Source of the DNA: Sedimentibacter sp. MB35-C1
GTDB taxonomy: Bacteria > Bacillota > Clostridia > Tissierellales > Sedimentibacteraceae
Length of the DNA stretch: 64,000 nt
Assembly (NCBI RefSeq): GCF_030913635.1
Contig: NZ_CP133188.1
Location: forward strand, 3,224,001 to 3,288,000
Direction: 5' to 3'
Shown: in pieces, positions 1 to 64,000 of the stretch
Layout of the letters: each line of letters begins with the position of its first letter
How positions within the stretch are numbered: position 1 is the first letter of the stretch
The notes under the pieces: model-generated
Database searches by the model: none
What the model was told of the DNA's origin: nothing
The model's input: the letters and a program-made list of their open reading frames with translations, nothing else
Position numbers and translations under genes: made by a program

Positions 1-1678
1 TGATGAGCTTATCGGCTTTCAGTGAAAGCACCGATGTAAAAAGTGATACGGCATAGTTGGGGTCAAGCTTTGAGGAAAAGTCTTTTGCGGATTTTCCTGC
101 ATTTTCTACGATGGTCTGGTGGAGGATATACGGCTTATACGCATATTCCGCCCAGACGCTCTCCTCGCCCATCAGGAGCTTTGTGAAGAAATCTATTGCA
201 TATTCCGAGGGTGCTCCCACACAGCCGTCTATCCAGCTTTGCCATTTGCTCACCTGCAAATAACCGCCGGTGGAATAGATGTCGATTAGTCCCGACATCT
301 TATCGTTGCCGGAAAGGGCGTCCGCGCCGTCATACCAGCCGTCCCGGCTCGCCCAGTAAGCGACCAGCGCGCCGCGGGCGTATCCGGCGCTCGCGGAGTC
401 GGAGGCAGGATATATGCCGTCGTAAAGCTCATATTGACGGGCACTGTGATCGCCTGTGCCGCCGAAATATTTTTCGAGAAATACCGCCGTCGCTTCGTCC
501 AGCCAATTGAGGCGTTTATACTGGGTCGTAACATAGCACTCCTGCACAAAGTGCATAAGCTCATGTGCGAATATGCTCGTGACCGAATCGAGGTTGAAAT
601 TCGTAAACAGCAGGCGGCTGAAATTCATGTAACCGCTGTCAATGCCCCACCAGCTTGAAACATATTGCGCGTAGGTGGGTGTGGCGGCGTCGGCGCTTTT
701 TAGCGTTGTTACATGGATATCCATAGGCCATTCGGTGCGCCTCGACATATCGAAGCCGAACTCCCCGTATTTCGCATAGACCTGCTCCATACGCGAGAGC
801 AGCGCCTCTACGTCGCCCGGCTCCACCGTGGTTGCCATAAACCGCGAGCGGTCAAAAATGAGATTGAAGCGTTGGCTTTGCGAGGCGCTTACGAGCTTGA
901 CCTTGAACTGGATGTCAAAGCGCATTTTGTCGCTGTAGGTCGGGGAAACGAAGCCCTTGCCCTTCAAGTAGACGTTGCCGGACAGCTCGCCGTAGCCTGA
1001 GGGGGTTATCTTTGCGGTCAGCTCTCCGTCCTGCTCCGAGGCCACGATATGGTCGTAAACCATGACCTTCTCGCCCGTCTCGTCCTGCATGGAAAAACCG
1101 ATATCGAGATACAAACGCTCATTTTCCGCAAGGGTCAGATCATCCGGCATTGGCGCGGACAGCGTCACTTCGCCCTCGGGTATGTCCGCAAACGCCAGCT
1201 CATAACCGACGGAGACAGCCCCCTCATCTAAGTCGATAGGGGCGGTTTTGGCATTTTCAAGCGTCGCCCCGCCGTATGCGCCGCCGAAATACACGCTCAT
1301 TCCAGAAAGCTCCGCCACGCCGTTTTCGACGCGGATGTTGCCAAGTTTTTGCGGTCTGTCCTTCACCATAAACCCCGGCCAGCCGTAGAGCGCCACCGCC
1401 GCGATCTGTATGACAAGCAATACGGAAAGCCCGATGCACAATGTATTGCGCCCGCCGTTTCTTTTCGGTGCTGCGGCACTTTTTCTTTTTGGCGCCGCAA
1501 CGGGCGGAGTATATTCTTGAGGCTGCACCTCGGTTTTAGTCTGCGTCTGCGGCACAGGTTTCGGCTGTGCTGCGGGGACAGGATTCGCGGGCGCGTCAAG
1601 CACCGCTGCGCCGCATTTGGCGCAGAAGCGAGCGGCGGTATGAAGTTCATTGCCGCAATTCGTACAATATTTCCCCAT
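1..1678 (-). CDS. Zinc-ribbon membrane protein with gluzincin-type metallopeptidase domain (3' end cut by window)
   Basis: An open frame runs from ATG at 1678 to the left edge with no stop, so the C-terminus is missing (559 codons seen). The N-terminus is a zinc ribbon with two CxxC pairs (C5/C8 and C19/C22), followed by a Pro/Lys/Ala-rich linker and one hydrophobic segment around residues 80-97. The outer part contains HELMH near 560 followed after about 20 residues by WLDEAT, the HExxH...E arrangement of gluzincin zinc proteases. This suggests a membrane-anchored protease facing outward, with the zinc ribbon inside. An AGGTG site precedes the ATG. The gene starts 12 bp after the stop of its upstream neighbour, so they are probably co-transcribed. 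Substrate is unknown; the protease call rests on the motif and spacing only. Confidence 0.75.
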   Translation of the reverse strand, partial: MGKYCTNCGNELHTAARFCAKCGAAVLDAPANPVPAAQPKPVPQTQTKTEVQPQEYTPPVAAPKRKSAAAPKRNGGRNTLCIGLSVLLVIQIAAVALYGWPGFMVKDRPQKLGNIRVENGVAELSGMSVYFGGAYGGATLENAKTAPIDLDEGAVSVGYELAFADIPEGEVTLSAPMPDDLTLAENERLYLDIGFSMQDETGEKVMVYDHIVASEQDGELTAKITPSGYGELSGNVYLKGKGFVSPTYSDKMRFDIQFKVKLVSASQSQRFNLIFDRSRFMATTVEPGDVEALLSRMEQVYAKYGEFGFDMSRRTEWPMDIHVTTLKSADAATPTYAQYVSSWWGIDSGYMNFSRLLFTNFNLDSVTSIFAHELMHFVQECYVTTQYKRLNWLDEATAVFLEKYFGGTGDHSARQYELYDGIYPASDSASAGYARGALVAYWASRDGWYDGADALSGNDKMSGLIDIYSTGGYLQVSKWQSWIDGCVGAPSEYAIDFFTKLLMGEESVWAEYAYKPYILHQTIVENAGKSAKDFSSKLDPNYAVSLFTSVLSLKADKLI

Positions 1679-1690
1679 ATCTGCACCTCC

Positions 1691-2395
1691 TTATGGCCGC
1701 ACCAGCGCAACAAGCGCCGGTGTCCCGTCGGGCGTATCCATCGTACCGACGGCGTATTGCTTCCCATTAAGCTCGTAGAACTGCGTCAGGTGTATGGTTC
1801 CCGCACCGGACGCCCACAGGCCGCCCTTTTCCCACTTGCCCAGAAATACGCTGTCTTCCATATCCGTTTCATCGAAGCTCTCTCCTTCGTTGGCCCAAAA
1901 AATCTGATACCAGTCGAGAGTGAGGCTCAGGCTCTCCGCCGTACCTGCAAGGGCGACATTGAGAAACTCCATAGCGCCCGCGTCGTATTCGTTATTGGGG
2001 TCGTAAATAATCAGCGCTTTCCAGCTCCCGGTCAGCGGGTCAATATTATCAATGATATTCGCATCGGATGGAACTCCGTCATAAACCACGTCCTCTGTGT
2101 ACCAGAGAAAGTCCTCCAAATCGGGGCGTTCCTCCGTGGATAAGCTCACGCCTGTTACCTCCGGCGCGGGAATACTGCCGCTTTCCGTGGCCGCAGGCGG
2201 GGTTTCTTTCTCCGATGCCGGTGTAACGAGCGCTGTTTGCTCCGTCCTCGGCGCAGGAGATTCCTTTACTGCTGCTGACCGCAGATTGGGCGGTATAGTG
2301 AGAATGCCTATCACAAGCATCAGCAGATTGGCCGCGATCAGTATTGCGGGCAAGATTTTATTGCCTCTGCCCGCAGATGGAATATTATCTCTCAT
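1691..2395 (-). CDS. Single-pass membrane protein of unknown function
   Basis: I chose the ATG at 2395 (protein begins MRDNIPSAG) because a GGAGGC site lies just upstream; the open frame extends further 5' without such a site. The 234-residue product has a hydrophobic segment at about residues 14-32 (ILIAANLLMLVIGIL), a Ser/Thr/Pro/Glu-rich linker to about residue 85, then a folded C-terminal domain rich in Trp, Tyr and Asp. The topology is that of an N-in protein with an extracellular domain. It lies between the large lipoprotein gene upstream and the zinc-ribbon protease gene downstream on the same strand. I do not recognise the domain. Confidence 0.7.
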   Translation of the reverse strand: MRDNIPSAGRGNKILPAILIAANLLMLVIGILTIPPNLRSAAVKESPAPRTEQTALVTPASEKETPPAATESGSIPAPEVTGVSLSTEERPDLEDFLWYTEDVVYDGVPSDANIIDNIDPLTGSWKALIIYDPNNEYDAGAMEFLNVALAGTAESLSLTLDWYQIFWANEGESFDETDMEDSVFLGKWEKGGLWASGAGTIHLTQFYELNGKQYAVGTMDTPDGTPALVALVRP

Positions 2396-2478
2396 GGATA
2401 TGCCTCCAGTTTGTTTGATCCGATTATTGTGCGCTGTTTTCTCATGTTGGCCGACATATCTTGTGCTTGGGGGAGTTT

Positions 2479-4470
2479 TTACCTCTGACAGGTAATCACG
2501 CCCCACTCTTTATCGTTATGATCCCGCATGGAGGCGGTAAAAGATGTTCCGTCAGCGGAGAATACAAATTTTGCTCCCGCAATATTTGCCTCGCCTGTCG
2601 ACCACCGCACAAAATAGCTGCCGTTGATGTAGGTGCTCTGGGTTTCATTATTTGAGCAGACGATTTTATAGTAAGAGCCGTCGCCAAAATCCTTTTCAAA
2701 TGTAACTACAGTTGTCACATCAATATCCTTACCTGTTTCCGTAACATTCATGACCCCTGTATATGTTCCGGAATAGTCCACCTTATTGGTTTTTGTATTT
2801 AAAATGACCTCCATTTCGGTTTTTACAAAGGGTTTGAGCTTGGCACTCAAGGCAACCTTACCCTCTTCCAAGTCCTTTTCTGTTTTATAGAATTCCACCT
2901 TCATAGGGAATCTCGCCGTTTCATGGGCACCCAGAGTGAACTTCATCTGTCCGTTTGCTTCGTCGTCAAGGCGGATGGTCCACTCTTTTGCTGTGGTTTT
3001 ATCGGAAAGCGGGGCCAGTTTGACATATGCGTTGGCCCATTTTGCCTTCTCAGTGTCATAATCCTCCCTGAAGTTCAAGGTGTATACCCTATTTAGCAGT
3101 GCGGCAAGCTCTTTATACTCCTTTTCTCGCTGAGTTAGGGCATCAAAATACATATCCCGGCTCAGAGACTGGAACATAACCTGAAGGTAATCATAGATCT
3201 CAGCTTTGTAATTGCTTGATATTTTTTTGCGGTCGCTCTCCGACGGCCACGGATACTTGGACAGCTTGCCGTTCTTTTCATATGCGTCTATCCATGAATC
3301 CCAGTCGCTTGCTGCGACCTCCCAGTATTTGTTTACATAGTTGTCAATCTCGCTCTGCATTTTGTCGAGAGCTGTCTGCGGGGCGGATTTGTTTTCTTCG
3401 TATATCTTCTTGAATAAATCGTACCAATCCTTGACACGGCGCTTGTTTTCGGGTCTTGCGTAATAGGCGTCGTACATATTCTTTGTGCTTTCATACTTGG
3501 TGTCGATGGCAAAATTCATCACATCGGTAAGCGCGATGTCGATTACTCCAACGCCCACATAGGCCACCTGAAATGAATCCAACAGATATTTTTGTGACGA
3601 TGCCAAATTCAGCCCCAGATTCAACACGGTTTTCATTCCGCTGATCGACGTTTCTTTGCTTGTCAGCCCGTTGCTGTATGCGTCATACGCGAACTGGGTG
3701 CAGGAGGTCGCGATGCCCAAAACCGTCAACGCGTTGCCGAACTGTTCGGTGATCATATCGTCGTATGCGCCTCCAAGCGATACGAGAGTGGGGATATTTG
3801 TTTCATCGAACATCGGCAGTGAGCTGTTTGCATTTAAAAACGCTGATATAACATCCTCTTGCCACGACACGCCCTGCTCGGCGTAGGTTTTGAGCAGCAG
3901 CTCCGCTTGCTTTGTCGTCATGTAAGCGGCGTAGACGTTGACATCGGAAATGTATTCGCTGCGCTTTCCTGCGTTCGTGACCTTAAACACGCTATAGGTG
4001 GAGAGGTGGTCAGTGAGAATATGCACCTTGTTGGCTTCAGCGTCCACCGTATAAAGGACATCCTCCCACTGACCGCTCTGTTCGTTGAGATACTTACCGC
4101 AGACCGACAACAGCTCCTCATCGGCACCAAGCCCCGCATCGTCATAGGGTATGGTCAGCTCGACAGTGCCCTCCGGTTGTCCGGAGGACAGCTTGAAATC
4201 GTAGGCGTAGATTTCAACATCGCTGTCTATTGACGCGGGCGATACCTTTTGTATGGTGAGTTCCTCGCCAGCCTCCAGCAGACAGCCAAAGTCTATCGCC
4301 GCACCGTCCTCTGAGGTCAATGCCGTCTGTCCGTCCTCCACCGTAAAAGTTTCGGCTTTTTGTGTGCCAGGAGTCTTAGACTGATTACCAAAGCCGCAGC
4401 CTGAAAGTCCCGCCATTAAGGACATCAGCATAGCGGCTGCAAGCAAAAGCGATAATATTTTTCGTTTCAT
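2479..4470 (-). CDS. Large lipoprotein of unknown function
   Basis: The 663-residue product starts with a basic n-region, a hydrophobic core and the lipobox LSGC (Cys at residue 25), so it should be lipid-anchored on the outer face of the membrane. Residues 40-170 look like a beta-rich domain. The middle (about 200-500) is helical and Lys/Glu/Tyr-rich with several weakly hydrophobic stretches around residues 245-325. The end is again beta-rich and Thr/Lys-rich. AAAGGAG precedes the ATG. It is first read in a run of minus-strand envelope genes after the two small lipoproteins. No enzymatic motif was seen. Confidence 0.75.
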   Translation of the reverse strand: MKRKILSLLLAAAMLMSLMAGLSGCGFGNQSKTPGTQKAETFTVEDGQTALTSEDGAAIDFGCLLEAGEELTIQKVSPASIDSDVEIYAYDFKLSSGQPEGTVELTIPYDDAGLGADEELLSVCGKYLNEQSGQWEDVLYTVDAEANKVHILTDHLSTYSVFKVTNAGKRSEYISDVNVYAAYMTTKQAELLLKTYAEQGVSWQEDVISAFLNANSSLPMFDETNIPTLVSLGGAYDDMITEQFGNALTVLGIATSCTQFAYDAYSNGLTSKETSISGMKTVLNLGLNLASSQKYLLDSFQVAYVGVGVIDIALTDVMNFAIDTKYESTKNMYDAYYARPENKRRVKDWYDLFKKIYEENKSAPQTALDKMQSEIDNYVNKYWEVAASDWDSWIDAYEKNGKLSKYPWPSESDRKKISSNYKAEIYDYLQVMFQSLSRDMYFDALTQREKEYKELAALLNRVYTLNFREDYDTEKAKWANAYVKLAPLSDKTTAKEWTIRLDDEANGQMKFTLGAHETARFPMKVEFYKTEKDLEEGKVALSAKLKPFVKTEMEVILNTKTNKVDYSGTYTGVMNVTETGKDIDVTTVVTFEKDFGDGSYYKIVCSNNETQSTYINGSYFVRWSTGEANIAGAKFVFSADGTSFTASMRDHNDKEWGVITCQR

Positions 4471-4494
4471 TGCGCAAAGCTCCTTTCTGTCGGC

Positions 4495-5085
4495 TTACTC
4501 AACCGCAAATCTGAACCTCAAATCCGGCGCGACGTTGACAAAGCCCGAGTAATAGTGCATGGTGACCTCGCTTTTGTCGGTCTGCCGCTGATAGACCATC
4601 CAGCCGCCGGTGGATTCGCCGGGGGCAAGCTCTATGTCTTTCATATACCGCTCGTTCCTGTCAGCCACATCCGACATCACCTTTGAATTTTCCTCCGAGG
4701 TCATATCGCTGTCGTCCCCGGTGGGCCCTTCCTCGTAGATGATGTAGAGATCCTTCTTGTTTGGGGAGTCTATCGGCGCATCGGAAACATTTTTGAAAGT
4801 AAACCAGACCTTCACATATTCAAATCCGTCCTTCGGCCTTGAAAGCATACCTGTATAATCGAAAGGCTCCACCCCGTCAATAGTGATGGAAATTCCGTTT
4901 GCCTCGGCTGCTTCTCCGATACCGTAATACCTGTTTTCATCCGCTTCCACTTTACTGGAGGGAGGATTTACCGATTCGGCGGGCGTGGAGCTTTCTGAGG
5001 GTGATTTACCGCCGTTCTTTTCACCGCAAGCGGCGAAGGTGAGCATAAGTACCAATGATAAAAATATAATTAATGTCTTTTTCAT
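4495..5085 (-). CDS. DUF4352-like lipoprotein (Ig-like fold)
   Basis: This 196-residue product has a short signal peptide ending in the lipobox FAAC (Cys at residue 20), then a Ser/Pro/Glu-rich linker and a compact beta domain. The pattern of a hydrophobic strand, the segment GFEYVKVWFTFKN, and a closing strand after LAPGEST resembles DUF4352/telokin-like Ig-fold lipoproteins common in Firmicutes. These are thought to act as small binding modules on the outer membrane face. An AGGAGGTAATC site precedes the ATG. It follows another small lipoprotein gene by 45 bp. The DUF assignment is by pattern and not verified. Confidence 0.72.
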   Translation of the reverse strand: MKKTLIIFLSLVLMLTFAACGEKNGGKSPSESSTPAESVNPPSSKVEADENRYYGIGEAAEANGISITIDGVEPFDYTGMLSRPKDGFEYVKVWFTFKNVSDAPIDSPNKKDLYIIYEEGPTGDDSDMTSEENSKVMSDVADRNERYMKDIELAPGESTGGWMVYQRQTDKSEVTMHYYSGFVNVAPDLRFRFAVE

Positions 5086-5129
5086 AAGATTACCTCCTAA
5101 AATTCTTGTTATAGCAAGCCAACTTCCAG

Positions 5130-5621
5130 TCAGTCGATCTTGTATCCTTCATACCGGGGTCCATCTTTTGTTTCGTCTTTAAATGATATAGTCGTTTCAC
5201 CGTTTACCTTTGTACTCCCATCCTCAAGGATAAAAGTATATTTTGAATCTATTGTGATTTCACTGTCTTCATGGGGAATCTTTTGAACATATGAAGCTAT
5301 TCCCGAAGCCGGATCATAGGATAATTCAAAAGGTTCTTCACCTTTAGCATCGCTGGATGCCACCAATTTATTTTCGTTCTTTGTAAACACGACAGTGTGC
5401 TGCTGTTCTTTGCCGTCATAATAGGTGTTCATAGAATAAGTCCCGGCGACATCGTCAAGGGAAAGCCCGGCCTTTCCCTTTTCCCCTTCGCCGGAAGGGG
5501 CATTGCTTGCTTCAGTCGGAGCAGAACCTTGTGCTTGCGATCCTCCTTCTCTTTTCTCACCGCAGGCGGCGAGAGTGAAAATCATTATAAACATCAGAAA
5601 TAAAACCATAAGCTTTTTCAT
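5130..5621 (-). CDS. Small lipoprotein of unknown function
   Basis: The 163-residue product has a signal peptide with lipobox LAAC (Cys at residue 20) followed by a Gln/Gly/Ser/Ala linker. A beta-rich domain follows with the pattern LDDVAGTYSMNTYYDGK, alternating charged strands, and a final strand rich in Thr and Lys. This is the look of lipocalin-like or DUF-type small lipoproteins that begin with a G-T/W-Y strand, but I cannot name the family. GGAGG lies just upstream of the ATG. It sits 13 bp after the stop of the large secreted protein and 44 bp before the next lipoprotein, so co-transcription is likely. Confidence 0.7.
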   Translation of the reverse strand: MKKLMVLFLMFIMIFTLAACGEKREGGSQAQGSAPTEASNAPSGEGEKGKAGLSLDDVAGTYSMNTYYDGKEQQHTVVFTKNENKLVASSDAKGEEPFELSYDPASGIASYVQKIPHEDSEITIDSKYTFILEDGSTKVNGETTISFKDETKDGPRYEGYKID

Positions 5622-5634
5622 GATACTACCTCCA

Positions 5635-7518
5635 TCATTTGTTCTCTCCGTTCAGGTTATCCCCAATGGTTCCTGTGACGTTTTTTTCAAAGCCGACTTC
5701 GCCAAGCTTCCCGGCGGTTTCTGCCACCTTCTTTATCGTGCTGTCTTTGCCAAGCATCTCGCCGTAGGTACCGCCGACGGCATCGCCGTAGGCATCACCG
5801 ACTGCGCCACTGGCTGCGTTAAAGGTCCCCTTCACTGTGCCCTTTACCAATGCGTCGGTCAAATCCCCGCCGTCATTGACAGCCTCCGCAACCTCGCCCG
5901 CAACTGTACCGCCAAAGGCTGTAGCCGCCTTGCCGATACCCGCATCCATAACGGTGGTTGCGGCTTCGGTGCCGCCCTTAATTACACCCTCTGTAAAGGA
6001 GCCCCAGCTTGCGCCCTTTTCCGCCATGGTTGAAACGGTGTTTTTGATTCCCTTATAGGTGGCGGACACAGTCTTTCCGCCTGGAACTACCGCTTCGCCT
6101 GCCGCCATCGTGTAATCGGCAATATCCACGGTAGCTTCGAGAATATCGACAGCTGTGTCTCGCTGCTGGGCATAATCGTTCATCTTCTGACGATACTCCT
6201 CGTCTCTTTCCATGCGTCGTTTAAGCTCATCTATAACCTGCTTTTCGCTGGCGCCGCTCATGCCAAGGTCGGTGGCAACGCGCTCAACCTTCTCCTTGCG
6301 GCTTCGCTCTTGCCGCTCACGCTGCAAGTCCTTCTCAAGCTGACGGCTCTCATCACTACGCTCTTGGTTGCGCTGAGAATCCTCGCTGACATTTTGCCTG
6401 AACTGCGCTTCGTCCTGCCGGATAGTGCCGGCATTGTCCGCGCGGTGCTCCATCTGTTCGGAAAGCTCCTCGGGGGTATAGGTCGCGCCGCTGACAGGGT
6501 CGGTATAGGTGCCGTCGCCGTTTTTGACAAAGGTGCGCCTCTGACCGTTTACCGGGTCGGTGGCTTCGATGTCGCCGTCGCCGTCAAAGCGCAGCCATCG
6601 GCTCAGACCGCTGCCCGCAGGCGCGGGAGCGGGTGCGCCGACTGTCCCCACAGGCACAGTCGGGATGAAGCCGCCCGTATTCCCAAACAGGATGGACAGC
6701 AAAATCGCAAGAGTGCTGATGGTAATGGTGGCCACCGGGCCGGCGGGGTCGGAATTTCCACTGCCACCAGATGTTTTCCGCCAGCCCCAGCCTCCGCCTT
6801 CTGGTTTGTAAAATTCCCACTCTCCCTTAGCTCCTGCGTTTTGTGTAGAGTCGGTATCTTCTATTGGATATGGGTCGGAAAATCCAACTGTCTCCATATC
6901 AAAAGTCCATTCGTCGTCGTATGAAAGTTCATTTGTTGTGCTCCCCCCCTCCACATCGTGAATTGTATCGGTTCGGGTACAATGAAATTGTAGCTTGAAA
7001 AAAATATGGTGCTCCAAGTTATCATCGCCATAGCTTATTGTCTCAAAAGAACCCCCGTAAGGAGTAATACTGAACCTGCTGACATCGGTATAGCTTTCCG
7101 AGACTGATGGTTTCAGGATGGTATATACAATCTCATCCGGTACCGAAAACTCTCCCACAATCCACCTGCTGTCAGTTGCGCCGAATTTGCGTTCCATTTC
7201 CTTATCCATTTTGTAATAAGCGGTTCCTTCAACTCGGAATGCCGTTATGGAATGATCATCACCCCAACCACGCATATTAGATACAGTCTTGGCAGGATAT
7301 TCAAAATAAAACCGCCCGTCTTCGTGAGATTCTATGGTGATCTTTTCCGGTTCCAATTCACCGGAATCACCGAACAATTGTTTTGTTATTGTCATAGTTT
7401 CCGGCAATGCGATAGGCTCTTCGATTATTTCTTCTGCCATGGCTGTTATGGGGAAAAGCAGCACACAACAAAGCGCCACGAATAAAATTGCGGAGAGTTT
7501 TTTCCCTATCTTTTTCAT
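5635..7518 (-). CDS. Secreted/membrane protein with coiled coil and Gly/Ala-rich C-terminus
   Basis: The ATG at 7518 is chosen because it has a GGAGGTGG site and overlaps the upstream stop by 4 bp (ATGA), which couples the two genes. The 627-residue product has a cleavable signal peptide (AxA near residue 30). A beta-rich region of about 250 residues follows, then a hydrophobic segment around residues 265-285 (VATITISTLAILLSILFG). After a Pro/Ala/Gly linker there is a strongly charged helical stretch rich in Arg, Glu and Gln (about 360-470), which should form a coiled coil. The last 150 residues are Gly/Ala/Thr-rich amphipathic repeats of the type seen in proteins that insert into or cross membranes. 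Function unknown. Confidence 0.72.
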   Translation of the reverse strand: MKKIGKKLSAILFVALCCVLLFPITAMAEEIIEEPIALPETMTITKQLFGDSGELEPEKITIESHEDGRFYFEYPAKTVSNMRGWGDDHSITAFRVEGTAYYKMDKEMERKFGATDSRWIVGEFSVPDEIVYTILKPSVSESYTDVSRFSITPYGGSFETISYGDDNLEHHIFFKLQFHCTRTDTIHDVEGGSTTNELSYDDEWTFDMETVGFSDPYPIEDTDSTQNAGAKGEWEFYKPEGGGWGWRKTSGGSGNSDPAGPVATITISTLAILLSILFGNTGGFIPTVPVGTVGAPAPAPAGSGLSRWLRFDGDGDIEATDPVNGQRRTFVKNGDGTYTDPVSGATYTPEELSEQMEHRADNAGTIRQDEAQFRQNVSEDSQRNQERSDESRQLEKDLQRERQERSRKEKVERVATDLGMSGASEKQVIDELKRRMERDEEYRQKMNDYAQQRDTAVDILEATVDIADYTMAAGEAVVPGGKTVSATYKGIKNTVSTMAEKGASWGSFTEGVIKGGTEAATTVMDAGIGKAATAFGGTVAGEVAEAVNDGGDLTDALVKGTVKGTFNAASGAVGDAYGDAVGGTYGEMLGKDSTIKKVAETAGKLGEVGFEKNVTGTIGDNLNGENK

Positions 7519-8462
7519 GCCGCAGCCACCTCCTTTTTGCCTTTTGAGACAATGACGAATATCAAAGCGGCAATCAACAGCAGCACACCGAGCCACCCGC
7601 ACCACCGCAATCTAACCGCCGACAGCGCCACGCCGAGGGCAAAGCCCAGCGTCATGCCGCTTATGCAGCGCGTGACCTCTATGTAGGACGGCGTTCTGCC
7701 CTTGGAAAGGCTGTTTGCAGCCGAAAAAGCAAGCCCCCATAAAAACCCGCCCTGTCTGCCAAGGTTTTGCAGCAGCATTACAAAGGCGATAATGCCCACC
7801 ATGCTGTTTTGCAGCGATTGATTGCTGTTCATAAAGGCATACAGCAGCAAAGAAGAGCCTACTCCGCCCAAAAGCGGGGCAACAGCGGTTATGCTCTTAA
7901 CTGCAATCCCGCTGAAAAAGCCCTTGATACCGCCGCCTATCCCCGAAAACGGCGCTTTTTTCTGCAACAGCGGCACAATGGCGGCGTTCAGAAAAGCGGC
8001 GACCGCCACCTTGCCTAAAATTCCGCCAACAGCGCCGAATACGCCACCGAACATTCCTCCCTGTGCGAAGGTAAGGAAACTAAGAATGCGTACCGGAAGC
8101 GGATTGATTCCGAAAGAACCCAGCAGCGCAAGCACCAGCCAGACAAGCCCCAACAAGGCAGTAGGGAGCATCTGTTTGGGATTTTTCAGCACCGTCAACG
8201 ACTGGCGGATATATGTGATGATGAATTTTCCCGCACCCATCGGACTGTGCTGTGGAGCATTATCCGAAGCCCGGTTTATCGGCGGATTCTTCTTTGTACT
8301 GTTCATTGTTTTCGGAATTTCTTGCTCGGATTTTGCGGCCTCCGGTGTCCCCGTACTTATTTGTGCAGATTCATTGCTTTGAAAAGCATTGGCTCCGCAC
8401 TTTGCACAGAATTTCGCACCCTCATTCAGAGCCGTGCCGCAGCTTGTGCAGAATTTACCCAT
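7515..8462 (-). CDS. Zinc-ribbon multi-pass membrane protein
   Basis: The ATG at 8462 (MGKFCTSCG) has AAGGAG upstream and begins directly at a zinc ribbon with two CxxC pairs. The 315-residue product then has a polar linker and about six hydrophobic segments in the second half, ending with a lysine-rich tail. Its stop overlaps the start of the next gene by 4 bp. The zinc ribbon resembles the one on the partial protease at the left edge, so both may share a cytoplasmic partner. A membrane scaffold or transport role is possible, but no family is recognised beyond the zinc ribbon. Confidence 0.75.
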   Translation of the reverse strand: MGKFCTSCGTALNEGAKFCAKCGANAFQSNESAQISTGTPEAAKSEQEIPKTMNSTKKNPPINRASDNAPQHSPMGAGKFIITYIRQSLTVLKNPKQMLPTALLGLVWLVLALLGSFGINPLPVRILSFLTFAQGGMFGGVFGAVGGILGKVAVAAFLNAAIVPLLQKKAPFSGIGGGIKGFFSGIAVKSITAVAPLLGGVGSSLLLYAFMNSNQSLQNSMVGIIAFVMLLQNLGRQGGFLWGLAFSAANSLSKGRTPSYIEVTRCISGMTLGFALGVALSAVRLRWCGWLGVLLLIAALIFVIVSKGKKEVAAA

Positions 8463-8504
8463 AATACTCACTCCTTCTTTCATTAATCACTCGCTTTTGC
8501 TGCG

Positions 8505-9014
8505 TTACCATCCGGTGATGTCTGCCGTTACGCCGGTTTCACGAAGCAGCTTTTGTGCGGCATCCAGTACCGCCTGCTTTTGAGTCATTCCGTGCAGCAA
8601 CTCTACCCGCATGGTCTGGGCCGCGTCGCCAAATGTCAGGTACATCCGTTCCTGATCAATATGGGCGGTGTGCAGCCGCACGCCATGTACCCCATCGAGA
8701 CCCCACCGGTAAATTTCACTGCCGATGAGGATACCAAAGGTAGATACTACAGTTTCCTCAGTGTCTTTTTTCATTTGGCGGCCTGGCATGGAGATGAGAG
8801 CAGATGGCACCGCAAGGATGCGATTATCCCAAATGAGTGTTGCGTCATAGAGCAGACGGCTCTGCCTCACCAATAACAGGAGAGAGATAAGGCTGATAGC
8901 TCCAAAGGCGAAAACCACTTCTAACATAGAAGTTACACCGAGCCACACCGCCAAACAAATACTGGCTGCGAACAATAAGGCATATCCATTGCGTCGTTTG
9001 CGGATTAATTTCAT
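8505..9014 (-). CDS. Small membrane protein with a C-terminal beta-rich domain
   Basis: The ATG at 9014 (MKLIRKRRNGY) is chosen over the longer open frame because GAGGAGG lies about 10 bp upstream. The 169-residue product has two adjacent hydrophobic segments (about residues 12-48), then a cytoplasmic domain of about 115 residues. That arrangement of a hairpin plus a PH-like beta domain resembles YcxB/YdbT-type proteins, but the match is by shape only. It is the first gene of the minus-strand run 1-9.0 kb. A terminator belonging to the preceding operon lies just upstream of it. Confidence 0.65.
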   Translation of the reverse strand: MKLIRKRRNGYALLFAASICLAVWLGVTSMLEVVFAFGAISLISLLLLVRQSRLLYDATLIWDNRILAVPSALISMPGRQMKKDTEETVVSTFGILIGSEIYRWGLDGVHGVRLHTAHIDQERMYLTFGDAAQTMRVELLHGMTQKQAVLDAAQKLLRETGVTADITGW

Positions 9015-9092
9015 TTGCACTATACCTCCTCTATCATAAATTTTAGGGAAGGATGCCTCAAAAAGCATCGTTCGAAAGGATGAATTTGCAGA

Positions 9093-9123
9093 AAAAAGCC
9101 CCTCATACTTTAGTATGAGAGGC
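9093..9123 (-). terminator. Rho-independent terminator after the LuxR-type regulator
   Basis: On the minus strand a stem CTCATAC/GTATGAG with a 4-base loop, extended by flanking GGCC/GGGGC bases, is followed by a run of six T. It lies 34 bp after the regulator stop and separates that operon from the envelope gene run. Confidence 0.85.
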
Positions 9124-9156
9124 CAGTTAAACCCTATATTTATGTGATTTTATGTA

Positions 9157-10569
9157 TCATTCAACCCTTTGATTCTTCAGCAGGGTACTGATGAGTTCTG
9201 CTCGACTACCTACATCATATTTTGAAAAAATATTCCTTGCATGTGTTTTTACAGTACTCTCACTGATAAACAAAGCCCCAGCAATTTCGCGGTTGGATTT
9301 TCCTGAAAGGATTAGCTGCAATACCTCTTGCTCCCGGACGGTCAGCGGGTCAAGAGTTTTAATTTGACGAACAATGTCCGTTTGCTGTGACTGACTCATA
9401 TTGTCATAAGCGGCAAGGTAGGCATGGCTTTTCAGCAGTAAAACAAGCTGATGGTTCAGCGGCGGCAGCATAACCAGTGTAACGCAAACCACAGTAAGGG
9501 CAATCACCGCAACCTCCGCACTGGGAAGCCTAATGGATGTTACGGTCATTCCCAAGACGCCTCCGCAAAGCACGCCGAATACATTGGCGGAAAGCCCAAT
9601 GCCAAAGGTATGTGTAGGGTTGTCGCTATAATCCAGCATTTCTCCAAGGATGCTCCACCAAAACAGATCGAAAATACCGCAAGCACCGAGCATCAGCGTA
9701 TCCACAATCAGATAGTCGGAAGTGTTTCGCCCTAACAGCATAAAGCTGATGAACGCTCCTATAATCATTGCCATCCCAATATACAAAATTCTGGAACGCT
9801 TTGCTTTCATAGGTAGGTTGCGCATAATGGCGAGCGCCACGATATAAGGCACTGCCCAATACCAACTCACCAGCCCCGTCAGATGCTCAAAAGCGGGGTT
9901 GATGACCTGATACATCAGTCCGGAATTAATTGTAATGATAAAGACAAAAAGACACAGCAATATTAGCGGGTTTTTAATACCGCCATGCGTCTTATTTCTA
10001 AATGTTTTGTTCTGCTCATTATCCCGCTCCAACGGCAGCATCCAAATGAAGACCATGCCAATCACAAGGCAAAGCACAGAGAAGCCAAGCCCGATAAAGG
10101 TTGACCTGTTCATGGCCACCACGTTAACTGCAATCATCAGCAAATTGGAATAAATCAGAACGTCGGCACAGGATTTAATGCGCTCGTTCTTGGGAGTAAA
10201 GGCCCTGAGAAAAAATCCCCATGCCGCCACCGCGCAGCCGCTAAAGTATCCGCTGACAATCAGTCCGCCCATCCATAGAGCAGGGAGAGGAAAAAAGAAG
10301 GGGACAGTGGAGGCTAAGCATAAGCCCATACCGCCGAACATCATGCTTTTGGCGGCCGCCTGTGATTTGACAAACAGGCCGCAGGTAAAAAGCCCTGCAA
10401 AATGCGCGATAATTGCAGCCAGTATGTAACGGTCGGCGTCTGTTCCACGCAAATCCAGCAGGCTGTACAACACCTGCCCTTCAAACTGAAATGACAGAAT
10501 ATAGGCAAAGAGAAATGAAAATCCGGCAACAGAAAGCCTGCGGGCATTTAAAGTCTTAAATCTGTTCAT
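9157..10569 (-). CDS. LuxR-family regulator fused to a 12-TM MFS-like domain
   Basis: The 470-residue product has about 400 residues of hydrophobic segments in an MFS-like arrangement. A LuxR-type HTH follows at the C-terminus (about residues 405-468, with LTVREQEVLQLILSGKSNRE and STVKTHARNIFSKY). Proteins of this architecture are common in gut Actinobacteria and Clostridia and are thought to be membrane-bound one-component sensors, often beside the genes they control. Here there is no adjacent target operon other than the small HTH gene. The ATG overlaps the stop of that gene by 4 bp. Ligand unknown. Confidence 0.85.
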   Translation of the reverse strand: MNRFKTLNARRLSVAGFSFLFAYILSFQFEGQVLYSLLDLRGTDADRYILAAIIAHFAGLFTCGLFVKSQAAAKSMMFGGMGLCLASTVPFFFPLPALWMGGLIVSGYFSGCAVAAWGFFLRAFTPKNERIKSCADVLIYSNLLMIAVNVVAMNRSTFIGLGFSVLCLVIGMVFIWMLPLERDNEQNKTFRNKTHGGIKNPLILLCLFVFIITINSGLMYQVINPAFEHLTGLVSWYWAVPYIVALAIMRNLPMKAKRSRILYIGMAMIIGAFISFMLLGRNTSDYLIVDTLMLGACGIFDLFWWSILGEMLDYSDNPTHTFGIGLSANVFGVLCGGVLGMTVTSIRLPSAEVAVIALTVVCVTLVMLPPLNHQLVLLLKSHAYLAAYDNMSQSQQTDIVRQIKTLDPLTVREQEVLQLILSGKSNREIAGALFISESTVKTHARNIFSKYDVGSRAELISTLLKNQRVE

Positions 10570-10775
10570 TTTATAACCTCCCGCTCATCGGAGGATCCGC
10601 CTTTTTTAATCCATTCGTCTATATCAACAGTTTTGAAACGCCAGAGCTTTCCCACCTTTGATGCAGGCATACCGCGCTGATCAATCCAACGCATGACCGT
10701 GTGGCGCTTTACCCCAAGATAGTCGCAAACTTCTTGCAGGGATATCCATCTGTCGTTATGTATTGTTCCAGGCAT
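10566..10775 (-). CDS. Excisionase-family (MerR-like) HTH DNA-binding protein
   Basis: The 69-residue product starting at ATG 10775 (MPGTIHNDRW; GAGGTGG upstream) is a single winged HTH of the excisionase/MerR type. It has the hallmark order WISLQEVCDYLGVKRHTVMRWI, GMPASKVGKLWRF and a final W-I-K helix. Such proteins bind DNA as recombination directionality factors or as small regulators. Because it is translationally coupled to the LuxR-type membrane regulator and no integrase is nearby, a regulatory role is more likely than excision here. Confidence 0.82.
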   Translation of the reverse strand: MPGTIHNDRWISLQEVCDYLGVKRHTVMRWIDQRGMPASKVGKLWRFKTVDIDEWIKKGGSSDEREVIK

Positions 10776-10825
10776 AGAAGCCACCTCACTTTGATAAATT
10801 CGCACAAATATCCTAATTGATCGTT

Positions 10826-10854
10826 ATTAAATAATTATAGCACAATAATGTCAA
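10826..10854 (-). promoter_or_regulatory. Sigma-A-type promoter of the HTH-LuxR operon
   Basis: On the minus strand TTGACA (10849-10854) is followed by a 17-base spacer and TTTAAT (10826-10831), about 50 bp upstream of the chosen ATG at 10775. A second AT-rich hexamer TATAAT lies inside the spacer. The region just upstream contains near-repeats CAATACTACG/CAATATTAC that could be an operator. Confidence 0.6.
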
Positions 10855-11088
10855 AATGGCAGCTACTATTTGTTGTTTTATGTAATATTGCGTAGTATTG
10901 CACATGATTATGTACTGTGGGTACGACATTGGACCTGTCCATAATCAATACCTGCCACCTGCACTAAACAGGATGGTAATCCTGGTAACAATGCCAATCC
11001 CTTTCATTTCCACATCACCTTATTCGTAGGTATCAGCTAATATATTCATGCCATCAGATATGAAATTTTCAAAGAACTGTTGGGAGAA
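10855..11088. other. Intergenic stretch without a recognisable gene
   Basis: About 230 bases between the HTH-LuxR promoter and the sigma-factor terminator. No ORF with a ribosome binding site, no tRNA and no clear mobile-element end was seen. It may hold a boundary between the chromosome-like left part and the element, but no direct repeat supporting this was found by eye. Confidence 0.4.
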
Positions 11089-11089
11089 T

Positions 11090-11129
11090 AAAAAAACCCC
11101 TCACTATTAACCTGATTTCGTGAGGGGAT
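11090..11129 (-). terminator. Rho-independent terminator after the sigma-factor gene
   Basis: On the minus strand CCCCTCAC...GTGAGGGG forms an 8-bp stem followed by seven T. It begins about 10 bp after the stop of the 11139-11588 gene. Confidence 0.88.
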
Positions 11130-11138
11130 CTACAAATA

Positions 11139-11588
11139 TTATAAATTAAGCAGTTTTTTTAATTTAATTAGGATTTTCTGCTTTCGGTAATTGACAAGCT
11201 GCTGAGATATACCGATTTCAGTAGCCATCATCGATTCGCTCTTTTCTTGAAAGAACAGTCCATCGATTATCTCCTGCTCCTTATCAGTAAGCTGCTTTAT
11301 GCAGTCATGAAGACGCTGAACCATAAGCTTGTCCACCACAATATCCTCCACACGGGGCGAGATTAAATCAGGGATTGCATCCTCTCCATTAGTTTCACTT
11401 GTATCCAGGGCACTATAAAAGAACACACCATGTTTTGCATCCTTTTCTTGTAGATGAAGTTCACGGCGTCTCATACGGTAATAAGTCAAATAGACTTCCT
11501 CTGTTACAGGCACTAGCTCATCTTGTACTCTTATCTGGTACTTCTTTTTTACTATGTGTTGTTTTGAAAGTTTTCTATGTTCCTTCAT
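11139..11588 (-). CDS. Sigma-70-like factor of the Tn916-Orf7 type
   Basis: The 149-residue product has a region-4-type HTH at its C-terminus (about residues 95-145: LTDKEQEIIDGLFF, then MATEIGISQQLVNYRKQKIL). The N-terminal part contains VPVTEEVYLTYYRMRRRE, a segment typical of the sigma-like proteins found in Tn916 and related ICEs. A canonical region 2 is not evident. Such proteins are thought to regulate conjugation gene expression. It is preceded by AAAGGAG at a normal distance from the ATG, immediately downstream of a palindromic leader structure that could control its translation, and it is followed by a strong terminator. Confidence 0.82.
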   Translation of the reverse strand: MKEHRKLSKQHIVKKKYQIRVQDELVPVTEEVYLTYYRMRRRELHLQEKDAKHGVFFYSALDTSETNGEDAIPDLISPRVEDIVVDKLMVQRLHDCIKQLTDKEQEIIDGLFFQEKSESMMATEIGISQQLVNYRKQKILIKLKKLLNL

Positions 11589-11604
11589 TTAAATCGACTC
11601 CTTT

Positions 11605-11723
11605 GGATTTCAAATTTTTGAAATCCGCCAGAGCCGCTGAATCCGCAAAATGAAACAAGACGGCAGGAGAACCCCCTTTGTCAGAGGATTCCGCACTGCC
11701 GTCTTGCGTTCTGGCGGATTTCA
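11605..11723 (-). promoter_or_regulatory. Structured leader with mutually exclusive hairpins upstream of the sigma-factor gene
   Basis: Transcribed on the minus strand, an arm at 11723-11710 pairs perfectly over 14 bp with an arm at 11632-11619, enclosing an inner 11-bp stem (11706-11696 with 11666-11656). The 11632-11619 arm can alternatively pair with a third segment at 11614-11605 in a 10-bp hairpin with a 2-base loop, next to the AAAGGAG of the sigma-factor gene. Two competing folds around a ribosome binding site suggest a regulatory RNA switch or attenuation device, though a simple palindromic repeat is not excluded. Confidence 0.5.
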
Positions 11724-11740
11724 TTATGTTGAGATTGTAC

Positions 11741-11899
11741 TTACACTGCTGGTTTTACATGTTCATGAGTAATTTCTAATGTTCCGTCAGCATTTGCCCT
11801 AATTCGAGTAATGCAATCTTTAATTTGTATCACGAACATTCGCTCATCTTCGCTTACATCTCCAACACGCTTTTTGCTAAGGTTCCTAATCTCATTCAT
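11741..11899 (-). CDS. Small protein of unknown function (52 residues)
   Basis: The ATG at 11899 (MNEIRNLSKK) has GAAGGGAGGG upstream; the longer open frame has no site. The product has a charged N-terminus and a beta-hairpin-like end (DGTLEITHEH). Small proteins of this size sit beside sigma-like and recombinase genes in Clostridia elements, but I do not recognise a family. It lies upstream of the structured leader and the sigma factor, on the same strand. Confidence 0.55.
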   Translation of the reverse strand: MNEIRNLSKKRVGDVSEDERMFVIQIKDCITRIRANADGTLEITHEHVKPAV

Positions 11900-11943
11900 A
11901 CAAATATCCCTCCCTTCGATTAAATTCGTGCTACCTTGGCATA

Positions 11944-11980
11944 TAAAAAAGCTGCTATTGCCTTGCACAATAACAGCTTA
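11944..11980 (-). terminator. Terminator/attenuator upstream of the 52-residue gene
   Basis: Minus strand: AAGCTGTTATTG pairs with CAATAGCAGCTT (12 bp, one G-U pair, 7-base loop) and is followed by TTTTTT. No minus-strand gene lies directly upstream, which fits either a leader attenuator or a terminator left behind when the plus-strand island inserted. Confidence 0.7.
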
Positions 11981-12117
11981 CTAATTTATGGGACAAGCTT
12001 GGAGGAGCGGGAATAGCTATATCATAGAGTGAGAGTAGCTAATTTTTAATGAATATTCAGTTTTTTATTGCAATATTGTAATTTGTAAAGCCAATATCAG
12101 CGTTAATAAAGTTTACC

Positions 12118-12146
12118 TTGATATTAGCAATGTCATATGATAAAAT
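12118..12146 (+). promoter_or_regulatory. Sigma-A-type promoter of the defence island
   Basis: TTGATA (12118-12123), a 17-base spacer and TAAAAT (12141-12146) lie about 50 bp upstream of the small regulator gene. An inverted repeat AATATCA/TGATATT with a 19-base spacer ends inside the -35 region, so the small HTH protein could repress its own operon here. Confidence 0.65.
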
Positions 12147-12193
12147 ATTCCAGACAGATTGTTTTGGAGCAACATTCATTTGGAGGCGATACT

Positions 12194-12406
12194 ATGGCGT
12201 TTAGCTACAATAAGCTATGGAAGTTATTAATAGATAGAAAGATGATAAAAAAAGATTTGATGGCTGAAACCGGCATAACCAGCACTACAATGGCGAAGTT
12301 AGGCAAGGATCTTCCGGTCAGCATGGATATTTTGGCGCGTATATGTAAGGCACTCAAATGCAATATTGGAGATATTGTCGACTATGTCGACGAGGACAAT
12401 AAATAG
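12194..12406 (+). CDS. Small Cro/CI-type HTH regulator
   Basis: The 70-residue product starting at ATG 12194 (GGAGGCGATACT upstream) is a lone HTH of the HTH_26/YozG type. Its pattern is LWKLLIDRKMIKKDLM, then GITSTTMAKLGKDLPVSMDILARICKALKCNIGDI. Proteins of this size head many restriction and defence operons, where they act as control proteins that tune expression after DNA entry. It is the first gene of the plus-strand island, 31 bp before the ABC-3C effector-like gene, and lies just downstream of a clear promoter. An open frame extends further 5' but lacks a good ribosome binding site. Confidence 0.85.
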   Translation: MAFSYNKLWKLLIDRKMIKKDLMAETGITSTTMAKLGKDLPVSMDILARICKALKCNIGDIVDYVDEDNK

Positions 12407-12437
12407 ACAACGTTTCACTTGAAAGGGAGGGGTCGGC

Positions 12438-13871
12438 ATGAGGTTATGTTTTGGTTCATACCTGGCTGTGCTTGTTTCGTGTAAGGCAGTTAATGTTGAT
12501 AATAAGCAGCTGTGTGAGGCACTGCTTCATTCTGTTGCCCCAAATTATGAATTCACCTTTGCCGGACAGGAAAACCCCGACAGGGTTCGGGAGGATGTCA
12601 CCTCCAAACTATTGCGTTGCGAGCAAAACCTGCCTAAAGATGTTACTGACCCAGCTCGTACCGCTGATCCTCAAGAAGTAGCTTTATATTTTAAAGACCA
12701 TGTCCTCGGACTTTTAAATGAAAATTTATCAAAGCAAATAATTCTCGCTTTCAAAGATATTATCGCCAATGATAAGCCTGAAATGATTAAAAATAAAATG
12801 CATGGCATTGAGGATGATACAAAAATTGAATTAGTCAATGGGATTATCAAAAGGGAATTGGCAGTCCAAACTGAATTCTTATTTCATTCGTTCTTAGCAG
12901 GTATTTTTCTATATACCGCTACAAAAACAACAAACAGATATGGCAAGAAAACAATAGAGTCAATTGATTACGACTATATTGTTTCATTTAATTCCCGCAT
13001 TGATGGGATTAATTTAATTGCTGATAAAGCAGCGAGCTTTTCCCTACCTAATATTAAAAATGGTAAGGCCGATACAGAATTTGCTGAGGATGTAGCAGGA
13101 TATGTTGTAGATAAAATTAAGTTGCTAAAACCTGCAACTGTACAGGAGGATTCCCTACTGGTTACTTTGCTATCAGAAGCAAACGGTAACTGCTTAAAAT
13201 GTGGCAAAAAACTTGGCATTCCAAAACGTGGGAAAATACCTGTTGGAAATTATGAAATTGTATATTTAAAACAGCCTTCTAATGAAAGAGACCAATATGA
13301 GAATGCTGTTGCATTATGTTCGGATGATTGTGCCCCTATCGTCTCAGAAATGTCAGCGGATGAAATAACAGATTTATTGGAGAGTAAAAAAAGATGTGCT
13401 GCAACTCAGGCCTTTCTCGACAAGATATCCGGGATTAAATTTCAAAATCAAATTGAGTCTGTTTTACGAGAAGTACATAAAATAAAAAACACCAAGGGTT
13501 TAGAAGGCACTGATATGAAAGACTTAGTAGAAATTGAACGCAAAATCCATGAGCCATTCCTTAAAGATAAGATTAACGCAAGTATGGCTCGTCTTTATAA
13601 AACAGTAAATGGAATATGCGGCCGTCTTGAGCAGGAAATTGGATTTGATACTAATATGTTTGGTGGATTAATGAAATCTGCCTCATTGATGCTTGATGGC
13701 GGGGTTAAAAGTAATGGGGATATTGCAGATCCCCAGGAATACATAATGAATTTATTAATAGACAATCTGTTTTTGCAGGTTGGACAAAAGCATAAAGATG
13801 CTTGTGAGATAATAATAGGATACTTAGTAAAGAGGTGTGATTTATTCAATGAGAATGCCAAGCAAAGTTAA
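12438..13871 (+). CDS. ABC-three-component (ABC-3C) effector-like protein with a zinc finger
   Basis: The 477-residue product is mostly helical, with a zinc-binding insert in the middle. C252 and C255 (CLKC) pair with C294 and C298 (LCSDDC), and the segment ENAVALCSDDC resembles the second half of an HNH treble clef. The catalytic His of HNH nucleases is not visible where expected. Its place, first in a triad with a small winged-helix-like protein and a DUF2326 SMC-like ATPase, matches the C-terminal component (effector/sensor) of ABC-3C systems known from comparative genomics of conflict systems. It begins at an ATG with GGGAGGGG upstream and overlaps the next gene by 23 bp. The family call rests mainly on context. 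Confidence 0.65.
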   Translation: MRLCFGSYLAVLVSCKAVNVDNKQLCEALLHSVAPNYEFTFAGQENPDRVREDVTSKLLRCEQNLPKDVTDPARTADPQEVALYFKDHVLGLLNENLSKQIILAFKDIIANDKPEMIKNKMHGIEDDTKIELVNGIIKRELAVQTEFLFHSFLAGIFLYTATKTTNRYGKKTIESIDYDYIVSFNSRIDGINLIADKAASFSLPNIKNGKADTEFAEDVAGYVVDKIKLLKPATVQEDSLLVTLLSEANGNCLKCGKKLGIPKRGKIPVGNYEIVYLKQPSNERDQYENAVALCSDDCAPIVSEMSADEITDLLESKKRCAATQAFLDKISGIKFQNQIESVLREVHKIKNTKGLEGTDMKDLVEIERKIHEPFLKDKINASMARLYKTVNGICGRLEQEIGFDTNMFGGLMKSASLMLDGGVKSNGDIADPQEYIMNLLIDNLFLQVGQKHKDACEIIIGYLVKRCDLFNENAKQS

Positions 13872-14091
13872 TTCTTACTCAGATAGCGTAATATCCTTGT
13901 TCGCACCTATCCTTGAGAAACTGGAGGAACGGGATATGACTCCCCATGAGTTACTTGAAGCAACACGGACAAAAGTGTCGGAAATAAGTGTTTTTCTTGA
14001 TGCTCTTGATTGTTTATATAAACTTGGACAGATTGAAATTCCCGAAGGTATGGAGGTTCTGCGCTATGTTAAAACAAATAATATGCGATAA
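13849..14091 (+). CDS. ABC-3C middle component (small winged-helix-like protein)
   Basis: The 80-residue product (ATG at 13849; a GTG at 13837 and an ATG at 13855 are alternatives) contains a compact helical region with VSEISVFLDALDCLYKLGQIEI. This is the recognition helix plus wing pattern of the small middle components of ABC-3C systems (ABC-3C MC6/MC7 type). Such proteins bridge the SMC-like ATPase and the effector. It overlaps the upstream gene by 23 bp and the downstream ATPase by 26 bp, so the three proteins are translated as one unit. The assignment depends on the neighbours. Confidence 0.7.
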   Translation: MRMPSKVNSYSDSVISLFAPILEKLEERDMTPHELLEATRTKVSEISVFLDALDCLYKLGQIEIPEGMEVLRYVKTNNMR

Positions 14092-15751
14092 ATTTAAAAC
14101 TCAGCCGGAAGCGTTCCGCACTGGGCTTAATGTTGTCCTTGGCAGCTCTGATGGCAGTAATGCTATCGGAAAAACTACCTTCCTACTTATACTAGACTTT
14201 GTTTTTGGTGGGGATGGTTATACCAAGGCTGCTAAGGATGTTATAAATCATATTGACCATCACACAATTGACTTTATCTTTGAATTTGACGGTATACCCT
14301 ACTTCTTTTCCAGAAGTACAAGCCGTCCTTCTGTTGTGAATCGGTGTGATAGTAAGTTCCGGGTTATTGAAGAAATGCCTTTGCAAAAATATCGGGGCTT
14401 TCTTTTTGATGAATATAAGATACATCTTCAAGGTATTAGCTTTAGCGAGATTGTCGATCGCTTTTTCCGCATTTATGGACACGGCAACCACAATGAACAT
14501 AAGCCTTTACAAGGTGAACGTGAAACTATGGCTACGGCTGTAGAGTATCTACTGAAATTATTGGACAAATTTCAGGATATACAGAAGCTTAAAATTGCCG
14601 AAGAAAGCTATGGTATTAAACCAAGCAAACAAATTGAGCGGTCAGTTTCAGACATCACAGCTAAAATTGGCGAGAATAAGGAAAAAATTACAGCCTTAGA
14701 AAAGCGCAGAGATAAACTATGCCAACAAAATGAAGAAGCTAATTTACAGGCTCTTGGGATTGATTCCAAGCAAGCTGAAAAGCTCGCTAATATAAAAAAA
14801 GAGCTGGGCAGGCTTATCAGAAGAAAAAGTCTCCTTACATCGCAGCTTAACGCTGTACAAAATAATATGCCTGAAAATGATGGTGTTCTGAGGAAAGACT
14901 TTTCGGCCCTTTTGCGCTTTTTCCCGGAAGCCAATATTGATGCCTTTAACGATGTGGAAGCCTTCCACGCTAAAATTAATAGCTTCCTCCGTGCAGATAT
15001 TGAGGAAGAGGTATCGCAGCTGGTACCGCAAATTGAATACATAGATGCCGACATCACCTCTTATGAAAAACAGATTGAGGACACTGGAGTAGCAAAAACA
15101 CTTTCCCAGTCTATTCTCACACAATATGCACGTGTATCCCGTGAGATTGAGAGGCTCGAAGATGAAAATGAAGCTATGCAAAATGAAATGGAACAATCGA
15201 AGAAACGCAAGGAAATTGAGGATATACTTGCCAACCTACGTAGAAAACAGGAGGAAGCGCTTGAAAGTGCAGAATCTGAGGTAAACGCTGAAATGAAAAG
15301 AATTAATGATATCATTACCGGCGGTGATAGGGCTACTCCTGTATTGACATTAAAACCAGATAAATCCTTTGAGTTTGAAACTCCTAACGACAAGAGCGAA
15401 GGAACGGCATATAAAGGGCTTGTTGTCTATGATTTAAGCATGCTTTCTTTGACCCCCCTTCCTGCATTAATTCATGATTCAAGCATTGTTAAGCGCATAG
15501 AAGATGCCGACTTTGAACAAATACTAAGCCTTTATCAAGAATGCGGGGATATGGGCAAACAGGTATTTATTGCATTTGATAAGGCAGATACATATACAGA
15601 TGATACCTACAGGATGCTTGATGAGGCAACTGTCCTCCGCCTTTCTATAGGAAATGAACTGTTCGGCAAATCTTGGAGCCGCAAAACTGCAGAAACTAAA
15701 CATAAACCTATATCCACTTTTGGATCAAATGATGAGCAAGAAACAGAATAG
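14066..15751 (+). CDS. SMC/RecN-like ABC ATPase (DUF2326 type) of an ABC-3C system
   Basis: The start at ATG 14066 (MLKQIICDKF; TGGAGG upstream) is used because the longer frame runs through the upstream gene. The 561-residue product has a Walker A at residues 30-37 (GSNAIGKT) and a long coiled coil (about 160-430, rich in Glu, Lys and Ile). A C-terminal ATPase half carries PALIHDS, the Walker-B-like strand of DUF2326 proteins, where a Ser replaces the usual Glu-type residue. Such ATPases are DNA-bound sensors or clamps in bacterial conflict systems. It is followed after 32 bp by a methyltransferase gene, so this triad is tied to a restriction-type module. Confidence 0.8.
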   Translation: MLKQIICDKFKTQPEAFRTGLNVVLGSSDGSNAIGKTTFLLILDFVFGGDGYTKAAKDVINHIDHHTIDFIFEFDGIPYFFSRSTSRPSVVNRCDSKFRVIEEMPLQKYRGFLFDEYKIHLQGISFSEIVDRFFRIYGHGNHNEHKPLQGERETMATAVEYLLKLLDKFQDIQKLKIAEESYGIKPSKQIERSVSDITAKIGENKEKITALEKRRDKLCQQNEEANLQALGIDSKQAEKLANIKKELGRLIRRKSLLTSQLNAVQNNMPENDGVLRKDFSALLRFFPEANIDAFNDVEAFHAKINSFLRADIEEEVSQLVPQIEYIDADITSYEKQIEDTGVAKTLSQSILTQYARVSREIERLEDENEAMQNEMEQSKKRKEIEDILANLRRKQEEALESAESEVNAEMKRINDIITGGDRATPVLTLKPDKSFEFETPNDKSEGTAYKGLVVYDLSMLSLTPLPALIHDSSIVKRIEDADFEQILSLYQECGDMGKQVFIAFDKADTYTDDTYRMLDEATVLRLSIGNELFGKSWSRKTAETKHKPISTFGSNDEQETE

Positions 15752-15783
15752 CACACTGACAGCAATTAAGGAGATGAGATTAT

Positions 15784-18090
15784 ATGGCGGTTATTAAAAA
15801 CTTACTACAGCAAATCACCGATCCGGTGCTCCGTGAGCGGCTTGCACAGGAAGTAAATCGGTTAAGTAAGAATAAAAAATTCGGCTTAGTTTTCGAGGAG
15901 CATGTTCCTGAATGCACTCCACTTTATAGCGTACCCATTAAACGAGGTTCATTTGTTGCCCGGAAAACAGGCAAAATGAATAATATATACATAGTAAAGG
16001 AAATAGATGGCGAAACTGCTACCTGCATGGATAAAATCACCCTTGAGATTGAAGCCATCCCACTTAGCGAAATCGTATCTGTGGCACAGTTTGGGGAACC
16101 TATTTTCCCCTCCCTTGAGCCTATCGATAAAGTACTTAATGCGGCAGATGACAACCTTTGGCATACGATTATTGAAGCTGACAACTACCACGCCCTTCAA
16201 CTTTTAGAATACCTTTATGAGGGAAAAGTGGATTGTATATATATTGACCCGCCCTATAACACTGGTGCAAGGGATTGGAAATATAATAATGACTATGTTG
16301 ATTCTGCAGATGCATGGAGACATAGCAAATGGCTATCAATGATGAAAAAACGGTTATTGATTGCAAAGCGTTTACTGTCAAAGGATGGTGTGCTAATCAC
16401 AACCATAGATGACAATGAATATGCCCATTTATGGGTTCTTCTTAATGATGTTTTCCCCGAATTAACGCACAACTGTGTTACCATCCAACATAACCCCGGC
16501 GGTACACAGGGTAAAAAGTTTTCAGTAACAAATGAATATGCTATTTATTCGTACTCAGCAGAAAGTGTAATTTATCGTAAACCGCACACTGGCGGTGATG
16601 TCTATAATCTACGTCGCTGGGGCAGCACATCGGGGCGTTATGAAGGAGCCACTTGCTTTTATCCAATTTTCATCGATGACAAATCGAATGTTATTGGGTT
16701 CGGAGACTTATTGGATGATGATTTGCACCCATCTAATCAGGTTGAACTTAATGATGACGGAACTTATTCCGTTTGGCCTATCGATAAAAATGGCACGGAG
16801 AAAAAATGGAGATATAGTAGAAGTACTGTAGAATCGGTTAAGGATCGTATGTTTATTGAGAAACGTGGCGAAAGGATTGAGGTTATATTACGAAGAGAAA
16901 GCGAGCCTCCAAAGACGGTATGGGTTGATGGACTTTTCAACGCTGAAGCCCATGGCACGGAAATATTGAAGACTATACTTGGTAGTGGCTTCACATTTCC
17001 ATTTCCGAAATCACTTTATGCCGTACAAGAGTCTTTGTTATTTGCTGTGCAAGGAAAAAAAGATGCATTGATTGTCGACTTCTTCGCAGGCAGCGGTACT
17101 ACACTCCATGCAGTTAATTTGCTTAATGCGGAGGATGACGGCAAGCGCCGCTGTATCCTTGTCACCAACAATGAGGTATCAGAGGCTGAAGTACGGGAAT
17201 TGAAAGCTGCTGGTCATCAGCCGGGTGACCCTGAATGGGAAAGCCGTGGCATATGCCGCTCGGTAACTTGGCCTCGTACGGAATATAGCATCCTTGGCAA
17301 ACGAGCTGATGGCACAATTTTAACAGGGGAATACTTTACTAATCTGACAACCGATAAAGAGACCAACCGCTCCTTTTATCAACTGGGATTCGTAGAAAAC
17401 CCTACGGGACTTGTGCTTGCTGCAAAAAAACAAATTGTTGCTCTTATGGGCAAGAATAAGCTGCCACAATCCCTCGTTAAAGCCGACAGCCGTTTTGTAG
17501 TATCGGAGAAATACACCGCTTCAATTCTTTTTGATCCAGAAGCAGCTGACGAATGGCTCGAAGCCCTTGAAGACCAAGAGCATATTACTGATTTCTATAT
17601 TGTTGCAAAAGAGAACCGTATTTTTAATGAAATAAAAACAAAAGTGGTTGAGTTACTCGGTACAATCACAATAGCTGAACCATTCAAGCGGCCAATGAGT
17701 GAAGGTTTTGCCGCCAATGTAGAATACTTTAAGCTTGGTTTCTTGGATAAGAACAGTGTTTCCCTTGGCCAGCAATTTCATGAAATACTGCCCCTTCTGT
17801 GGTTAAAGGCAGGAGCTGTCGGCGAGCGTCCAGAATTAGATGGCATAGAATTACCGGATATGCTGATTCTGCCGCAAAATTCCTTTGCAGTTTTGCTTGA
17901 TGAAGATTGTTATGGCAAGTTCTCTGAAGCCTTGCTTGATGTCGGTAAAATTGAAACAGTGTATTTTGTCACGAATTCTGAGGAGGCATTTAGGGAGATG
18001 TCTGATGGTATCGAGGCCACTTATACCTACCAGTTATATCGTGACTATATTGATAATTTTGTAATTGGGAGTAGGAGGAATAGTCTATGA
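15784..18090 (+). CDS. Type III-like DNA methyltransferase (Mod)
   Basis: The 768-residue product is a beta-class amino-methyltransferase. The catalytic motif IV DPPYNTG (residues 155-161) comes before the AdoMet-binding motif I DFFAGSGTT (432-440), with a 270-residue recognition region between them. About 320 residues follow motif I, longer than in simple methylases. It probably methylates adenine N6 (or cytosine N4) at a target chosen by the middle region. AAGGAG lies before the ATG. Its stop overlaps the ATG of the helicase gene by 4 bp, which makes the two a Mod/Res-type pair. Target sequence cannot be read from the sequence. Confidence 0.9.
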   Translation: MAVIKNLLQQITDPVLRERLAQEVNRLSKNKKFGLVFEEHVPECTPLYSVPIKRGSFVARKTGKMNNIYIVKEIDGETATCMDKITLEIEAIPLSEIVSVAQFGEPIFPSLEPIDKVLNAADDNLWHTIIEADNYHALQLLEYLYEGKVDCIYIDPPYNTGARDWKYNNDYVDSADAWRHSKWLSMMKKRLLIAKRLLSKDGVLITTIDDNEYAHLWVLLNDVFPELTHNCVTIQHNPGGTQGKKFSVTNEYAIYSYSAESVIYRKPHTGGDVYNLRRWGSTSGRYEGATCFYPIFIDDKSNVIGFGDLLDDDLHPSNQVELNDDGTYSVWPIDKNGTEKKWRYSRSTVESVKDRMFIEKRGERIEVILRRESEPPKTVWVDGLFNAEAHGTEILKTILGSGFTFPFPKSLYAVQESLLFAVQGKKDALIVDFFAGSGTTLHAVNLLNAEDDGKRRCILVTNNEVSEAEVRELKAAGHQPGDPEWESRGICRSVTWPRTEYSILGKRADGTILTGEYFTNLTTDKETNRSFYQLGFVENPTGLVLAAKKQIVALMGKNKLPQSLVKADSRFVVSEKYTASILFDPEAADEWLEALEDQEHITDFYIVAKENRIFNEIKTKVVELLGTITIAEPFKRPMSEGFAANVEYFKLGFLDKNSVSLGQQFHEILPLLWLKAGAVGERPELDGIELPDMLILPQNSFAVLLDEDCYGKFSEALLDVGKIETVYFVTNSEEAFREMSDGIEATYTYQLYRDYIDNFVIGSRRNSL

Positions 18091-20603
18091 GAGCAACCTT
18101 ATTTCCTTTTCAAGAAGTAGCACTTGCTGACTTACATGAGAAGATACAAAAAGCACATACCCTTTGGAGCGAAAAAGACCCGCAGGTTATTTCTTTTACC
18201 GCTCCCACGGGCGCAGGAAAGACAATTATTATGACCGCTCTGTTTGAGGATATTATTTTCGGTCATGCTTACGGTATAGCTGAGCCTGACTCTATTTTTG
18301 TCTGGCTTTCAGATATGCCTGAGCTAAATGAGCAAACACGCTTAAAAATCGAAAGCAAATCAGATAAATTCCGCGCAAGAGACATCCACATAATTGATTC
18401 CAACTATGACTCCGAATATTTTGCACCGGGCGGAATCTATTTTTTAAATACACAAAAACTTGGTACAGACAAGCTTCTCACCCAGAAGTCGGACCTGCGC
18501 CAATATACAATTTGGGAAACACTTGCAAATACAGCTAAGCGCCAACCAAAATCATTTTATATTGTTATAGACGAGGCACACCGAGGTACAGCTACACCGC
18601 AAGCGGAAAACAGAGCGCAATCCATTATGCAAAAATTTATTAAAGGCAGCAAAGAAGATGGAATGGCTATCATGCCACTTGTTATAGGTGTAACTGCAAC
18701 ACCACAGCGTTTTCAACGACTTGTAGCCGATACTACTTCTACTATCCAAAAAGTTGCTGTTCCCCCGGAGGATGTCCGAGAATCCGGCTTATTGAAAGAT
18801 AGAATTATAATACATTTCCCTGAAATTGCAATAAATGCAGATATGACAATGTTTAAAGAAGCTGTTGCTAATTGGAGAGATAAATGCGAACGTTGGGCTG
18901 CTTACTCTGACCATGAGGAAATTAAAAATCCTGTTCGCCCTATTCTTGTAGTTCAGGTGGAAGATGGTAATGAACGGTTGATCACCCACACAGATTTGGA
19001 GAATTGTATCACTGTTATTGAAAATTCTCTTGGACGCAAGCTCCGTGCCGGTGAGGCAATTCATACATTTGATAAATATGAAACCATCAAAGTAGGTGAT
19101 GTAGATATATACAAAGTGGATGCATCCCGAATTGAACATGACGAAAAGGCGATGGTCGTGTTCTTTAAGATGAACCTTTCCACCGGATGGGACTGCCCTC
19201 GTGCCGAGACAATGATGTCATTTAGGCACGCCAGTGATTATACTCATATTGCTCAGCTGCTGGGGCGGATGATCCGTACCCCTCTTGCCCGCCGTGTTGA
19301 ATCCGATGCTGAATTAAATAATGTCAGCCTTTACCTGCCATTCTTCGATGAGGAAACTGTCAAGATGGTGGAGCAAGCCCTGCGTGATGGTGAAGCATCT
19401 ATCCCTGCTGAAACAGGCTCACACAGGGAATTAATCACATTAAAAAGAAATCCTGCTTTTGCAGATGTGTTTAGCGATATGAATTTAATAACATATCGCA
19501 TAGATTCGGCAAGAAAGCAACCAGCTCTACGCAGGCTGATTGCCCTTGCTCGTGCCCTTACCCAAGATATGATTGCACCAGGGGCTCGCAAGACTATGTT
19601 AAAAAAATTGCTTGATGAATTTGAAAAAGAAATCACTGCTTTAAGAGAATCGGGCAAATTCGAGACCATATCCAAAGCAACTACAGTCTTTGGCCTCTAT
19701 TCCCTTACCATCGATTATGGCAGTGATGTTGCAAACAAAATTATGGAATCAAATGAAGTTATCTCACTTTCGGATTTTGATATGAATAATCTATTTGAGC
19801 GGGCGGGAAAAATCTTCGGCGAAGGCTTACACAAAGAGTATTGGATTCGTCATGCTACTCGTGAAGCCAAAGATGTAAAAACTGAAATGATTGTTCTGGC
19901 CAGTGACAGTGAAGCAATGGATAGGCTTGAAGCATTTGCCGGTAGGTTATTCAATGAGTTATATGATACCCATCAATCAGCCTTCCGCCACTTAAAGGAA
20001 GACCGCAAGGATACATATAGAAAACTTGCACAGTCCTCCACTATTCCAATCGCACTTGATTGGCAGCTGCCCCAGTCTATAGATTTTTCTATAGGAGAAG
20101 ATGCTATTGCCTTAGAAAATCATCTTTTTATCCCTTCCGAGGGCGGAGACTTCAAAGTTAGCTTGGGCGATTGGGAAAAGGGTGTTATTGAGGAAGAGAT
20201 GAAAGAATCAAAAGGTGCAGTAGCATGGCTTCGTAATCTTGATCGCAAAAAATGGTCCCTTGAAATTCCATACGAAGTAGGTGGTGTAACAACCCCCATG
20301 TTCCCAGACCTTATTGTTGTTCGTACTAATGCAAATGGATATGTTTTTGATATTCTGGAGCCCCATGATCCCAGCCGTAAGGATAACTATCCAAAGGCCG
20401 TTGGTCTTGCAAAGTTTGCCGAAAAACATGGTGAATATTTTGGCCGGATACAGCTTATTCGCAAAGCAAAAGGTGCGGACAAACGAGATCATTTCTACCG
20501 TTTAGACATGAGTAAGCTTAGCATTCGAAATAGAGTTCGTAGTGTAACATCCAATGCTGAACTTGATCGAATTTTTGATGAGGAAGCAATAACGGAAGAA
20601 TAA
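18087..20603 (+). CDS. Type III Res-like DEAD/DEAH helicase with a PD-(D/E)xK-like C-terminus
   Basis: The 838-residue product has Walker A APTGAGKT (39-46), DEAH box IDEAHRG (around 161-167), a motif III VTATPQR and a motif VI-like LLGRMIRTP, so it is an SF2 translocase. Near the end PD (740-741) is followed by DILEPH (755-760). This is a PD-(D/E)xK-like arrangement in which the usual Lys is His; related helicases carry DPH there, so this looks like a family trait. The gene overlaps the methyltransferase by 4 bp. It likely cuts or displaces DNA lacking the partner's methylation. Confidence 0.85.
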   Translation: MRATLFPFQEVALADLHEKIQKAHTLWSEKDPQVISFTAPTGAGKTIIMTALFEDIIFGHAYGIAEPDSIFVWLSDMPELNEQTRLKIESKSDKFRARDIHIIDSNYDSEYFAPGGIYFLNTQKLGTDKLLTQKSDLRQYTIWETLANTAKRQPKSFYIVIDEAHRGTATPQAENRAQSIMQKFIKGSKEDGMAIMPLVIGVTATPQRFQRLVADTTSTIQKVAVPPEDVRESGLLKDRIIIHFPEIAINADMTMFKEAVANWRDKCERWAAYSDHEEIKNPVRPILVVQVEDGNERLITHTDLENCITVIENSLGRKLRAGEAIHTFDKYETIKVGDVDIYKVDASRIEHDEKAMVVFFKMNLSTGWDCPRAETMMSFRHASDYTHIAQLLGRMIRTPLARRVESDAELNNVSLYLPFFDEETVKMVEQALRDGEASIPAETGSHRELITLKRNPAFADVFSDMNLITYRIDSARKQPALRRLIALARALTQDMIAPGARKTMLKKLLDEFEKEITALRESGKFETISKATTVFGLYSLTIDYGSDVANKIMESNEVISLSDFDMNNLFERAGKIFGEGLHKEYWIRHATREAKDVKTEMIVLASDSEAMDRLEAFAGRLFNELYDTHQSAFRHLKEDRKDTYRKLAQSSTIPIALDWQLPQSIDFSIGEDAIALENHLFIPSEGGDFKVSLGDWEKGVIEEEMKESKGAVAWLRNLDRKKWSLEIPYEVGGVTTPMFPDLIVVRTNANGYVFDILEPHDPSRKDNYPKAVGLAKFAEKHGEYFGRIQLIRKAKGADKRDHFYRLDMSKLSIRNRVRSVTSNAELDRIFDEEAITEE

Positions 20604-20635
20604 TATTTCAGATATTATTAACAGGAGGAGAAATA

Positions 20636-22405
20636 ATGGCATTTCAAACTGCACTTACAATAAAAGAAGCTATTGCCAGCATTCATAGTAAAAAGTATTT
20701 GTTACCTTCTATCCAAAGAGAATTTGTATGGGATGTAGACCAGATTACCCAATTATTTGATAGCCTTATGCTTGGCTATCCCATAGGCTCATTCCTGTTT
20801 TGGGAAGTCGGCAAACAAAATGGCAATGAATTTGTTTTTTATGAATTTCTCAGGAATTATCATGAAAGGGATTGCCGTCACAACACCAAAGCAAGTATTA
20901 CCGGTAGTGAATCTATCACAGCTATTTTAGATGGGCAACAGCGGCTAACATCTCTCTATGTTGGGCTGATGGGAACATACGCTTATAAGAAACCATATTT
21001 CCGTTATGATAATCCCAAGGCCTACCCAGTTAGAAAGTTGTATTTGAATTTACTTAGCAAGTCTGAAGATGATGACTGGTTTTATGATTTTTCATTTTTA
21101 ACTAATGATGAATGCTCCAATGATGAAGATCACTATTGGTTTGCTGTGGGCGATATACTTAAATTCAACGAATTAACCGATGTGGTTATTTACTTGCAGC
21201 AAAAGGTTGTTCCATATTTGCTAAAATCAGCACAGGATTCAGGTAAAGAATATGACACAGAAAAGGGTACCTTTGCAACGGATACATTGAGTAAATTATG
21301 GAAAGCCGTTCATAGTGACGGTACGATTAGCTATTATCTTGAAAAAAGCAACGAGCTTGATAAGGTACTCAATATTTTCATACGGGTAAATAGCGGAGGA
21401 ACACAGCTTAGTTATTCTGATTTACTGCTGTCTATTGCGTCAGCACAATGGGACCAGCTGGATGCCCGGGAAGAAATCCATCAGGCGGTTGATGACTTGA
21501 ATCGCATCGGACGAGGATTTAATGTCAATAAAGATTTTATCCTTAAAGCCTGCTTAGTACTCTGCGATTTTCCGGATATCGCTTTTAAGATTGATAATTT
21601 TAATCATACCAATATGATGAAAATTCAGCATGAGTGGGAAAACATCATAACAGCCCTCAGGGAGGCAGTCACTTTAGTTGCCCGCTTGGGCTTCAATAGA
21701 GATAATATAACATCCAATAATTTATTTATCCCTATAGCCTATTACATAAAACATATGGGATTACCCACAAATTTTGCTGCATCCCCTAAAAATGCGGAGA
21801 ATGTACGGAAAATTAAGAAATGGTTTGTCAGTGCCATGTTGAAGCGTGTCTTTAGCTCCCAGCCTGATGGTGTCCTTCGCCCTATTCGGGAAATTATTCA
21901 AAAAAATAACAAAGCTGACTTTCCTTTTGAGAAAATTGTTGACAGATTTAAGGGTACAAACAGAACCCATGAGTTTACGGATGCAGATATTGAAAACCTG
22001 CTGTTCCAAAAATTTGGACAAGGGGATACTTTGGTTGTAATGTCCATTCTCTACCCTTGGGCAGACATGAACAATTCGTTCCATGTTGATCATATATTCC
22101 CCAAAGCAGAATTTACGGAAAGGAAATTACGCCGAAGAGGAATTGTTGATATAACCGATTTTATTAGCAATTTTAACTATATTGGTAATCTTCAACTTCT
22201 CGAAGGACTTGATAACACTTCTAAAAAGGATAAGGATTATAAAGAGTGGTTTGAAACAAATTTACCCACAGCAGAAGCCAAACGAGAGTACTGTAAAAGG
22301 CATTTAATTCCTTCTGACATTGATTTTTCATTTACAAACTTCCCGGAATTTTTTGAAGCTCGAGAAGCTCTGATTATTGAAAAGCTAAAAAAAGAATTGC
22401 AATAA
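20636..22405 (+). CDS. DUF262-HNH (GmrSD/DUF1524-like) nuclease
   Basis: The 589-residue product has the DUF262 hallmark DGQQRLTSL (from residue 99), part of a ParB-like nucleotide-binding fold. An HNH-type end has HVDHIFPK (483-490) followed by NFNYIGNLQLLEGLDN. GmrSD-like proteins of this layout hydrolyse NTPs and cut modified DNA as single-protein Type IV restriction enzymes, and others take part in phage defence. GGAGGAG precedes the ATG, 32 bp after the helicase stop. It adds a second nuclease activity to the Mod/Res pair, with a specificity that is not readable here. Confidence 0.85.
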   Translation: MAFQTALTIKEAIASIHSKKYLLPSIQREFVWDVDQITQLFDSLMLGYPIGSFLFWEVGKQNGNEFVFYEFLRNYHERDCRHNTKASITGSESITAILDGQQRLTSLYVGLMGTYAYKKPYFRYDNPKAYPVRKLYLNLLSKSEDDDWFYDFSFLTNDECSNDEDHYWFAVGDILKFNELTDVVIYLQQKVVPYLLKSAQDSGKEYDTEKGTFATDTLSKLWKAVHSDGTISYYLEKSNELDKVLNIFIRVNSGGTQLSYSDLLLSIASAQWDQLDAREEIHQAVDDLNRIGRGFNVNKDFILKACLVLCDFPDIAFKIDNFNHTNMMKIQHEWENIITALREAVTLVARLGFNRDNITSNNLFIPIAYYIKHMGLPTNFAASPKNAENVRKIKKWFVSAMLKRVFSSQPDGVLRPIREIIQKNNKADFPFEKIVDRFKGTNRTHEFTDADIENLLFQKFGQGDTLVVMSILYPWADMNNSFHVDHIFPKAEFTERKLRRRGIVDITDFISNFNYIGNLQLLEGLDNTSKKDKDYKEWFETNLPTAEAKREYCKRHLIPSDIDFSFTNFPEFFEAREALIIEKLKKELQ

Positions 22406-22422
22406 CTGCGAGGTGAATACCA

Positions 22423-23445
22423 ATGCCTTTTACAATCGTCCGGCAGGACATCACAAAGATAAAAACCGATGCAATCGTTAATGCCGCAAATACGGAACTT
22501 AAAATGGGCGGCGGTGTTTGCGGAGCTATATTTAAAGCGGCTGGGAAAAACGAACTACAAGAAGCATGCAATGAGCTTTCACCTATAAAAACAGGTGAAG
22601 CTGTAATTACACCGGGCTTTGCCTTACCGGCAAGCTACATTATTCATGTTGCAGGACCGGTCTATGATCCTTCAAGCCCCAAGGTAAGCGAGAAACTTCT
22701 TCGCTCAGCTTATCTAAACTCTCTTAATCTTGCCAAAGACTATAAGTGCAAAAGCATCGCTTTTCCCCTTATTTCAAGCGGCATTTATGGATATCCGAAG
22801 AGTGAAGCGCTCAAGGTAGCGACTATTGCAATCAAGGATTTTCTTGGCAATCATGACATGGATATCTATCTGGCCGTATTCGATAAAGACTCATTTATGG
22901 TTAGCGAGAAGCTACTGGGAGAAGTTGCAAGCTATATTGATGACAACTATATTGAAAAGCATAAACTATCACGGCGAGAGCTGCTTGATATTGAGCGAAG
23001 AGCCTTATCTGATGTTGACCATATAGAATATGGCTCACCAATGCCGCAAATTTCAGAGGAGGTACTTAAGGCCCCAGCAGGCATTGATGACTTAATAGAT
23101 AATCTCGATGAGCCCTTTTCGACAACTCTCCTACGCTTAATTGATGCCAAGGACAAAACTGATGTGGAGGTTTATAAGCGTGCCAACCTTGATAGGAAGC
23201 TGTTTTCAAAAATAAGAACCGGTAAAGGCTACATGCCCAGCAAACGAACAGCCATTGCCCTGGCCGTTGCCTTAGAGCTTAACCTTGATGAAACAGACGA
23301 TCTCCTGGAACGGGCCGGTTATGCCTTATCTCGCAGTCAAAAATTTGATGTGATTATAGAATATTTTATCATCAACGGCAAATATGATATTTTTGAAATT
23401 AACGAGGTATTGTTCAAATATGACCAGCCCTTGTTAGGGGGATAA
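22423..23445 (+). CDS. Macro-domain protein fused to a Cro/CI-type HTH
   Basis: The 340-residue product has an N-terminal macro domain (residues 1-170). Its ADP-ribose-binding signature appears as AIVNAANTELKMGGGVCGAI near the start and LISSGIYGYP around residue 115. After a linker it has an XRE-type HTH around residues 225-320 (DVEVYKRANLDRKLFSKIRTGK). Macro domains bind or hydrolyse ADP-ribose on proteins or nucleic acids. The HTH suggests it binds DNA or other HTH proteins. GAGGTG lies before the ATG. The gene sits 17 bp after the DUF262 gene and 4 bp before the GIY-YIG-like gene, in the same operon. Confidence 0.85.
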   Translation: MPFTIVRQDITKIKTDAIVNAANTELKMGGGVCGAIFKAAGKNELQEACNELSPIKTGEAVITPGFALPASYIIHVAGPVYDPSSPKVSEKLLRSAYLNSLNLAKDYKCKSIAFPLISSGIYGYPKSEALKVATIAIKDFLGNHDMDIYLAVFDKDSFMVSEKLLGEVASYIDDNYIEKHKLSRRELLDIERRALSDVDHIEYGSPMPQISEEVLKAPAGIDDLIDNLDEPFSTTLLRLIDAKDKTDVEVYKRANLDRKLFSKIRTGKGYMPSKRTAIALAVALELNLDETDDLLERAGYALSRSQKFDVIIEYFIINGKYDIFEINEVLFKYDQPLLGG

Positions 23446-23449
23446 GCAA

Positions 23450-23905
23450 ATGAATTATGCAAATGAAATAGATTCTTTAATTCAGGGAGTTTCCTTAGCA
23501 ATTGGCAAGCCGATTCCCAGAGAAAAATATGAAATACTTGATAGGGGTTTGCCTCATACACAACCTACACGGTTGCCTTTCGGAAAAATGGCAGTATATA
23601 TGTTTTTGTTTAATAGCGATTTTTTAAAGATCGGAAAGGCTAACCATCGTAGCAATGCGAGATTCTGCAGTCATCATTATAGCCTTAGCGCACCATCAAC
23701 ACTTGCAAAATCTTTGCTTGCAGATGATAAGATGATTAGTTTTAATATAACTCCTTCCAATGTGAAGGGTTGGATTAAAACTAACTGCCGAAGAATTGAC
23801 ATTATTATTGATGCGGACTTGGGAGTTTTTGCTCTTGATTTAATCGAAGGAATTATGCACTATAAATACGAACCCAGGTATGAAGGGTTTGCCTCACAAA
23901 GATAA
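23450..23905 (+). CDS. GIY-YIG-like protein
   Basis: The 151-residue product has the pattern KMAVYMFLFNSDFLKIGKA, a following Arg and a late Glu (LIEGIMHYKYEPRYEGF). This is the look of a GIY-YIG-type nuclease fold in which the first motif is degenerate (V-Y-M-F and K-I-G). Similar proteins occur beside defence and regulatory genes in many Firmicutes. Catalytic competence is uncertain because the first Tyr/Ile-Gly pair is not perfect. GGGGGATA lies before the ATG and the gap to the macro gene is 4 bp, so translation is probably coupled. Confidence 0.6.
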   Translation: MNYANEIDSLIQGVSLAIGKPIPREKYEILDRGLPHTQPTRLPFGKMAVYMFLFNSDFLKIGKANHRSNARFCSHHYSLSAPSTLAKSLLADDKMISFNITPSNVKGWIKTNCRRIDIIIDADLGVFALDLIEGIMHYKYEPRYEGFASQR

Positions 23906-23984
23906 TTGTCGCTTTTCAAACGACCTATGGTTCTGCTTTAAAGGTTATCCTTAAGTCACAATAAAACTTAAGGAGGACAATTCA

Positions 23985-24638
23985 ATGAAAAAAGGATTAA
24001 CAGAACTGGTATTTATACTGGACAAAAGTGGTTCCATGAGCGGACTTGAAAAGGATACAATCGGCGGATATAATTCAATGCTTGCCAAGCAAAAGAATGT
24101 ACAAGGTGATTGCCATATTACCACCGTGCTTTATGATAACAACTACGAGCTGCTTCATGATCGCATCGATATTAGAGCCGTTAGCCCCATCACCGAAAAA
24201 GAATACCAAGTCGGCGGCTCAACGGCACTACTTGATGCAATAGGCAGTACAATTCATAAAATTAGCAATGCCCAAAAACATACGGCTGAAGAATACCGTG
24301 CAGAAAAGGTAATGTTCGTTATTATCACAGACGGCGAAGAAAATTCCAGCCGTGAATATTCCGCTGAAAAAGTCAAATCACAGATTGAAAGACAAAAATC
24401 AAAATATAACTGGGAATTTATTTTTCTTGGAGCAAACATAGACGCAGTTCATACCGCCAGACAGTTTGGTATAGGCGAAGATCGGGCAATGGACTACATT
24501 GCAGATAGCGAAGGAACAGCCCTTAACTACTCTGTTATGAGTGATGTCGTCTCTGAATTTCGAGAAAAGACAACTATATCGGATAAGCACTTTGATGAAA
24601 TAAGAAAGGATGCAAAAAAGCGTGGTGGACAAAGATGA
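23985..24638 (+). CDS. VWA-domain (MIDAS) protein
   Basis: The 217-residue product is a stand-alone von Willebrand A domain. The metal site DKSGSMS (D13, S15, S17), then GGSTALLDAI (Thr) and ITDGEENSS (Asp) complete the MIDAS. Cytoplasmic VWA proteins of this type often sit beside macro domains, kinases and phosphatases in tellurite/stress or defence loci and act as Mg-dependent protein-binding scaffolds. AAGGAGGA precedes the ATG after a 79-bp gap. Its stop overlaps a following 45-residue frame by 4 bp. Confidence 0.85.
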   Translation: MKKGLTELVFILDKSGSMSGLEKDTIGGYNSMLAKQKNVQGDCHITTVLYDNNYELLHDRIDIRAVSPITEKEYQVGGSTALLDAIGSTIHKISNAQKHTAEEYRAEKVMFVIITDGEENSSREYSAEKVKSQIERQKSKYNWEFIFLGANIDAVHTARQFGIGEDRAMDYIADSEGTALNYSVMSDVVSEFREKTTISDKHFDEIRKDAKKRGGQR

Positions 24639-24772
24639 AGCCTGATGAAATGCCATCTACAAATATTTCTAAGCTCTGGATCTCTAATAATCAAAAGGAT
24701 TGGTTGGATGCCGGTATCCTGCTAGAGCAGTGCAAAAGCAGAAGAATTAAATCAATTATTTCAAACAGATAA
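24635..24772 (+). CDS. Small ORF overlapping the VWA gene (45 residues), possibly a remnant
   Basis: The ATG at 24635 overlaps the VWA stop by 4 bp (ATGA). The frame ends in TAA at 24770-24772 and encodes a product with WISNNQKDWLDAGILLEQCK. The coupling suggests it is or was translated with the VWA gene. I do not recognise it; it may be the first part of a longer partner protein lost when the island was truncated at its right end. Confidence 0.4.
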   Translation: MKPDEMPSTNISKLWISNNQKDWLDAGILLEQCKSRRIKSIISNR

Positions 24773-24862
24773 ATAGACACCAAGAAAAATTGATAAAGTG
24801 CTTTGGGCTTATAGAGAATAAAATAAGCGTATATTTTCAAGCAATGTACTTTTATAAATAAT

Positions 24863-24908
24863 ATTACAGAGAAGTAATCTAAGATATACTTTGTTCTTTC
24901 TCTGTAAT
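24863..24908. repeat. Perfect 11-bp inverted repeat downstream of the island
   Basis: ATTACAGAGAA (24863-24873) and TTCTCTGTAAT (24898-24908) enclose 24 bases. It is not followed by a T run and sits between the island genes and the terminator. It could be a protein-binding site or an old element end. Confidence 0.5.
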
Positions 24909-24968
24909 AATATCTTTTAGAGTGAGAGGTTCTGGGCAGTTCACCATGAACCGAGGCTGGGTTCAGCT

Positions 24969-25010
24969 AAAGCACATAGTTACCCCTTGGCGGAAACTAT
25001 GTGCTTTTTT
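24969..25010 (+). terminator. Rho-independent terminator closing the plus-strand island
   Basis: AAAGCACATAGTT and AACTATGTGCTTT form a perfect 13-bp stem with a 13-base loop, followed by T6 on the plus strand. It lies about 200 bp after the last island ORF and 16 bp before the end of the minus-strand HTH gene. Confidence 0.9.
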
Positions 25011-25025
25011 CTTACAAATCTAATC

Positions 25026-25289
25026 TTATTTCAAAATTAATCTATTGCTGGTGTGGCTTCCATTCTCCCGATAGCGAGTCTCCTTTTCTACCAATCCGGC
25101 TTTGGTAAGATCATGGAGCGCCCTCTTAATTGTACTGCGTGATAAATCTAAATCAGAGGCAATGGTTTTTACTGCCGGCCAGCAGTCCTGCCCCTTACCT
25201 GAACGGTCTTTCAAGTACATATAAACAACTCTAGCCCGATGTGGAAGTTCATCGGGCGAAGCCTTATACAAATAATCGAAATATCCCAT
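25026..25289 (-). CDS. Winged-HTH protein (HTH_36 type)
   Basis: The 87-residue product has a replication-initiator-like HTH: CWPAVKTIASDLDLSRSTIKRALHDLTKAGLVEKE. Such short proteins lie next to the coupling protein and relaxase genes of Clostridia ICEs and are thought to control plasmid-like replication or transfer. GGAAGGAG lies before the ATG. It is the last minus-strand gene of the transfer module before the plus-strand island. Confidence 0.78.
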   Translation of the reverse strand: MGYFDYLYKASPDELPHRARVVYMYLKDRSGKGQDCWPAVKTIASDLDLSRSTIKRALHDLTKAGLVEKETRYRENGSHTSNRLILK

Positions 25290-25305
25290 GTTCTACTCCT
25301 TCCTT

Positions 25306-27135
25306 TTAAGATGTCCGTACATGGGTACGGCGTTTTGATGTATCTGTTTGTGGTTCGGTAACAGGGGTATGCAAAGTACCGGTACCACTCACTTCCTCCA
25401 ATAGCTCACCGCTTTCAGTATAAACCGCGATAAATGCCGAATGACGACGCATTATATTTTCCCCTAGTATTTGTTTGTCTGCATAGGTAACCTTTCGGTG
25501 AGCGCGTTCTGCTACCGTATAAACACTATCAAAGGTAATACCCCAATCTAAAAATAAACGCAGCTTTGTTTTCATCGGATGAGTACCCGTTTTCATCACA
25601 ACAAAATTACCTTTGGGTATGGATTTCAATTCATCTGCTGTCATGAGTGGACGTTCCATCATCTGCAGAGACTGGCTTGGATCATTCTTGCCACGGCTAA
25701 TGCTCCCAGACATAACAGTGCGGCTGCCAAGTGCTTTGGACAGGACTTCTGCCGTTTGGCTATTAGGAGCGAAGCCACCGAAGATAGTATCCTGGCAGTT
25801 ATCTACGATAATTTCGGAGCCTTCTTTCCCATAGTTTTTTTCAAGCTGGCCAAAACTTTGAATGATTGGTACCATGGTCAGGCGACGGGAACGGCTTGCA
25901 GAAAAAATTAACTCCAACGAATCAATAGCAGGAAGTGTACCAAGCTCATCACAGTAAAATACAACTCTGTTTTTCAGCTTACCTTCATTTTCATCGGCCA
26001 CAGCTAAAATTTCACGGTATAACTGTTGAATCATCAGGCTGACCATAAAGTATTTTGTTAAATCTTCTTCCGGCAGCACAATAAATAATGCCGATTTTTC
26101 ATTTACAAACTTCTCTGCATCTACGGCTGTATCAAAACACAAAATCTGCTCCATCTCGGAATCTAGAAAAGAATTTAGTCTTGAGAGCACCGTGGAAAGA
26201 ACTGACATCATGGCCTGCTCAGCTGAATTGAGTGCCGCCCCTGCAAACCATCGTGCTTTATGATCACTGGGGAGCTTATCCATTAAGAGTTGGAATTGGC
26301 TTTTACCTTTTATTTTGCTTGGAGCAAGTAAGTCCTGTACCAGTTTGAATACGCTTATAATGTGACGACAATCGGTGACTGAGCCATCCCCATTTTTTGC
26401 TGGAGGAAGATATTCTGCAATTAACAAAATTACAGCAGTAAGAAGCCCTTCGGCAGCATCATAGAAAAACTGATTTTGCCCGTAATTTTCACTACCGGCA
26501 TTGATTATGGTTTTGGCAATAATCTTTGCATATTTTTCTGCCTTAGCTTTAGCTACAAGATTTTTTTCATCAGCTCGGTATGCATCCATATATTTATTAA
26601 CAAGGTGAAGCATATTGTTACCATCCGATCGGGTGGGATTACGCAAATCAATGACAGCCACATGATAGCCATAGTAGTCACGGGCAATGGCTCCGTAGTT
26701 TCGATAGAGATCTCCTTTGGTATCAGTGGTAAGAAAGCTCATACCGCTGGCACATGCATATTCAAGATTAGGATAAAGAAAAAAGGCAGTTTTACCCACA
26801 CCGGATGCACCAATCATTAGGCAATGGACATCATCGGTGTCCACCAGTGCTGTGAGATCATTTTTCTTACCAATGCTTCCAAGGATTAACCCCTGCTGAT
26901 TAACTTGGGGTAGTGCTATACCCCTTCGCCATTCCCTTGGCTTAAAAGGCATGTGTTTGTAGGTGCTTTTGATTTCATTGTTGGTAGCAAACCTTGCTGT
27001 ACCATGTTGACCATCACCTACTGTACGAGACTTGATTCCGTTGAGTGTATAATAGTGGGCTAAAAGCGAAAGACCGCCGATGACAGAAAACATCACGGCG
27101 GCCGCTGCTATGAGGATATAAACTTGTGATAGCAT
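25306..27135 (-). CDS. VirD4/TraG-type coupling protein
   Basis: The 609-residue product has one clear N-terminal membrane segment (residues 5-28). It then has Walker A GASGVGKT (109-116), the segment LTTDTKGDLYRNYG, Walker B VVFYCDELGTLP, and a TraG-like C-terminus. Coupling proteins link the relaxase-DNA complex to the secretion channel using ATP. Length is typical for the short Gram-positive type. AAAGGAG precedes the ATG. It follows the toprim gene by 17 bp in the same orientation, as in Tn1549-type elements. Confidence 0.93.
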   Translation of the reverse strand: MLSQVYILIAAAAVMFSVIGGLSLLAHYYTLNGIKSRTVGDGQHGTARFATNNEIKSTYKHMPFKPREWRRGIALPQVNQQGLILGSIGKKNDLTALVDTDDVHCLMIGASGVGKTAFFLYPNLEYACASGMSFLTTDTKGDLYRNYGAIARDYYGYHVAVIDLRNPTRSDGNNMLHLVNKYMDAYRADEKNLVAKAKAEKYAKIIAKTIINAGSENYGQNQFFYDAAEGLLTAVILLIAEYLPPAKNGDGSVTDCRHIISVFKLVQDLLAPSKIKGKSQFQLLMDKLPSDHKARWFAGAALNSAEQAMMSVLSTVLSRLNSFLDSEMEQILCFDTAVDAEKFVNEKSALFIVLPEEDLTKYFMVSLMIQQLYREILAVADENEGKLKNRVVFYCDELGTLPAIDSLELIFSASRSRRLTMVPIIQSFGQLEKNYGKEGSEIIVDNCQDTIFGGFAPNSQTAEVLSKALGSRTVMSGSISRGKNDPSQSLQMMERPLMTADELKSIPKGNFVVMKTGTHPMKTKLRLFLDWGITFDSVYTVAERAHRKVTYADKQILGENIMRRHSAFIAVYTESGELLEEVSGTGTLHTPVTEPQTDTSKRRTHVRTS

Positions 27136-27152
27136 GGATAACTCCTTTCTTC

Positions 27153-28097
27153 TTATGCCATTTTTATTTCAAAACCGTCCTGTACTTGCTGGCTGTTTAT
27201 TAAATCATCATTCCAGTCCTTACCTTGAGACATAAGCAGGCAGCATCTATATCCACTTTCCGTAAGCTGATTTTTTAGCCGTTCCGATGCCTTATGCCCT
27301 GCCTCATCATTGTCAAGACAGAGGGCTACATCTTTGAGGTGTGGATTTAGCTCAAGCATTTTCATCATGGATTGGCTGCCCACTCCGCAAAGAGCCACAT
27401 AGCTGTGAGCTTGCCACTCTTGTGGGTGCAGTGTGATATAAGATAGCAAATCAATAGGTGCCTCAAAAACATAGAGGCGGTCACTGCTGCCGATATAATG
27501 AAAACTATATGCCGGATTGCAGCCATCCACATTTCCTTTGAAGCTTATGCCCTCTGTATAGAGTCCTCGTTTATGTGCATGGCGGGGTACTCCGTTTTCA
27601 TCCAATCCAACGAACACTGCATTGTGATATTTTTTATTGCCGTCTTTTGATTTTTCGCAGGATTCATAAAGCAATTTTTCTCTTGCAAAAAAGCTGACTA
27701 CATCACGGTCTATTTTTCTCGTTTTTACAAGGTAAGCGTAAACTCTGCGCATATCTGAATGTGCATCAGGCAGTTTGAAGGGCTTTGGCTCTTCAAACTG
27801 CCTCTTTTTCTTCGCAGGAATATATTCTATACCCTGTTCACCGCCTAACAATAAAATTACCGCATCAGGAAATGACAGGTTATAAAAGTTCTTAACGAAA
27901 TCTATGGCATAGCCGCCGCTCTCTGACGAGTGATCATACCATTGGTTTCCACGGACAGTGATGCTGCGGTCTGATTCAAGCCGCTTTTCTCTGCCGCTGG
28001 CAATGAGCTTTTCACCTTGTCGGTATAGAAAATCTATAAGATCAACATTATTAGCACGATATTTTTGATCCTCTGTAAAATGAATATAGTTTCCCAT
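27153..28097 (-). CDS. Toprim/DUF3991 DNA-processing protein
   Basis: The 314-residue product has an N-terminal DUF3991-like zinc-free primase module (WYDHSSESGGYAIDFVKNFYNLSFPDAVILLLGG). A toprim-type domain follows with LYVFEAPIDLLSY (Glu) and VALCLDNDEAGHKA (DxD). Such proteins act in ICE mobilisation or replication, probably on single-stranded DNA. AGGAGGTACC precedes the ATG. It sits between the relaxase and coupling-protein genes, with a terminator separating it from the relaxase gene. Confidence 0.88.
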   Translation of the reverse strand: MGNYIHFTEDQKYRANNVDLIDFLYRQGEKLIASGREKRLESDRSITVRGNQWYDHSSESGGYAIDFVKNFYNLSFPDAVILLLGGEQGIEYIPAKKKRQFEEPKPFKLPDAHSDMRRVYAYLVKTRKIDRDVVSFFAREKLLYESCEKSKDGNKKYHNAVFVGLDENGVPRHAHKRGLYTEGISFKGNVDGCNPAYSFHYIGSSDRLYVFEAPIDLLSYITLHPQEWQAHSYVALCGVGSQSMMKMLELNPHLKDVALCLDNDEAGHKASERLKNQLTESGYRCCLLMSQGKDWNDDLINSQQVQDGFEIKMA

Positions 28098-28106
28098 TGG
28101 TACCTC

Positions 28107-28226
28107 CTATCTGTGGCGATTGCCGATGCGATGAAAAAACACCGGGCGATTAACGCTCCGGTGCTGCTTTGGCATGAGTAATTTTTTGAGGTGCGGCTTA
28201 ATATTTTCTTCTTTCCGTTTCTTCAT
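28107..28226 (-). CDS. Possible 39-residue basic protein
   Basis: A frame from ATG 28226 to TAG at 28107 encodes a Lys/Arg/His-rich product beginning MKKRKEEN. It runs through the terminator hairpin at 28134-28163, which argues against strong expression, but its basic character suits DNA binding. No family is known to me. Confidence 0.25.
   Translation of the reverse strand: MKKRKEENIKPHLKKLLMPKQHRSVNRPVFFHRIGNRHR
28134..28163 (-). terminator. Terminator between the relaxase and toprim genes
   Basis: Minus strand: CACCGG pairs with CCGGTG around a 12-base loop and is followed by six T. It may let the relaxase be expressed separately from the toprim and coupling-protein genes. Confidence 0.75.
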
Positions 28227-28242
28227 ACAGATCCTCCAATCT

Positions 28243-30903
28243 TTATAATGTGTGCATGGACTGTTCATGATCATCTTGCTTGTGACCCTGCGCCTGCTTC
28301 TTAGCCCTTATCTTCTGCAGGAGTTTCCGATCAGCACGCTGGTTCGGCGGCATTCTTGCCGGTGCAGTATCACCGATAATACGGCTCATGTGATGCAATA
28401 ACCTTGTGGCTGCCAGCATCACAGACGGTTCTTTGAACTCATCTATATGGTCAAGAAAAAACTGAGCATAGATATTGCCCTGTGCTGCCGAGAGTATGAA
28501 CCACTTTACGGCTTCTTCTTTATCTTTCAGAACATTCTTTCCCATCAGATAAAGCTTTCCAAGGGTGTATTGGGCATATTGATTACCTTGATTTGCGGAA
28601 GCGGTCAAATATTGCAAAGCTATTTCCACATTCTTCGGGACATCCTCGCCTGTAAGATAAAGCTTTCCAAGGCGGTATTCGGCAAGTTCATTCCCCTTTA
28701 TAGCTGCACTTTTTAAATATGAAATTGCCTTTGCTACATCCTTTGTAACATCTTCACCTCTTAGATAAAGGCAACCGAGGGCATATTCTGCAAACTGATT
28801 TTTCTGTTTAGCGGAAAGGTTAAGCCAACGCAAGGCTTCAGGGATATCTTTTAAAATACCTTCACCGCCCAAGTACAGCTTGCCGAGCTGATAAGCGGCA
28901 AAGGAGTTTCCCACCAATGCCGCCTTTTCAAAATAGCTTCGTGCCTGCAATATATCTTTTTCTGTGCCGATACCGTTTAAAAGCATCCAGCCAAGACGAT
29001 ATTGAAGCTTATCATCATGGCTTTGTTTTTCCAAGGAAGTAAATCCATGAAATGCATTAGTGAAATATTTTTCTGCTTTCGTTTCATTTTTATCACAGCC
29101 AATGCCATCACGAAACATTTTGCCTACTTTAAAGCTGGCATAGGGAAAACCCTGTTTAGCTGAGCGTAGATACAATTCAAATGCGGTTTGGTAATCTTGC
29201 TCCACACCATTACCCATATAATAAAGACCAGCAAGAGAATACTCCGCATATTTATATTTTTCACTTGCCGATTGTGTAAGCCACTGAGCGGCCTTCATAT
29301 AATTCTGTTCTGTACCAAGCCCTGCTGCATACATCTTCCCAATACGATACTGGGCATATTTCCAAGGCTTTTCAGACTCGGCAGCATGGAATACTGTGAG
29401 TGCCTTTTCATACCTTTGATGCGATTTATCAGCATCTTCACTGCATCCAAGACCATCCGCATTCATTCTGCCAAGGTCATACATAGCAAGGGGATTATTT
29501 CGCTCTGCTTCCAATAGCAACAGGCTATAGGCTTTTTCAAAATCCTGACTGATTCCGGCATCCTCATTACCATAGAAAAATTGCTTTGCCTGCTTATAGT
29601 TCTCACTCCACCATGAAGGGGTGCGGCTTTTTCCATGGTGTCTGCCAGCTTCTTTTTGAGGTTCAAGTTCATCTTGAATGTCGTCTGCATTCTCTGGAGG
29701 AAAATAGCCGGGCAGCATACTACTATCGGCAGGGGGGGCGGGTATTATAGAATCTGCTGTTTCTGATTCATCAAAGATAAATTCTCCTTGTGAAATTTCC
29801 ATTGCTTCTTTTATAACCATGTTACGAATAGATTTAAAGTCACTGCATTTTGAAAGCGGCAATTGCTGAGATGGTGTTTCGGTATAGATACTCTCAATCT
29901 GCCCCTTTGCTTTTTGCCATAGAGTATAGGCTTTGGCCACTCTTTCATCCTTGGCAAGCTCATCTACAATTTCATCCACCACATTTTTAAGTTCTGCCTT
30001 TAGATATCCATATTGTTTTTTTCCTGTGGTATGTTTCAGACACTCCGCAAGATAGGTGATAAGCTCTTCAATTTTTTCGCTTCTAAGGGTATCGCTTTGC
30101 ATTTGTATCAGCAGTTTTCGAAGTGCAATGCGCGCTTCTTTAGTAAGATCATCCCGCTTTTGAGTTTTTTCTCCGTATAAAGGTATCAGCTCCTGCCGGA
30201 AGATTTCCGTTGCAAGAGCTGATTTCATTTTGCGAATCCCCGGCTTAGTAAGATATCCTTCATTTGGATTTGTACTGTAACAGATCATATGGACATGGGG
30301 ATGATGGCTCTCATTATGAAAGGCTGCATACCATTTCAAATTGTCCGGATGAATTTTAAGGCTTTCTGTAAGCTCCATGGCTTTGGAAGAAATTAATGCT
30401 TTCCAGCTTTGAGCATTATCAAATCCAAATTTTTCAGCATCCTCACGGCGAAGGGAAATGATCGGTGTCCACACATTACCGCTATGCTCTGCGATCTCTT
30501 TTGCAACTTGCGAAAGAATAAGCGGTTGTTCTCCTACTGTAAACAGACCATGGGTATCAAACTTTTCTACTCTGGGACGGTTTGCGATGTAGTCAAGATA
30601 TTTTTCTTTGTCACCGACTTGTTCAATGTGCTGTTCCAATGTGATAGAAATAAATTCAGAAGCATTTTCACGATTTGGCTCGGCAAGGTAGTCCTCATAT
30701 TCCAGTGACTCCTTGCTATCGGGAAATTCTCGAATGATTTGAGTAATAAGCGACTGCTGCTTTTTGGTGCTATTCCAAAGTGCCTTAGCATTAGAAACTT
30801 TTTCTACACCATCACGAGTGGCGATGTATTTGACCAGATGATTTAGATGGGATGTAGCTTTTCTGCCTTTAAGATAACCATTTTTAATAACCAGTCTTGC
30901 CAT
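28243..30903 (-). CDS. MobP-type relaxase fused to Sel1-like repeats
   Basis: The 886-residue product begins with the MobP3-type start MARLVIKNGYLKG and has the three-His metal motif HNESHHPHVHM near residues 196-206. This gives a relaxase that nicks oriT and carries the strand. The second half (about 440-840) is nine to ten Sel1-type repeats (patterns like YAQYRIGKMYAAGLGTEQ and AEYALGCLYLRGEDV), which build alpha-solenoid protein-binding surfaces. The end is basic. The ATG overlaps the stop of the accessory gene (TAATG). Most MobP relaxases end after about 450 residues, so the solenoid is a notable addition, possibly a docking arm for the coupling protein. Confidence 0.92.
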   Translation of the reverse strand: MARLVIKNGYLKGRKATSHLNHLVKYIATRDGVEKVSNAKALWNSTKKQQSLITQIIREFPDSKESLEYEDYLAEPNRENASEFISITLEQHIEQVGDKEKYLDYIANRPRVEKFDTHGLFTVGEQPLILSQVAKEIAEHSGNVWTPIISLRREDAEKFGFDNAQSWKALISSKAMELTESLKIHPDNLKWYAAFHNESHHPHVHMICYSTNPNEGYLTKPGIRKMKSALATEIFRQELIPLYGEKTQKRDDLTKEARIALRKLLIQMQSDTLRSEKIEELITYLAECLKHTTGKKQYGYLKAELKNVVDEIVDELAKDERVAKAYTLWQKAKGQIESIYTETPSQQLPLSKCSDFKSIRNMVIKEAMEISQGEFIFDESETADSIIPAPPADSSMLPGYFPPENADDIQDELEPQKEAGRHHGKSRTPSWWSENYKQAKQFFYGNEDAGISQDFEKAYSLLLLEAERNNPLAMYDLGRMNADGLGCSEDADKSHQRYEKALTVFHAAESEKPWKYAQYRIGKMYAAGLGTEQNYMKAAQWLTQSASEKYKYAEYSLAGLYYMGNGVEQDYQTAFELYLRSAKQGFPYASFKVGKMFRDGIGCDKNETKAEKYFTNAFHGFTSLEKQSHDDKLQYRLGWMLLNGIGTEKDILQARSYFEKAALVGNSFAAYQLGKLYLGGEGILKDIPEALRWLNLSAKQKNQFAEYALGCLYLRGEDVTKDVAKAISYLKSAAIKGNELAEYRLGKLYLTGEDVPKNVEIALQYLTASANQGNQYAQYTLGKLYLMGKNVLKDKEEAVKWFILSAAQGNIYAQFFLDHIDEFKEPSVMLAATRLLHHMSRIIGDTAPARMPPNQRADRKLLQKIRAKKQAQGHKQDDHEQSMHTL

Positions 30904-31325
30904 TAGATATCAACACCTTGCTGGAATAAAACTGCATCATCCAGTTTGATTTTTCCTCTGGTCTTTTTTACTTCTGCAACACACCTACCCCGGAGACTTT
31001 GCAGTTCATTATCGGTGACTTCCAGCGTGGCGGCTAAAAGATGCATCATCATACTAATCTCCACCGACAAGCGGAACAGATTATTTGCCACACGATTTTC
31101 TGTGTTTTGCAAAGTACCTTGAATGGCTCCAAGTAAATTTTGTGATAAAAAAGATGTGCTGTTTTGACAACTTAGATATCCGATATAGAAATCCACCGCT
31201 TGTGAAATAAATTCGGTATGGTTTTTCATATTCTTTGCCTGAATCATATCTTCCATGTTTTGAATCATATCCGGATAGAGCCATGCTACTACCCGCTGTT
31301 TCAGCTCAGTTTTATTCTCATTCAT
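30903..31325 (-). CDS. Mobilisation accessory protein (MobC/RHH-like)
   Basis: The ATG at 31325 (MNENKTELKQ) is preferred because AAGGAG lies just upstream. The 140-residue product has a ribbon-helix-helix-like start (RVVAWLYPDMIQNMEDMIQAKNMKNHTEFISQAVDFYI), then helices. Such proteins bind near oriT and help relaxase loading. It is placed directly between the candidate oriT region and the relaxase gene, which fits the role. Confidence 0.75.
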   Translation of the reverse strand: MNENKTELKQRVVAWLYPDMIQNMEDMIQAKNMKNHTEFISQAVDFYIGYLSCQNSTSFLSQNLLGAIQGTLQNTENRVANNLFRLSVEISMMMHLLAATLEVTDNELQSLRGRCVAEVKKTRGKIKLDDAVLFQQGVDI

Positions 31326-31352
31326 TTGATCAAATCTCCTTATATTTTTCTC

Positions 31353-31702
31353 ACAGCACCATGGGGAGCACCTTGAAAATGCTGGCACTGCTTGGGTTAG
31401 ATAAGTGTTACAGCACCTACGAGAGCATAAATGGGGATTTACAGCACCTTTGGCAAGATTTTATCCTATGGGGAAAAGGCTGTATTTTTGGTACAAAGGC
31501 GGTCGGCACTGCCGTCCGCTGTGACCGAGAGGTGCGTTTACAGCACCTCTCTTTCTCCTGCTGTATTTTAAACCTATGGATTCACGGTTATGACGAGATT
31601 GTTTTGCTCGCTTTTGGGTCCTGCCTGTTCGCAACGTTCCTTCAAATTGCCCTCTAATGTGCCAAGTGGTGTACTACTCTACCCGTGGGCTGAAAAGCCC
31701 AC
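31353..31702. other. Candidate origin of transfer region with repeats and hairpins
   Basis: This gene-poor stretch upstream of the mobilisation genes carries four copies of ACAGCACC (31353, 31410, 31441, 31540). It also has a perfect 9-bp stem GAGAGGTGC/GCACCTCTC (31527-31551), and a 7-bp hairpin with a GAAA loop (31685-31702) next to AAGTGGTGTACTACTC. Iterated motifs and hairpins next to relaxase genes are the usual look of oriT. The nick site cannot be placed from sequence alone. Confidence 0.5.
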
Positions 31703-31772
31703 ACAGGGGCAAACAGGGGGGTGACAGAGGGGAGTGTGCTGTTCTCCTGCATTTGCCGTTTCATACCTTACT

Positions 31773-32027
31773 TTAGATTATCCCCTGCGATTGGTTGGGT
31801 GCCGCTGCGTTATTTTTCTCTTTCTGTTTTTTAGCTTTTGGAGCAGGCATGCTGTCAGCGGTTTCATCAATGTATTCACGCACGGCAGCCGGTACATGTT
31901 TTTCATAAAGCTTTTGCAAAGCTTCGCCCAGCTCCTGCTCAATAGATACATCCTTTTTCTCCATATATCTTTTGGTAGCCTCAAGTCTTTGGGCTTCCAT
32001 TTTAAGTGTGATATTAGCCTTTTTCAT
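31773..32027 (-). CDS. DUF6103-like small protein
   Basis: The ATG at 32027 (MKKANITLKM) has AGGAGG upstream. The 84-residue product begins with a single ribbon-helix-helix-like segment (EAQRLEATKRYMEKKDVSIEQELGEALQKLYEKHVPAAVREYI) and ends in a Lys/Ala/Gln tail. Proteins with this start occur next to relaxase genes in Clostridia ICEs and are probably regulators. Name given from memory of the family pattern. Confidence 0.72.
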   Translation of the reverse strand: MKKANITLKMEAQRLEATKRYMEKKDVSIEQELGEALQKLYEKHVPAAVREYIDETADSMPAPKAKKQKEKNNAAAPNQSQGII

Positions 32028-32046
32028 TATAATAATCCTCCTATCG

Positions 32047-32412
32047 TTAAAAACTGATAAATGTAATACGTGGCTCCAACTCTTGTTCTTCGCCAGTAAA
32101 GGCAGGAGAGTCAGCAAATCGTTCTGCATATTTTTCTGCCTGCTCACTTGTCAAAGAAATAAAATCGCCCTCCATACTATCGCCGCAAATAAAAAAGGGA
32201 CCGCAAATGATGTCATCATAAAACCATCGATTTGGTTTCATACCATTGAGTTTACCTTCATCATTGCAGACCAGTAGACAATCATCTTCAAGTCCAATCA
32301 CCTGAATAAGACCGCCAACCTCAGCCTGCAATCCGTCAAGATCATTTTGAATGTCCTTTATAACCGGCGGCTGACCGACATCGATTTTTAATACTTTAAT
32401 CGTATTACTCAT
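32047..32412 (-). CDS. DUF3846-type protein
   Basis: The 121-residue product shows the DUF3846 layout: IKVLKIDVGQPPVIKDIQNDLDGLQAEVGG at the start, then YDDIICGPFFICGD. DUF3846 proteins are found in ICEs and phages of Firmicutes; function unknown. GGAGGAAAGTTT lies before the ATG. It is one of a run of short minus-strand genes that sit between the peptidase and the oriT region. Confidence 0.82.
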   Translation of the reverse strand: MSNTIKVLKIDVGQPPVIKDIQNDLDGLQAEVGGLIQVIGLEDDCLLVCNDEGKLNGMKPNRWFYDDIICGPFFICGDSMEGDFISLTSEQAEKYAERFADSPAFTGEEQELEPRITFISF

Positions 32413-32471
32413 AAACTTTCCTCCTGAATTTATAGTTTTTCGCTAGTTCATATTCACAAAAATCTGCTTAC

Positions 32472-33047
32472 TTAAATATGCTGCATCGACATTCCCGTCT
32501 TGTCTTGAACACTATTTGGGCAGAAATCTAAATAAAATGTCATATCGAAGCTTTCCTCAGTCATTTCCACTTCGGCTATTTCATCTGCACTGTTTAAAAT
32601 GTGAAGCAGCTGTTCACCGATTCCATTGCCGTTTTTTATAGTAATTCCATAGCGTTCTTGGATTTCATCAAAGTCTGTAATCCAATTTCCGCTCCCCGTA
32701 TTTAAGCATCCCTCTTTAATAAGGGCATCTGCAAGCTTTAGCATTTGCTGATTAAAATAGGGTTTTATCCGGGGCAGCCATGCAACATATCTGGCATAAT
32801 CATAGCCCTGGCTTTCTACAAGGAAACCGTCATCTGCATGTTCACTTAGCAAAAGCAGAGAATGCCGAACACCTTTTTCATCAACATACATGGACTCCTT
32901 ATGGTCTTTAATAAAATCTTCATCTTTAAGAAGCCCGCCTGAAAAAGCTTTGAACTTTTGCTCCGGTAAAATAACAACTGCTTCTATAAAAGCCTCGCTT
33001 AAATTAAAAGTCGGTATTTTTCTTTCGAAGGGTACTTGTAACTTCAT
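32472..33047 (-). CDS. Uncharacterised ICE protein (DUF6329-like?)
   Basis: The 191-residue product is acidic with a beta-rich first half (VPFERKIPTFNLSEAFIEAVVILPE) and a helical end. It is common in Clostridia ICEs next to DUF3846 and M23 genes, but I cannot name it with certainty. AAGGAG precedes the ATG after the M23 gene. Confidence 0.6.
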   Translation of the reverse strand: MKLQVPFERKIPTFNLSEAFIEAVVILPEQKFKAFSGGLLKDEDFIKDHKESMYVDEKGVRHSLLLLSEHADDGFLVESQGYDYARYVAWLPRIKPYFNQQMLKLADALIKEGCLNTGSGNWITDFDEIQERYGITIKNGNGIGEQLLHILNSADEIAEVEMTEESFDMTFYLDFCPNSVQDKTGMSMQHI

Positions 33048-33064
33048 TGATTTGACTCCTTCCT

Positions 33065-34165
33065 TTAAGGTAAATAACTTCTTGGGTTTTGCTTTTCTCC
33101 ACTGATTCGCACTTCAAAGTGCAGGTGGTTTCCGGTGCTTCTACCGGTAGACCCCACTTCAGCAATAATACTTCCGGCATCTACGGTCTGCCCTTCGCTT
33201 ACTAGTATTTTGGAACAATGGGCATAAAGAGTGACAAAGCCACCGCCATGATCCACCATCACATGGTAGCCGTATCCGCTGGTGGTATAACGAACCACAT
33301 AAACTGTACCGGGCAGTGCTGCACGAATAGATGTGCCCTTGGGCGCACCAAGGTCAATTCCGCTATGTCCTGAGCCCATGCCGGTGAATGGGTCTTTACG
33401 GTATCCAAACTCCGAGGTGACCATGCTGCGCCAATTCTCTCCAAGGGGTGAGCAGAAGCCATCTACTCCGATAAAGGGTGTGGATGACAGGGGCAAGCTG
33501 TTTGACCATTCGTCAAATTCATGGCCATAGGTTGGCGCCGGTCTGCCATAAAGCACACGGTAATAAATTTCTGTTGCATTGATTTGGCTTTCATGAGTGA
33601 TGGCTATCCTCATAGACGACAAAATATTTTCATATACTACGGGCAGTTCCTTAATGGGAACCGCCACGGTATAGGTTTCTTCCTCTGTAGTTTCATTGCC
33701 GTCTGCATCGGTAGAAGTGACCGTTCTGCTTCGTTCCTCATAGGTGACAAATGAGTCTACAAATTGCCTGTGTTCAAGTCTTGAGGGGCTATCTGCGCCG
33801 AAAAACAGAGAATAAAAAATAGCCCTAACCCTTACCGAGTCGAGGCTTTCTCCATCTTCCGTGTCACTATTTACTGTGGCAATGGTGTCGTCTAAAAGAG
33901 TAAAACTGTTTCTCATATCTTCAATATATCCACGGTAATCCTCGGGAACATTGCCCGAAATAACACCGCCGTCAAAGCACAGGCCTACTGCTGTATTGTT
34001 GTGATCTGATGTACCTGATAACAGGCTGCAGACTAAAACAATTATTAAAATTACTGGCGATAGAATCAAACCGATTGTCCAGCCAATGGTTTTACGAACT
34101 CGTTCATCTGTTAGGGCTGTAGCAGCGGCTTTTGCTGCCATTGTTATCGTTGCTGGGTCTGCCAT
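33065..34165 (-). CDS. M23 peptidoglycan endopeptidase (VirB1-like)
   Basis: The 366-residue product has an N-terminal membrane segment around residues 27-50, a stalk, then an M23 (LytM) domain. This has HSGIDLG (zinc ligands H and D) and GNHLHFEV (catalytic and ligand His). Enzymes of this type open the wall for the conjugation channel, the role of VirB1/Orf14-like proteins. It is followed by the GGCT gene and preceded by the short DUF genes, all in the same direction. Confidence 0.93.
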   Translation of the reverse strand: MADPATITMAAKAAATALTDERVRKTIGWTIGLILSPVILIIVLVCSLLSGTSDHNNTAVGLCFDGGVISGNVPEDYRGYIEDMRNSFTLLDDTIATVNSDTEDGESLDSVRVRAIFYSLFFGADSPSRLEHRQFVDSFVTYEERSRTVTSTDADGNETTEEETYTVAVPIKELPVVYENILSSMRIAITHESQINATEIYYRVLYGRPAPTYGHEFDEWSNSLPLSSTPFIGVDGFCSPLGENWRSMVTSEFGYRKDPFTGMGSGHSGIDLGAPKGTSIRAALPGTVYVVRYTTSGYGYHVMVDHGGGFVTLYAHCSKILVSEGQTVDAGSIIAEVGSTGRSTGNHLHFEVRISGEKQNPRSYLP

Positions 34166-34169
34166 AAAA

Positions 34170-34673
34170 TCACCACCATTTCAGGTTGCCGAATCCAAAC
34201 AAATTCTGCTGCTCTGGCTCGGGTTCACTTTCCATAAGCTGTTCGGTATAGTCTATTGCCTGTTCCAAAATAGCAGGGTCAAACCCTGCACTTTTATATC
34301 CTTCGAGGATGGTATTGTAATAATAATCAGACGGATAGCCCAGACGGTGCCCCGGAGTCATAATGTAAACCATGGCAGGAATAGTTTTTTCGTCCAGTAT
34401 AAGCTCCATGGTTTCTTTTTCATAAAACCTTGGAAACCCTTCGTAGATATCAAGTGCTTTTTCATCATCCGGCCTGATTTTCCAAAGTAAAACAGGGACA
34501 AAACTTCCCACACAAGGTTCAATGGTAGCTACCGCACCATGACCGCTGCCTCTAAAAACAAGGGCATAATCTTTGATTTCAGATGTTCCTACCACCTTGG
34601 CGGTAGGACACCTTTTTGCCATTTGAGGCAGATTAAGATTGCTGCCGTAGGCAATATATAGTTTGTTTTCCAT
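34170..34673 (-). CDS. Gamma-glutamylcyclotransferase (AIG2-like)
   Basis: The ATG at 34673 (MENKLYIAYGSNL) has GAGGGAG upstream. The 167-residue product has the GGCT signature YGSNL at its start and the likely catalytic Glu in LDIYEGFPRFYEKE. Such enzymes cleave gamma-glutamyl amines by cyclisation. It follows directly after an amidoligase gene (10-bp gap), a pairing described for amidoligases and proposed to make and unmake gamma-glutamyl or isopeptide links. Length and fold fit a single-domain enzyme. Confidence 0.85.
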   Translation of the reverse strand: MENKLYIAYGSNLNLPQMAKRCPTAKVVGTSEIKDYALVFRGSGHGAVATIEPCVGSFVPVLLWKIRPDDEKALDIYEGFPRFYEKETMELILDEKTIPAMVYIMTPGHRLGYPSDYYYNTILEGYKSAGFDPAILEQAIDYTEQLMESEPEPEQQNLFGFGNLKWW

Positions 34674-34683
34674 AAGCACTCCC

Positions 34684-35721
34684 TCACATCGACATAGTAA
34701 AAGCGGGGGATTCCTCATCCTCCGCTTCCAAAACAATTTCTTCAGTTGGTTGTTGTTCTGCTTCTTCTGCCTGCACCCTTTCCGCTTCACGCTTTTCTCT
34801 CAGTCTTTCCTTTTGCCTTTCCGCTTGGGCAGGGTCTTTCCATGCAATGCAGCCCTCAAGATGATCCAGCAGATGTTTTCGGGCTGTTTTAAATTCATCA
34901 CCTATCAAACCAAGACGCAAAAGCCATACACGAAAAGTATATTTTTCATTGGTTGATTCTGTTTTAATCGGACTTGTCGAACGCTGATTAAGAGCCTGTG
35001 CTGTGATTGCAAGGCAGAATTGAACATAGGCTTTAATTTTACCGGCATGCAAATCACCGTTAAAGGCACGGAATTCAACCGTGCCTTTTTGAAATACACT
35101 ATGCAAATTAAGACAGCGATAGCGGCTGGAATGATAATGTTCCCGGCTGCCATCGCCTCCGTTATACCAAATACTTTTAAGTTTTTCTAAAGTAGCCGGT
35201 TTTTTACGATTAATCTGTTCTAAAAAGATTGGATCAATTTTCTGGCAGTAGCTGGTTTCTCTGCCCCTTGAAACTTTAAGTGCCTTATAGATCATGTCTT
35301 CTTTTGCAGCCATGATATTGACAAGATTGCGAAGCTTAGGGGCTTCAAAAGGAGCTGCATTGATGTGAATATGAATTCCGCAGGAGGAATTAACAAAAGC
35401 GCCTGCACCCCTTAGTTTTCGTATCATCTCCTGTACGTTTTCAATATCTTTGTACTGACAGATGGGGCTTACCAGCTCAACGCTATAGCTTCTGTCGGCA
35501 CTCACTTTTCTGCGTCCTTCTTTTCTTTGGCAGTCAATGCTGGCATCACTCATAAGCTTCCACTTTCGCCCTTCGCTGTCACGGGCATAATAAACATCGT
35601 AATAGGTGCCTTCATATTCCTTAGTCGTGCCTAAATATTCAGCAATTACCTCTGCGGCACGGCTTCTTGTAATACCGGTCATCTCAATTTCAATTCCAAA
35701 ATCCTGGCCTTGTATCTCCAT
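34684..35721 (-). CDS. Amidoligase (glutamine-synthetase-like)
   Basis: The 345-residue product has the amidoligase pattern: FGIEIEMTG near the start, SCGIHIHINA (H-x-H) in the middle, and VEFRAFNG, all ATP/metal-binding strands of the COOH-NH2 ligase fold. These enzymes join a carboxylate to an amine, for example to modify a peptide or the wall. The C-terminal 50 residues are Glu/Arg-rich and likely non-catalytic. It is paired with the GGCT gene downstream and lies within the transfer genes between VirB4 and M23. Confidence 0.9.
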   Translation of the reverse strand: MEIQGQDFGIEIEMTGITRSRAAEVIAEYLGTTKEYEGTYYDVYYARDSEGRKWKLMSDASIDCQRKEGRRKVSADRSYSVELVSPICQYKDIENVQEMIRKLRGAGAFVNSSCGIHIHINAAPFEAPKLRNLVNIMAAKEDMIYKALKVSRGRETSYCQKIDPIFLEQINRKKPATLEKLKSIWYNGGDGSREHYHSSRYRCLNLHSVFQKGTVEFRAFNGDLHAGKIKAYVQFCLAITAQALNQRSTSPIKTESTNEKYTFRVWLLRLGLIGDEFKTARKHLLDHLEGCIAWKDPAQAERQKERLREKREAERVQAEEAEQQPTEEIVLEAEDEESPAFTMSM

Positions 35722-35734
35722 TTAATCACCGCCC

Positions 35735-36214
35735 TTACCACATTCTGTGCTGGAGCGTATGGTCTTTTTCATGTGTAAGTCCTGCCGTTTCTGCAGCTGA
35801 GTTTATGAAACTGCAAAGCCTCTCCCTTCGCCAAGTATCAATTAAATGACGACCGCATTCTTCATTGAGAGCATTGATTTTTAAGACCGTATCTTTAACA
35901 CATTCAGATATAGCGGCAGGATCACCTTCCGCCAATATGAGATCATCGATATATTCGTCTAAAATTTTCTCCATCAAAGACACATCTTCCGGTGTATAAT
36001 GATAGCCCCCAGCATAAGGATTAGGATATTCTTTTCCGTCCATACAGTGCCGTAGGTTTTCTAAAATAGCAGGGCGTTCTTCATTCTCTGTCTTTTGATA
36101 TTTCTCCATAAAAGCTAAAATATCCGCTTCCCGGTCTGGAGTGTAGTGGATAAAAGACAGCATATCTTCAAGAAGCCCTGTTTTAGTCTCCTTATGATTT
36201 TTTAATCTATCCAT
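35735..36214 (-). CDS. Uncharacterised ICE protein
   Basis: The ATG at 36214 (MDRLKNHKET) has GAAGGGAG upstream; the open frame is longer but lacks a site. The 159-residue product is helical and acidic (EADILAFMEKYQKTENEERP). It lies between the amidoligase and VirB4 genes and is probably a cytoplasmic accessory protein of the element. No domain was recognised. Confidence 0.65.
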   Translation of the reverse strand: MDRLKNHKETKTGLLEDMLSFIHYTPDREADILAFMEKYQKTENEERPAILENLRHCMDGKEYPNPYAGGYHYTPEDVSLMEKILDEYIDDLILAEGDPAAISECVKDTVLKINALNEECGRHLIDTWRRERLCSFINSAAETAGLTHEKDHTLQHRMW

Positions 36215-36233
36215 TATTTTTCTCCCTTCTATA

Positions 36234-38066
36234 TTATCTTCCGCCTGCTTTACCAAACAGTTTTTCCTTGTATAAAGGGGCATGAACTGCAAGATTATAC
36301 CGCTCTATGCCACATTTATATAAACACACACCTCGCTGGGGAAAGCGAATAAGGTTGTATTCTGATTCCTCAAGCTGGAGGGAATCCATATAAAACTGCT
36401 TATCAATATTGCCTGCATTAAAGAGAAAAGCATGAGTAGGAATTGAAAACAGCGGTTTTGCCAGCTCTCTTATTCCTTCAATGTTAAAGTCCTCAAGGTT
36501 TTGTGATGCTAAAATAACCGCTGACTCTTTCTTACGGACACGCTTCATAAAGTTACGGATATATTCAATTGCAGTGAGATTGGTAAGGAACAGATACAGC
36601 TCATCGATGCTGGCGACAGTGTTACCTTCAGTTAAGAGCTTATCGCTCATGAAGGACAGAACATTAAACAAGAGAGCATTTTTTACATTTCGGCTGGCTT
36701 GCAGCAAGCCTTTAACACCAAATACAATAAAGCGGTCAGAAGTCACATTGGTATGCCCATTAAAAAACTTGCTTTCCGCACCCATGCACATCGAGTGAAG
36801 CCCCAACAGGATTTCCTGCAGCAGCTCCGCCGTATAAAGCTGATATTTGCTCTTGTCATAGCCTTTATATTCATCCTCAATCAGTTCATACAAATTGGAG
36901 AGGATGGGATAATCTTCGGCAGTCAGCTTGGCAAAATTGGTGCGGTCACTGATGTTAAACTTCTCATAGAGCTTGCCTAACATAATTTCAATGGTGTCAA
37001 TATGACGGTCATCAAAGTCTTTGTAGCAGCGGAAAAAGTCTTTAAGAAAAGATATATGCTGGCTGAGTTTTGTCCGCTGGCGAAATGCTTGTGGTGCATC
37101 TGCATCACCAAGACTGCCGCTTTCATCCCATGCCTTTGGCTCTAATGGGTTGATCATATACTGACCGGACATAAGGTCTATAAAGCACCCGCCGAGATTT
37201 TCAGCAAGCTCCACATATTCATGCTCGGGATCTAAACAGAGAACAGTTTTACCTGCTTCCAGCACATTGCAGAGAATTAATTTAAGGAGATAGCTTTTAC
37301 CCTGGCCGCTGTTACCAAGAATAAGGATGTTGGCATTAGTCTTATCATCATCCCGTTTATCGAAGTCTACGATAATATTGCTTCCGAATTTATCCCGTCC
37401 AAGATAAAAACCGCCCGGATCAGTCTTGCCGGAATAATTAAAGGGATAAAGGTTTGCTACGCTGCTGGCAGGCAAGACCCGTTCATACTGACTCCCGAAC
37501 ACATTATGTCCGGCAGGACCCACGGCAATAAAGCCCTCCCTCTGGCGGAGTATAAGCCTATCCACATTGAGCTTGCTTCGCACAAGTTCCGTAAGAACAT
37601 CGGTCTGCAATAGCTTTAGCGTATCAAGATCATGGGCAGTCAGCTCGATATATACGGCACAATGAAGAAGAGGTTCACGGTTTCTGTGCATGGCTGATAC
37701 CAATGTCACCACATCCTGTAAATTGCTCTCGGCGGTGACAGTTTGCTGCAGGTTATTGGTGCTGCTTCTATCCATGCGATTTTTATTGGCAGCGTTATGG
37801 ATGATTTTCTTTTCCTCTCCCGGAGTAACCTGCCTTGTGTAGATGCGTAGAGTTACACCGTCCTTTTCGCCTAAATGTCGCAGGATTGCCTGCTCATCTG
37901 TAGAGGTTGGATATTCACGCAGAACCCAGACACAGCGAAAAGTGTTCCCGCAAATAAAATGGTCAACATTAAATTTAATAATACCTGGGGCTATCATGTC
38001 GAGAAAATCCTTAATTTTAGCATCCTCTGCCGGTGTTACAGTTTTTTTCTTTCTGACTTTACTCAC
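36234..38066 (-). CDS. virB4: VirB4/TrsE-type conjugation ATPase
   Basis: The 610-residue product has an N-terminal CagE/VirB4-type domain, then Walker A GNSGQGKS near residue 250, Walker-B-like VLCLDPEHEY and SIDELYLFL. VirB4 proteins are hexameric ATPases that drive substrate export and pilus assembly at the membrane. GTG at 38066 is chosen because AAGGTGGG lies about 10 bp upstream; TTG codons at 38069 and 38072 are alternatives. Overlaps the preceding TrsD-like gene by 8 bp. Confidence 0.93.
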   Translation of the reverse strand: MSKVRKKKTVTPAEDAKIKDFLDMIAPGIIKFNVDHFICGNTFRCVWVLREYPTSTDEQAILRHLGEKDGVTLRIYTRQVTPGEEKKIIHNAANKNRMDRSSTNNLQQTVTAESNLQDVVTLVSAMHRNREPLLHCAVYIELTAHDLDTLKLLQTDVLTELVRSKLNVDRLILRQREGFIAVGPAGHNVFGSQYERVLPASSVANLYPFNYSGKTDPGGFYLGRDKFGSNIIVDFDKRDDDKTNANILILGNSGQGKSYLLKLILCNVLEAGKTVLCLDPEHEYVELAENLGGCFIDLMSGQYMINPLEPKAWDESGSLGDADAPQAFRQRTKLSQHISFLKDFFRCYKDFDDRHIDTIEIMLGKLYEKFNISDRTNFAKLTAEDYPILSNLYELIEDEYKGYDKSKYQLYTAELLQEILLGLHSMCMGAESKFFNGHTNVTSDRFIVFGVKGLLQASRNVKNALLFNVLSFMSDKLLTEGNTVASIDELYLFLTNLTAIEYIRNFMKRVRKKESAVILASQNLEDFNIEGIRELAKPLFSIPTHAFLFNAGNIDKQFYMDSLQLEESEYNLIRFPQRGVCLYKCGIERYNLAVHAPLYKEKLFGKAGGR

Positions 38067-38646
38067 CAACAATCACCCACCTTTCTCCATCAAAATCCTC
38101 ATATTTTTCTGTCGTGACATTCTGCTCATAATAAACACCTAAGAGACGCTTTATATCGGTTTCAGCTGCTTTTTTTGTAGTGAAACCTTGGTCTTTCAGA
38201 GATTTTTCTATACGGGAAAGGTAGGGTTGAACTTCTGATTCCTTATCGTCACGCAGGCGGATGATGATGAGAAACTCACGGGCTGTGGCCATCTGCACCT
38301 GCATGCGGTCAAGAGAAACAGCATCCTGCTGAAGGAGTTTTCGTATAACCGGGTTTTCTTCCTGTTCCATGCGGCTTCTAAGATGCGCTTTATTATCTTC
38401 AAAGTTCTCCCGGCTGTTAAGGCAAAGCATTTCAATTTCGGCGATGCCTTTTAGAACATTCATCAAAGCATATATTCTTGCGCCTACGCTGCTTTCGGAA
38501 AGCACACTGATGTTGGTGGGCTTAATCATAAAAAATACCAGTTCTCCATGACCGGTCACCAGTGCATGACTGCTGATATTTTTAATTCCCATAAGCTGCC
38601 TTGTAGATGCCTTTTCTTTAGCTTCATTTTTCTTTTTTCTGCTCAT
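38059..38646 (-). CDS. TrsD-like conjugation protein
   Basis: The ATG at 38646 (MSRKKKNEAK) is used because it overlaps the upstream stop by 4 bp. The 195-residue product is mostly cytoplasmic with a beta-rich start (GHGELVFFMIKPTNISVLSE) and a helical end rich in Arg and Glu. TrsD-type proteins next to VirB4 in staphylococcal and enterococcal systems have this size and place. It overlaps VirB4 by 8 bp. Confidence 0.72.
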   Translation of the reverse strand: MSRKKKNEAKEKASTRQLMGIKNISSHALVTGHGELVFFMIKPTNISVLSESSVGARIYALMNVLKGIAEIEMLCLNSRENFEDNKAHLRSRMEQEENPVIRKLLQQDAVSLDRMQVQMATAREFLIIIRLRDDKESEVQPYLSRIEKSLKDQGFTTKKAAETDIKRLLGVYYEQNVTTEKYEDFDGERWVIVGE

Positions 38647-38906
38647 GCACTTTCCCTCCATTCATAAAGCTGTTGTCTGCCCATGAAAAATACAGCGGCG
38701 TATCGTATAAAATCGAGAATGCTGGTATCCTCAAAGCGGATAGATAAAAAGGCATAGACTGCTGTTGCTACGATGGGCAAAAGCCATCCAAGCTGAGATA
38801 GGGCAAACACAGATATAAGGCAGCCTACACCAATAATTCCTATATCTCTAAGCTCCCACAGCCACAAAGTGGCCTTGGATTTTAAGTTATCGGGGTAAAT
38901 ATACAA
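38643..38906 (-). CDS. PrgI/VirB3-like inner-membrane protein
   Basis: The 87-residue product has two membrane segments (LWELRDIGIIGVGCLISVFALS and LLPIVATAVYAFLSI) and a short charged end, the size and layout of PrgI/TcpE/VirB3 proteins that anchor VirB4 to the channel. Its position directly before TrsD-like and VirB4 genes supports this. It overlaps the next gene by 4 bp. Confidence 0.8.
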   Translation of the reverse strand: MYIYPDNLKSKATLWLWELRDIGIIGVGCLISVFALSQLGWLLPIVATAVYAFLSIRFEDTSILDFIRYAAVFFMGRQQLYEWRESA

Positions 38907-38909
38907 GAT

Positions 38910-41051
38910 TCAATCCTCCTGTTCACTATAAATTCTTTGTAAAAAATAAGCGATACCACGGAGGACAAAGTCCACACAGGGTATCGCCACACTGTTTCCA
39001 AGTGCCTTGTACCTGGCACTGTCTGAGCCACCAGGGATATTCGTCCAGCCATCAGGAAAGCCCTGAAGCCGTTCGCATTCAAGAGGAGTAAGACGGCGAA
39101 TGAGTTTTCTATTCTTTCCGCCGGCAGTTGCTATAAGGTTTTCGCTACCTCCGCCGTTATCGCCGCCCTGCGCACGCAAGGTGGTACAGCCCTCGGAATA
39201 GTTCCCGAACTGGGATTGACCATATATCCCAAACCCATCCACAATACACTTATCTTGGCTTACATACTGGTTGCCAATGCCTTTTTCATCACCACGACAT
39301 AAAGCCCCGACCACTTTTTGATATGGCTCACATACTGAATGTCTGTCTGTAGATGTAAGGGTATAGGCAATATCTGCTTGGCATCCAAGTCCGTTCCCGC
39401 CATTTTTAGGCTGGCGACCAATTGTATTTCCTGCAATACAGATTGTTTCCTGCAGGATAGCTATACCGCCTTGGTTTTTACTGGGGTCAGGATTAGTAGT
39501 ATCAATGGTTCGGGCTATCTCTGTTTCCCTGCACCCTGAATTGGGATTTGCTGATTTCATGCTATTGGATTCCTTGGAATCAAGGGAGAACACTACAGAA
39601 TTACCGACTAAGGGAACATTGTTTCCGCCTGTCCCCATACGGGCAGCGAGTGTCGGAGCTACTCCAAGGGGACCGTTGTACCTGCCGTCCTTTGGATGAT
39701 TTTCAAACAATACAGGCTGGTTATTGCCGCTCATCCCAGCACCGGCTGTGATTGGTTGGGTGACAAGCGGTGGATGACCGCCCATGCCCGCTCTTAAAGT
39801 CGGGGTTACTTCCTCGGTGATATCCATCCGGTCACCGCCATGGTCATTTAAGCATAAGAGCGGCTCCTGGGTGACAAAGGTCTGCATCTGCATATTACGG
39901 GTTGCCAGCAATGCACCGGATACACCATGTAAATCAATTACCTCATCACGCTGATTGACATGAAAGGCACTGATTTTTTCTACATCAGTCACAAAAGTCT
40001 GCTGTTTCATGCCCGGCTGTGCCTGCAATGCCCCTGCAATATCATTTAAATCTCGCACTTCATCACGTTGATTGGCAGCAAAAGCTATTGGTGTCTGTGT
40101 AATAATACCGTTTCTGCCGGTAGACATGCCGCAATTAACACCGAGGGTTGAGGATACCTCTCCGGTGAGATCACCGTTGTAACCATCAAAACCCACAGCC
40201 TCTTTTTCTTCTGTCCGAATATACCCATGCCCGCCGCCTTGACCGCCATAAAGGGCAGGCCATGTTCCTGTTTCCTCAAAAATACGGCGACTTTGAACAT
40301 CCCATGGTGTCAGACAAGCTCCGCCTGAATCATCAGGGCTTCCTTCAGTTGCTGTGGCAGCTCCTTGCCCCGTGCCTCGGCTCTCCGCAAAATTCCCAAA
40401 CAGGCGGTCTTGCTCAAATAATATTTTGGGTGCGGTGCATCCTCCAAAATCTGCGACAAGGAAGATACGACGGCGGCGCTGGGGGACTCCCCAGTATTGA
40501 GCGTCCAGCACTCGCCAAGCCAGGCTGAATTCATTTCCCAAAAGGGCAGCCCCAGCAGATTGCCAGCGTCCGGATTCAGGTCGAGGCACATCACAGGAAT
40601 CGTACTTAATGCGGATGATCTCCTCGATAACCGCCCGGAAGTCCTCCCCCTCTGCTGAGCTGAAGGCTCCGGGTACATTTTCCCAAACGAGGTATCGAGG
40701 TCGAATAAGGTGAGTTGGCATACCTCTTTGCTCATCGGCTTCTCTCATCTCCTTTGCAATACGTGTCTGCTCCATGAATAATCCTGAGCGTTCACCTGCC
40801 AAACCACGGCGCTGGCCGGCAACAGACAGATCCTGACATGGTGAGCCGCCGCAGATAACATCAACAGGCGGCAGTGCCGCTCCATTTAGCTTTGTAATAT
40901 CCCCCACATGGAGCATATCAGGGAATCTTATTTTTGTTACTTCGATGGGAAAGGCTTCTATTTCGCTTGCCCACACAGGCGTTATACCGTTATTAACCGC
41001 CGCAAGAGGGAAGCCTCCAATCCCATCAAAGAGGCTCCCCATGGTCATCAT
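38910..41051 (-). CDS. C5-cytosine DNA methyltransferase with a large repeat-containing recognition region
   Basis: The 713-residue product has all key Dcm motifs: motif I FDGIGG, motif IV GGSPCQDLS (catalytic Cys), motif VI ENV, motif VIII GVPQRRRR, and the IX/X end with LTPLECERLQGFPDGWTNI and KALGNSVAIPC. Between motifs VIII and IX there are about 430 residues, much longer than usual. They are built from degenerate modules of about 35-45 residues, several ending in T-L-x-A or an equivalent, such as NQRDEVRDLNDIAGALQA and NQRDEVIDLHGVSGALLA. The enzyme probably protects or tunes the element's DNA in a new host. Start overlaps the upstream stop (TAATG). Confidence 0.92.
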   Translation of the reverse strand: MMTMGSLFDGIGGFPLAAVNNGITPVWASEIEAFPIEVTKIRFPDMLHVGDITKLNGAALPPVDVICGGSPCQDLSVAGQRRGLAGERSGLFMEQTRIAKEMREADEQRGMPTHLIRPRYLVWENVPGAFSSAEGEDFRAVIEEIIRIKYDSCDVPRPESGRWQSAGAALLGNEFSLAWRVLDAQYWGVPQRRRRIFLVADFGGCTAPKILFEQDRLFGNFAESRGTGQGAATATEGSPDDSGGACLTPWDVQSRRIFEETGTWPALYGGQGGGHGYIRTEEKEAVGFDGYNGDLTGEVSSTLGVNCGMSTGRNGIITQTPIAFAANQRDEVRDLNDIAGALQAQPGMKQQTFVTDVEKISAFHVNQRDEVIDLHGVSGALLATRNMQMQTFVTQEPLLCLNDHGGDRMDITEEVTPTLRAGMGGHPPLVTQPITAGAGMSGNNQPVLFENHPKDGRYNGPLGVAPTLAARMGTGGNNVPLVGNSVVFSLDSKESNSMKSANPNSGCRETEIARTIDTTNPDPSKNQGGIAILQETICIAGNTIGRQPKNGGNGLGCQADIAYTLTSTDRHSVCEPYQKVVGALCRGDEKGIGNQYVSQDKCIVDGFGIYGQSQFGNYSEGCTTLRAQGGDNGGGSENLIATAGGKNRKLIRRLTPLECERLQGFPDGWTNIPGGSDSARYKALGNSVAIPCVDFVLRGIAYFLQRIYSEQED

Positions 41052-41440
41052 TAGACCATACCAATTGCCATTGCCGGTATGGGAGCCTCGGCCTGTTTAT
41101 TACCTTTGACTTTTCCAATGACAAAGTTATTATCCTGTTCCATTACCCTGCGAATAGGAATGCCAAGCCTTTCAGCTTCTGTAATTTCTGCCATCATACC
41201 TTGGGAAATTCGATTACCATAGCACCATAATTCATCGCAGGCAGAGAGCATGGTTATTCCCATATCCAGCGCTAACTGCCGCTCCGCTGGTACAGATTCA
41301 CAGAGCAGGTTGGGATATAACAAGTGCGGCGCAAAAAAGGCGTGCCCTTGTTCCATTACATGACGGCACGCTCGTTTGGCAAACTCTGTATTCTTTTGGA
41401 CATCCCCGGTATAGGGGGATGCTACATATATAATTTTCAT
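41051..41440 (-). CDS. DUF4406-like nucleotide-processing protein
   Basis: The 129-residue product starts KIIYVASPYTG and has an Asp/Glu-rich helical middle (AERQLALDMGITMLSACDELWCYG), matching DUF4406/nucleoside deoxyribosyltransferase-like folds. These bind nucleotides and often sit beside phage and ICE DNA-modification genes. It overlaps the methyltransferase start by 1 bp, so a role in supplying or sensing nucleotides for modification is possible. Confidence 0.8.
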   Translation of the reverse strand: MKIIYVASPYTGDVQKNTEFAKRACRHVMEQGHAFFAPHLLYPNLLCESVPAERQLALDMGITMLSACDELWCYGNRISQGMMAEITEAERLGIPIRRVMEQDNNFVIGKVKGNKQAEAPIPAMAIGMV

Positions 41441-41463
41441 AGACCTTTTTCCTTTCTCTATTG

Positions 41464-42366
41464 TTATTTGGCAACTGCCTGCACGATGGTTCGGGTAGTA
41501 CTGACTGCCGCTTGAGCCGTGTAGACGGCGCTCATCATATTTGCCTTAGTACTGGTGTCAAGACCAAAAGCACCTGCAATTCTCGGCACTTCTCCTGCTG
41601 CAAGCATGAGCCCAAGTCCAAGCAAAGCGTGATCTTTTAGCACCATTAACCCGGCTGTTAGAATCGTTGCCTGTAAAAAAGTTGTAAGGCATAAGCCGAT
41701 AATCTGCTTGCACCACTGTATAAAGCCATCTATATACCCTCTTGGAACAGAGAACATATACAGGCTGCCCACTGCTATTTGAATGAGAAGAATACCGCCC
41801 CGCTTAAGGTTGGCAAGGAACACTTTTATTACAGAATAACCCATCATGATAATTATAAAGAGCAGCATGATTGGGCTTGTAATAACTGATAATCCCCCAA
41901 AGATACCGGAGCTTATGGCACTGCCTGGGTCTGGAGTGCTGCCAAGCCCTGTAATAATTTGGTTTGCTACTTCACCAAAGCTTTGGCCATAACCTGTGAT
42001 GCCTGCAGTAAGGCTGCTTTGCAGGTTGACCGATAGCTTGAACAGCTCCACCGGTACGATGGTAAATAGGGATACTGCCATAAAACCTTTAATGGCATTT
42101 AATGCAGCATCCTTGATACTACCTCTGCCGTGTTGGTATTCAATGCCGGTTTCAAAGCAGGATACCACCAAGCCTGTTCCATACAGCGCCCAAGCCAGAT
42201 AAGAAAAAAACAACACGATTGAGGCTACCCAGTTCATTTCAAACAATTCCACACCCATGTTTCCCATCTGTGAAAAGAAATCACCGAGAAATCCGATTAC
42301 CTGACCATATATCCAGTCAATAAGCTGGCTCATTACATCGCCAAGGATAAAATCCCATATAAACAA
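41464..42366 (-). CDS. VirB6/TrbL-like channel protein
   Basis: The 300-residue product has about six membrane segments and a long amphipathic C-terminus. These are the properties of TrbL/VirB6 proteins that form the inner channel. I chose the TTG at 42366 (residues LFIWDF, as M in initiator form) because GGGAGGTGA lies 7 bp upstream; the open frame starts 48 bases further 5' without a site. It sits among other transfer genes on the minus strand. Confidence 0.82.
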   Translation of the reverse strand: MFIWDFILGDVMSQLIDWIYGQVIGFLGDFFSQMGNMGVELFEMNWVASIVLFFSYLAWALYGTGLVVSCFETGIEYQHGRGSIKDAALNAIKGFMAVSLFTIVPVELFKLSVNLQSSLTAGITGYGQSFGEVANQIITGLGSTPDPGSAISSGIFGGLSVITSPIMLLFIIIMMGYSVIKVFLANLKRGGILLIQIAVGSLYMFSVPRGYIDGFIQWCKQIIGLCLTTFLQATILTAGLMVLKDHALLGLGLMLAAGEVPRIAGAFGLDTSTKANMMSAVYTAQAAVSTTRTIVQAVAK

Positions 42367-42436
42367 AAGTGAATCACCTCCCTGTAAAAAGAATAAGGAC
42401 ATACCGTTTATCACGATATGCCCCTGATTTTTGCAT

Positions 42437-42484
42437 AAAAAATGACGAGCAGTTAGCCGGTTATCGATCTTATCTGTTCGTCAT
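42437..42484 (-). terminator. Rho-independent terminator upstream of the TrbL-like gene
   Basis: Minus strand: ATGACGAACAG pairs with CTGCTCGTCAT (11 bp, one G-U pair) around a 21-base loop, followed by T6. It follows the 42529-42969 gene. Confidence 0.82.
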
Positions 42485-42528
42485 CTTTTTCAAATATTTC
42501 GAGTATGAATTTTGCTCCCATATATAGT

Positions 42529-42969
42529 TTACATGGATTGCTTCATACTAAGGCCTGCATCTTCTGTTTCTTTCTGCTGATAGTTTCGCTCCATAAAAAG
42601 CTCGGCATAGCTGTCAATCTGCTCTGATAGCAGCTCAAAATCCCTTGGTGTTGGCTGGTATACATACCATTCCGTTACACCGTTATATGCCCACGCATAC
42701 GGGATAATCCCATCACTGAAGTTGGGATTGTTTACTCTCTTCTTACCCCAAATATCCATGAATTTTAGTGTAGTGCTATCGATGGTTCCGTTGTTCTTAT
42801 CCAGTGCGGTAAGACGAATGGCCGCATAATGATCTGCATATCCCAAGGTGACAAATTGCAGTTTCAGCCTGTTGTTTTCGCCCAAGGGAATGTATAGGGC
42901 ATTGCCGATAAATTTTGCATCCTCATACCCTTCGGTGCATTTTCTTAAGTTTTGTTCAAAAAAGTTCAT
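42529..42969 (-). CDS. Uncharacterised ICE protein
   Basis: The 146-residue product is a compact beta-rich protein (FIGNALYIPLGENNRLKLQFVTLGYADHY and ITEWYVYQ-like strands) and ends in a Gln/Glu-rich tail. It is commonly found near TrbL-like genes in Clostridia ICEs. No named family is clear to me. GGAGGTTAAA lies before the ATG. Confidence 0.6.
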   Translation of the reverse strand: MNFFEQNLRKCTEGYEDAKFIGNALYIPLGENNRLKLQFVTLGYADHYAAIRLTALDKNNGTIDSTTLKFMDIWGKKRVNNPNFSDGIIPYAWAYNGVTEWYVYQPTPRDFELLSEQIDSYAELFMERNYQQKETEDAGLSMKQSM

Positions 42970-43139
42970 GTTTTAACCTCCACTGTTAATTTTTCATATT
43001 TCTAAAATCGTCGAAAGTATTCTTGCAAAATAATGTTTATATTCTTGCAGGATGTTATACTTAATCTAAGTTAGCAAAAATAGTCGAGAACTAATTTTCT
43101 GATTGCGATAAGATATAGACAGTACGAGGGGGTGAAGAG

Positions 43140-44009
43140 TTGATAGAACATATTGAGGCTGTCCAGCGAATGCAGGACTATATAGCGGAAAACTTGGCGG
43201 ATACAATTACACTTGCCGATTTGTCAAAGGTATCGTTGTTTTCGCCATGGTACTCCTATCGGATTTTTGTACAGCAGATGAATACAACTCCGGCTGAATA
43301 TATTCGTAGGTTACGCTTATCAAAATCGGCTCTGAGATTACGGGATGAAACAGTCAAAATTATTGATGTTGCATTAAACCTTGGGTTTGGCAGTACAGAC
43401 GGTTACCAACGAGCATTTTTTCGTGAGTTTGGCTGCAATCCAAAAGATTATGCAAAAAACCCTGTTCCAATCCATCTCTTTATTCCTTACGGAGTAAAAT
43501 ATCGAACACCGCGAAAGGAGAAGATTATGAAAGAAATTAAAAACGTGTTTGTTCAAATTATTGCAAAGCCTGAACGCAAGGTACTTATCAAAAGAGGTGT
43601 AAAAGCTACCGATTATTTCGCTTATTGCGAAGAGGTTGGCTGTGATGTGTGGGGGTTGTTGCAAAGCATCAAGTCAATCAGTGGCGAGCCTGTTTGTCTA
43701 TGGTTGCCAAAGAAATATATTGCTTCAGGCACCTCTGAGTATGTGCAGGGTGTAGAGGTGCCTATTACTTATGATGGTATCATCCCCGATGACTTTGATG
43801 TGATTGAACTCCCTGCTGCAAATTATTTGATGTTTAGGGGTGAGCCTTTTGCAGAAGAGGATTACTGTGCTGCAATTGAGGAAGTGCAAACAGCGATTTC
43901 CAAGTATGACCCTGCTATAATTGAGTCAGAATGGGATAAAGAAAACCCTCGCATACAGCTCGAACCCATCGGCACAAGGGGTTATATTGAGCTTTTACCA
44001 ATTAAATAG
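43140..44009 (+). CDS. AraC-type regulator fused to a GyrI-like ligand-binding domain
   Basis: The 289-residue product has a double HTH of AraC type at the start (DTITLADLSKVSLFSPWYSYRIFVQQMNTTPAEYIRRLRL, then VKIIDVALNLGFGSTDGYQRAFF) and a GyrI-like effector domain after residue 125. Proteins with this layout (Rob/BltR-like) sense small hydrophobic ligands. A TTG at 43140 with GAGGGGGTG upstream is the best start. It is the only plus-strand gene in this part of the backbone and looks like an inserted cargo gene. Confidence 0.88.
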   Translation: MIEHIEAVQRMQDYIAENLADTITLADLSKVSLFSPWYSYRIFVQQMNTTPAEYIRRLRLSKSALRLRDETVKIIDVALNLGFGSTDGYQRAFFREFGCNPKDYAKNPVPIHLFIPYGVKYRTPRKEKIMKEIKNVFVQIIAKPERKVLIKRGVKATDYFAYCEEVGCDVWGLLQSIKSISGEPVCLWLPKKYIASGTSEYVQGVEVPITYDGIIPDDFDVIELPAANYLMFRGEPFAEEDYCAAIEEVQTAISKYDPAIIESEWDKENPRIQLEPIGTRGYIELLPIK

Positions 44010-44016
44010 TTGACTT

Positions 44017-44050
44017 GTACAGAGCGGGATTTTTGACCGCTCTGTACTTT
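44017..44050 (+). terminator. Terminator after the AraC-GyrI gene
   Basis: GTACAGAGCGG pairs perfectly with CCGCTCTGTAC (11 bp, 9-base loop), followed by a short T run. It may act in both directions since a minus-strand gene also ends here. Confidence 0.7.
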
Positions 44051-44054
44051 ATGC

Positions 44055-44396
44055 CTACATCCCCAAAATTGTCCAAATATAGAGCGGTGCCGTTAAGGTA
44101 AACACCAAGCAGGCAAACAATATTGCCGGGGCACTCCACTCGAATTGGCCATGCTTGCGATAATCAAAATATGCCATCCCAAGTTTAGCAAAGAAAAACA
44201 CAGCTAAAATAAGATCGATTGCCGGGAATACCACATTGTTTACCACTGTTTTTATCTGCCCTGAAGCATCTCGCCATGTGCCCTCAATTGCTCCTGCCAC
44301 GTCCCCGGTACCGGCTGCAAAAGCCGTTGTACAAAAAAGCATGGAGAGCACAAAGGCACAAGTCAGCATCAAGACTCTTTTTTTATTTTTCGTCAT
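44055..44396 (-). CDS. DUF3852-type pilin-like membrane protein
   Basis: The 113-residue product has a cleavable signal peptide (AFA near residue 27) and two further hydrophobic segments, like VirB2/TrbC pilins and DUF3852 proteins of ICEs. It may form or help the conjugation pilus or channel. A long minus-strand operon follows. The ATG has AAGGCGG upstream. Confidence 0.75.
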   Translation of the reverse strand: MTKNKKRVLMLTCAFVLSMLFCTTAFAAGTGDVAGAIEGTWRDASGQIKTVVNNVVFPAIDLILAVFFFAKLGMAYFDYRKHGQFEWSAPAILFACLVFTLTAPLYIWTILGM

Positions 44397-44500
44397 AGAG
44401 ACCGCCTTTCTTTCTTTTCATATTATCAAGACAAAATTCCTGCGGATGAGAATTGTCGTTTCTCACTTGCAGGGATTTCTATTGTTCTCTTTCCTTCTTT

Positions 44501-46186
44501 TTATGGCTTTAACGGTGCGACATGCCAATCATCCCAAAGTGATCCACGGATGGTCAGGCTATCGGTCAGATTTGTTGAGAGCATCCCGACCGGAGTCCAG
44601 CTATCAAGAACCCAGGTATTTACCTCATAACTTCCATCCGGCATCCAAACAGGGCTGAAGTGTGTTCTGTTCTTATAAGTTGAGTAATTGTTTTTCTGAA
44701 ATTCAAAGCGAGTAGTGCTGCCGCTTTGCATTCGCTCCAGCAGTCTCCAGTAAGTGCCGTAGTTAAACTCAGGAAAATAGCTTACAGCATTCTGCGGATT
44801 TGTTATAGCAGTAGATTGATTGCTGCTAACCGATGCAGATACTACCTGGTTAATTCCATAGCCCGATTTCATTATGCGGCCACTAGCTGTGGGATTTTTA
44901 CTGTCGCAAAGGATGCTCATATTCGCAGAAAAAGAAGCATAATATCTGTTTAAATCAAATTCCCACCATCCGTGATCGCACCAATACCCATCCTCATCAT
45001 CTCCGTGCCACACCCAATATGCCCTCCACCATGGACTCCAAACTGTCCAATCAGCTCTTATTTTTTCTACTCGCTGCGGTACATGGCTTTTTTGAAAGCT
45101 GTTATTTCTATCATCAGCAACAGGGTTAGGCGGGGGATTTTTATCCAAATCTATGATCTTGCAGTTTATGATGCTCTTATCGGTTCCGCCCGGACCTCTT
45201 ACAGATACATGAATTACCATGTCCTGCTCAGTCGCCGGCGTTCTCCATTTTACCCAGGCAAGTTGACTGTCTCCACTTGGATAATAGACATTGCCTACGT
45301 TATAGGTTGTGCCGTTCATGGTGAAGCTTACTTGAGTTGGATTATCGGGATCAGACTGACCTCCGCTTACCCTTACTGATGTGATTACCTCGGTATTTAC
45401 CCTATACTCATAATCATAGGCAGAGACCACAGGAGCTTCTGGTTCTTCCTGAAAACGAACAATACCAAGACCGAGGCTGGATTTAATGTCCGCATTTGAT
45501 GCGGTAGTGGTTTTACTTCCGCTCCATGCCGGATAGCCAAGATCTGAAACCTCCAAAAACATAGAAAGAGGCAGGTTCTTATGAGATAGTGATGTCATCC
45601 TCTTTCTCAGCAGACCGCTTACCTGTTCATCATATAAGGCTGCTTCAGTAGCCGTGGTAGCAATCATAACACCCTCAAACTTGTAGAAGGCAAAGGGTTC
45701 GAGGAGTAGCTTGTAATCACCATTAATCAGCACATCATAATCCATACCTGTATGATTTGAAATTAATTTCACCGTATATTCCGAGCAAAAATACCTTTTT
45801 ATGGCTTCAATATTGTTACTGCCGTTAGTGCTTACTATACGCGGCATTGTTTGAGAAGGATTTATATATTGAAAAGAACCTTGTTGTGGGGATAGACTTT
45901 TGCCACTGCTATAACTTAACTTACTAACCTTGCCAAAATGAACTATAGTTGAAGGGGGAATTTTGTTGGTGAGATCAATAGGAGTAGTTACTATCGCATG
46001 ATCACTGGCTCTTACCACTGTCACCCTTACACCATCGTTTCCCGGTGTCCATGAGTTGGTGCTTGTGCCATCGCCCATACCGCCTCCGCCGCCGTCAATA
46101 TTCCCATCACCAACTGCAAAAGCCAGCAAGGAAGAACAGCATATAAGGGCAAGGCACAGGCAAATTATCATTAATATTTTCTTCAT
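44501..46186 (-). CDS. Large secreted ICE protein of unknown function
   Basis: The 561-residue product has a signal peptide (AFA, residues 22-24), a Gly-rich spacer, then repeated beta-rich modules with Trp, Tyr and Ser. Patterns such as VRVTVVRASDHAIVTT and PPPNPVADDRNN suggest Ig-like surface or pilus-associated folds. It could be a pilus tip, adhesin or wall-facing component of the transfer apparatus. GAAAGGAG precedes the ATG. Confidence 0.65.
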   Translation of the reverse strand: MKKILMIICLCLALICCSSLLAFAVGDGNIDGGGGGMGDGTSTNSWTPGNDGVRVTVVRASDHAIVTTPIDLTNKIPPSTIVHFGKVSKLSYSSGKSLSPQQGSFQYINPSQTMPRIVSTNGSNNIEAIKRYFCSEYTVKLISNHTGMDYDVLINGDYKLLLEPFAFYKFEGVMIATTATEAALYDEQVSGLLRKRMTSLSHKNLPLSMFLEVSDLGYPAWSGSKTTTASNADIKSSLGLGIVRFQEEPEAPVVSAYDYEYRVNTEVITSVRVSGGQSDPDNPTQVSFTMNGTTYNVGNVYYPSGDSQLAWVKWRTPATEQDMVIHVSVRGPGGTDKSIINCKIIDLDKNPPPNPVADDRNNSFQKSHVPQRVEKIRADWTVWSPWWRAYWVWHGDDEDGYWCDHGWWEFDLNRYYASFSANMSILCDSKNPTASGRIMKSGYGINQVVSASVSSNQSTAITNPQNAVSYFPEFNYGTYWRLLERMQSGSTTRFEFQKNNYSTYKNRTHFSPVWMPDGSYEVNTWVLDSWTPVGMLSTNLTDSLTIRGSLWDDWHVAPLKP

Positions 46187-46205
46187 TCAGACTCCTTTCT
46201 GCAAT

Positions 46206-46237
46206 AAAAAATGCACCGCCTGTGCAGTGCATTTTTT
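46206..46237 (-). terminator. Terminator between the secreted-protein and DUF6550-like genes
   Basis: Perfect 11-bp stem AAAAAATGCAC/GTGCATTTTTT with a 10-base loop; the T run serves as the termination tract on either strand. It may allow separate regulation of the pilus operon upstream. Confidence 0.82.
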
Positions 46238-46250
46238 ATGCTATATTTAT

Positions 46251-46814
46251 TTACTCACCCATAATTCCTACTTGCTTGTTAATATCTCCATCGCTTTCAC
46301 CTGCGATTCCTTGATTCTCGCCGCTGTTTTTTATCCATCCAAACCCCGGAAGGTAGGTTTCGCCTTTGCTATTAACATCCCCGCCTTGAGGCTGATTATC
46401 ACTTTTAGGTGATGTGCTTGGGTTTTCTACCTTAGTATGCTCAACCGGTTTATCCTGTTCGGTGACCTTTTCGCCGTTTGGCTTTTGGTCTGGATTTATA
46501 AGCTGTTCATCGGTATACTCAGGTTTTATAGGATCGGCTTGAATAGTCTGCTCAGTGCCTTTATCTACTCCGTTAGCATTATTGGTTTCCTTTTCGATTT
46601 CAATAGGCGGCACTTTAATATCATCTTCTTTTTCTGTTATATCAGGACTTTCTACTGCTACTTTTTGTGTGTCGCTATTTTGGTCAGGCAGATCCAAGTC
46701 ATTTATAGGCGGCGCTTTAAACTGGTTCATGATCACAACCAAAAGTACCATACTTAGCACCAGCCCGCCTGAAATAATCAGCCATTTCTTCACTTTGTTA
46801 TTTATATTTTTCAT
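46251..46814 (-). CDS. DUF6550-like single-pass protein with a long acidic stalk
   Basis: The 187-residue product has one membrane segment near the start (IISGGLVLSMVLLVVIMN), then a long Asp/Glu/Gln/Lys-rich stalk and a short Gly-rich domain (TYLPGFGWI). This layout matches DUF6550-type proteins in ICEs. It may link the pilus machinery with the wall. AGAATG-type spacing: AAGGAGAATGC before the ATG. Confidence 0.6.
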   Translation of the reverse strand: MKNINNKVKKWLIISGGLVLSMVLLVVIMNQFKAPPINDLDLPDQNSDTQKVAVESPDITEKEDDIKVPPIEIEKETNNANGVDKGTEQTIQADPIKPEYTDEQLINPDQKPNGEKVTEQDKPVEHTKVENPSTSPKSDNQPQGGDVNSKGETYLPGFGWIKNSGENQGIAGESDGDINKQVGIMGE

Positions 46815-46938
46815 AAAGGCATTCTCCTTGTCTATAGTTTAATCTATTTTGTTAAGCCACACCCTACCACATGATAGTTCAAAAGTCTATCAATATTATA
46901 AAAAGCTTTTGAATACTCCATTAACATAGATTCTGTAC

Positions 46939-47484
46939 TTAAAACCTTGGGGTATAACCGGCGCTGGTTTTCAATTTGATTTGCATAGGCGGCAGTAGCT
47001 TTCCCCCAAAGGATACCGGCACTTCCAGCATAATGGTGCTGTCAGCTTGAAACCGTGCCAAGCTTTGATCCCCTGTCGCAAAGGGTGCATTTTTAATATT
47101 TACAGAGAGTCCCCATATACGAAATTCCAATTTATCTTCCGAGGTACGCTTTTCATGATATCCGCTGCTTTGTCTGAGCCCAAGGATATTATCCAGTCTA
47201 TTATATATATCGCCATAATCAAGACTTTCTTCAAAGTCAGATGCAATTGGCTGATAAGCTCCCGAATATCCTTCACGGACACCATGATATACATCATCGT
47301 AATTATCATTAACTGTCGAAATAACAGCGGCCTGCACGGCATCCCGAACACCTTGTGCTACAATCATCAGACGGAAATATTCCGAAATACCACTGAAAAT
47401 CAAAACCAGAGATAAGGTGATGGCTATGATAAGGGGAAAGGATGCTGCTCTTTTATCTTTTATAATCCTTTTGATTTTTTCCAT
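46939..47484 (-). CDS. TadE-like pseudopilin
   Basis: The ATG at 47484 (MEKIKRIIK) has GGTGGTGAC upstream. The 181-residue product has one hydrophobic segment after a short basic start (RAASFPLIIAITLSLVLIFSGI), with the Tad-type pattern, then an extracellular Tyr/Ser-rich domain. It is the last pilus gene of the operon, 8 bp from the DUF4320 gene. Such pseudopilins help initiate the Flp pilus. Confidence 0.72.
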   Translation of the reverse strand: MEKIKRIIKDKRAASFPLIIAITLSLVLIFSGISEYFRLMIVAQGVRDAVQAAVISTVNDNYDDVYHGVREGYSGAYQPIASDFEESLDYGDIYNRLDNILGLRQSSGYHEKRTSEDKLEFRIWGLSVNIKNAPFATGDQSLARFQADSTIMLEVPVSFGGKLLPPMQIKLKTSAGYTPRF

Positions 47485-47492
47485 GTCACCAC

Positions 47493-47900
47493 CTACTTCC
47501 AATAGACTTCTGATTTTCCTGCCGCATCTGAACGCAGGGTAATGGGAAAGGAGCCAAAGCCTGAAAACAACCCGATATTTGCCTGATAGGTAACTGTTAC
47601 CCTTATTTCCTCATTTAACTGTATCTTACCTGTCTTTGACCATGTAACGGTAGGATAAAGCCCGGTTTTTTCAGATAGCATCTGCTCACGGCGGGTGGTT
47701 TCAGTACCTACACGGCCTGCTATTTCTGCTTCTCGAATCAGCTCTATTGCGAAGGTATCTGTCTGCTGTTTTTGGATATAGACAGGAAAGACCCTCACTG
47801 CAAGGGCTATAATTAGCATGGCACAGATTACTAGAATGCAGATATCAATGTACCCTTCGGCTCGTCTGTTTTTTAGAATGTATTTAGTTCTTCTAAGCAT
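47493..47900 (-). CDS. DUF4320/TadE-like pseudopilin
   Basis: The 135-residue product has a basic start and the conserved segment EGYIDICILVICAMLIIALAV, matching DUF4320 proteins that accompany Tad loci in ICEs. One hydrophobic segment anchors it. It overlaps no neighbour and sits between the TadC-like gene and the TadE-like gene. Confidence 0.75.
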   Translation of the reverse strand: MLRRTKYILKNRRAEGYIDICILVICAMLIIALAVRVFPVYIQKQQTDTFAIELIREAEIAGRVGTETTRREQMLSEKTGLYPTVTWSKTGKIQLNEEIRVTVTYQANIGLFSGFGSFPITLRSDAAGKSEVYWK

Positions 47901-47912
47901 AACACCGCCCTC

Positions 47913-48785
47913 CTAAAACATCCCGCCAAGGGAATGGATAATTTCATAGATAATAATTGCCATATATGTCATCAGAAAGCACATGAGCATAACGAAGGAA
48001 AATACACGGATTTTAGGCGGTATCTTCATAGCCTGTGCTTTTAACCTTTGCAGTTCCAGCTGTTTCATATCATGGGAGAGCATTTGAAAATACATGGCAC
48101 TGTCATCCCCTCGCAGCACTCCAATAAGACCGCGGGTAATGTCTGATAGCATGGGAGAATTAAACCTTGCTTCAAAGCGTGTGAGAGCGGCTTCATAAGA
48201 AGACGAACGCATATCGGCAGTTAAAATATCAAGCTCAGCGGCAAAGTCCTCTCCTGCATTTTTCTTGAAGCTTTCCAGCATAGACAGTACATCCCGGCTG
48301 GCTTTTAGTTCCTGGGTGATGGTCGCCACAAACCTTGGAAGTTCCTGCTCAATCTTGTTTCTTTTTACAGACAGTGCCTCATCTGCCTTGCGAATCTCCT
48401 TAAAATAGATAAGAACGGCAAGAAACAATACGATAGGAGCTATAAGGGGCAGCACCACAAGGCAGGGAATAACCGCCAAGGCAACAGCTGCAGATTTAAC
48501 AATAGCCATTACTGTAAAGAGTTCCGGTGTTTCCGAAAAACCTGCAGCTGACAGCACATTAGCCATGCGGCTTTTTTTATACTCATCCATTGGGATATAT
48601 TTTGACAGCTTTACCGCTGCTGAATGCAGCAAAGTATCAATGGTTTTAGGCTTGGATTTTGCTTGTTTTCCTGCCAACATCATTGCCTTTTCCGTAGCAA
48701 GGGTAGGCAGTTTTAGCAGGTCGGCAGCAATAAAAAAGAGTCCTAATCCAAGGAGAACTCCGAATAAAAGTATATAGATTGTCAT
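47913..48785 (-). CDS. tadC: TadC-like pilus platform protein
   Basis: The 290-residue product has the type II secretion F domain (about 100-260), with the usual membrane segments near the start and end and the helical middle rich in Arg, Glu and Lys. TadB and TadC form the inner-membrane platform onto which the pilus ATPase docks. It follows TadB-like with a 3-bp gap. Confidence 0.82.
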   Translation of the reverse strand: MTIYILLFGVLLGLGLFFIAADLLKLPTLATEKAMMLAGKQAKSKPKTIDTLLHSAAVKLSKYIPMDEYKKSRMANVLSAAGFSETPELFTVMAIVKSAAVALAVIPCLVVLPLIAPIVLFLAVLIYFKEIRKADEALSVKRNKIEQELPRFVATITQELKASRDVLSMLESFKKNAGEDFAAELDILTADMRSSSYEAALTRFEARFNSPMLSDITRGLIGVLRGDDSAMYFQMLSHDMKQLELQRLKAQAMKIPPKIRVFSFVMLMCFLMTYMAIIIYEIIHSLGGMF

Positions 48786-48788
48786 CGG

Positions 48789-49718
48789 CTACCTCCTGTA
48801 TTCAATAGGCTGAGTCAGTTTAATTACAAAGGCCATAGAAATAAAAATCACTGCGGCACAGATAGTCAAAATGATTTGTCCCAGGGGAGTGTGCATCAAG
48901 GTATGATACCAGTCTTTGTTCAGGAAATATAAGAGGGGAATGTTTCCCACTACCAAAAGCTGCATGATGATAAATTCCTTTCGAGGTTCAAACACCATAT
49001 TCTCCAGCTCACCGTTTACTACACGCATATCGCTGAGCTTAGTCACAATGGGTGTTAGAGTTGTTTTCAGACTCCTATCATGCTGGCAGGCAATGATTGC
49101 ATCGCACCATTCCTGAAACACGGCGTTATCTATTTGTTCCTTTAGATCGAGTAGAACGGCTGTCACATCAGGATTTATTAGCTTAACACTTGATACAAAT
49201 CCGCGAAAAACATTTAGTACCGGCTGATTAAGATAAGGAATATTTTCCTCCACCGCCGTTAGGATATCCTCATTTCTAAGATAGGCAGTAGTAATAATAC
49301 TAAGGGCTGTTTCAAGCTCTGCTGCAATATCCTTTTTGAAATGGCCAGCCGTAAGCTTTACCCACCAAAGGGGCAAAAACATACATCCTACAGCCATAAC
49401 AGGGACTAAAAAGATATTCCCCATCATGATAGCGATAGATGCACCAATGCAAAAGAACAGCAAGGCAGCCCCGCAAATCATAGGAAACTTTGCCGTTCTC
49501 CCGGTTACTTTGAGAATGCTCTGTACTTCAGCAATCTCCCGGCGAAGATAGGATTTCTTTTTACGGCGGGTACTTTCATTGATCTCATCACGGAGGGATC
49601 TGGGCTTATCAGTAAGTTTTGCAAATACCGAGTCTGTGAACTCCATAGGTGATAGGTTTAACAAAATAAAAAAACCTGCAATCATTCCGATACAGGCAAC
49701 AAGCAAAATGGTTATCAT
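48789..49718 (-). CDS. tadB: TadB-like pilus platform protein
   Basis: The 309-residue product has an N-terminal membrane segment, two central segments and a type II secretion F core (about 130-270). Together with TadC it should anchor the ATPase. It overlaps the TadA-like stop by 4 bp, the standard order tadA-tadB-tadC. Confidence 0.82.
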   Translation of the reverse strand: MITILLVACIGMIAGFFILLNLSPMEFTDSVFAKLTDKPRSLRDEINESTRRKKKSYLRREIAEVQSILKVTGRTAKFPMICGAALLFFCIGASIAIMMGNIFLVPVMAVGCMFLPLWWVKLTAGHFKKDIAAELETALSIITTAYLRNEDILTAVEENIPYLNQPVLNVFRGFVSSVKLINPDVTAVLLDLKEQIDNAVFQEWCDAIIACQHDRSLKTTLTPIVTKLSDMRVVNGELENMVFEPRKEFIIMQLLVVGNIPLLYFLNKDWYHTLMHTPLGQIILTICAAVIFISMAFVIKLTQPIEYRR

Positions 49719-51148
49719 GCAGTTTTTACCCCCTCCCTTAAAGCAATGATGATTGGCTGGGGCATACCATTTTCCAGAAGCCTTTTAGCTAGACTCTCTG
49801 AAATAGTATTCACCTGTTTATGGTGTCCTTCAATGATGAAATTACCTTCCTCCATACGGTTTTCCTCTATAACATACTGAAACAGCGGACGAAAATGCCT
49901 TGTTCCGTCAGGCAGAATTTCACATTCCTGTATTTCCATCATTCGGCGCTGCTTATTTTCCAGCTGCTTGCAAAATACTACGATTGGATATGCTTCTGTC
50001 ACATAATCCATAAGAGTGGCATCGCTCATATCTACGGCACGCTTACATAGGGATACCATACGGCGATAGGTTGCCTCACAGGAGTTGGAGTGGATGGTGG
50101 TAAGCACAGCTACACCTGTCCTTGCTGCTTCTTGAGCGGCATTAGCTTCAGCCCCGCGCATCTCACCGACTACCACAATATCAGGGTTAAAACGAAGAGC
50201 CATATCTAAAAGAGCAATTTGATCCACACGCTGGCGCTCATTATCGGAATCACGGGTAAGGGTATGAATGACTGAATTTGTCACTTTACCATCCTTTTCC
50301 CTCACCAAGGCAAGCTCACGGGAGCCATTTTCAATGGTGTAGATACGTTTGTTGTCCGGAATGGTTGTAAGTATCCACCCGGCAACAGTGGTTTTGCCAC
50401 TGGAGGTAGCCCCTGCCACACACACGGAAATACCATAGCGGACACATAGGGATAAAAAGTCCAGCATGGGTTCAGTAGCGGTGCCGCTATTTACAAAATC
50501 CATCTTTTGCATTGACTGAGGATTTACTATACGGATAGATGCTGCTACACCGACATCCTCATCCACAATAGGACTTTTTAATACTGCGATACGAATATTT
50601 TTAGATAGATGCCCCAGTACAATAGGGCTTGCGTTGTCCAACACCATACCGCTGATATGAAGCATGCGGCGAATCACATTGACTGCATGTTCAGGACTGT
50701 CAAAGCGTTCTGTAAGTTTTACGGTGCGGCCATCGCTGTATTGCACTTCGATATCTCTCCAGCTGTTGATGTCGATTTCTTCAATGCCTGTACCGAAGAT
50801 ATATTTAGTTAAAAAACCAAACTCAGCCATTTCAGTATAGAGTGCATCAGCAAGGGCATCTCCGCTTATACCGTTTACTGATATACGGTTATCCTGCAGA
50901 TATTTGGTTATATATCGTTTCATCTGTACCTTGGCATCGGAGCGATTACCTGTAATGAGAGTGCTATAATTTTCCGAAATATATTCCTGTACATCACTTA
51001 ATACCGTAGAAAAATCCTTGCCCTCGCTTTCCGGTGCAAAGAATAGTGCATGAGCTCGGGATATGCCTTTTAAATCAATGAGATCATTTTCAGATTGTCT
51101 TTGTTCTTCTCTGGTAGCAATAAGATTTTTATTTTTAGCAGACATCAA
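49715..51148 (-). CDS. tadA: TadA/CpaF-type pilus ATPase
   Basis: The 477-residue product is a secretion ATPase of the VirB11/CpaF type with Walker A GATSSGKT (about residues 251-258), then a Walker-B region DIVVVGEMRGAEANAA and a long C-terminal arm. These motors power Flp pilus assembly. It overlaps TadB-like by 4 bp and TadZ-like by 4 bp. Confidence 0.92.
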   Translation of the reverse strand: MMSAKNKNLIATREEQRQSENDLIDLKGISRAHALFFAPESEGKDFSTVLSDVQEYISENYSTLITGNRSDAKVQMKRYITKYLQDNRISVNGISGDALADALYTEMAEFGFLTKYIFGTGIEEIDINSWRDIEVQYSDGRTVKLTERFDSPEHAVNVIRRMLHISGMVLDNASPIVLGHLSKNIRIAVLKSPIVDEDVGVAASIRIVNPQSMQKMDFVNSGTATEPMLDFLSLCVRYGISVCVAGATSSGKTTVAGWILTTIPDNKRIYTIENGSRELALVREKDGKVTNSVIHTLTRDSDNERQRVDQIALLDMALRFNPDIVVVGEMRGAEANAAQEAARTGVAVLTTIHSNSCEATYRRMVSLCKRAVDMSDATLMDYVTEAYPIVVFCKQLENKQRRMMEIQECEILPDGTRHFRPLFQYVIEENRMEEGNFIIEGHHKQVNTISESLAKRLLENGMPQPIIIALREGVKTA

Positions 51149-51951
51149 AACACCTCCTTGACGATTTTTTCAATTTCTTTTCTAAACTGGCGGCTATCCT
51201 TAAGGGATAAATCTGCAAGCAGACTCCCTGCAAGATATTGCTGTTCCAATTCCTGTGAATAATTAAGGGTAAAAGCAGAAGACCCCAGTGCATGCACTGT
51301 CTGATCCTGTGCCTGCTGCGGCTTCACGTTAGAAGAAACCTTATATTGCTTATCTGCATCCCATTTGCTGTCACGAAGAAGGGTCAGCTGGCTTGATAGA
51401 TAGCTAATGGATTTTAAATCTGCATTGGTAAGACGCAGGACACTATCAGCTTCCATCAGCGCTAATGCTGAAAGGATGTCATTAGCGATATAACTGCTGC
51501 AATCCACCACAATAAAAGGAGCGACTCTTCTAAGTTCACAAAGAAGTTCTTTTGCCTGCACCTCTGAATAAGGCGGGTAGGTATATTCATTTTCGCCTTT
51601 TTTCATGGCTAAAATTGTGAGATAGCTGTTCTTTTTTAGTGTCACAAGATTGTGCTTTATTAAAGGCTCTGTCACATGGGTAGCGGCAAGGACACTGCCA
51701 AGAGAATGCTCGCTTTCAATCTCAGAGGGCGGACAGATACAAGGCAGCATCGGAGCAGTCATATCGCATAGCAGTAGCACCACATTTTTCTTTTTATCTG
51801 CAAGATATTTTGCAATTTTTACGGCAGTCACGGTTTTGCCGCTGCCCGGACTGCCCCAAACTGCAAGGATGCCCCCTTGCAATACTTCTTCAGCAGCCGG
51901 TTCCTCACTCCGTACAGAGCGGGAAAAGATGCCTTTCTTTTTAAAGTTCAT
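51145..51951 (-). CDS. TadZ/CpaE-like P-loop protein
   Basis: The 268-residue product has Walker A GSPGSGKT near residue 34 and a MinD/ParA-like fold (VVDCSSYIANDILSALALMEADS). TadZ-type proteins position the pilus machinery at a cell site. It overlaps TadA by 4 bp and starts 1 bp before the CpaB-like gene ends. Confidence 0.82.
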   Translation of the reverse strand: MNFKKKGIFSRSVRSEEPAAEEVLQGGILAVWGSPGSGKTVTAVKIAKYLADKKKNVVLLLCDMTAPMLPCICPPSEIESEHSLGSVLAATHVTEPLIKHNLVTLKKNSYLTILAMKKGENEYTYPPYSEVQAKELLCELRRVAPFIVVDCSSYIANDILSALALMEADSVLRLTNADLKSISYLSSQLTLLRDSKWDADKQYKVSSNVKPQQAQDQTVHALGSSAFTLNYSQELEQQYLAGSLLADLSLKDSRQFRKEIEKIVKEVF

Positions 51952-52770
51952 TTATTCAGTCACCTCATTCTTAACAGGCTGTTCAGGCTTTGATTCCAAA
52001 TCTGCCGATTTCTGTTCCTCTGTATCATTCTTTTTTTCCGTGGGATACAAGGCCTCGTTAATTTCATCCTGTACTTCAATAAACTTGGCAGTGTTTGCTG
52101 GTGTACCACGGTACACAAGAGAGAGGTGAAGTTTTCCGTCTGCCTCAAGTTCTGCCAGTACCTTGCTTTGTTCAGAAGATACAAGCAAGGTTACCGTAGA
52201 AGGTAGCTCCCTTTCATCATCATTAGACTTTATTTCTCCTGTATTGGCATCATAGCCGCTGGGAGCAGTTACGCTGATAATTTCTACATATTTAAGTTCC
52301 GCAGGGATAACAGTTGATCCCTGCTTTTTGTAATCAGGAGCAATAATAGACACTATATCTCCGCTTTGCAGTTTACCTGACAGGCCGTTTGCAAAGTTTT
52401 TAATGGTAACAGACATGGCCTGCTTACTCCCATCTAAATTATAAAGATAAGCATTTTCAGCAGCCGGTATATCGGACAGCTTGGTATTTAGAATATAATC
52501 ACCGATAGAAAGATCCGCTTTTGCGTATTTCCCTATCACGGTATCTTTTTGCCTGATAACATTCTCGGGTAGGCCAAATCCGCCGACTTCGGCAATCTGC
52601 ACCATATCCTTGGTTATCTCATCACCGGCTTTAATCTCCTTTGTCACCCTAACAATTTCAGTTTTATGACTGACTGTTTTATTAAACAGCGGTGTCACAC
52701 CGAAACAGATGAGCAAAGACAGTAAAATACAGATTACGCCCAGCACGGTGCGGTTTTTCAGTAAATTCAT
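51952..52770 (-). CDS. cpaB: CpaB/RcpC-like SAF-domain protein
   Basis: The 272-residue product has one membrane segment, a SAF domain (EIVRVTKEIKAGDEITKDMVQIAEV) and an RcpC-like beta domain. CpaB-type proteins link the pilus channel with the cell wall. It is directly upstream of the TadZ-like gene with adjacent ends. GGAGGAAC precedes the ATG. Confidence 0.85.
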   Translation of the reverse strand: MNLLKNRTVLGVICILLSLLICFGVTPLFNKTVSHKTEIVRVTKEIKAGDEITKDMVQIAEVGGFGLPENVIRQKDTVIGKYAKADLSIGDYILNTKLSDIPAAENAYLYNLDGSKQAMSVTIKNFANGLSGKLQSGDIVSIIAPDYKKQGSTVIPAELKYVEIISVTAPSGYDANTGEIKSNDDERELPSTVTLLVSSEQSKVLAELEADGKLHLSLVYRGTPANTAKFIEVQDEINEALYPTEKKNDTEEQKSADLESKPEQPVKNEVTE

Positions 52771-52803
52771 GAACAGTTCCTCCTTGATATTTAATTATGG
52801 ATA

Positions 52804-53253
52804 TTAAATAAATCCACCAAATTTTAAAATGTATGCCGGCAGGAAGCCTACGACTAATATAGGCAGCAAGGGCATTTCCATATGGACATTCCATAGTTTC
52901 TTTTTACGGTGAAGATGATTCGATGCTATTTTCCATATGCATATTCCTATGGGTAGCGGTAAAGCCAAGGCAAATGCCCAGATGGAAGCATCTATGCCCA
53001 AAACTGAGCAGGCAGCGGCAATGAATTTAACATCGCCTCCGCCCATATGCTTTTCATCAATCCATGCAACAATAAAAAATGGGATGGAAAGCAGTGCCCC
53101 TAAAAAGTTGACGGGGCTGAAGTTAATCAGCCCCGTCAAAAATATTAGGATACAGATGCTGTCGGGAATCATTCTTTTCTTTAAATCCCATCCAGCAGCT
53201 GCTATAAGGAGGCTACAAAAAAGCACCCCCTGAAGGATGCCGTTAGCCTGCAT
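52804..53253 (-). CDS. Type IV prepilin peptidase (A24)
   Basis: The ATG at 53253 (MQANGILQ) overlaps the pilin stop by 11 bp. The 149-residue product has about four membrane segments with the catalytic Asp pair of A24 peptidases: WDLKKRMIPD near the start and GGGDVKF in the second half. It should cut the Flp pilin leader. This short form lacks the N-methylase domain, as usual in Tad loci. Confidence 0.9.
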   Translation of the reverse strand: MQANGILQGVLFCSLLIAAAGWDLKKRMIPDSICILIFLTGLINFSPVNFLGALLSIPFFIVAWIDEKHMGGGDVKFIAAACSVLGIDASIWAFALALPLPIGICIWKIASNHLHRKKKLWNVHMEMPLLPILVVGFLPAYILKFGGFI

Positions 53254-53530
53254 AGTTAAACATTTCTTTGATTCGCTGAACCAAGGTCGGAAGCACAGTA
53301 CCCTCCAGCAAGGCATAAAGTCCTGCAAGGAGCAGAGCCCCAAGCACAACGGCAATCAGAATCTTAACTGCTGTGTCAATATAGCCTTCCGCACGATTAC
53401 TGACAAGCACTGCTTGGCTTCTCATTTTAAAAATCTGCAATTTTGCAGGCAAGGACTGGATGCCGGTGTTCATATAGTTTGCGGTATGGGCGATCCTTTT
53501 TTTCATATTGATAATGAATTCTTTCATCAT
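53243..53530 (-). CDS. Flp-like pilin (DUF6133 type)
   Basis: The 95-residue product has a charged leader, then RAEGYIDTAVKILIAVVLGALLLAGLYALL, the Flp/TadE pilin pattern with a Glu after the processing site. It is likely the major or a minor pilin. It overlaps the peptidase by 11 bp, coupling synthesis of the pilin with its processing enzyme. AAAGGAG precedes the ATG. Confidence 0.78.
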   Translation of the reverse strand: MMKEFIINMKKRIAHTANYMNTGIQSLPAKLQIFKMRSQAVLVSNRAEGYIDTAVKILIAVVLGALLLAGLYALLEGTVLPTLVQRIKEMFNYAG

Positions 53531-53571
53531 GATAATCTCCTTTATATTTCAATTTTTGTGGACGGTTTTGC

Positions 53572-56500
53572 TTACTCAAAATGATAAGTTACCGAATAGG
53601 TGATATTGCTCTTGTTATACATGCAGTTGTGATTCGTATAATAGTAAAACTCCAGCTGAGTATATACACCTGCACCAAGGGTACGGCTGAATGTAATGCC
53701 GTTTGAAGTAGTGCCGTAGTCCAGTTGATCCCACTGTCCTGTAAGCTTATTTAAGCCCCTCACTCTTCCGAAGTCAGAGCCGCTGTGACCGGAAACCGGC
53801 GGAACTGTGAATGTGTATTCGGTTATAGTAGCACCTTCAAGTCCATTTTCTAATATGACTGAATCAGGACCGGTAAGTGTCATGCCTCCGCCGCCGTTGG
53901 AATCGGCTACAAAGAACACAATGGCTGCCCATGGCGACTCAACCCCTGCTGTATCAACCGCTTTTACTCGTACCAGATTTCTTCCCAGGGGATAAACTTG
54001 TGTTTTGGCATTTCTGTTTTCCCAGACAAGAGTTACTGCATCGCCATCCGGGTCTGAGCTTGCAGCTGTGATGGTGACAGGGATTCCCGGTGCTACACTA
54101 TTGCCGTTTGGTGTTCTTGTGATAACCGGGGTTAGGGGTGCAGAGTTTGCAATGGTGAATGTCTTAGATACCCATTCCGAATATAGTTTTGTGCTGTCTT
54201 TGGCACGGACACGGATTGTATGGGTGCCCACAGCGTAGTAATCATCTGCGGTTTTGTTTTCCCATTCCAAGGTGGTTGAATCGCCGTCAGCATCGCTTGC
54301 CTTGGCAGTGATATCTACGAAAAACTTACCGTCTTTAGCGGTTCTGGTAGGGGTTGCCGTCAGTGTTACCGTAGGGGCTGAACTTGTGATGGTAAAGCTT
54401 TTTTCTGCCCAAGGAGAATACGCTCCTGCAATGTCCTTTGCCCTGACACGAATTGTGTGGGTACCTGGGATATAGTAGCCATCGGCTGATACTCCATCGT
54501 ATTCCAAGATCACCGCATCCCCATCAGGATCAGTGGTATCAGCTTTGATATCCACAAAGAATTTTCCGTCCTGTACAGTTCGGGAAGGAGTTGCCGTCAC
54601 CGTTGGTGCATCGGGAGGGATGTTTGTAACGGTAATACTTTCGGAATGACTGATGGTTCGTCCGGCACTGTCGGTAATAGTTGCGGTCAGCATAAAATCG
54701 CCTACATCGTGGATAGAAATACTGCCGCCGTTGTTATCGAGTGTACCTTGGAATATGCTATCTTCACTATCCTTTTGCAGCTTCCAGACTGCGGTATAAC
54801 CGTCAATATGCTGGGCATCTTTAACGGCTACAGTGAAATTTGTTCCATAATGGATTGTTTCAGGGATTGTAAATGTGTACTTCATCACCGGCAATATATT
54901 TACCCTTTGGCTGTTAGAAAAGCTGCGGCCGAGATAATCGGTCATGGTAGCAGTAAGGACATATTCTCCATGAGACTTAAAGTTGATTTTGCCGCCTTGG
55001 GCATTAAGATTGCCGCTGAATGTTTCACTTAATGAAATGCTCTTACCGTCTTTTTCTACTGTCCATTCCACCGGAAGCACATTGTTGTTTCCGAAGGTGC
55101 GCAGATCAATGACCGTATCGGTATAGGCAAGCCCCGGAAGTTCAAATCCGATTGTCAGTACGGGTAAGACTTCACACTTGCCGCCCGGTTCAAATAAGAA
55201 TACCCTGCCTGTTTCATCGGTGAGCCTTGCCACTAACTCATAGATACCGGCTCGTTTGAACCTGATAGTACCGCCGTTATTAGCAAGACAGCCGTCTATA
55301 AAGGTGTTCCAATCCTGAAAACCATAGGTGTTATCCACCAGCCATTCAATGGCAAGACCATCCAGATTAGCGGAATTGGTATTGACTACAATATCAGTAT
55401 CGGTGTGTGCGTACCTTGGCAGACTAAAGCTTACAGTTGGCACAGGATATACATTGAAGCTTTGTTCATAGCTATAACTTCTGCCACCTTCATCGGTAAA
55501 CTCTGCCTTTAAAAAGTAGCTGCCCTTTTCCTTAAATTGCAGACTACCTCCCGTATTACTGAGTGCACCTATGGCCGCATCAGATAGAGCAATTTCTTTT
55601 CCGTCACGAGTTAATGACCAAGCGGCGATATCACTGCCAATTTCATTAAAGACTGCCTCCACCGTAACGCTTTTATCCGTATGGAAGATTTCGGGCAAAT
55701 AAAACCCGGCTGAGCCAACAGGATATACCGTGATCGTGGCCGTATCGGCAAACACCCTGCCCGTTATATCGGTGACAGAGGCTGTCAGGGTATACACGCC
55801 TTTTTCCTTGAAGCGAACACTGCCTTTAGTGAGATTCCCTTCTATAAATGTACTGATATTGGCAGGTTCACCGTTTCGACTCAGAGTGAAGGCTATGGTT
55901 AAGCCGTCTGCTTCCTTGGTTTCTGTCTGCATAGCAATGGTTTTGTCTGTATGGGAAACAGCAGGCAATTCAAGCTTTACTTCTGAAACAGGGTAGACAT
56001 TGATGGTATCGGAGGCATTAACTGTTTTGCCAAGTCCGTCAGTGATAGCAGCGTTCAATACATAATTACCTTTTTCTTTGAACATCACTGTGCCGCCTTG
56101 GGAGTTTAGCTCCCCTAAGATACCTTCCGTGATATCTATAGCTGTGCCGTCTTTTTCCAGTAACCAAACCACTTCATTAATTCCAAGGTTTTCAGTTGAA
56201 AGCTCTACGGCAACAGCTGTATCGGTGTGTGCTGTCTCAGGCAATTTGAAACCTGCTGAAACCACCGGATAAATTTCAATAGCCTGCTCATGACTTGCCG
56301 TAACACCACGACTGTTTTTAACAGTTGCGGTAAGGGTGAAATTACCGGCTTGTAAAAACTGCACTTTTCCGCCATCTGCCGTCAGCTCACCTTTGATAAC
56401 ATCTGTTAGCTCCATAGGGACACCATCTCTTTGAACTGTCCACAAGATGCTACTGACATAGCGGCTGTTTGGCTTTATTTCAATTTCATCGGTTGTGTAG

Positions 56501-57261
56501 GCAGTTTCCGGCAAAAGGAAGGAAAACTGAGGTGTCGGTACATAGGAAGAGCCGCCGCTGCCTGAAGATTTTTCCTCTGGTTCTGTAACAGACGGTTTTT
56601 CCGGTTCTTCATTTTTAATCTGTTCCTTAGCCTTTTCTGTATCCACCAGCATCTCAAAGGCTTCACCACGAGTTGCGTTCTTAACGGGGCGAACTGTGCC
56701 GTCCGGATATCCATCTATAATGTGGTAATGCTTGCCGGTACAGATGTATGCCTTTTGTTCCTCGTTAAGCTGGCTCTCATCTAAGAATCCAAGCATACAG
56801 GGACAGGAGGGATCATGATTTTCCTTGCCCATAGCCCTCACCAGCATACGGATCATTTCCATTCGGGTGATAGGTTCATCAGGCAAAAACTTATTGCTAA
56901 AATCACCTTTTTGAATAATGCCTGCAATGACAAGAGCCTCTACATCCGATTCGGACCAATGCCCTGGAATGTCAGTAAAGTGGATTGTGATATCCTTGTC
57001 TGTGGACTTTGGCAGTTCCATTGTCCTTGCTATCAAAGTTGCAAACTCTGCCCTTGTAATAATATTGTCGGGGTGTACCAAACCATCGGGATAGCCTGCA
57101 ATTACACCTTTTTCCGCAAGGATATTTATAGCTTCCTCTGCCCAATGCCCTTTGGCATCTTCAAAGTACCGATGGGCTGCATAGGCACTTCCTGCAAATA
57201 GCGAAAGCACTACACATAGTATCAGCAAAAAGCTGGTAGGTCTTTTTATCTTTGTACTCAT
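53572..57261 (-). CDS. SLH-domain surface protein with Ig/PKD-like repeats
   Basis: The 1229-residue product (ATG 57261 chosen; the first ATG is too close to the site) has a signal peptide. Three SLH-like repeats (about residues 30-210; patterns GHWAEEAINILAEKGVIAGYPDG and DIPGHWSESDVEALV) follow for wall binding. After a linker there are seven Ig-like repeats of about 85 residues (ending IYPV/VYPV/LPV), then three PKD-like repeats with DPDGD, then a C-terminal domain. It is a large surface adhesin anchored to the wall, placed directly upstream of the Flp pilin gene, so it may mediate mating contact. Confidence 0.88.
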   Translation of the reverse strand: MSTKIKRPTSFLLILCVVLSLFAGSAYAAHRYFEDAKGHWAEEAINILAEKGVIAGYPDGLVHPDNIITRAEFATLIARTMELPKSTDKDITIHFTDIPGHWSESDVEALVIAGIIQKGDFSNKFLPDEPITRMEMIRMLVRAMGKENHDPSCPCMLGFLDESQLNEEQKAYICTGKHYHIIDGYPDGTVRPVKNATRGEAFEMLVDTEKAKEQIKNEEPEKPSVTEPEEKSSGSGGSSYVPTPQFSFLLPETAYTTDEIEIKPNSRYVSSILWTVQRDGVPMELTDVIKGELTADGGKVQFLQAGNFTLTATVKNSRGVTASHEQAIEIYPVVSAGFKLPETAHTDTAVAVELSTENLGINEVVWLLEKDGTAIDITEGILGELNSQGGTVMFKEKGNYVLNAAITDGLGKTVNASDTINVYPVSEVKLELPAVSHTDKTIAMQTETKEADGLTIAFTLSRNGEPANISTFIEGNLTKGSVRFKEKGVYTLTASVTDITGRVFADTATITVYPVGSAGFYLPEIFHTDKSVTVEAVFNEIGSDIAAWSLTRDGKEIALSDAAIGALSNTGGSLQFKEKGSYFLKAEFTDEGGRSYSYEQSFNVYPVPTVSFSLPRYAHTDTDIVVNTNSANLDGLAIEWLVDNTYGFQDWNTFIDGCLANNGGTIRFKRAGIYELVARLTDETGRVFLFEPGGKCEVLPVLTIGFELPGLAYTDTVIDLRTFGNNNVLPVEWTVEKDGKSISLSETFSGNLNAQGGKINFKSHGEYVLTATMTDYLGRSFSNSQRVNILPVMKYTFTIPETIHYGTNFTVAVKDAQHIDGYTAVWKLQKDSEDSIFQGTLDNNGGSISIHDVGDFMLTATITDSAGRTISHSESITVTNIPPDAPTVTATPSRTVQDGKFFVDIKADTTDPDGDAVILEYDGVSADGYYIPGTHTIRVRAKDIAGAYSPWAEKSFTITSSAPTVTLTATPTRTAKDGKFFVDITAKASDADGDSTTLEWENKTADDYYAVGTHTIRVRAKDSTKLYSEWVSKTFTIANSAPLTPVITRTPNGNSVAPGIPVTITAASSDPDGDAVTLVWENRNAKTQVYPLGRNLVRVKAVDTAGVESPWAAIVFFVADSNGGGGMTLTGPDSVILENGLEGATITEYTFTVPPVSGHSGSDFGRVRGLNKLTGQWDQLDYGTTSNGITFSRTLGAGVYTQLEFYYYTNHNCMYNKSNITYSVTYHFE

Positions 57262-57272
57262 TGACATCCCCC

Positions 57273-57653
57273 TTACATTCCGGCCATCTGCTGGCTTTGT
57301 TCTTGTTTTGGAGCTTCTTGCACCTGTTCCTTGGACTGCTTTTGTGCCATCGTCTGCTCATAGGCAGAAAGCACTGCTTTATCAAAGGCTTGCTTTGCCT
57401 CCTTCGTGCAGGGAAAGCAGATGTCTTTGTATTCTCCGTTTTGCCCTTTATATTGGGGCATGGATACAAACAGGCCTTTTGTACCCTCTAAAATGCGGAC
57501 TTTAGATACGGCAAAAAATCCGTTGATATTGACCGATGCATTGGCTTTCAGTGTACCGTCTGTTTTCACAGGATAAATGCGCACATTAAACTGCATCGGG
57601 TTTTCTTGCGGCAGCTCCTGCTTAGTGGCTGCTTGTGCTGCTGTTTTTGGCAT
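57273..57653 (-). CDS. SpoVG-family protein
   Basis: The 126-residue product has the SpoVG core (NVRIYPVKTDGTLKANASVNINGFFAVSKVRI, then PQYKGQNGEYKDICFP) with extra Gln-rich ends. SpoVG is a small RNA/DNA-binding regulator in Firmicutes; copies on ICEs are common and may tune host or element genes. It starts 12 bp after the YodL gene ends and lies 12 bp before the SLH gene. Confidence 0.88.
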   Translation of the reverse strand: MPKTAAQAATKQELPQENPMQFNVRIYPVKTDGTLKANASVNINGFFAVSKVRILEGTKGLFVSMPQYKGQNGEYKDICFPCTKEAKQAFDKAVLSAYEQTMAQKQSKEQVQEAPKQEQSQQMAGM

Positions 57654-57665
57654 AACTTATTCCTC

Positions 57666-58235
57666 CTAAAATGATTGTGACATGGACTCTGCCATGCCCT
57701 TGATTTGACCATCTTCTTCAAAAGCAATCTGCTTAAATCCGAAACGGTCGCAGTAATGATATTCACTGCCTTCCTCGTCATATAGTTCCACCACATCGGA
57801 CATAGACAGCGAATGCCCCCTATATCCGGGAGGATGATTTATATTGCAGCGGGTGTAAATAGCTTCAAGGTCGTTTGTTTCAAGCTGTCCATCGTACACG
57901 ATGCCGTAATGCTCCGGAGAAGGGTCTCCAAATTGGCTTATCATTTCATCCAAGCCGATAAATTTCATATACACATCCGTATCAGGCTTAAGCTGCCAGA
58001 TACGAACATTTTTCAGAGATACAGCGGCCTCTATACTGCCTGCAATCTGTTCCCCGACAAGAAGCCGTTCCATGACACCATCTGTCCACTGTGGAACTAA
58101 TCCTTTCTTTTGCAGCCAACTTTCCAGTTCTTCATTTTGAAAGATAGAGTCCATAATGGCATTTTCTTTATTGACGTATCCGGCAGGATTGCCATAATAA
58201 AAAACGACACCGCCTTTCTCTTTTATACCTTGCAT
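57666..58235 (-). CDS. YodL-domain protein
   Basis: The ATG at 58235 (MQGIKEKG) is preferred because AGGTG lies just upstream. The 189-residue product ends with the YodL domain (EAIYTRCNINHPPGYRGHSLSMSDVVELYDEEG), a module found in ICE proteins across Firmicutes and thought to bind a partner during transfer. The N-terminal half is acidic and helical. Confidence 0.85.
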   Translation of the reverse strand: MQGIKEKGGVVFYYGNPAGYVNKENAIMDSIFQNEELESWLQKKGLVPQWTDGVMERLLVGEQIAGSIEAAVSLKNVRIWQLKPDTDVYMKFIGLDEMISQFGDPSPEHYGIVYDGQLETNDLEAIYTRCNINHPPGYRGHSLSMSDVVELYDEEGSEYHYCDRFGFKQIAFEEDGQIKGMAESMSQSF

Positions 58236-58305
58236 TTTCATCACCTGCCTTTAATATAAACTTGCTTCCGGAAAGCTAAAGCCTTAGTTTCAGATTTCTG
58301 CATCA

Positions 58306-58917
58306 TTAACTATTGAAAATTTTTCCTTGCCCGTAGACAATTTCATCGAGCACGATCAGTTCATCAAGCTTTGCAAGGCAGATACCGGATGAGGCAAGAA
58401 TTGAAACTATGCCGGAAGGCACATCAGTAATATCTTCTTGGATATCTGCTTCTGCAACAGTAATTTCGCCGCTATCCTCATCGGCATAAGCTTCTAATTT
58501 AGCATCTGTCGGGATACCAGCTTCCTCCAGGATATAGTCTGGAATACGAACATCTCCGCTTCCATCCAGTAAGCTCTGGCAAAGCTCGCACTGAGCTACC
58601 CAGCTTTCCGGTGTATTATGACAGCTCGTAGCTTCACAATCACTTTTGTTATCTGAATCTTCACATGGTTGTAAATCTCCGCAGTTATTGCAAAAACCAC
58701 AGGCCTGTGCCAGTATCACTGTAAGGTCGGAAGCAAGTGTGCTTAGGATATTTATTACCTTTGTAAGTTCCAGCACTGTCATTTTGCCGTCTAAAATCAC
58801 ACAGACATTTTCACCAGTTACGACATCAAGTACCTCAGCATCAGCAAGGGATGTTCCCTCCAGCATTTCGTCAAGGATATCTTTTTCTGCTATTTTCTCG
58901 CTTTGATTTTTCTTCAT
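58306..58917 (-). CDS. Cys-rich protein with an AbrB-like C-terminal segment
   Basis: The 203-residue product is helical at first, with a Cys-rich middle (CGFCNNCGDLQPCEDSDNK). It ends with an AbrB-like swapped-hairpin pattern (VRIPDYILEEAGIPTDAKLEAYADEDSGEITV). It may be an element-specific regulator or an antitoxin-like protein. No partner toxin was seen next to it. AGGAATATAT-type spacing precedes the ATG. Confidence 0.5.
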   Translation of the reverse strand: MKKNQSEKIAEKDILDEMLEGTSLADAEVLDVVTGENVCVILDGKMTVLELTKVINILSTLASDLTVILAQACGFCNNCGDLQPCEDSDNKSDCEATSCHNTPESWVAQCELCQSLLDGSGDVRIPDYILEEAGIPTDAKLEAYADEDSGEITVAEADIQEDITDVPSGIVSILASSGICLAKLDELIVLDEIVYGQGKIFNS

Positions 58918-58962
58918 AGATATATTCCTCCATTAAATTATTGCCCTTAGATTGAAACTGTC

Positions 58963-59808
58963 TTATTCCTCATCCGATGTAAAACCGGGCGCTCTTATAT
59001 CGAACAGATTCATCTGTGCCGGGATGCTTAAGCCTCGCTCCTGCATATCGTAATTAGCTATGAGAATTTCAGGAAACTGGGAACCCCCGTCATAACGCTG
59101 TTTGATATTATTGATGCGGGTATAAGCATCAATTTGAATACCCGGTGCATTGTAGAGTTCTCTGATAAATTCACAATCATTGTAGGAAAGCAGGAATTTA
59201 CCTTGGGCTTTCATCAGAGAATCCCTTAAACGAATGTGGTCTTTTTCTGTAAATCCGTCCTCCCCGACATTTTTGTAATAGCCTTCAGTTTCAAAATACG
59301 GCGGGTCGCAATAGAAAAAACTCACTGGGCGATCATACTGCCTGATGAGCTTTTCAAAGTCCTTGTTTTCAATCACCACCTTCGCAAGCCTGCGATGTGC
59401 CTGCTCTATCAGCGGAAAATTGCTCCAAATATCGTGGGGCTGGCTGCCGAAACTGGTTAGCCCCGAAGCATAGCTATAGCGAATTTGCTGATAGAACCAT
59501 GCCGCTTTTTGTACATCGGAGACAGGGCTGTCACGGGCAAGACAGTTTTTTATATAGTCAAAATCTTCTCTGGAGTTGAGGCAATACCGCAGTGCATCCA
59601 TCAGCTCATTTGGTTTTTCCCTTACACAGCGATAAAGGTTGACCAGCAGGCTATTATAATCGTTGTATACTTCAAAATCATTACCGGGATTTTTATGAAA
59701 GAGTATCCAACCCGCACCGCCGAACACTTCGATATAGCGTTCGTAGTATAGGGGAAAAAGACTTACAATCAATTCACGAAGTGACTTTTTCCCGCCTATC
59801 CAGGACAT
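58963..59808 (-). CDS. Dam-type adenine methyltransferase
   Basis: The 281-residue product has the N6-adenine methylase motifs: FGGAGWILFHKNPGNDFEVYND (motif I/X area) and FFYCDPPYFETEGYY (motif IV). It likely methylates the element's DNA against host restriction. The ATG at 59808 (MSWIGGKK) is used; a CTG at 59820 (LNSFMSW) is supported by homologues and the GGAGGGGGG site but is not a common start. Confidence 0.88.
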   Translation of the reverse strand: MSWIGGKKSLRELIVSLFPLYYERYIEVFGGAGWILFHKNPGNDFEVYNDYNSLLVNLYRCVREKPNELMDALRYCLNSREDFDYIKNCLARDSPVSDVQKAAWFYQQIRYSYASGLTSFGSQPHDIWSNFPLIEQAHRRLAKVVIENKDFEKLIRQYDRPVSFFYCDPPYFETEGYYKNVGEDGFTEKDHIRLRDSLMKAQGKFLLSYNDCEFIRELYNAPGIQIDAYTRINNIKQRYDGGSQFPEILIANYDMQERGLSIPAQMNLFDIRAPGFTSDEE

Positions 59809-59812
59809 GAAG

Positions 59813-60151
59813 CTATTCAGAGTCCTCACCCCCCTCCATAAAGGGCAGGCGGGTCTGTGCCTTGTCAAAATTTGAAAGAGAGCGGTTCAATCCACGAATA
59901 GCGGCACTGATACCGGCAATCCTGCGCCTCATATGGCGGATGGTGGCTCGCAGTTCGCTTTCAGTTTTTGCATAGTAATAGCCGCTTTGGTCGCTGGCAA
60001 TGGGGGTTGCTTCACGGCGCAGGATATTGATAATGTCTCGGAGTTCCTTGCCATTTACACAAAATAACTTCTCAAGCTCTCGGCTTAGGATTGCATTTTC
60101 CTTACCGAGATGATGGGCTTTGAGATATTCTGCAAGCTGGTCTTTGTCCAT
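59813..60151 (-). CDS. Uncharacterised winged-helix-like ICE protein
   Basis: The 112-residue product has an HTH-like start (ILSRELEKLFCVNGKELRDIINILRREATPI) and a basic helical end (TIRHMRRRIAGISAAIRGLNRSL). It may regulate the region or help DNA processing. AAGGAGG lies before the ATG. Its stop overlaps the frame upstream of the Dam ATG. Confidence 0.7.
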   Translation of the reverse strand: MDKDQLAEYLKAHHLGKENAILSRELEKLFCVNGKELRDIINILRREATPIASDQSGYYYAKTESELRATIRHMRRRIAGISAAIRGLNRSLSNFDKAQTRLPFMEGGEDSE

Positions 60152-60200
60152 TCTTGCCTCCTTTCCGACCGCTTGCCCGAAAGAAAAACAAGATAGAGTA

Positions 60201-60247
60201 AAAAAAGCAAGACCGCTTTCTTTGGGGAAAACGGCCTTGTTTTTTTG
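60201..60247 (-). terminator. Rho-independent terminator upstream of 60151
   Basis: Minus strand: CAAGGCCG pairs with CGGTCTTG (one G-U pair) around a 16-base loop, then T7. It separates the SLOG gene from the next operon. Confidence 0.75.
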
Positions 60248-60256
60248 ATTGATATA

Positions 60257-60288
60257 TGAAAAACACCGGATGTTATACCAGTGTCGTT
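60257..60288 (-). terminator. Second hairpin terminator
   Basis: Minus strand: CACTGG pairs with CCGGTG (one G-U pair) around an 8-base loop and is followed by five T. Confidence 0.5.
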
Positions 60289-60333
60289 TCGTTTTTATTT
60301 ACTTACTGATAGATGAGCTTTCTTAATTTAAAG

Positions 60334-60366
60334 TAAAAAACATTACTGAGTTGAAATTTAGTAATG
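60334..60366 (-). terminator. Terminator after the SLOG gene
   Basis: Minus strand: CATTACT pairs with AGTAATG (7 bp, 12-base loop) followed by T6, 12 bp after the gene stop. Confidence 0.78.
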
Positions 60367-60377
60367 CCTTTTGGTCA

Positions 60378-60890
60378 TTATTCATATAGGTTTATAATTT
60401 CAAGGTTTTCTCTTTCTGCCATGCGGACAGTCTGTGCTGTGCCGCTTCTGGCTTGCCCGTTCCAGTAACATATAATCCTATTGCTGCGTTCTACCATATA
60501 CTGATTTCGATGAGCATAACATCGGCTGTTGTAATTGGTATTTAAGATAATGACATCATCGCATTTAGGCATGATTTCATAATATAGTTCATGATCTGAA
60601 AGCGAGTACCTCACTGCCTGTTCTTCAAAGGGGATTACGGCAATCAGCCGAATATACCGTGGATTGTTAAAGTCAATCACTGTTTTCTTTTTAATCACTT
60701 CCTCCGCTGCCATAAGGTCCCACCCGTAGGCACCTCCAAATAAAAAGGTGTTGTAGCCATCTTGTATTGCTTTTTCAATTTCCTCTGACAGCTTTATTCT
60801 CAAATGTTTCAAGGCATCTCCTTTTGGAAGCTTTTCACTTCGATGCCCGGTAAAGCATACTGTTTTTTCTCTGATAAGTCTCCGGTTCAC
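60378..60890 (-). CDS. SLOG/DUF1273-type protein (YpsA-like)
   Basis: The 170-residue product starts at GTG 60890 (GGAGG upstream). It has the SLOG pattern: KTVCFTGHRSEKLPKG near the start, FLFGGAYGWDLMAAE in the first half and VERSNRIICYWNGQARSGTAQTV near the end, together a Rossmann-like nucleotide-sensing fold. SLOG proteins sense nucleotides made in stress or defence responses. It is divergent from an XRE regulator gene. Confidence 0.82.
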   Translation of the reverse strand: MNRRLIREKTVCFTGHRSEKLPKGDALKHLRIKLSEEIEKAIQDGYNTFLFGGAYGWDLMAAEEVIKKKTVIDFNNPRYIRLIAVIPFEEQAVRYSLSDHELYYEIMPKCDDVIILNTNYNSRCYAHRNQYMVERSNRIICYWNGQARSGTAQTVRMAERENLEIINLYE

Positions 60891-60956
60891 ATTTCATCCT
60901 CCAGTCATATTGCTCATTTTGCATATTGATATACTCCATACACAGTATAAGCAACA

Positions 60957-60971
60957 TGACTGTCACAGTCA
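60957..60971. promoter_or_regulatory. Palindromic operator between SLOG and XRE genes
   Basis: TGACTGT-C-ACAGTCA is a perfect 7-bp inverted repeat in the 128-bp divergent region. A second imperfect palindrome (GGATAT...ATATCC) lies just before the XRE gene. Likely targets of the XRE protein. Confidence 0.6.
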
Positions 60972-61018
60972 ACTTATAGGGATATACTTTATATTGATAA
61001 TATCCATATTTGGAAGGA

Positions 61019-61342
61019 GTGATATTTATAGAACGTTTAAAACAGCTAAGGGAAGCTAAAAACCTGACACAGCTTCGCCTTGCAATGGAGCTTAATGTGT
61101 CGCAGGAAACCATCAGCGGCTACGAGATCGGAAAAGCGGTACCGCCTGCGGAAATGCTTGTGAAGCTCGCTGATACCCTTGATACTTCGGTGGACTATAT
61201 TCTTGGTAGAACCGACATAAAATCCACGCTTCGGGCTTCTGAACTAAGTGAGCAGGAGGCGGAAATACTTACAATCCTACGCAAACAGCCGGAGGATAAA
61301 AGAATTTTTGTTTTTGATTTGATAAAGGGACTTGAAAAATAG
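61019..61342 (+). CDS. XRE-family transcriptional repressor
   Basis: The 107-residue product has a Cro/CI HTH at its start (FIERLKQLREAKNLTQLRLAMELNVSQETISGYEIGKAV) and a C-terminal helical tail. GTG at 61019 is chosen; a TTG at 61010 and an ATA start 9 bp later are alternatives because the AAGGAG site lies between. Such regulators control ICE transfer genes. It is divergent from SLOG with a palindromic operator between. Confidence 0.83.
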   Translation: MIFIERLKQLREAKNLTQLRLAMELNVSQETISGYEIGKAVPPAEMLVKLADTLDTSVDYILGRTDIKSTLRASELSEQEAEILTILRKQPEDKRIFVFDLIKGLEK

Positions 61343-61378
61343 GGAAGCGGCAGGGTGTTTTGCATCTTGCCGTTTTTC

Positions 61379-61642
61379 CTATTTCATCGTTAAACCCATG
61401 CCTTGTTCTTCTTCCGGTTCAATAACTGAAAAGCTATCCTCGCCAACAATAACACCAAGGCTGCGCCCATTTTCGAAGCTGCAGTGCAGTGTACCGATAT
61501 CATCCACAAAATCTACTATCCCTTCAATACCAGGCGGAATTGGTGCATAGGGATCGGACATAGATTCCATACGGATTTTAGTACCTGGTGGAAATTTTTC
61601 TTTAATTCTTTCAACCTGTTGTCTTGTAGGAAATCCATTCAT
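61379..61642 (-). CDS. DUF4314-type protein
   Basis: The ATG at 61642 (MNGFPTRQQ) has GAAGG upstream. The 87-residue product shows the DUF4314 core: FPPGTKIRMESMSDPYAPIPPGIEGIVDFVDDIGTLHC. DUF4314 proteins are common in ICEs next to ArdA genes; function is unknown. It follows ArdA with a 1-bp gap. Confidence 0.82.
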   Translation of the reverse strand: MNGFPTRQQVERIKEKFPPGTKIRMESMSDPYAPIPPGIEGIVDFVDDIGTLHCSFENGRSLGVIVGEDSFSVIEPEEEQGMGLTMK

Positions 61643-61643
61643 T

Positions 61644-63296
61644 TCACATACCTTCAAACTTCATTTCATATTTTTGTTCTGTAATTCCCATTTCTTCAGC
61701 GGTTTTCAGGCTCCAATCATGAGAGTTCCAAAGACTTACATATACCTCCTTGCCGTTACACTTAATTTCACGCTGCTCGAGGCCTTCTCCAAAGCCGTCA
61801 GAGCATTGACCCTCGATGGCTTCCTTAATTTTTATAAGCTCTCCTTGATTTAAGGGTGCATTAAGAGTAAGAACTGCAACTCCCATCAGCTCTCCATCAA
61901 TTACTTCTACATCAAACAGATACTTTTGTACTTTTGCATTCACCGTATCGGGCTGATCATAGTAATCCATCATGCCACGCTTTTCATCATCCAAACGATG
62001 ATTTATAATAGCAGTTCTTATTTCATCTTCATAGGAACTTAGTTCTTCAGAATACACATCTATTTCATAATCTACCTGATAAAGATCCCCATAGTCATTT
62101 TCATCCTGATAGGTAACAGCCCTAAGAGGCATATACAGTTTAAGCTCCTGCGGTTCGTGCAGCTCTTTAATTTTAAGCCCGATATTTTTATTCAAAATTC
62201 CCTGCATTTCCAGGTCATATCCGTGGTAAAGTAGATAACCTTTAGAAGTAAATGCCCCGGTTTCACGGCTGATTTTGTCCTGCCCATAGGATTTAAAGTC
62301 GATGTAGTCCTCCAAATTTTTGTCATATTCAAAGCGACCGCTTTCGCAAATCATATATCTGCCGTATTGCTCCAGAGTGTGGATATCGGGAAAACTTTCA
62401 AACTCATACATACAGCCTGCCAGCGTTTTAAGTTCCTCTCCTTTAGTGATTTTTACAAAGGCTGCAAGTTCAGATAAAGATATAACCTCACGCTGTCCCA
62501 TCTCCTTAAAAATTTCGGCAAATTGGTTGAGGGCATATAGGTCTGACTGATCTTTAACTGCCATATCTGCAAGGTTATCAGGTATATTGTGTTCTTCTAC
62601 CTGCCAGTGGATTTCTTCAAGACTCTTTGCGCCTAATCGCTCTAAAGCCTTGTTCATCTCACTCTGCTCCATAGGCAGATAAAGATATTCGCTACGATTT
62701 TGAGCACTCAGAAGCAGTGTAATAGGAGTATTCTCATATTGGTAATAGGGAAAGTTTCTGCCGTCATAGGTCTGTACAATCTCATTGCTGTTTCTATACA
62801 CCACTCCATATGGTGTTATCACAGGATTAGGGTTTTCTGCAATCATGCTTTCAAAGTATTTTCGTCCGTCAAGGCTCTCTAATTCCTCTGTGCTGACTGC
62901 CATTTGCTCCGTTAGGTATATCTGCCTGCCTACGGCATTTAAGTCGCTAAAATCGGCTACAAGGCTGTAACAATGGGTATTAAAACTGAGGTTAATAAGC
63001 TCCGTCATTGTTTCAGCTTTTTCGGCATAAGCAGCTGCATAAAAGGTTGCAAGCTCCTTTTGATCGAAGCTGTCCAATCGCTTCATCAGGAAGTTTAACT
63101 CATCAAGATTTACTGTTTTATCAGAGAGCAGGGTCGACAACCTTTCATTGTTATGGACGCTGCCGATTTTAATCTCTGTTTTTGTAGTATTGGCGACACC
63201 AAGACTGTCGCATAAAATCTGCAGTTCTTTTTCCTTACTGGGATAAGTAAGGTTTTGATAATTGTTTTCATGCATACATTGAATCATTGCTCGCAT
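61644..63296 (-). CDS. ardA: ArdA-domain antirestriction protein (fused form)
   Basis: The 550-residue product contains an ArdA-like DNA-mimic domain in its first half (SLVADFSDLNAVGRQIYLTEQ and LESLDGRKYFESMI). An acidic second half lacks a clear name. ArdA proteins mimic DNA and block Type I restriction on entry into a new host. The product is much longer than the usual 160-180 residue ArdA. GGAGGAAAAAGAT precedes the ATG and overlaps the preceding gene by 13 bp. Confidence 0.8.
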   Translation of the reverse strand: MRAMIQCMHENNYQNLTYPSKEKELQILCDSLGVANTTKTEIKIGSVHNNERLSTLLSDKTVNLDELNFLMKRLDSFDQKELATFYAAAYAEKAETMTELINLSFNTHCYSLVADFSDLNAVGRQIYLTEQMAVSTEELESLDGRKYFESMIAENPNPVITPYGVVYRNSNEIVQTYDGRNFPYYQYENTPITLLLSAQNRSEYLYLPMEQSEMNKALERLGAKSLEEIHWQVEEHNIPDNLADMAVKDQSDLYALNQFAEIFKEMGQREVISLSELAAFVKITKGEELKTLAGCMYEFESFPDIHTLEQYGRYMICESGRFEYDKNLEDYIDFKSYGQDKISRETGAFTSKGYLLYHGYDLEMQGILNKNIGLKIKELHEPQELKLYMPLRAVTYQDENDYGDLYQVDYEIDVYSEELSSYEDEIRTAIINHRLDDEKRGMMDYYDQPDTVNAKVQKYLFDVEVIDGELMGVAVLTLNAPLNQGELIKIKEAIEGQCSDGFGEGLEQREIKCNGKEVYVSLWNSHDWSLKTAEEMGITEQKYEMKFEGM

Positions 63297-63511
63297 ATCT
63301 TTTTCCTCCTTTGATTAATTTTTTGCATATCGGTTCTTAGGCAATCTCCTTCACGGCTATAACATAAAAAGCCGTGGGATGCATAAGGGCATTCTCCACA
63401 GCTTTTAAAGGGGCCAACAAGGCGAGGGGGCGGATCAGGCTTGCCGGTACTTGTAAGGCTTTCAGAATCGTAACAGGCAAATTTTCTATTTCGTTTGTAT
63501 TTTACAAGCAT
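63284..63511 (-). CDS. Small Cys-rich ICE protein
   Basis: The ATG at 63511 (MLVKYKRNRK) has AAAGGAC upstream. The 75-residue product has a Cys cluster (SCGECPYASHGFLCYSREGDC) that may bind zinc or an iron-sulfur centre, and a basic end. It overlaps the ArdA start by 13 bp, so translation is coupled. Probably regulatory. Confidence 0.6.
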   Translation of the reverse strand: MLVKYKRNRKFACYDSESLTSTGKPDPPPRLVGPFKSCGECPYASHGFLCYSREGDCLRTDMQKINQRRKKICEQ

Positions 63512-63531
63512 ATCGTGTCCTTTCTGAAAAC

Positions 63532-63580
63532 AAAAAAGCCGGAGAGTTAGAGTGCAATGATGCACTTTAACTCTTCGGCT
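63532..63580 (-). terminator. Strong terminator/attenuator upstream of the small Cys-rich gene
   Basis: Minus strand: a stem of about 20 bp with few mismatches (63580-63561 with 63556-63537; ends AGCCG/CGGCT) and a 4-base loop, followed by T6. It lies just upstream of the ArdA leader gene. Confidence 0.85.
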
Positions 63581-63694
63581 ATATATGTTTTTCTATAGTT
63601 ATTTTATTTTATAATTCCTTTTATCATAAAATGATTTTGCATCATTTTGAGGGCTATATCTGAAAAATCACCTTCTGCATCAGTATTTTTCGCT

Positions 63695-63735
63695 GAAAAA
63701 GGGGTCTAAAATCGTGCATTTTTAACCCCTTTTTC
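63695..63735. terminator. Bidirectional terminator at the ICE right end
   Basis: GAAAAAGGGGT (63695-63705) pairs perfectly over 11 bp with ACCCCTTTTTC (63725-63735). The A/T ends give T tracts on both strands. A further TTTTTTACCCC copy at 63743-63753 looks like a repeat. Confidence 0.65.
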
Positions 63736-63755
63736 TACTCATTTTTTACCCCTAA

Positions 63756-63773
63756 ACCACTACATGTAGTGGT
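63756..63773. repeat. Perfect 18-bp palindrome beside the rlmD stop
   Basis: ACCACTACATGTAGTGGT reads the same on both strands, 6 bp downstream of the rRNA methyltransferase stop codon. Related GTAGTGGT bases also occur inside the last codons of that gene at about 63797-63804. A candidate recombinase-binding or attachment site. Confidence 0.5.
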
Positions 63774-63779
63774 CAAACT

Positions 63780-64000
63780 CTATATTTTGTCTTTTGAACC
63801 ACTACGCTGCATCAGAATCACGCATTCAACGTGCTCCGTACCCGGGAACATATCAACAGGTATTGCTGTCTTGGCTTCGTAGCCTCTTTTTGTGAGATAG
63901 GCTAAATCCCTCTCTAATGTTACGGGATTGCAGGAAATGTAGACTATCTTTTTGGGATTGATTGAAATCATCGAATCTAAGAACTGCTCTGTGCTGCCTG
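63780..64000 (-). CDS. rlmD: 23S rRNA uracil-C5 methyltransferase, 3' end (5' end beyond window)
   Basis: The frame enters from the right edge and ends at TAG 63780. The visible part, with IVYISCNPVTLERDLAYL and EHVECVILMQR, is the C-terminal catalytic region of RlmD/RumA (TrmA-family) enzymes that methylate U1939 in 23S rRNA. The gene is a known ICE target; its last codons (SGSKDKI) may be supplied by the inserted element. The frame appears intact up to the edge. Confidence 0.9.
   Translation of the reverse strand, partial: GSTEQFLDSMISINPKKIVYISCNPVTLERDLAYLTKRGYEAKTAIPVDMFPGTEHVECVILMQRSGSKDKI

Follow-up and report, generated by a model that had tools for sequence, protein, structure and literature searches.

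A putative two-state RNA leader in front of a sigma-like gene in an ICE-like region of Sedimentibacter sp. MB35-C1

The commitment of phages and ICEs to transfer is an old question, and the answers to it have mostly been repressors and antirepressors. At the level of translation, cis-regulatory RNAs that sequester a ribosome-binding site are well known and include translational riboswitches, protein-bound leaders and thermosensors. In these RNAs, as predicted for the leader described here, mutually exclusive helices decide whether the Shine-Dalgarno (SD) sequence is paired; the present element differs from them in that no Rfam 15 family matches it at gathering score and in that two similar copies of a sequence contest one upstream arm. 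By gene arrangement, the operon studied here resembles xtrA-xpf of PBSX in Bacillus subtilis, in which a small gene is followed by a phage-type sigma factor; we know of no RNA element between xtrA and xpf. A further kind of control before sigma-type genes is provided by arrest peptides. R-A-P-P is the arrest-peptide motif of ApdA and ApdP (PMC10951233). In a second source (PMC12992588), RGPP is described as robust and RSPP as partially permissive, a random screen is cited in which arrest sequences contained RSPP, and Streptomyces lividans is reported to have two RAPP/RGPP peptides upstream of ECF sigma genes. Such leaders are like the window in placing control before a sigma-type gene, but the window leader lacks the motif. 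The c-di-GMP-I riboswitch (RF01051), which stands before genes of the same sigma family, is also absent from the window, where the two-state element is found instead.

The window is the whole stretch of 64,000 nucleotides that was analysed (contig NZ_CP133188.1, positions 3,224,001 to 3,288,000). Its surroundings look like those of an ICE, with a coupling protein (25309-27135), a MobL relaxase (28246-30903) and a TrbL-like protein (41467-42414). The relaxase, on the minus strand, is fused to Sel1 repeats, of which seven stretches were matched. A divergent cluster on the plus strand (12137-23445) carries an HTH gene, a DUF2326 gene and a DNA methylase, together with helicase-like and other genes recognized by eye, and looks like a restriction/defence island within the ICE. 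The leader and its neighbouring genes comprise the following features:

11741..11899 (-): small protein gene, 52 aa; an ORF with five predicted beta strands
11592..11722 (-): whole RNA element; match to covariance model R1 at 111.9 bits, the window sequence being one of the 12 that built the model
11710..11723 (-): 5' arm, TGAAATCCGCCAGA; its partner is copy 1 (OFF) or copy 2 (ON)
11697..11707 (-): 5' strand of hairpin P2, CAAGACGGCAG
11656..11666 (-): 3' strand of hairpin P2, CTGCCGTCTTG, followed by a U-rich stretch
11641..11646 (-): copy 1, GCGGAT; OFF partner of the 5' arm
11630..11636 (-): anti-SD strand, CGGCTCT
11619..11632 (-): copy 2, TCTGGCGGATTTCA; pairs with the 5' arm in ON and also serves as the 5' strand of the SD hairpin
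11605..11614 (-): 3' arm of the SD hairpin, TTTGAAATCC
11598..11604 (-): SD of the sigma-like gene, AAAGGAG; predicted to be paired in OFF and free in ON
11139..11588 (-): sigma-70 region-4-like gene, 149 aa; Pfam Sigma70_r4 and PHROGs

Based on our results, we consider that the leader is probably a cis-acting two-state translational switch of the sigma-like gene, and we give this reading a probability of about 0.75. The two helices, their compensatory evolution, their fixed place before the start codon and the order of the operon can be taken as established as far as sequence alone allows. From these we infer that the ON and OFF states would exist in cells, that they would control translation, and that the product of the gene would activate transfer or late genes.

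In the window, a sequence-only reading had proposed that one segment can pair either upstream over 14 bp or downstream over 10 bp, around an inner stem of 11 bp, and each of these pairings is borne out. The 5' arm (11723-11710) is perfectly complementary to copy 2 (11632-11619); the 3' part of copy 2 with two further A (GGATTTCAAA) pairs with the 3' arm of the SD hairpin (11614-11605); and the inner stem is P2, located where it had been placed. An equally long perfect inverted repeat occurred in 1 of 2000 first-order Markov sequences. That reading was silent on two points. The first is a third strand, copy 1 (11646-11641), which is a rival for the same 5' arm, and the second is that the minimum-energy fold pairs the SD itself (11604-11598) with CGGCTCT (11636-11630). 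In this fold the SD hairpin is formed by CGGCTCT with GGAGTCG and then by GGATTTCAA with TTGAAATCC, while the 5' arm lies on copy 1. The window leader (151 nt) folds at -68 kcal/mol, whereas 200 shuffles that preserve dinucleotides average -37.2 (sd 4.2), which gives z -7.3; three relatives give z of -7.5 to -9.2 and share the OFF fold of the window. The 14-bp pairing of the 5' arm with copy 2 is a competing fold in which the SD is free, computed to lie 7.2 kcal/mol higher. The SD is thus paired in one computed fold and free in the other.

The element is not confined to this genome. The nearest sister copy (L002), from a direct kin search, differs from the window leader by one base. A DNA search of 381 genomes of the class gave five that match, the window's own among them; true leaders were found in G104 and G281, and the leader of G020:C303, with 79% identity, precedes a different sigma-like gene. 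A match in G279 (L069) covers 21 bases within a gene and was rejected as due to chance. With a pattern made from the first relatives, the element was then located in 29 viral contigs, where it keeps its architecture and in every case immediately precedes a gene. One phage record (L070) carries the element; it is probably not a separate copy, because it is an IMG/VR genome with an R1 score equal to those of L071, L094 and L096. With the covariance model R1, the element was found in 12 of 371 genomes of the class (11 of 370 without the window's own) and in 14 of 388 genomes of the phylum (13 of 387 without it), the weakest match (L124, 32.8 bits) being probably not a member and therefore not counted. 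Across 68 sequence sources, R1 gave 34 sense matches of at least 62 bits; the best score among the remaining 34, which include the arrest-peptide leaders of other sigma relatives, was 17.2 bits, and antisense matches of members reach 29.7 bits. R1 can serve to annotate the element elsewhere. Some copies depart from the archetype. In L123 the 5' arm is altered, and in a variant form (L107, L109 and L111, which R1 misaligns) copy 2 (GCCTTCTTGC in L107) pairs with the SD itself (GCAAGGAGGC) over 10 bp with one G-U, while the same copy 2 pairs with the 5' arm over 10 bp. In our view the element is probably a general device of mobile elements rather than one specific to ICEs, because 29 copies lie in contigs of the viral collection.

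No Rfam 15 family reached its gathering score in the window or in L048, L066, L067, L068 and L070; in low-threshold scans the best hit inside the element scored 17.2 bits in the window, where the family's cut-off is 75, and 18.7 bits in L076, where it is 55. The exact pattern CGGATTTCAAAAATTTGAAATCC was absent from the viral contigs, a protein search of the viral contigs with the sigma-like protein returned no relatives, and a DNA search of plasmids with the leader returned none. The element was not named in the titles and abstract openings of the literature searched, a scope that excludes most subscription journals. An SD-masking two-state leader is a known kind of device, while this RNA family, its operon and its spread are absent from the scans and the literature searched. 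Two other origins for the complementarity were rejected: a MITE or other insertion in the leader, because the genome of the window has a single copy and the relatives share the architecture, and a palindromic DNA operator as the main reading, because the element is fixed relative to the SD and compensatory changes preserve the RNA pairs.

The two folds are general features of the family. For this comparison we used 21 members, namely the 43 rows without N minus 22 removed at 93% identity, copies of the window included; L072 and L079 are identical within the element, leaving 20 distinct element sequences. The OFF helix is part of the energy minimum in 20 of the 21, the exception being L098, whose minimum carries the ON helix with the SD inside a small local hairpin. 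Compared with the minimum, the best fold in which the SD is free is less stable by 2.1 to 11.1 kcal/mol; it uses the ON helix in 16 of the 21 and retains the OFF helix in five (L076, L077, L082, L087 and L095).

We next asked whether both helices have been maintained by compensatory changes. R1 was built on 12 well-aligned members (a first MAFFT alignment of 20 members misaligned copy 1 and was not counted), and the alignment was not fitted to the ON helix. In the main set of 29 distinct rows, some of them closely related, 88.3% of the cells of the OFF helix are paired and 6 of its 11 pairs have changes on both sides, while 91.6% of the cells of the ON helix are paired and 3 of its 12 pairs have such changes. 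An absence of covariation had been named as what would speak against the element, yet covariation was found in both helices, and a two-state control element is supported: the OFF helix scores 0.356 (shuffles 0.193; best slid version 0.081) and the ON helix 0.241 (shuffles 0.158; best slid version 0.094), with 0 of 500 shuffles as high in either case. The SD hairpin (92.4% paired, 6 of 13 pairs changed on both sides) also exceeds all 500 shuffles, and in P2 92.0% of the cells are paired, with 12 of 16 pairs changed on both sides. We repeated the comparison on 22 held-out rows that had no part in R1, several of them near relatives of rows in the model; left out were the 12 of the model, near-duplicates, L107/L109/L111, L118, L120, L123 and L124. 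There, the ON helix (91.2%, 0.271), the OFF helix (87.4%, 0.355) and the SD hairpin (92.1%, 0.200) each lie above all 500 shuffles.

Not every measure is equally discriminating. For both OFF and ON, the number of cells with double changes, the percentage paired and the score are each reached by none of 500 shuffles. In contrast, the number of pairs with double changes was reached by 60 of 500 shuffles for OFF and 433 for ON (19 and 197 in the held-out set), and the number of further pair types by 398 and 325 (60 and 63 in the held-out set), so that these two counts are not clearly above shuffles for either helix. Some positions pair poorly: the OFF pair 9-120 is mismatched in 16 of 27 rows, the SD-hairpin pair 148-191 in 19 of 26, and in the ON helix pairing fails at 11-142 in 9 and at 12-141 in 8 of 29 rows. 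The pair 10-143 is the most informative one. In OFF, column 143 falls into the internal loop of the SD hairpin, and it is paired, with column 10, only in ON; this pair is AU in 11 rows, CG in 10, GC in 4, GU in 1, mismatched in 1 and gapped in 2. On a rough tree of the small protein, 36 copies require at least 4 double changes at this pair, when GU is read either way and the mismatched copies L067 and L122 are dropped; if every letter pair, mismatches included, is taken as a state, the pair changes 9 times on the tree. It is therefore not one inherited event, and a real ON state is supported by the covariation of this column, which has no partner in OFF, with the 5' arm. Taken together, the score, the cells paired and the double-change cells, all above shuffles and slid versions, argue that both alternative helices are under selection.

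What lies behind the RNA is, in most cases, a sigma-like gene. The window protein matches Sigma70_r4 at E 5e-4 and 20 bits, which is below the Pfam cut-off of 24.1, and PHROGs sigma-factor families at 1.9e-9 and 4e-9. Behind 37 copies of the element we found 35 frames of at least 90 codons (L106 and L108 have none), which reduce to 23 distinct proteins at 70% identity, and 20 of these are sigma-like: 19 match a PHROGs family named as a sigma factor at E 0.001, and the twentieth, from L095, matches Sigma70_r4 at 4.5e-6. The proteins of L073 and L122 match phrog_13787, of unknown function, as does the protein of the window, and the protein of L083 matches no PHROGs family. The closest relative of the whole window operon is L116, with a homologous small protein, the same RNA and a sigma-like protein that is 57% identical.

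In the window, the 52-codon ORF ends at 11741, just upstream of the leader. An HMM of the small protein found a family member within 330 nt upstream of all 46 RNA copies checked; its 18 members are all among these 46, and the 28 copies outside the HMM match too, with a worst E of 8e-5 in a small search set. None of 460 control pieces, all taken 700 nt or more from the RNA, gave a match (30 of 460 did so in an earlier control, whose pieces were allowed to overlap the true gene). Pfam, NCBIfam and PHROGs contain no family that matches the small protein of the window. AlphaFold2 predicts with confidence a five-stranded sheet (mean pLDDT 92.5), for which Foldseek gave no match at E 0.001; the best structural Z, 5.7 with fatty-acid-binding proteins, is under the level that the tool calls telling, and a profile search gave one designed protein (E 0.0084). 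An automatic start rule recovered the small frame for 23 copies in one set of 32, and a frame for 11 copies in another set of 14; where it gave one the stop lies 10 to 37 nt from the element. Sensing by the terminating ribosome of the small gene was rejected, because a ribosome footprint would call for a more constant spacing. A hairpin like an intrinsic terminator lies further upstream, before the small gene, at 11979-11949 on the minus strand (shuffles hold a mean of 0.9 such sites), so that expression of the small gene, too, may be attenuated.

A possible course of events for the switch can be proposed. By computed energy OFF would be the default state, with the 5' arm on copy 1 enclosing hairpin P2, and with copy 2 and the CGGCTC strand folded onto the SD, so that the sigma-like activator would not be translated. 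In ON, the 5' arm would take copy 2, the anti-SD strand would leave the SD and the gene would be translated. The 5' arm has 14 continuous pairs with copy 2 in the window and about 7 with copy 1; because the helix with copy 2 is the longer, strand exchange would be feasible during transcription, before the SD is synthesized, and afterwards OFF would be the more stable. Some factor would then have to hold ON or to prevent OFF. Our first choice for this trigger, made tentatively and at clearly less than even odds, is the small beta protein, the cheapest candidate, whose gene directly precedes the element in all copies checked; next would come co-transcriptional strand exchange or read-through at P2.

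The last of these leads to the best of the rival explanations, which we nevertheless find unlikely: the leader would primarily be a transcription attenuator, in which P2 and its U-run terminate, the arms tune termination and read-through, and the SD hairpin only mops up leaky transcripts. P2 is indeed a strong covarying hairpin, followed in the 21 members by 4 to 7 U in 8 positions, and terminator-like hairpins (by eye) lie behind the c-di-GMP-I riboswitch that is present in 7 of 13 leaders of the sigma kin. In the window, however, the U-run is weak (5 U in the next 8) and a consensus terminator scan does not call P2. More generally, the OFF and ON strands lie downstream of P2 and would be absent from a transcript terminated there, and they are nonetheless under selection.

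That the element includes the aptamer of a small molecule, as in a ligand-sensing riboswitch, would agree with its two-state architecture and its strong sequence conservation. We find it improbable: the conserved positions lie, by eye, in or beside helices with no branched pocket, the genes downstream are mostly regulators, and there is no Rfam match.

Still less credence is given to a leader-peptide attenuator, in which a ribosome on a short frame across the arms would open the SD hairpin in the manner of erm or arrest peptides. Such a frame (MKSARTQDG...NEGT) is open in the window from the ATG at 11723 into the sigma-like gene, the single leader difference of L002 is, by eye, synonymous in it, and peptide-type leaders are present in the sigma relatives. 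But this ATG has no SD, in six of the 21 members every frame is interrupted within the element, the open frame varies between members, and the length of the element (126 to 148 nt) does not respect thirds, so that no short frame is conserved across the alternative helices in this set; the window leader also lacks R-[SAG]-P-P and Y-P-stop, and its 49-aa frame found nothing in plasmids.

A fold-back of the IS10 type, which protects against read-through from outside because upstream-started transcripts mask the SD and those from an internal promoter do not, would explain the masked SD of the full-length leader but is also highly unlikely, since a minus-strand scan of the leader for the sigma-70 consensus found nothing resembling a promoter, and the complementarity of the 5' arm to copy 2 would be left unexplained.

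The two-state switch is not the only way in which this sigma family appears to be controlled at its SD. Among 29 non-redundant leaders of the family, the window included, the SD is paired with upstream sequence at a probability above 0.9 in 16, as compared to 4 of 90 control genes drawn from these loci; the median probabilities are 0.98 and 0.42. In 25 of the 29 leaders, and in 1 of 110 controls, one frame contains R-[SAG]-P-P or [RG]-Y-P-stop no more than 110 nt from the start codon, the R-[SAG]-P-P motif having been defined on the same leaders in which it was counted. The four without it are the window (L017), L004, whose leader is probably degenerate, L011 (RSHP) and the distant L055. In L003-L056 the motif frames reach the 5' strand of the SD hairpin or extend into it; those of L039 and L108 have a start codon with an SD. 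Within the motif, Arg is encoded by CGN or AGR and Ser by TCN or AGY, a variation that points to selection on the peptide. These frames look like a candidate arrest-peptide switch on sigma genes of mobile elements, a second lead that merits its own study. L108 (minus strand) holds both systems in tandem: the two-state RNA, an arrest-type frame with CRSPP and a second SD hairpin. There, the SD of the RNA element serves the frame MRKNTADLYKKTYHCRSPPCPPSF..., which runs into the second SD hairpin.

The c-di-GMP-I riboswitch lies upstream in 7 of 13 sigma-kin loci (the upstream DNA of L003 and L018 is short) and in 1 of 20 further loci, at these distances:

about 270-600 nt before the sigma gene: RF01051 in L004, L005, L007, L011, L012, L014 and L039
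about 930 nt before the sigma gene: RF01051 in L013

Control of ICE activation by this second messenger is possible. Across elements whose activators belong to one class, the SD thus seems to be masked by unrelated means. We propose, tentatively and at slightly less than even odds, that the small beta protein, the RNA switch and the sigma-like gene form a portable module for the commitment of phages and ICEs in this phylum, in which the protein would bind the RNA and read the state of the element. This module would be one of at least two unrelated solutions, because sister sigma genes have SD hairpins behind arrest-type peptides, and some lie behind a c-di-GMP riboswitch. If this is true, mobile elements would as a rule silence their master activator at the ribosome-binding site and differ in the signal that is sensed. 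A conserved RNA on the translation start of a sigma-like gene in many such elements would offer an RNA handle on phage and ICE induction.

Two further observations concern the sister loci. In L004, L005, L007, L011, L012, L014 and L016, a short SD-bearing frame lies between the riboswitch region and the sigma gene, and such frames, for example MRFYTYTRCK-stop in L005 and MSFYTYKRWK-stop in L016, directly precede a terminator-like hairpin recognized by eye. A few hundred bases behind the sigma gene, the pemK RNA (RF02913) is found in L003, L005, L007, L011-L015, L018 and L020, and likewise in L023, L024, L032, L034-L040 and L042; in L007, MazF-like, excisionase-like and integrase genes (by eye) come after it, as does a tRNA.
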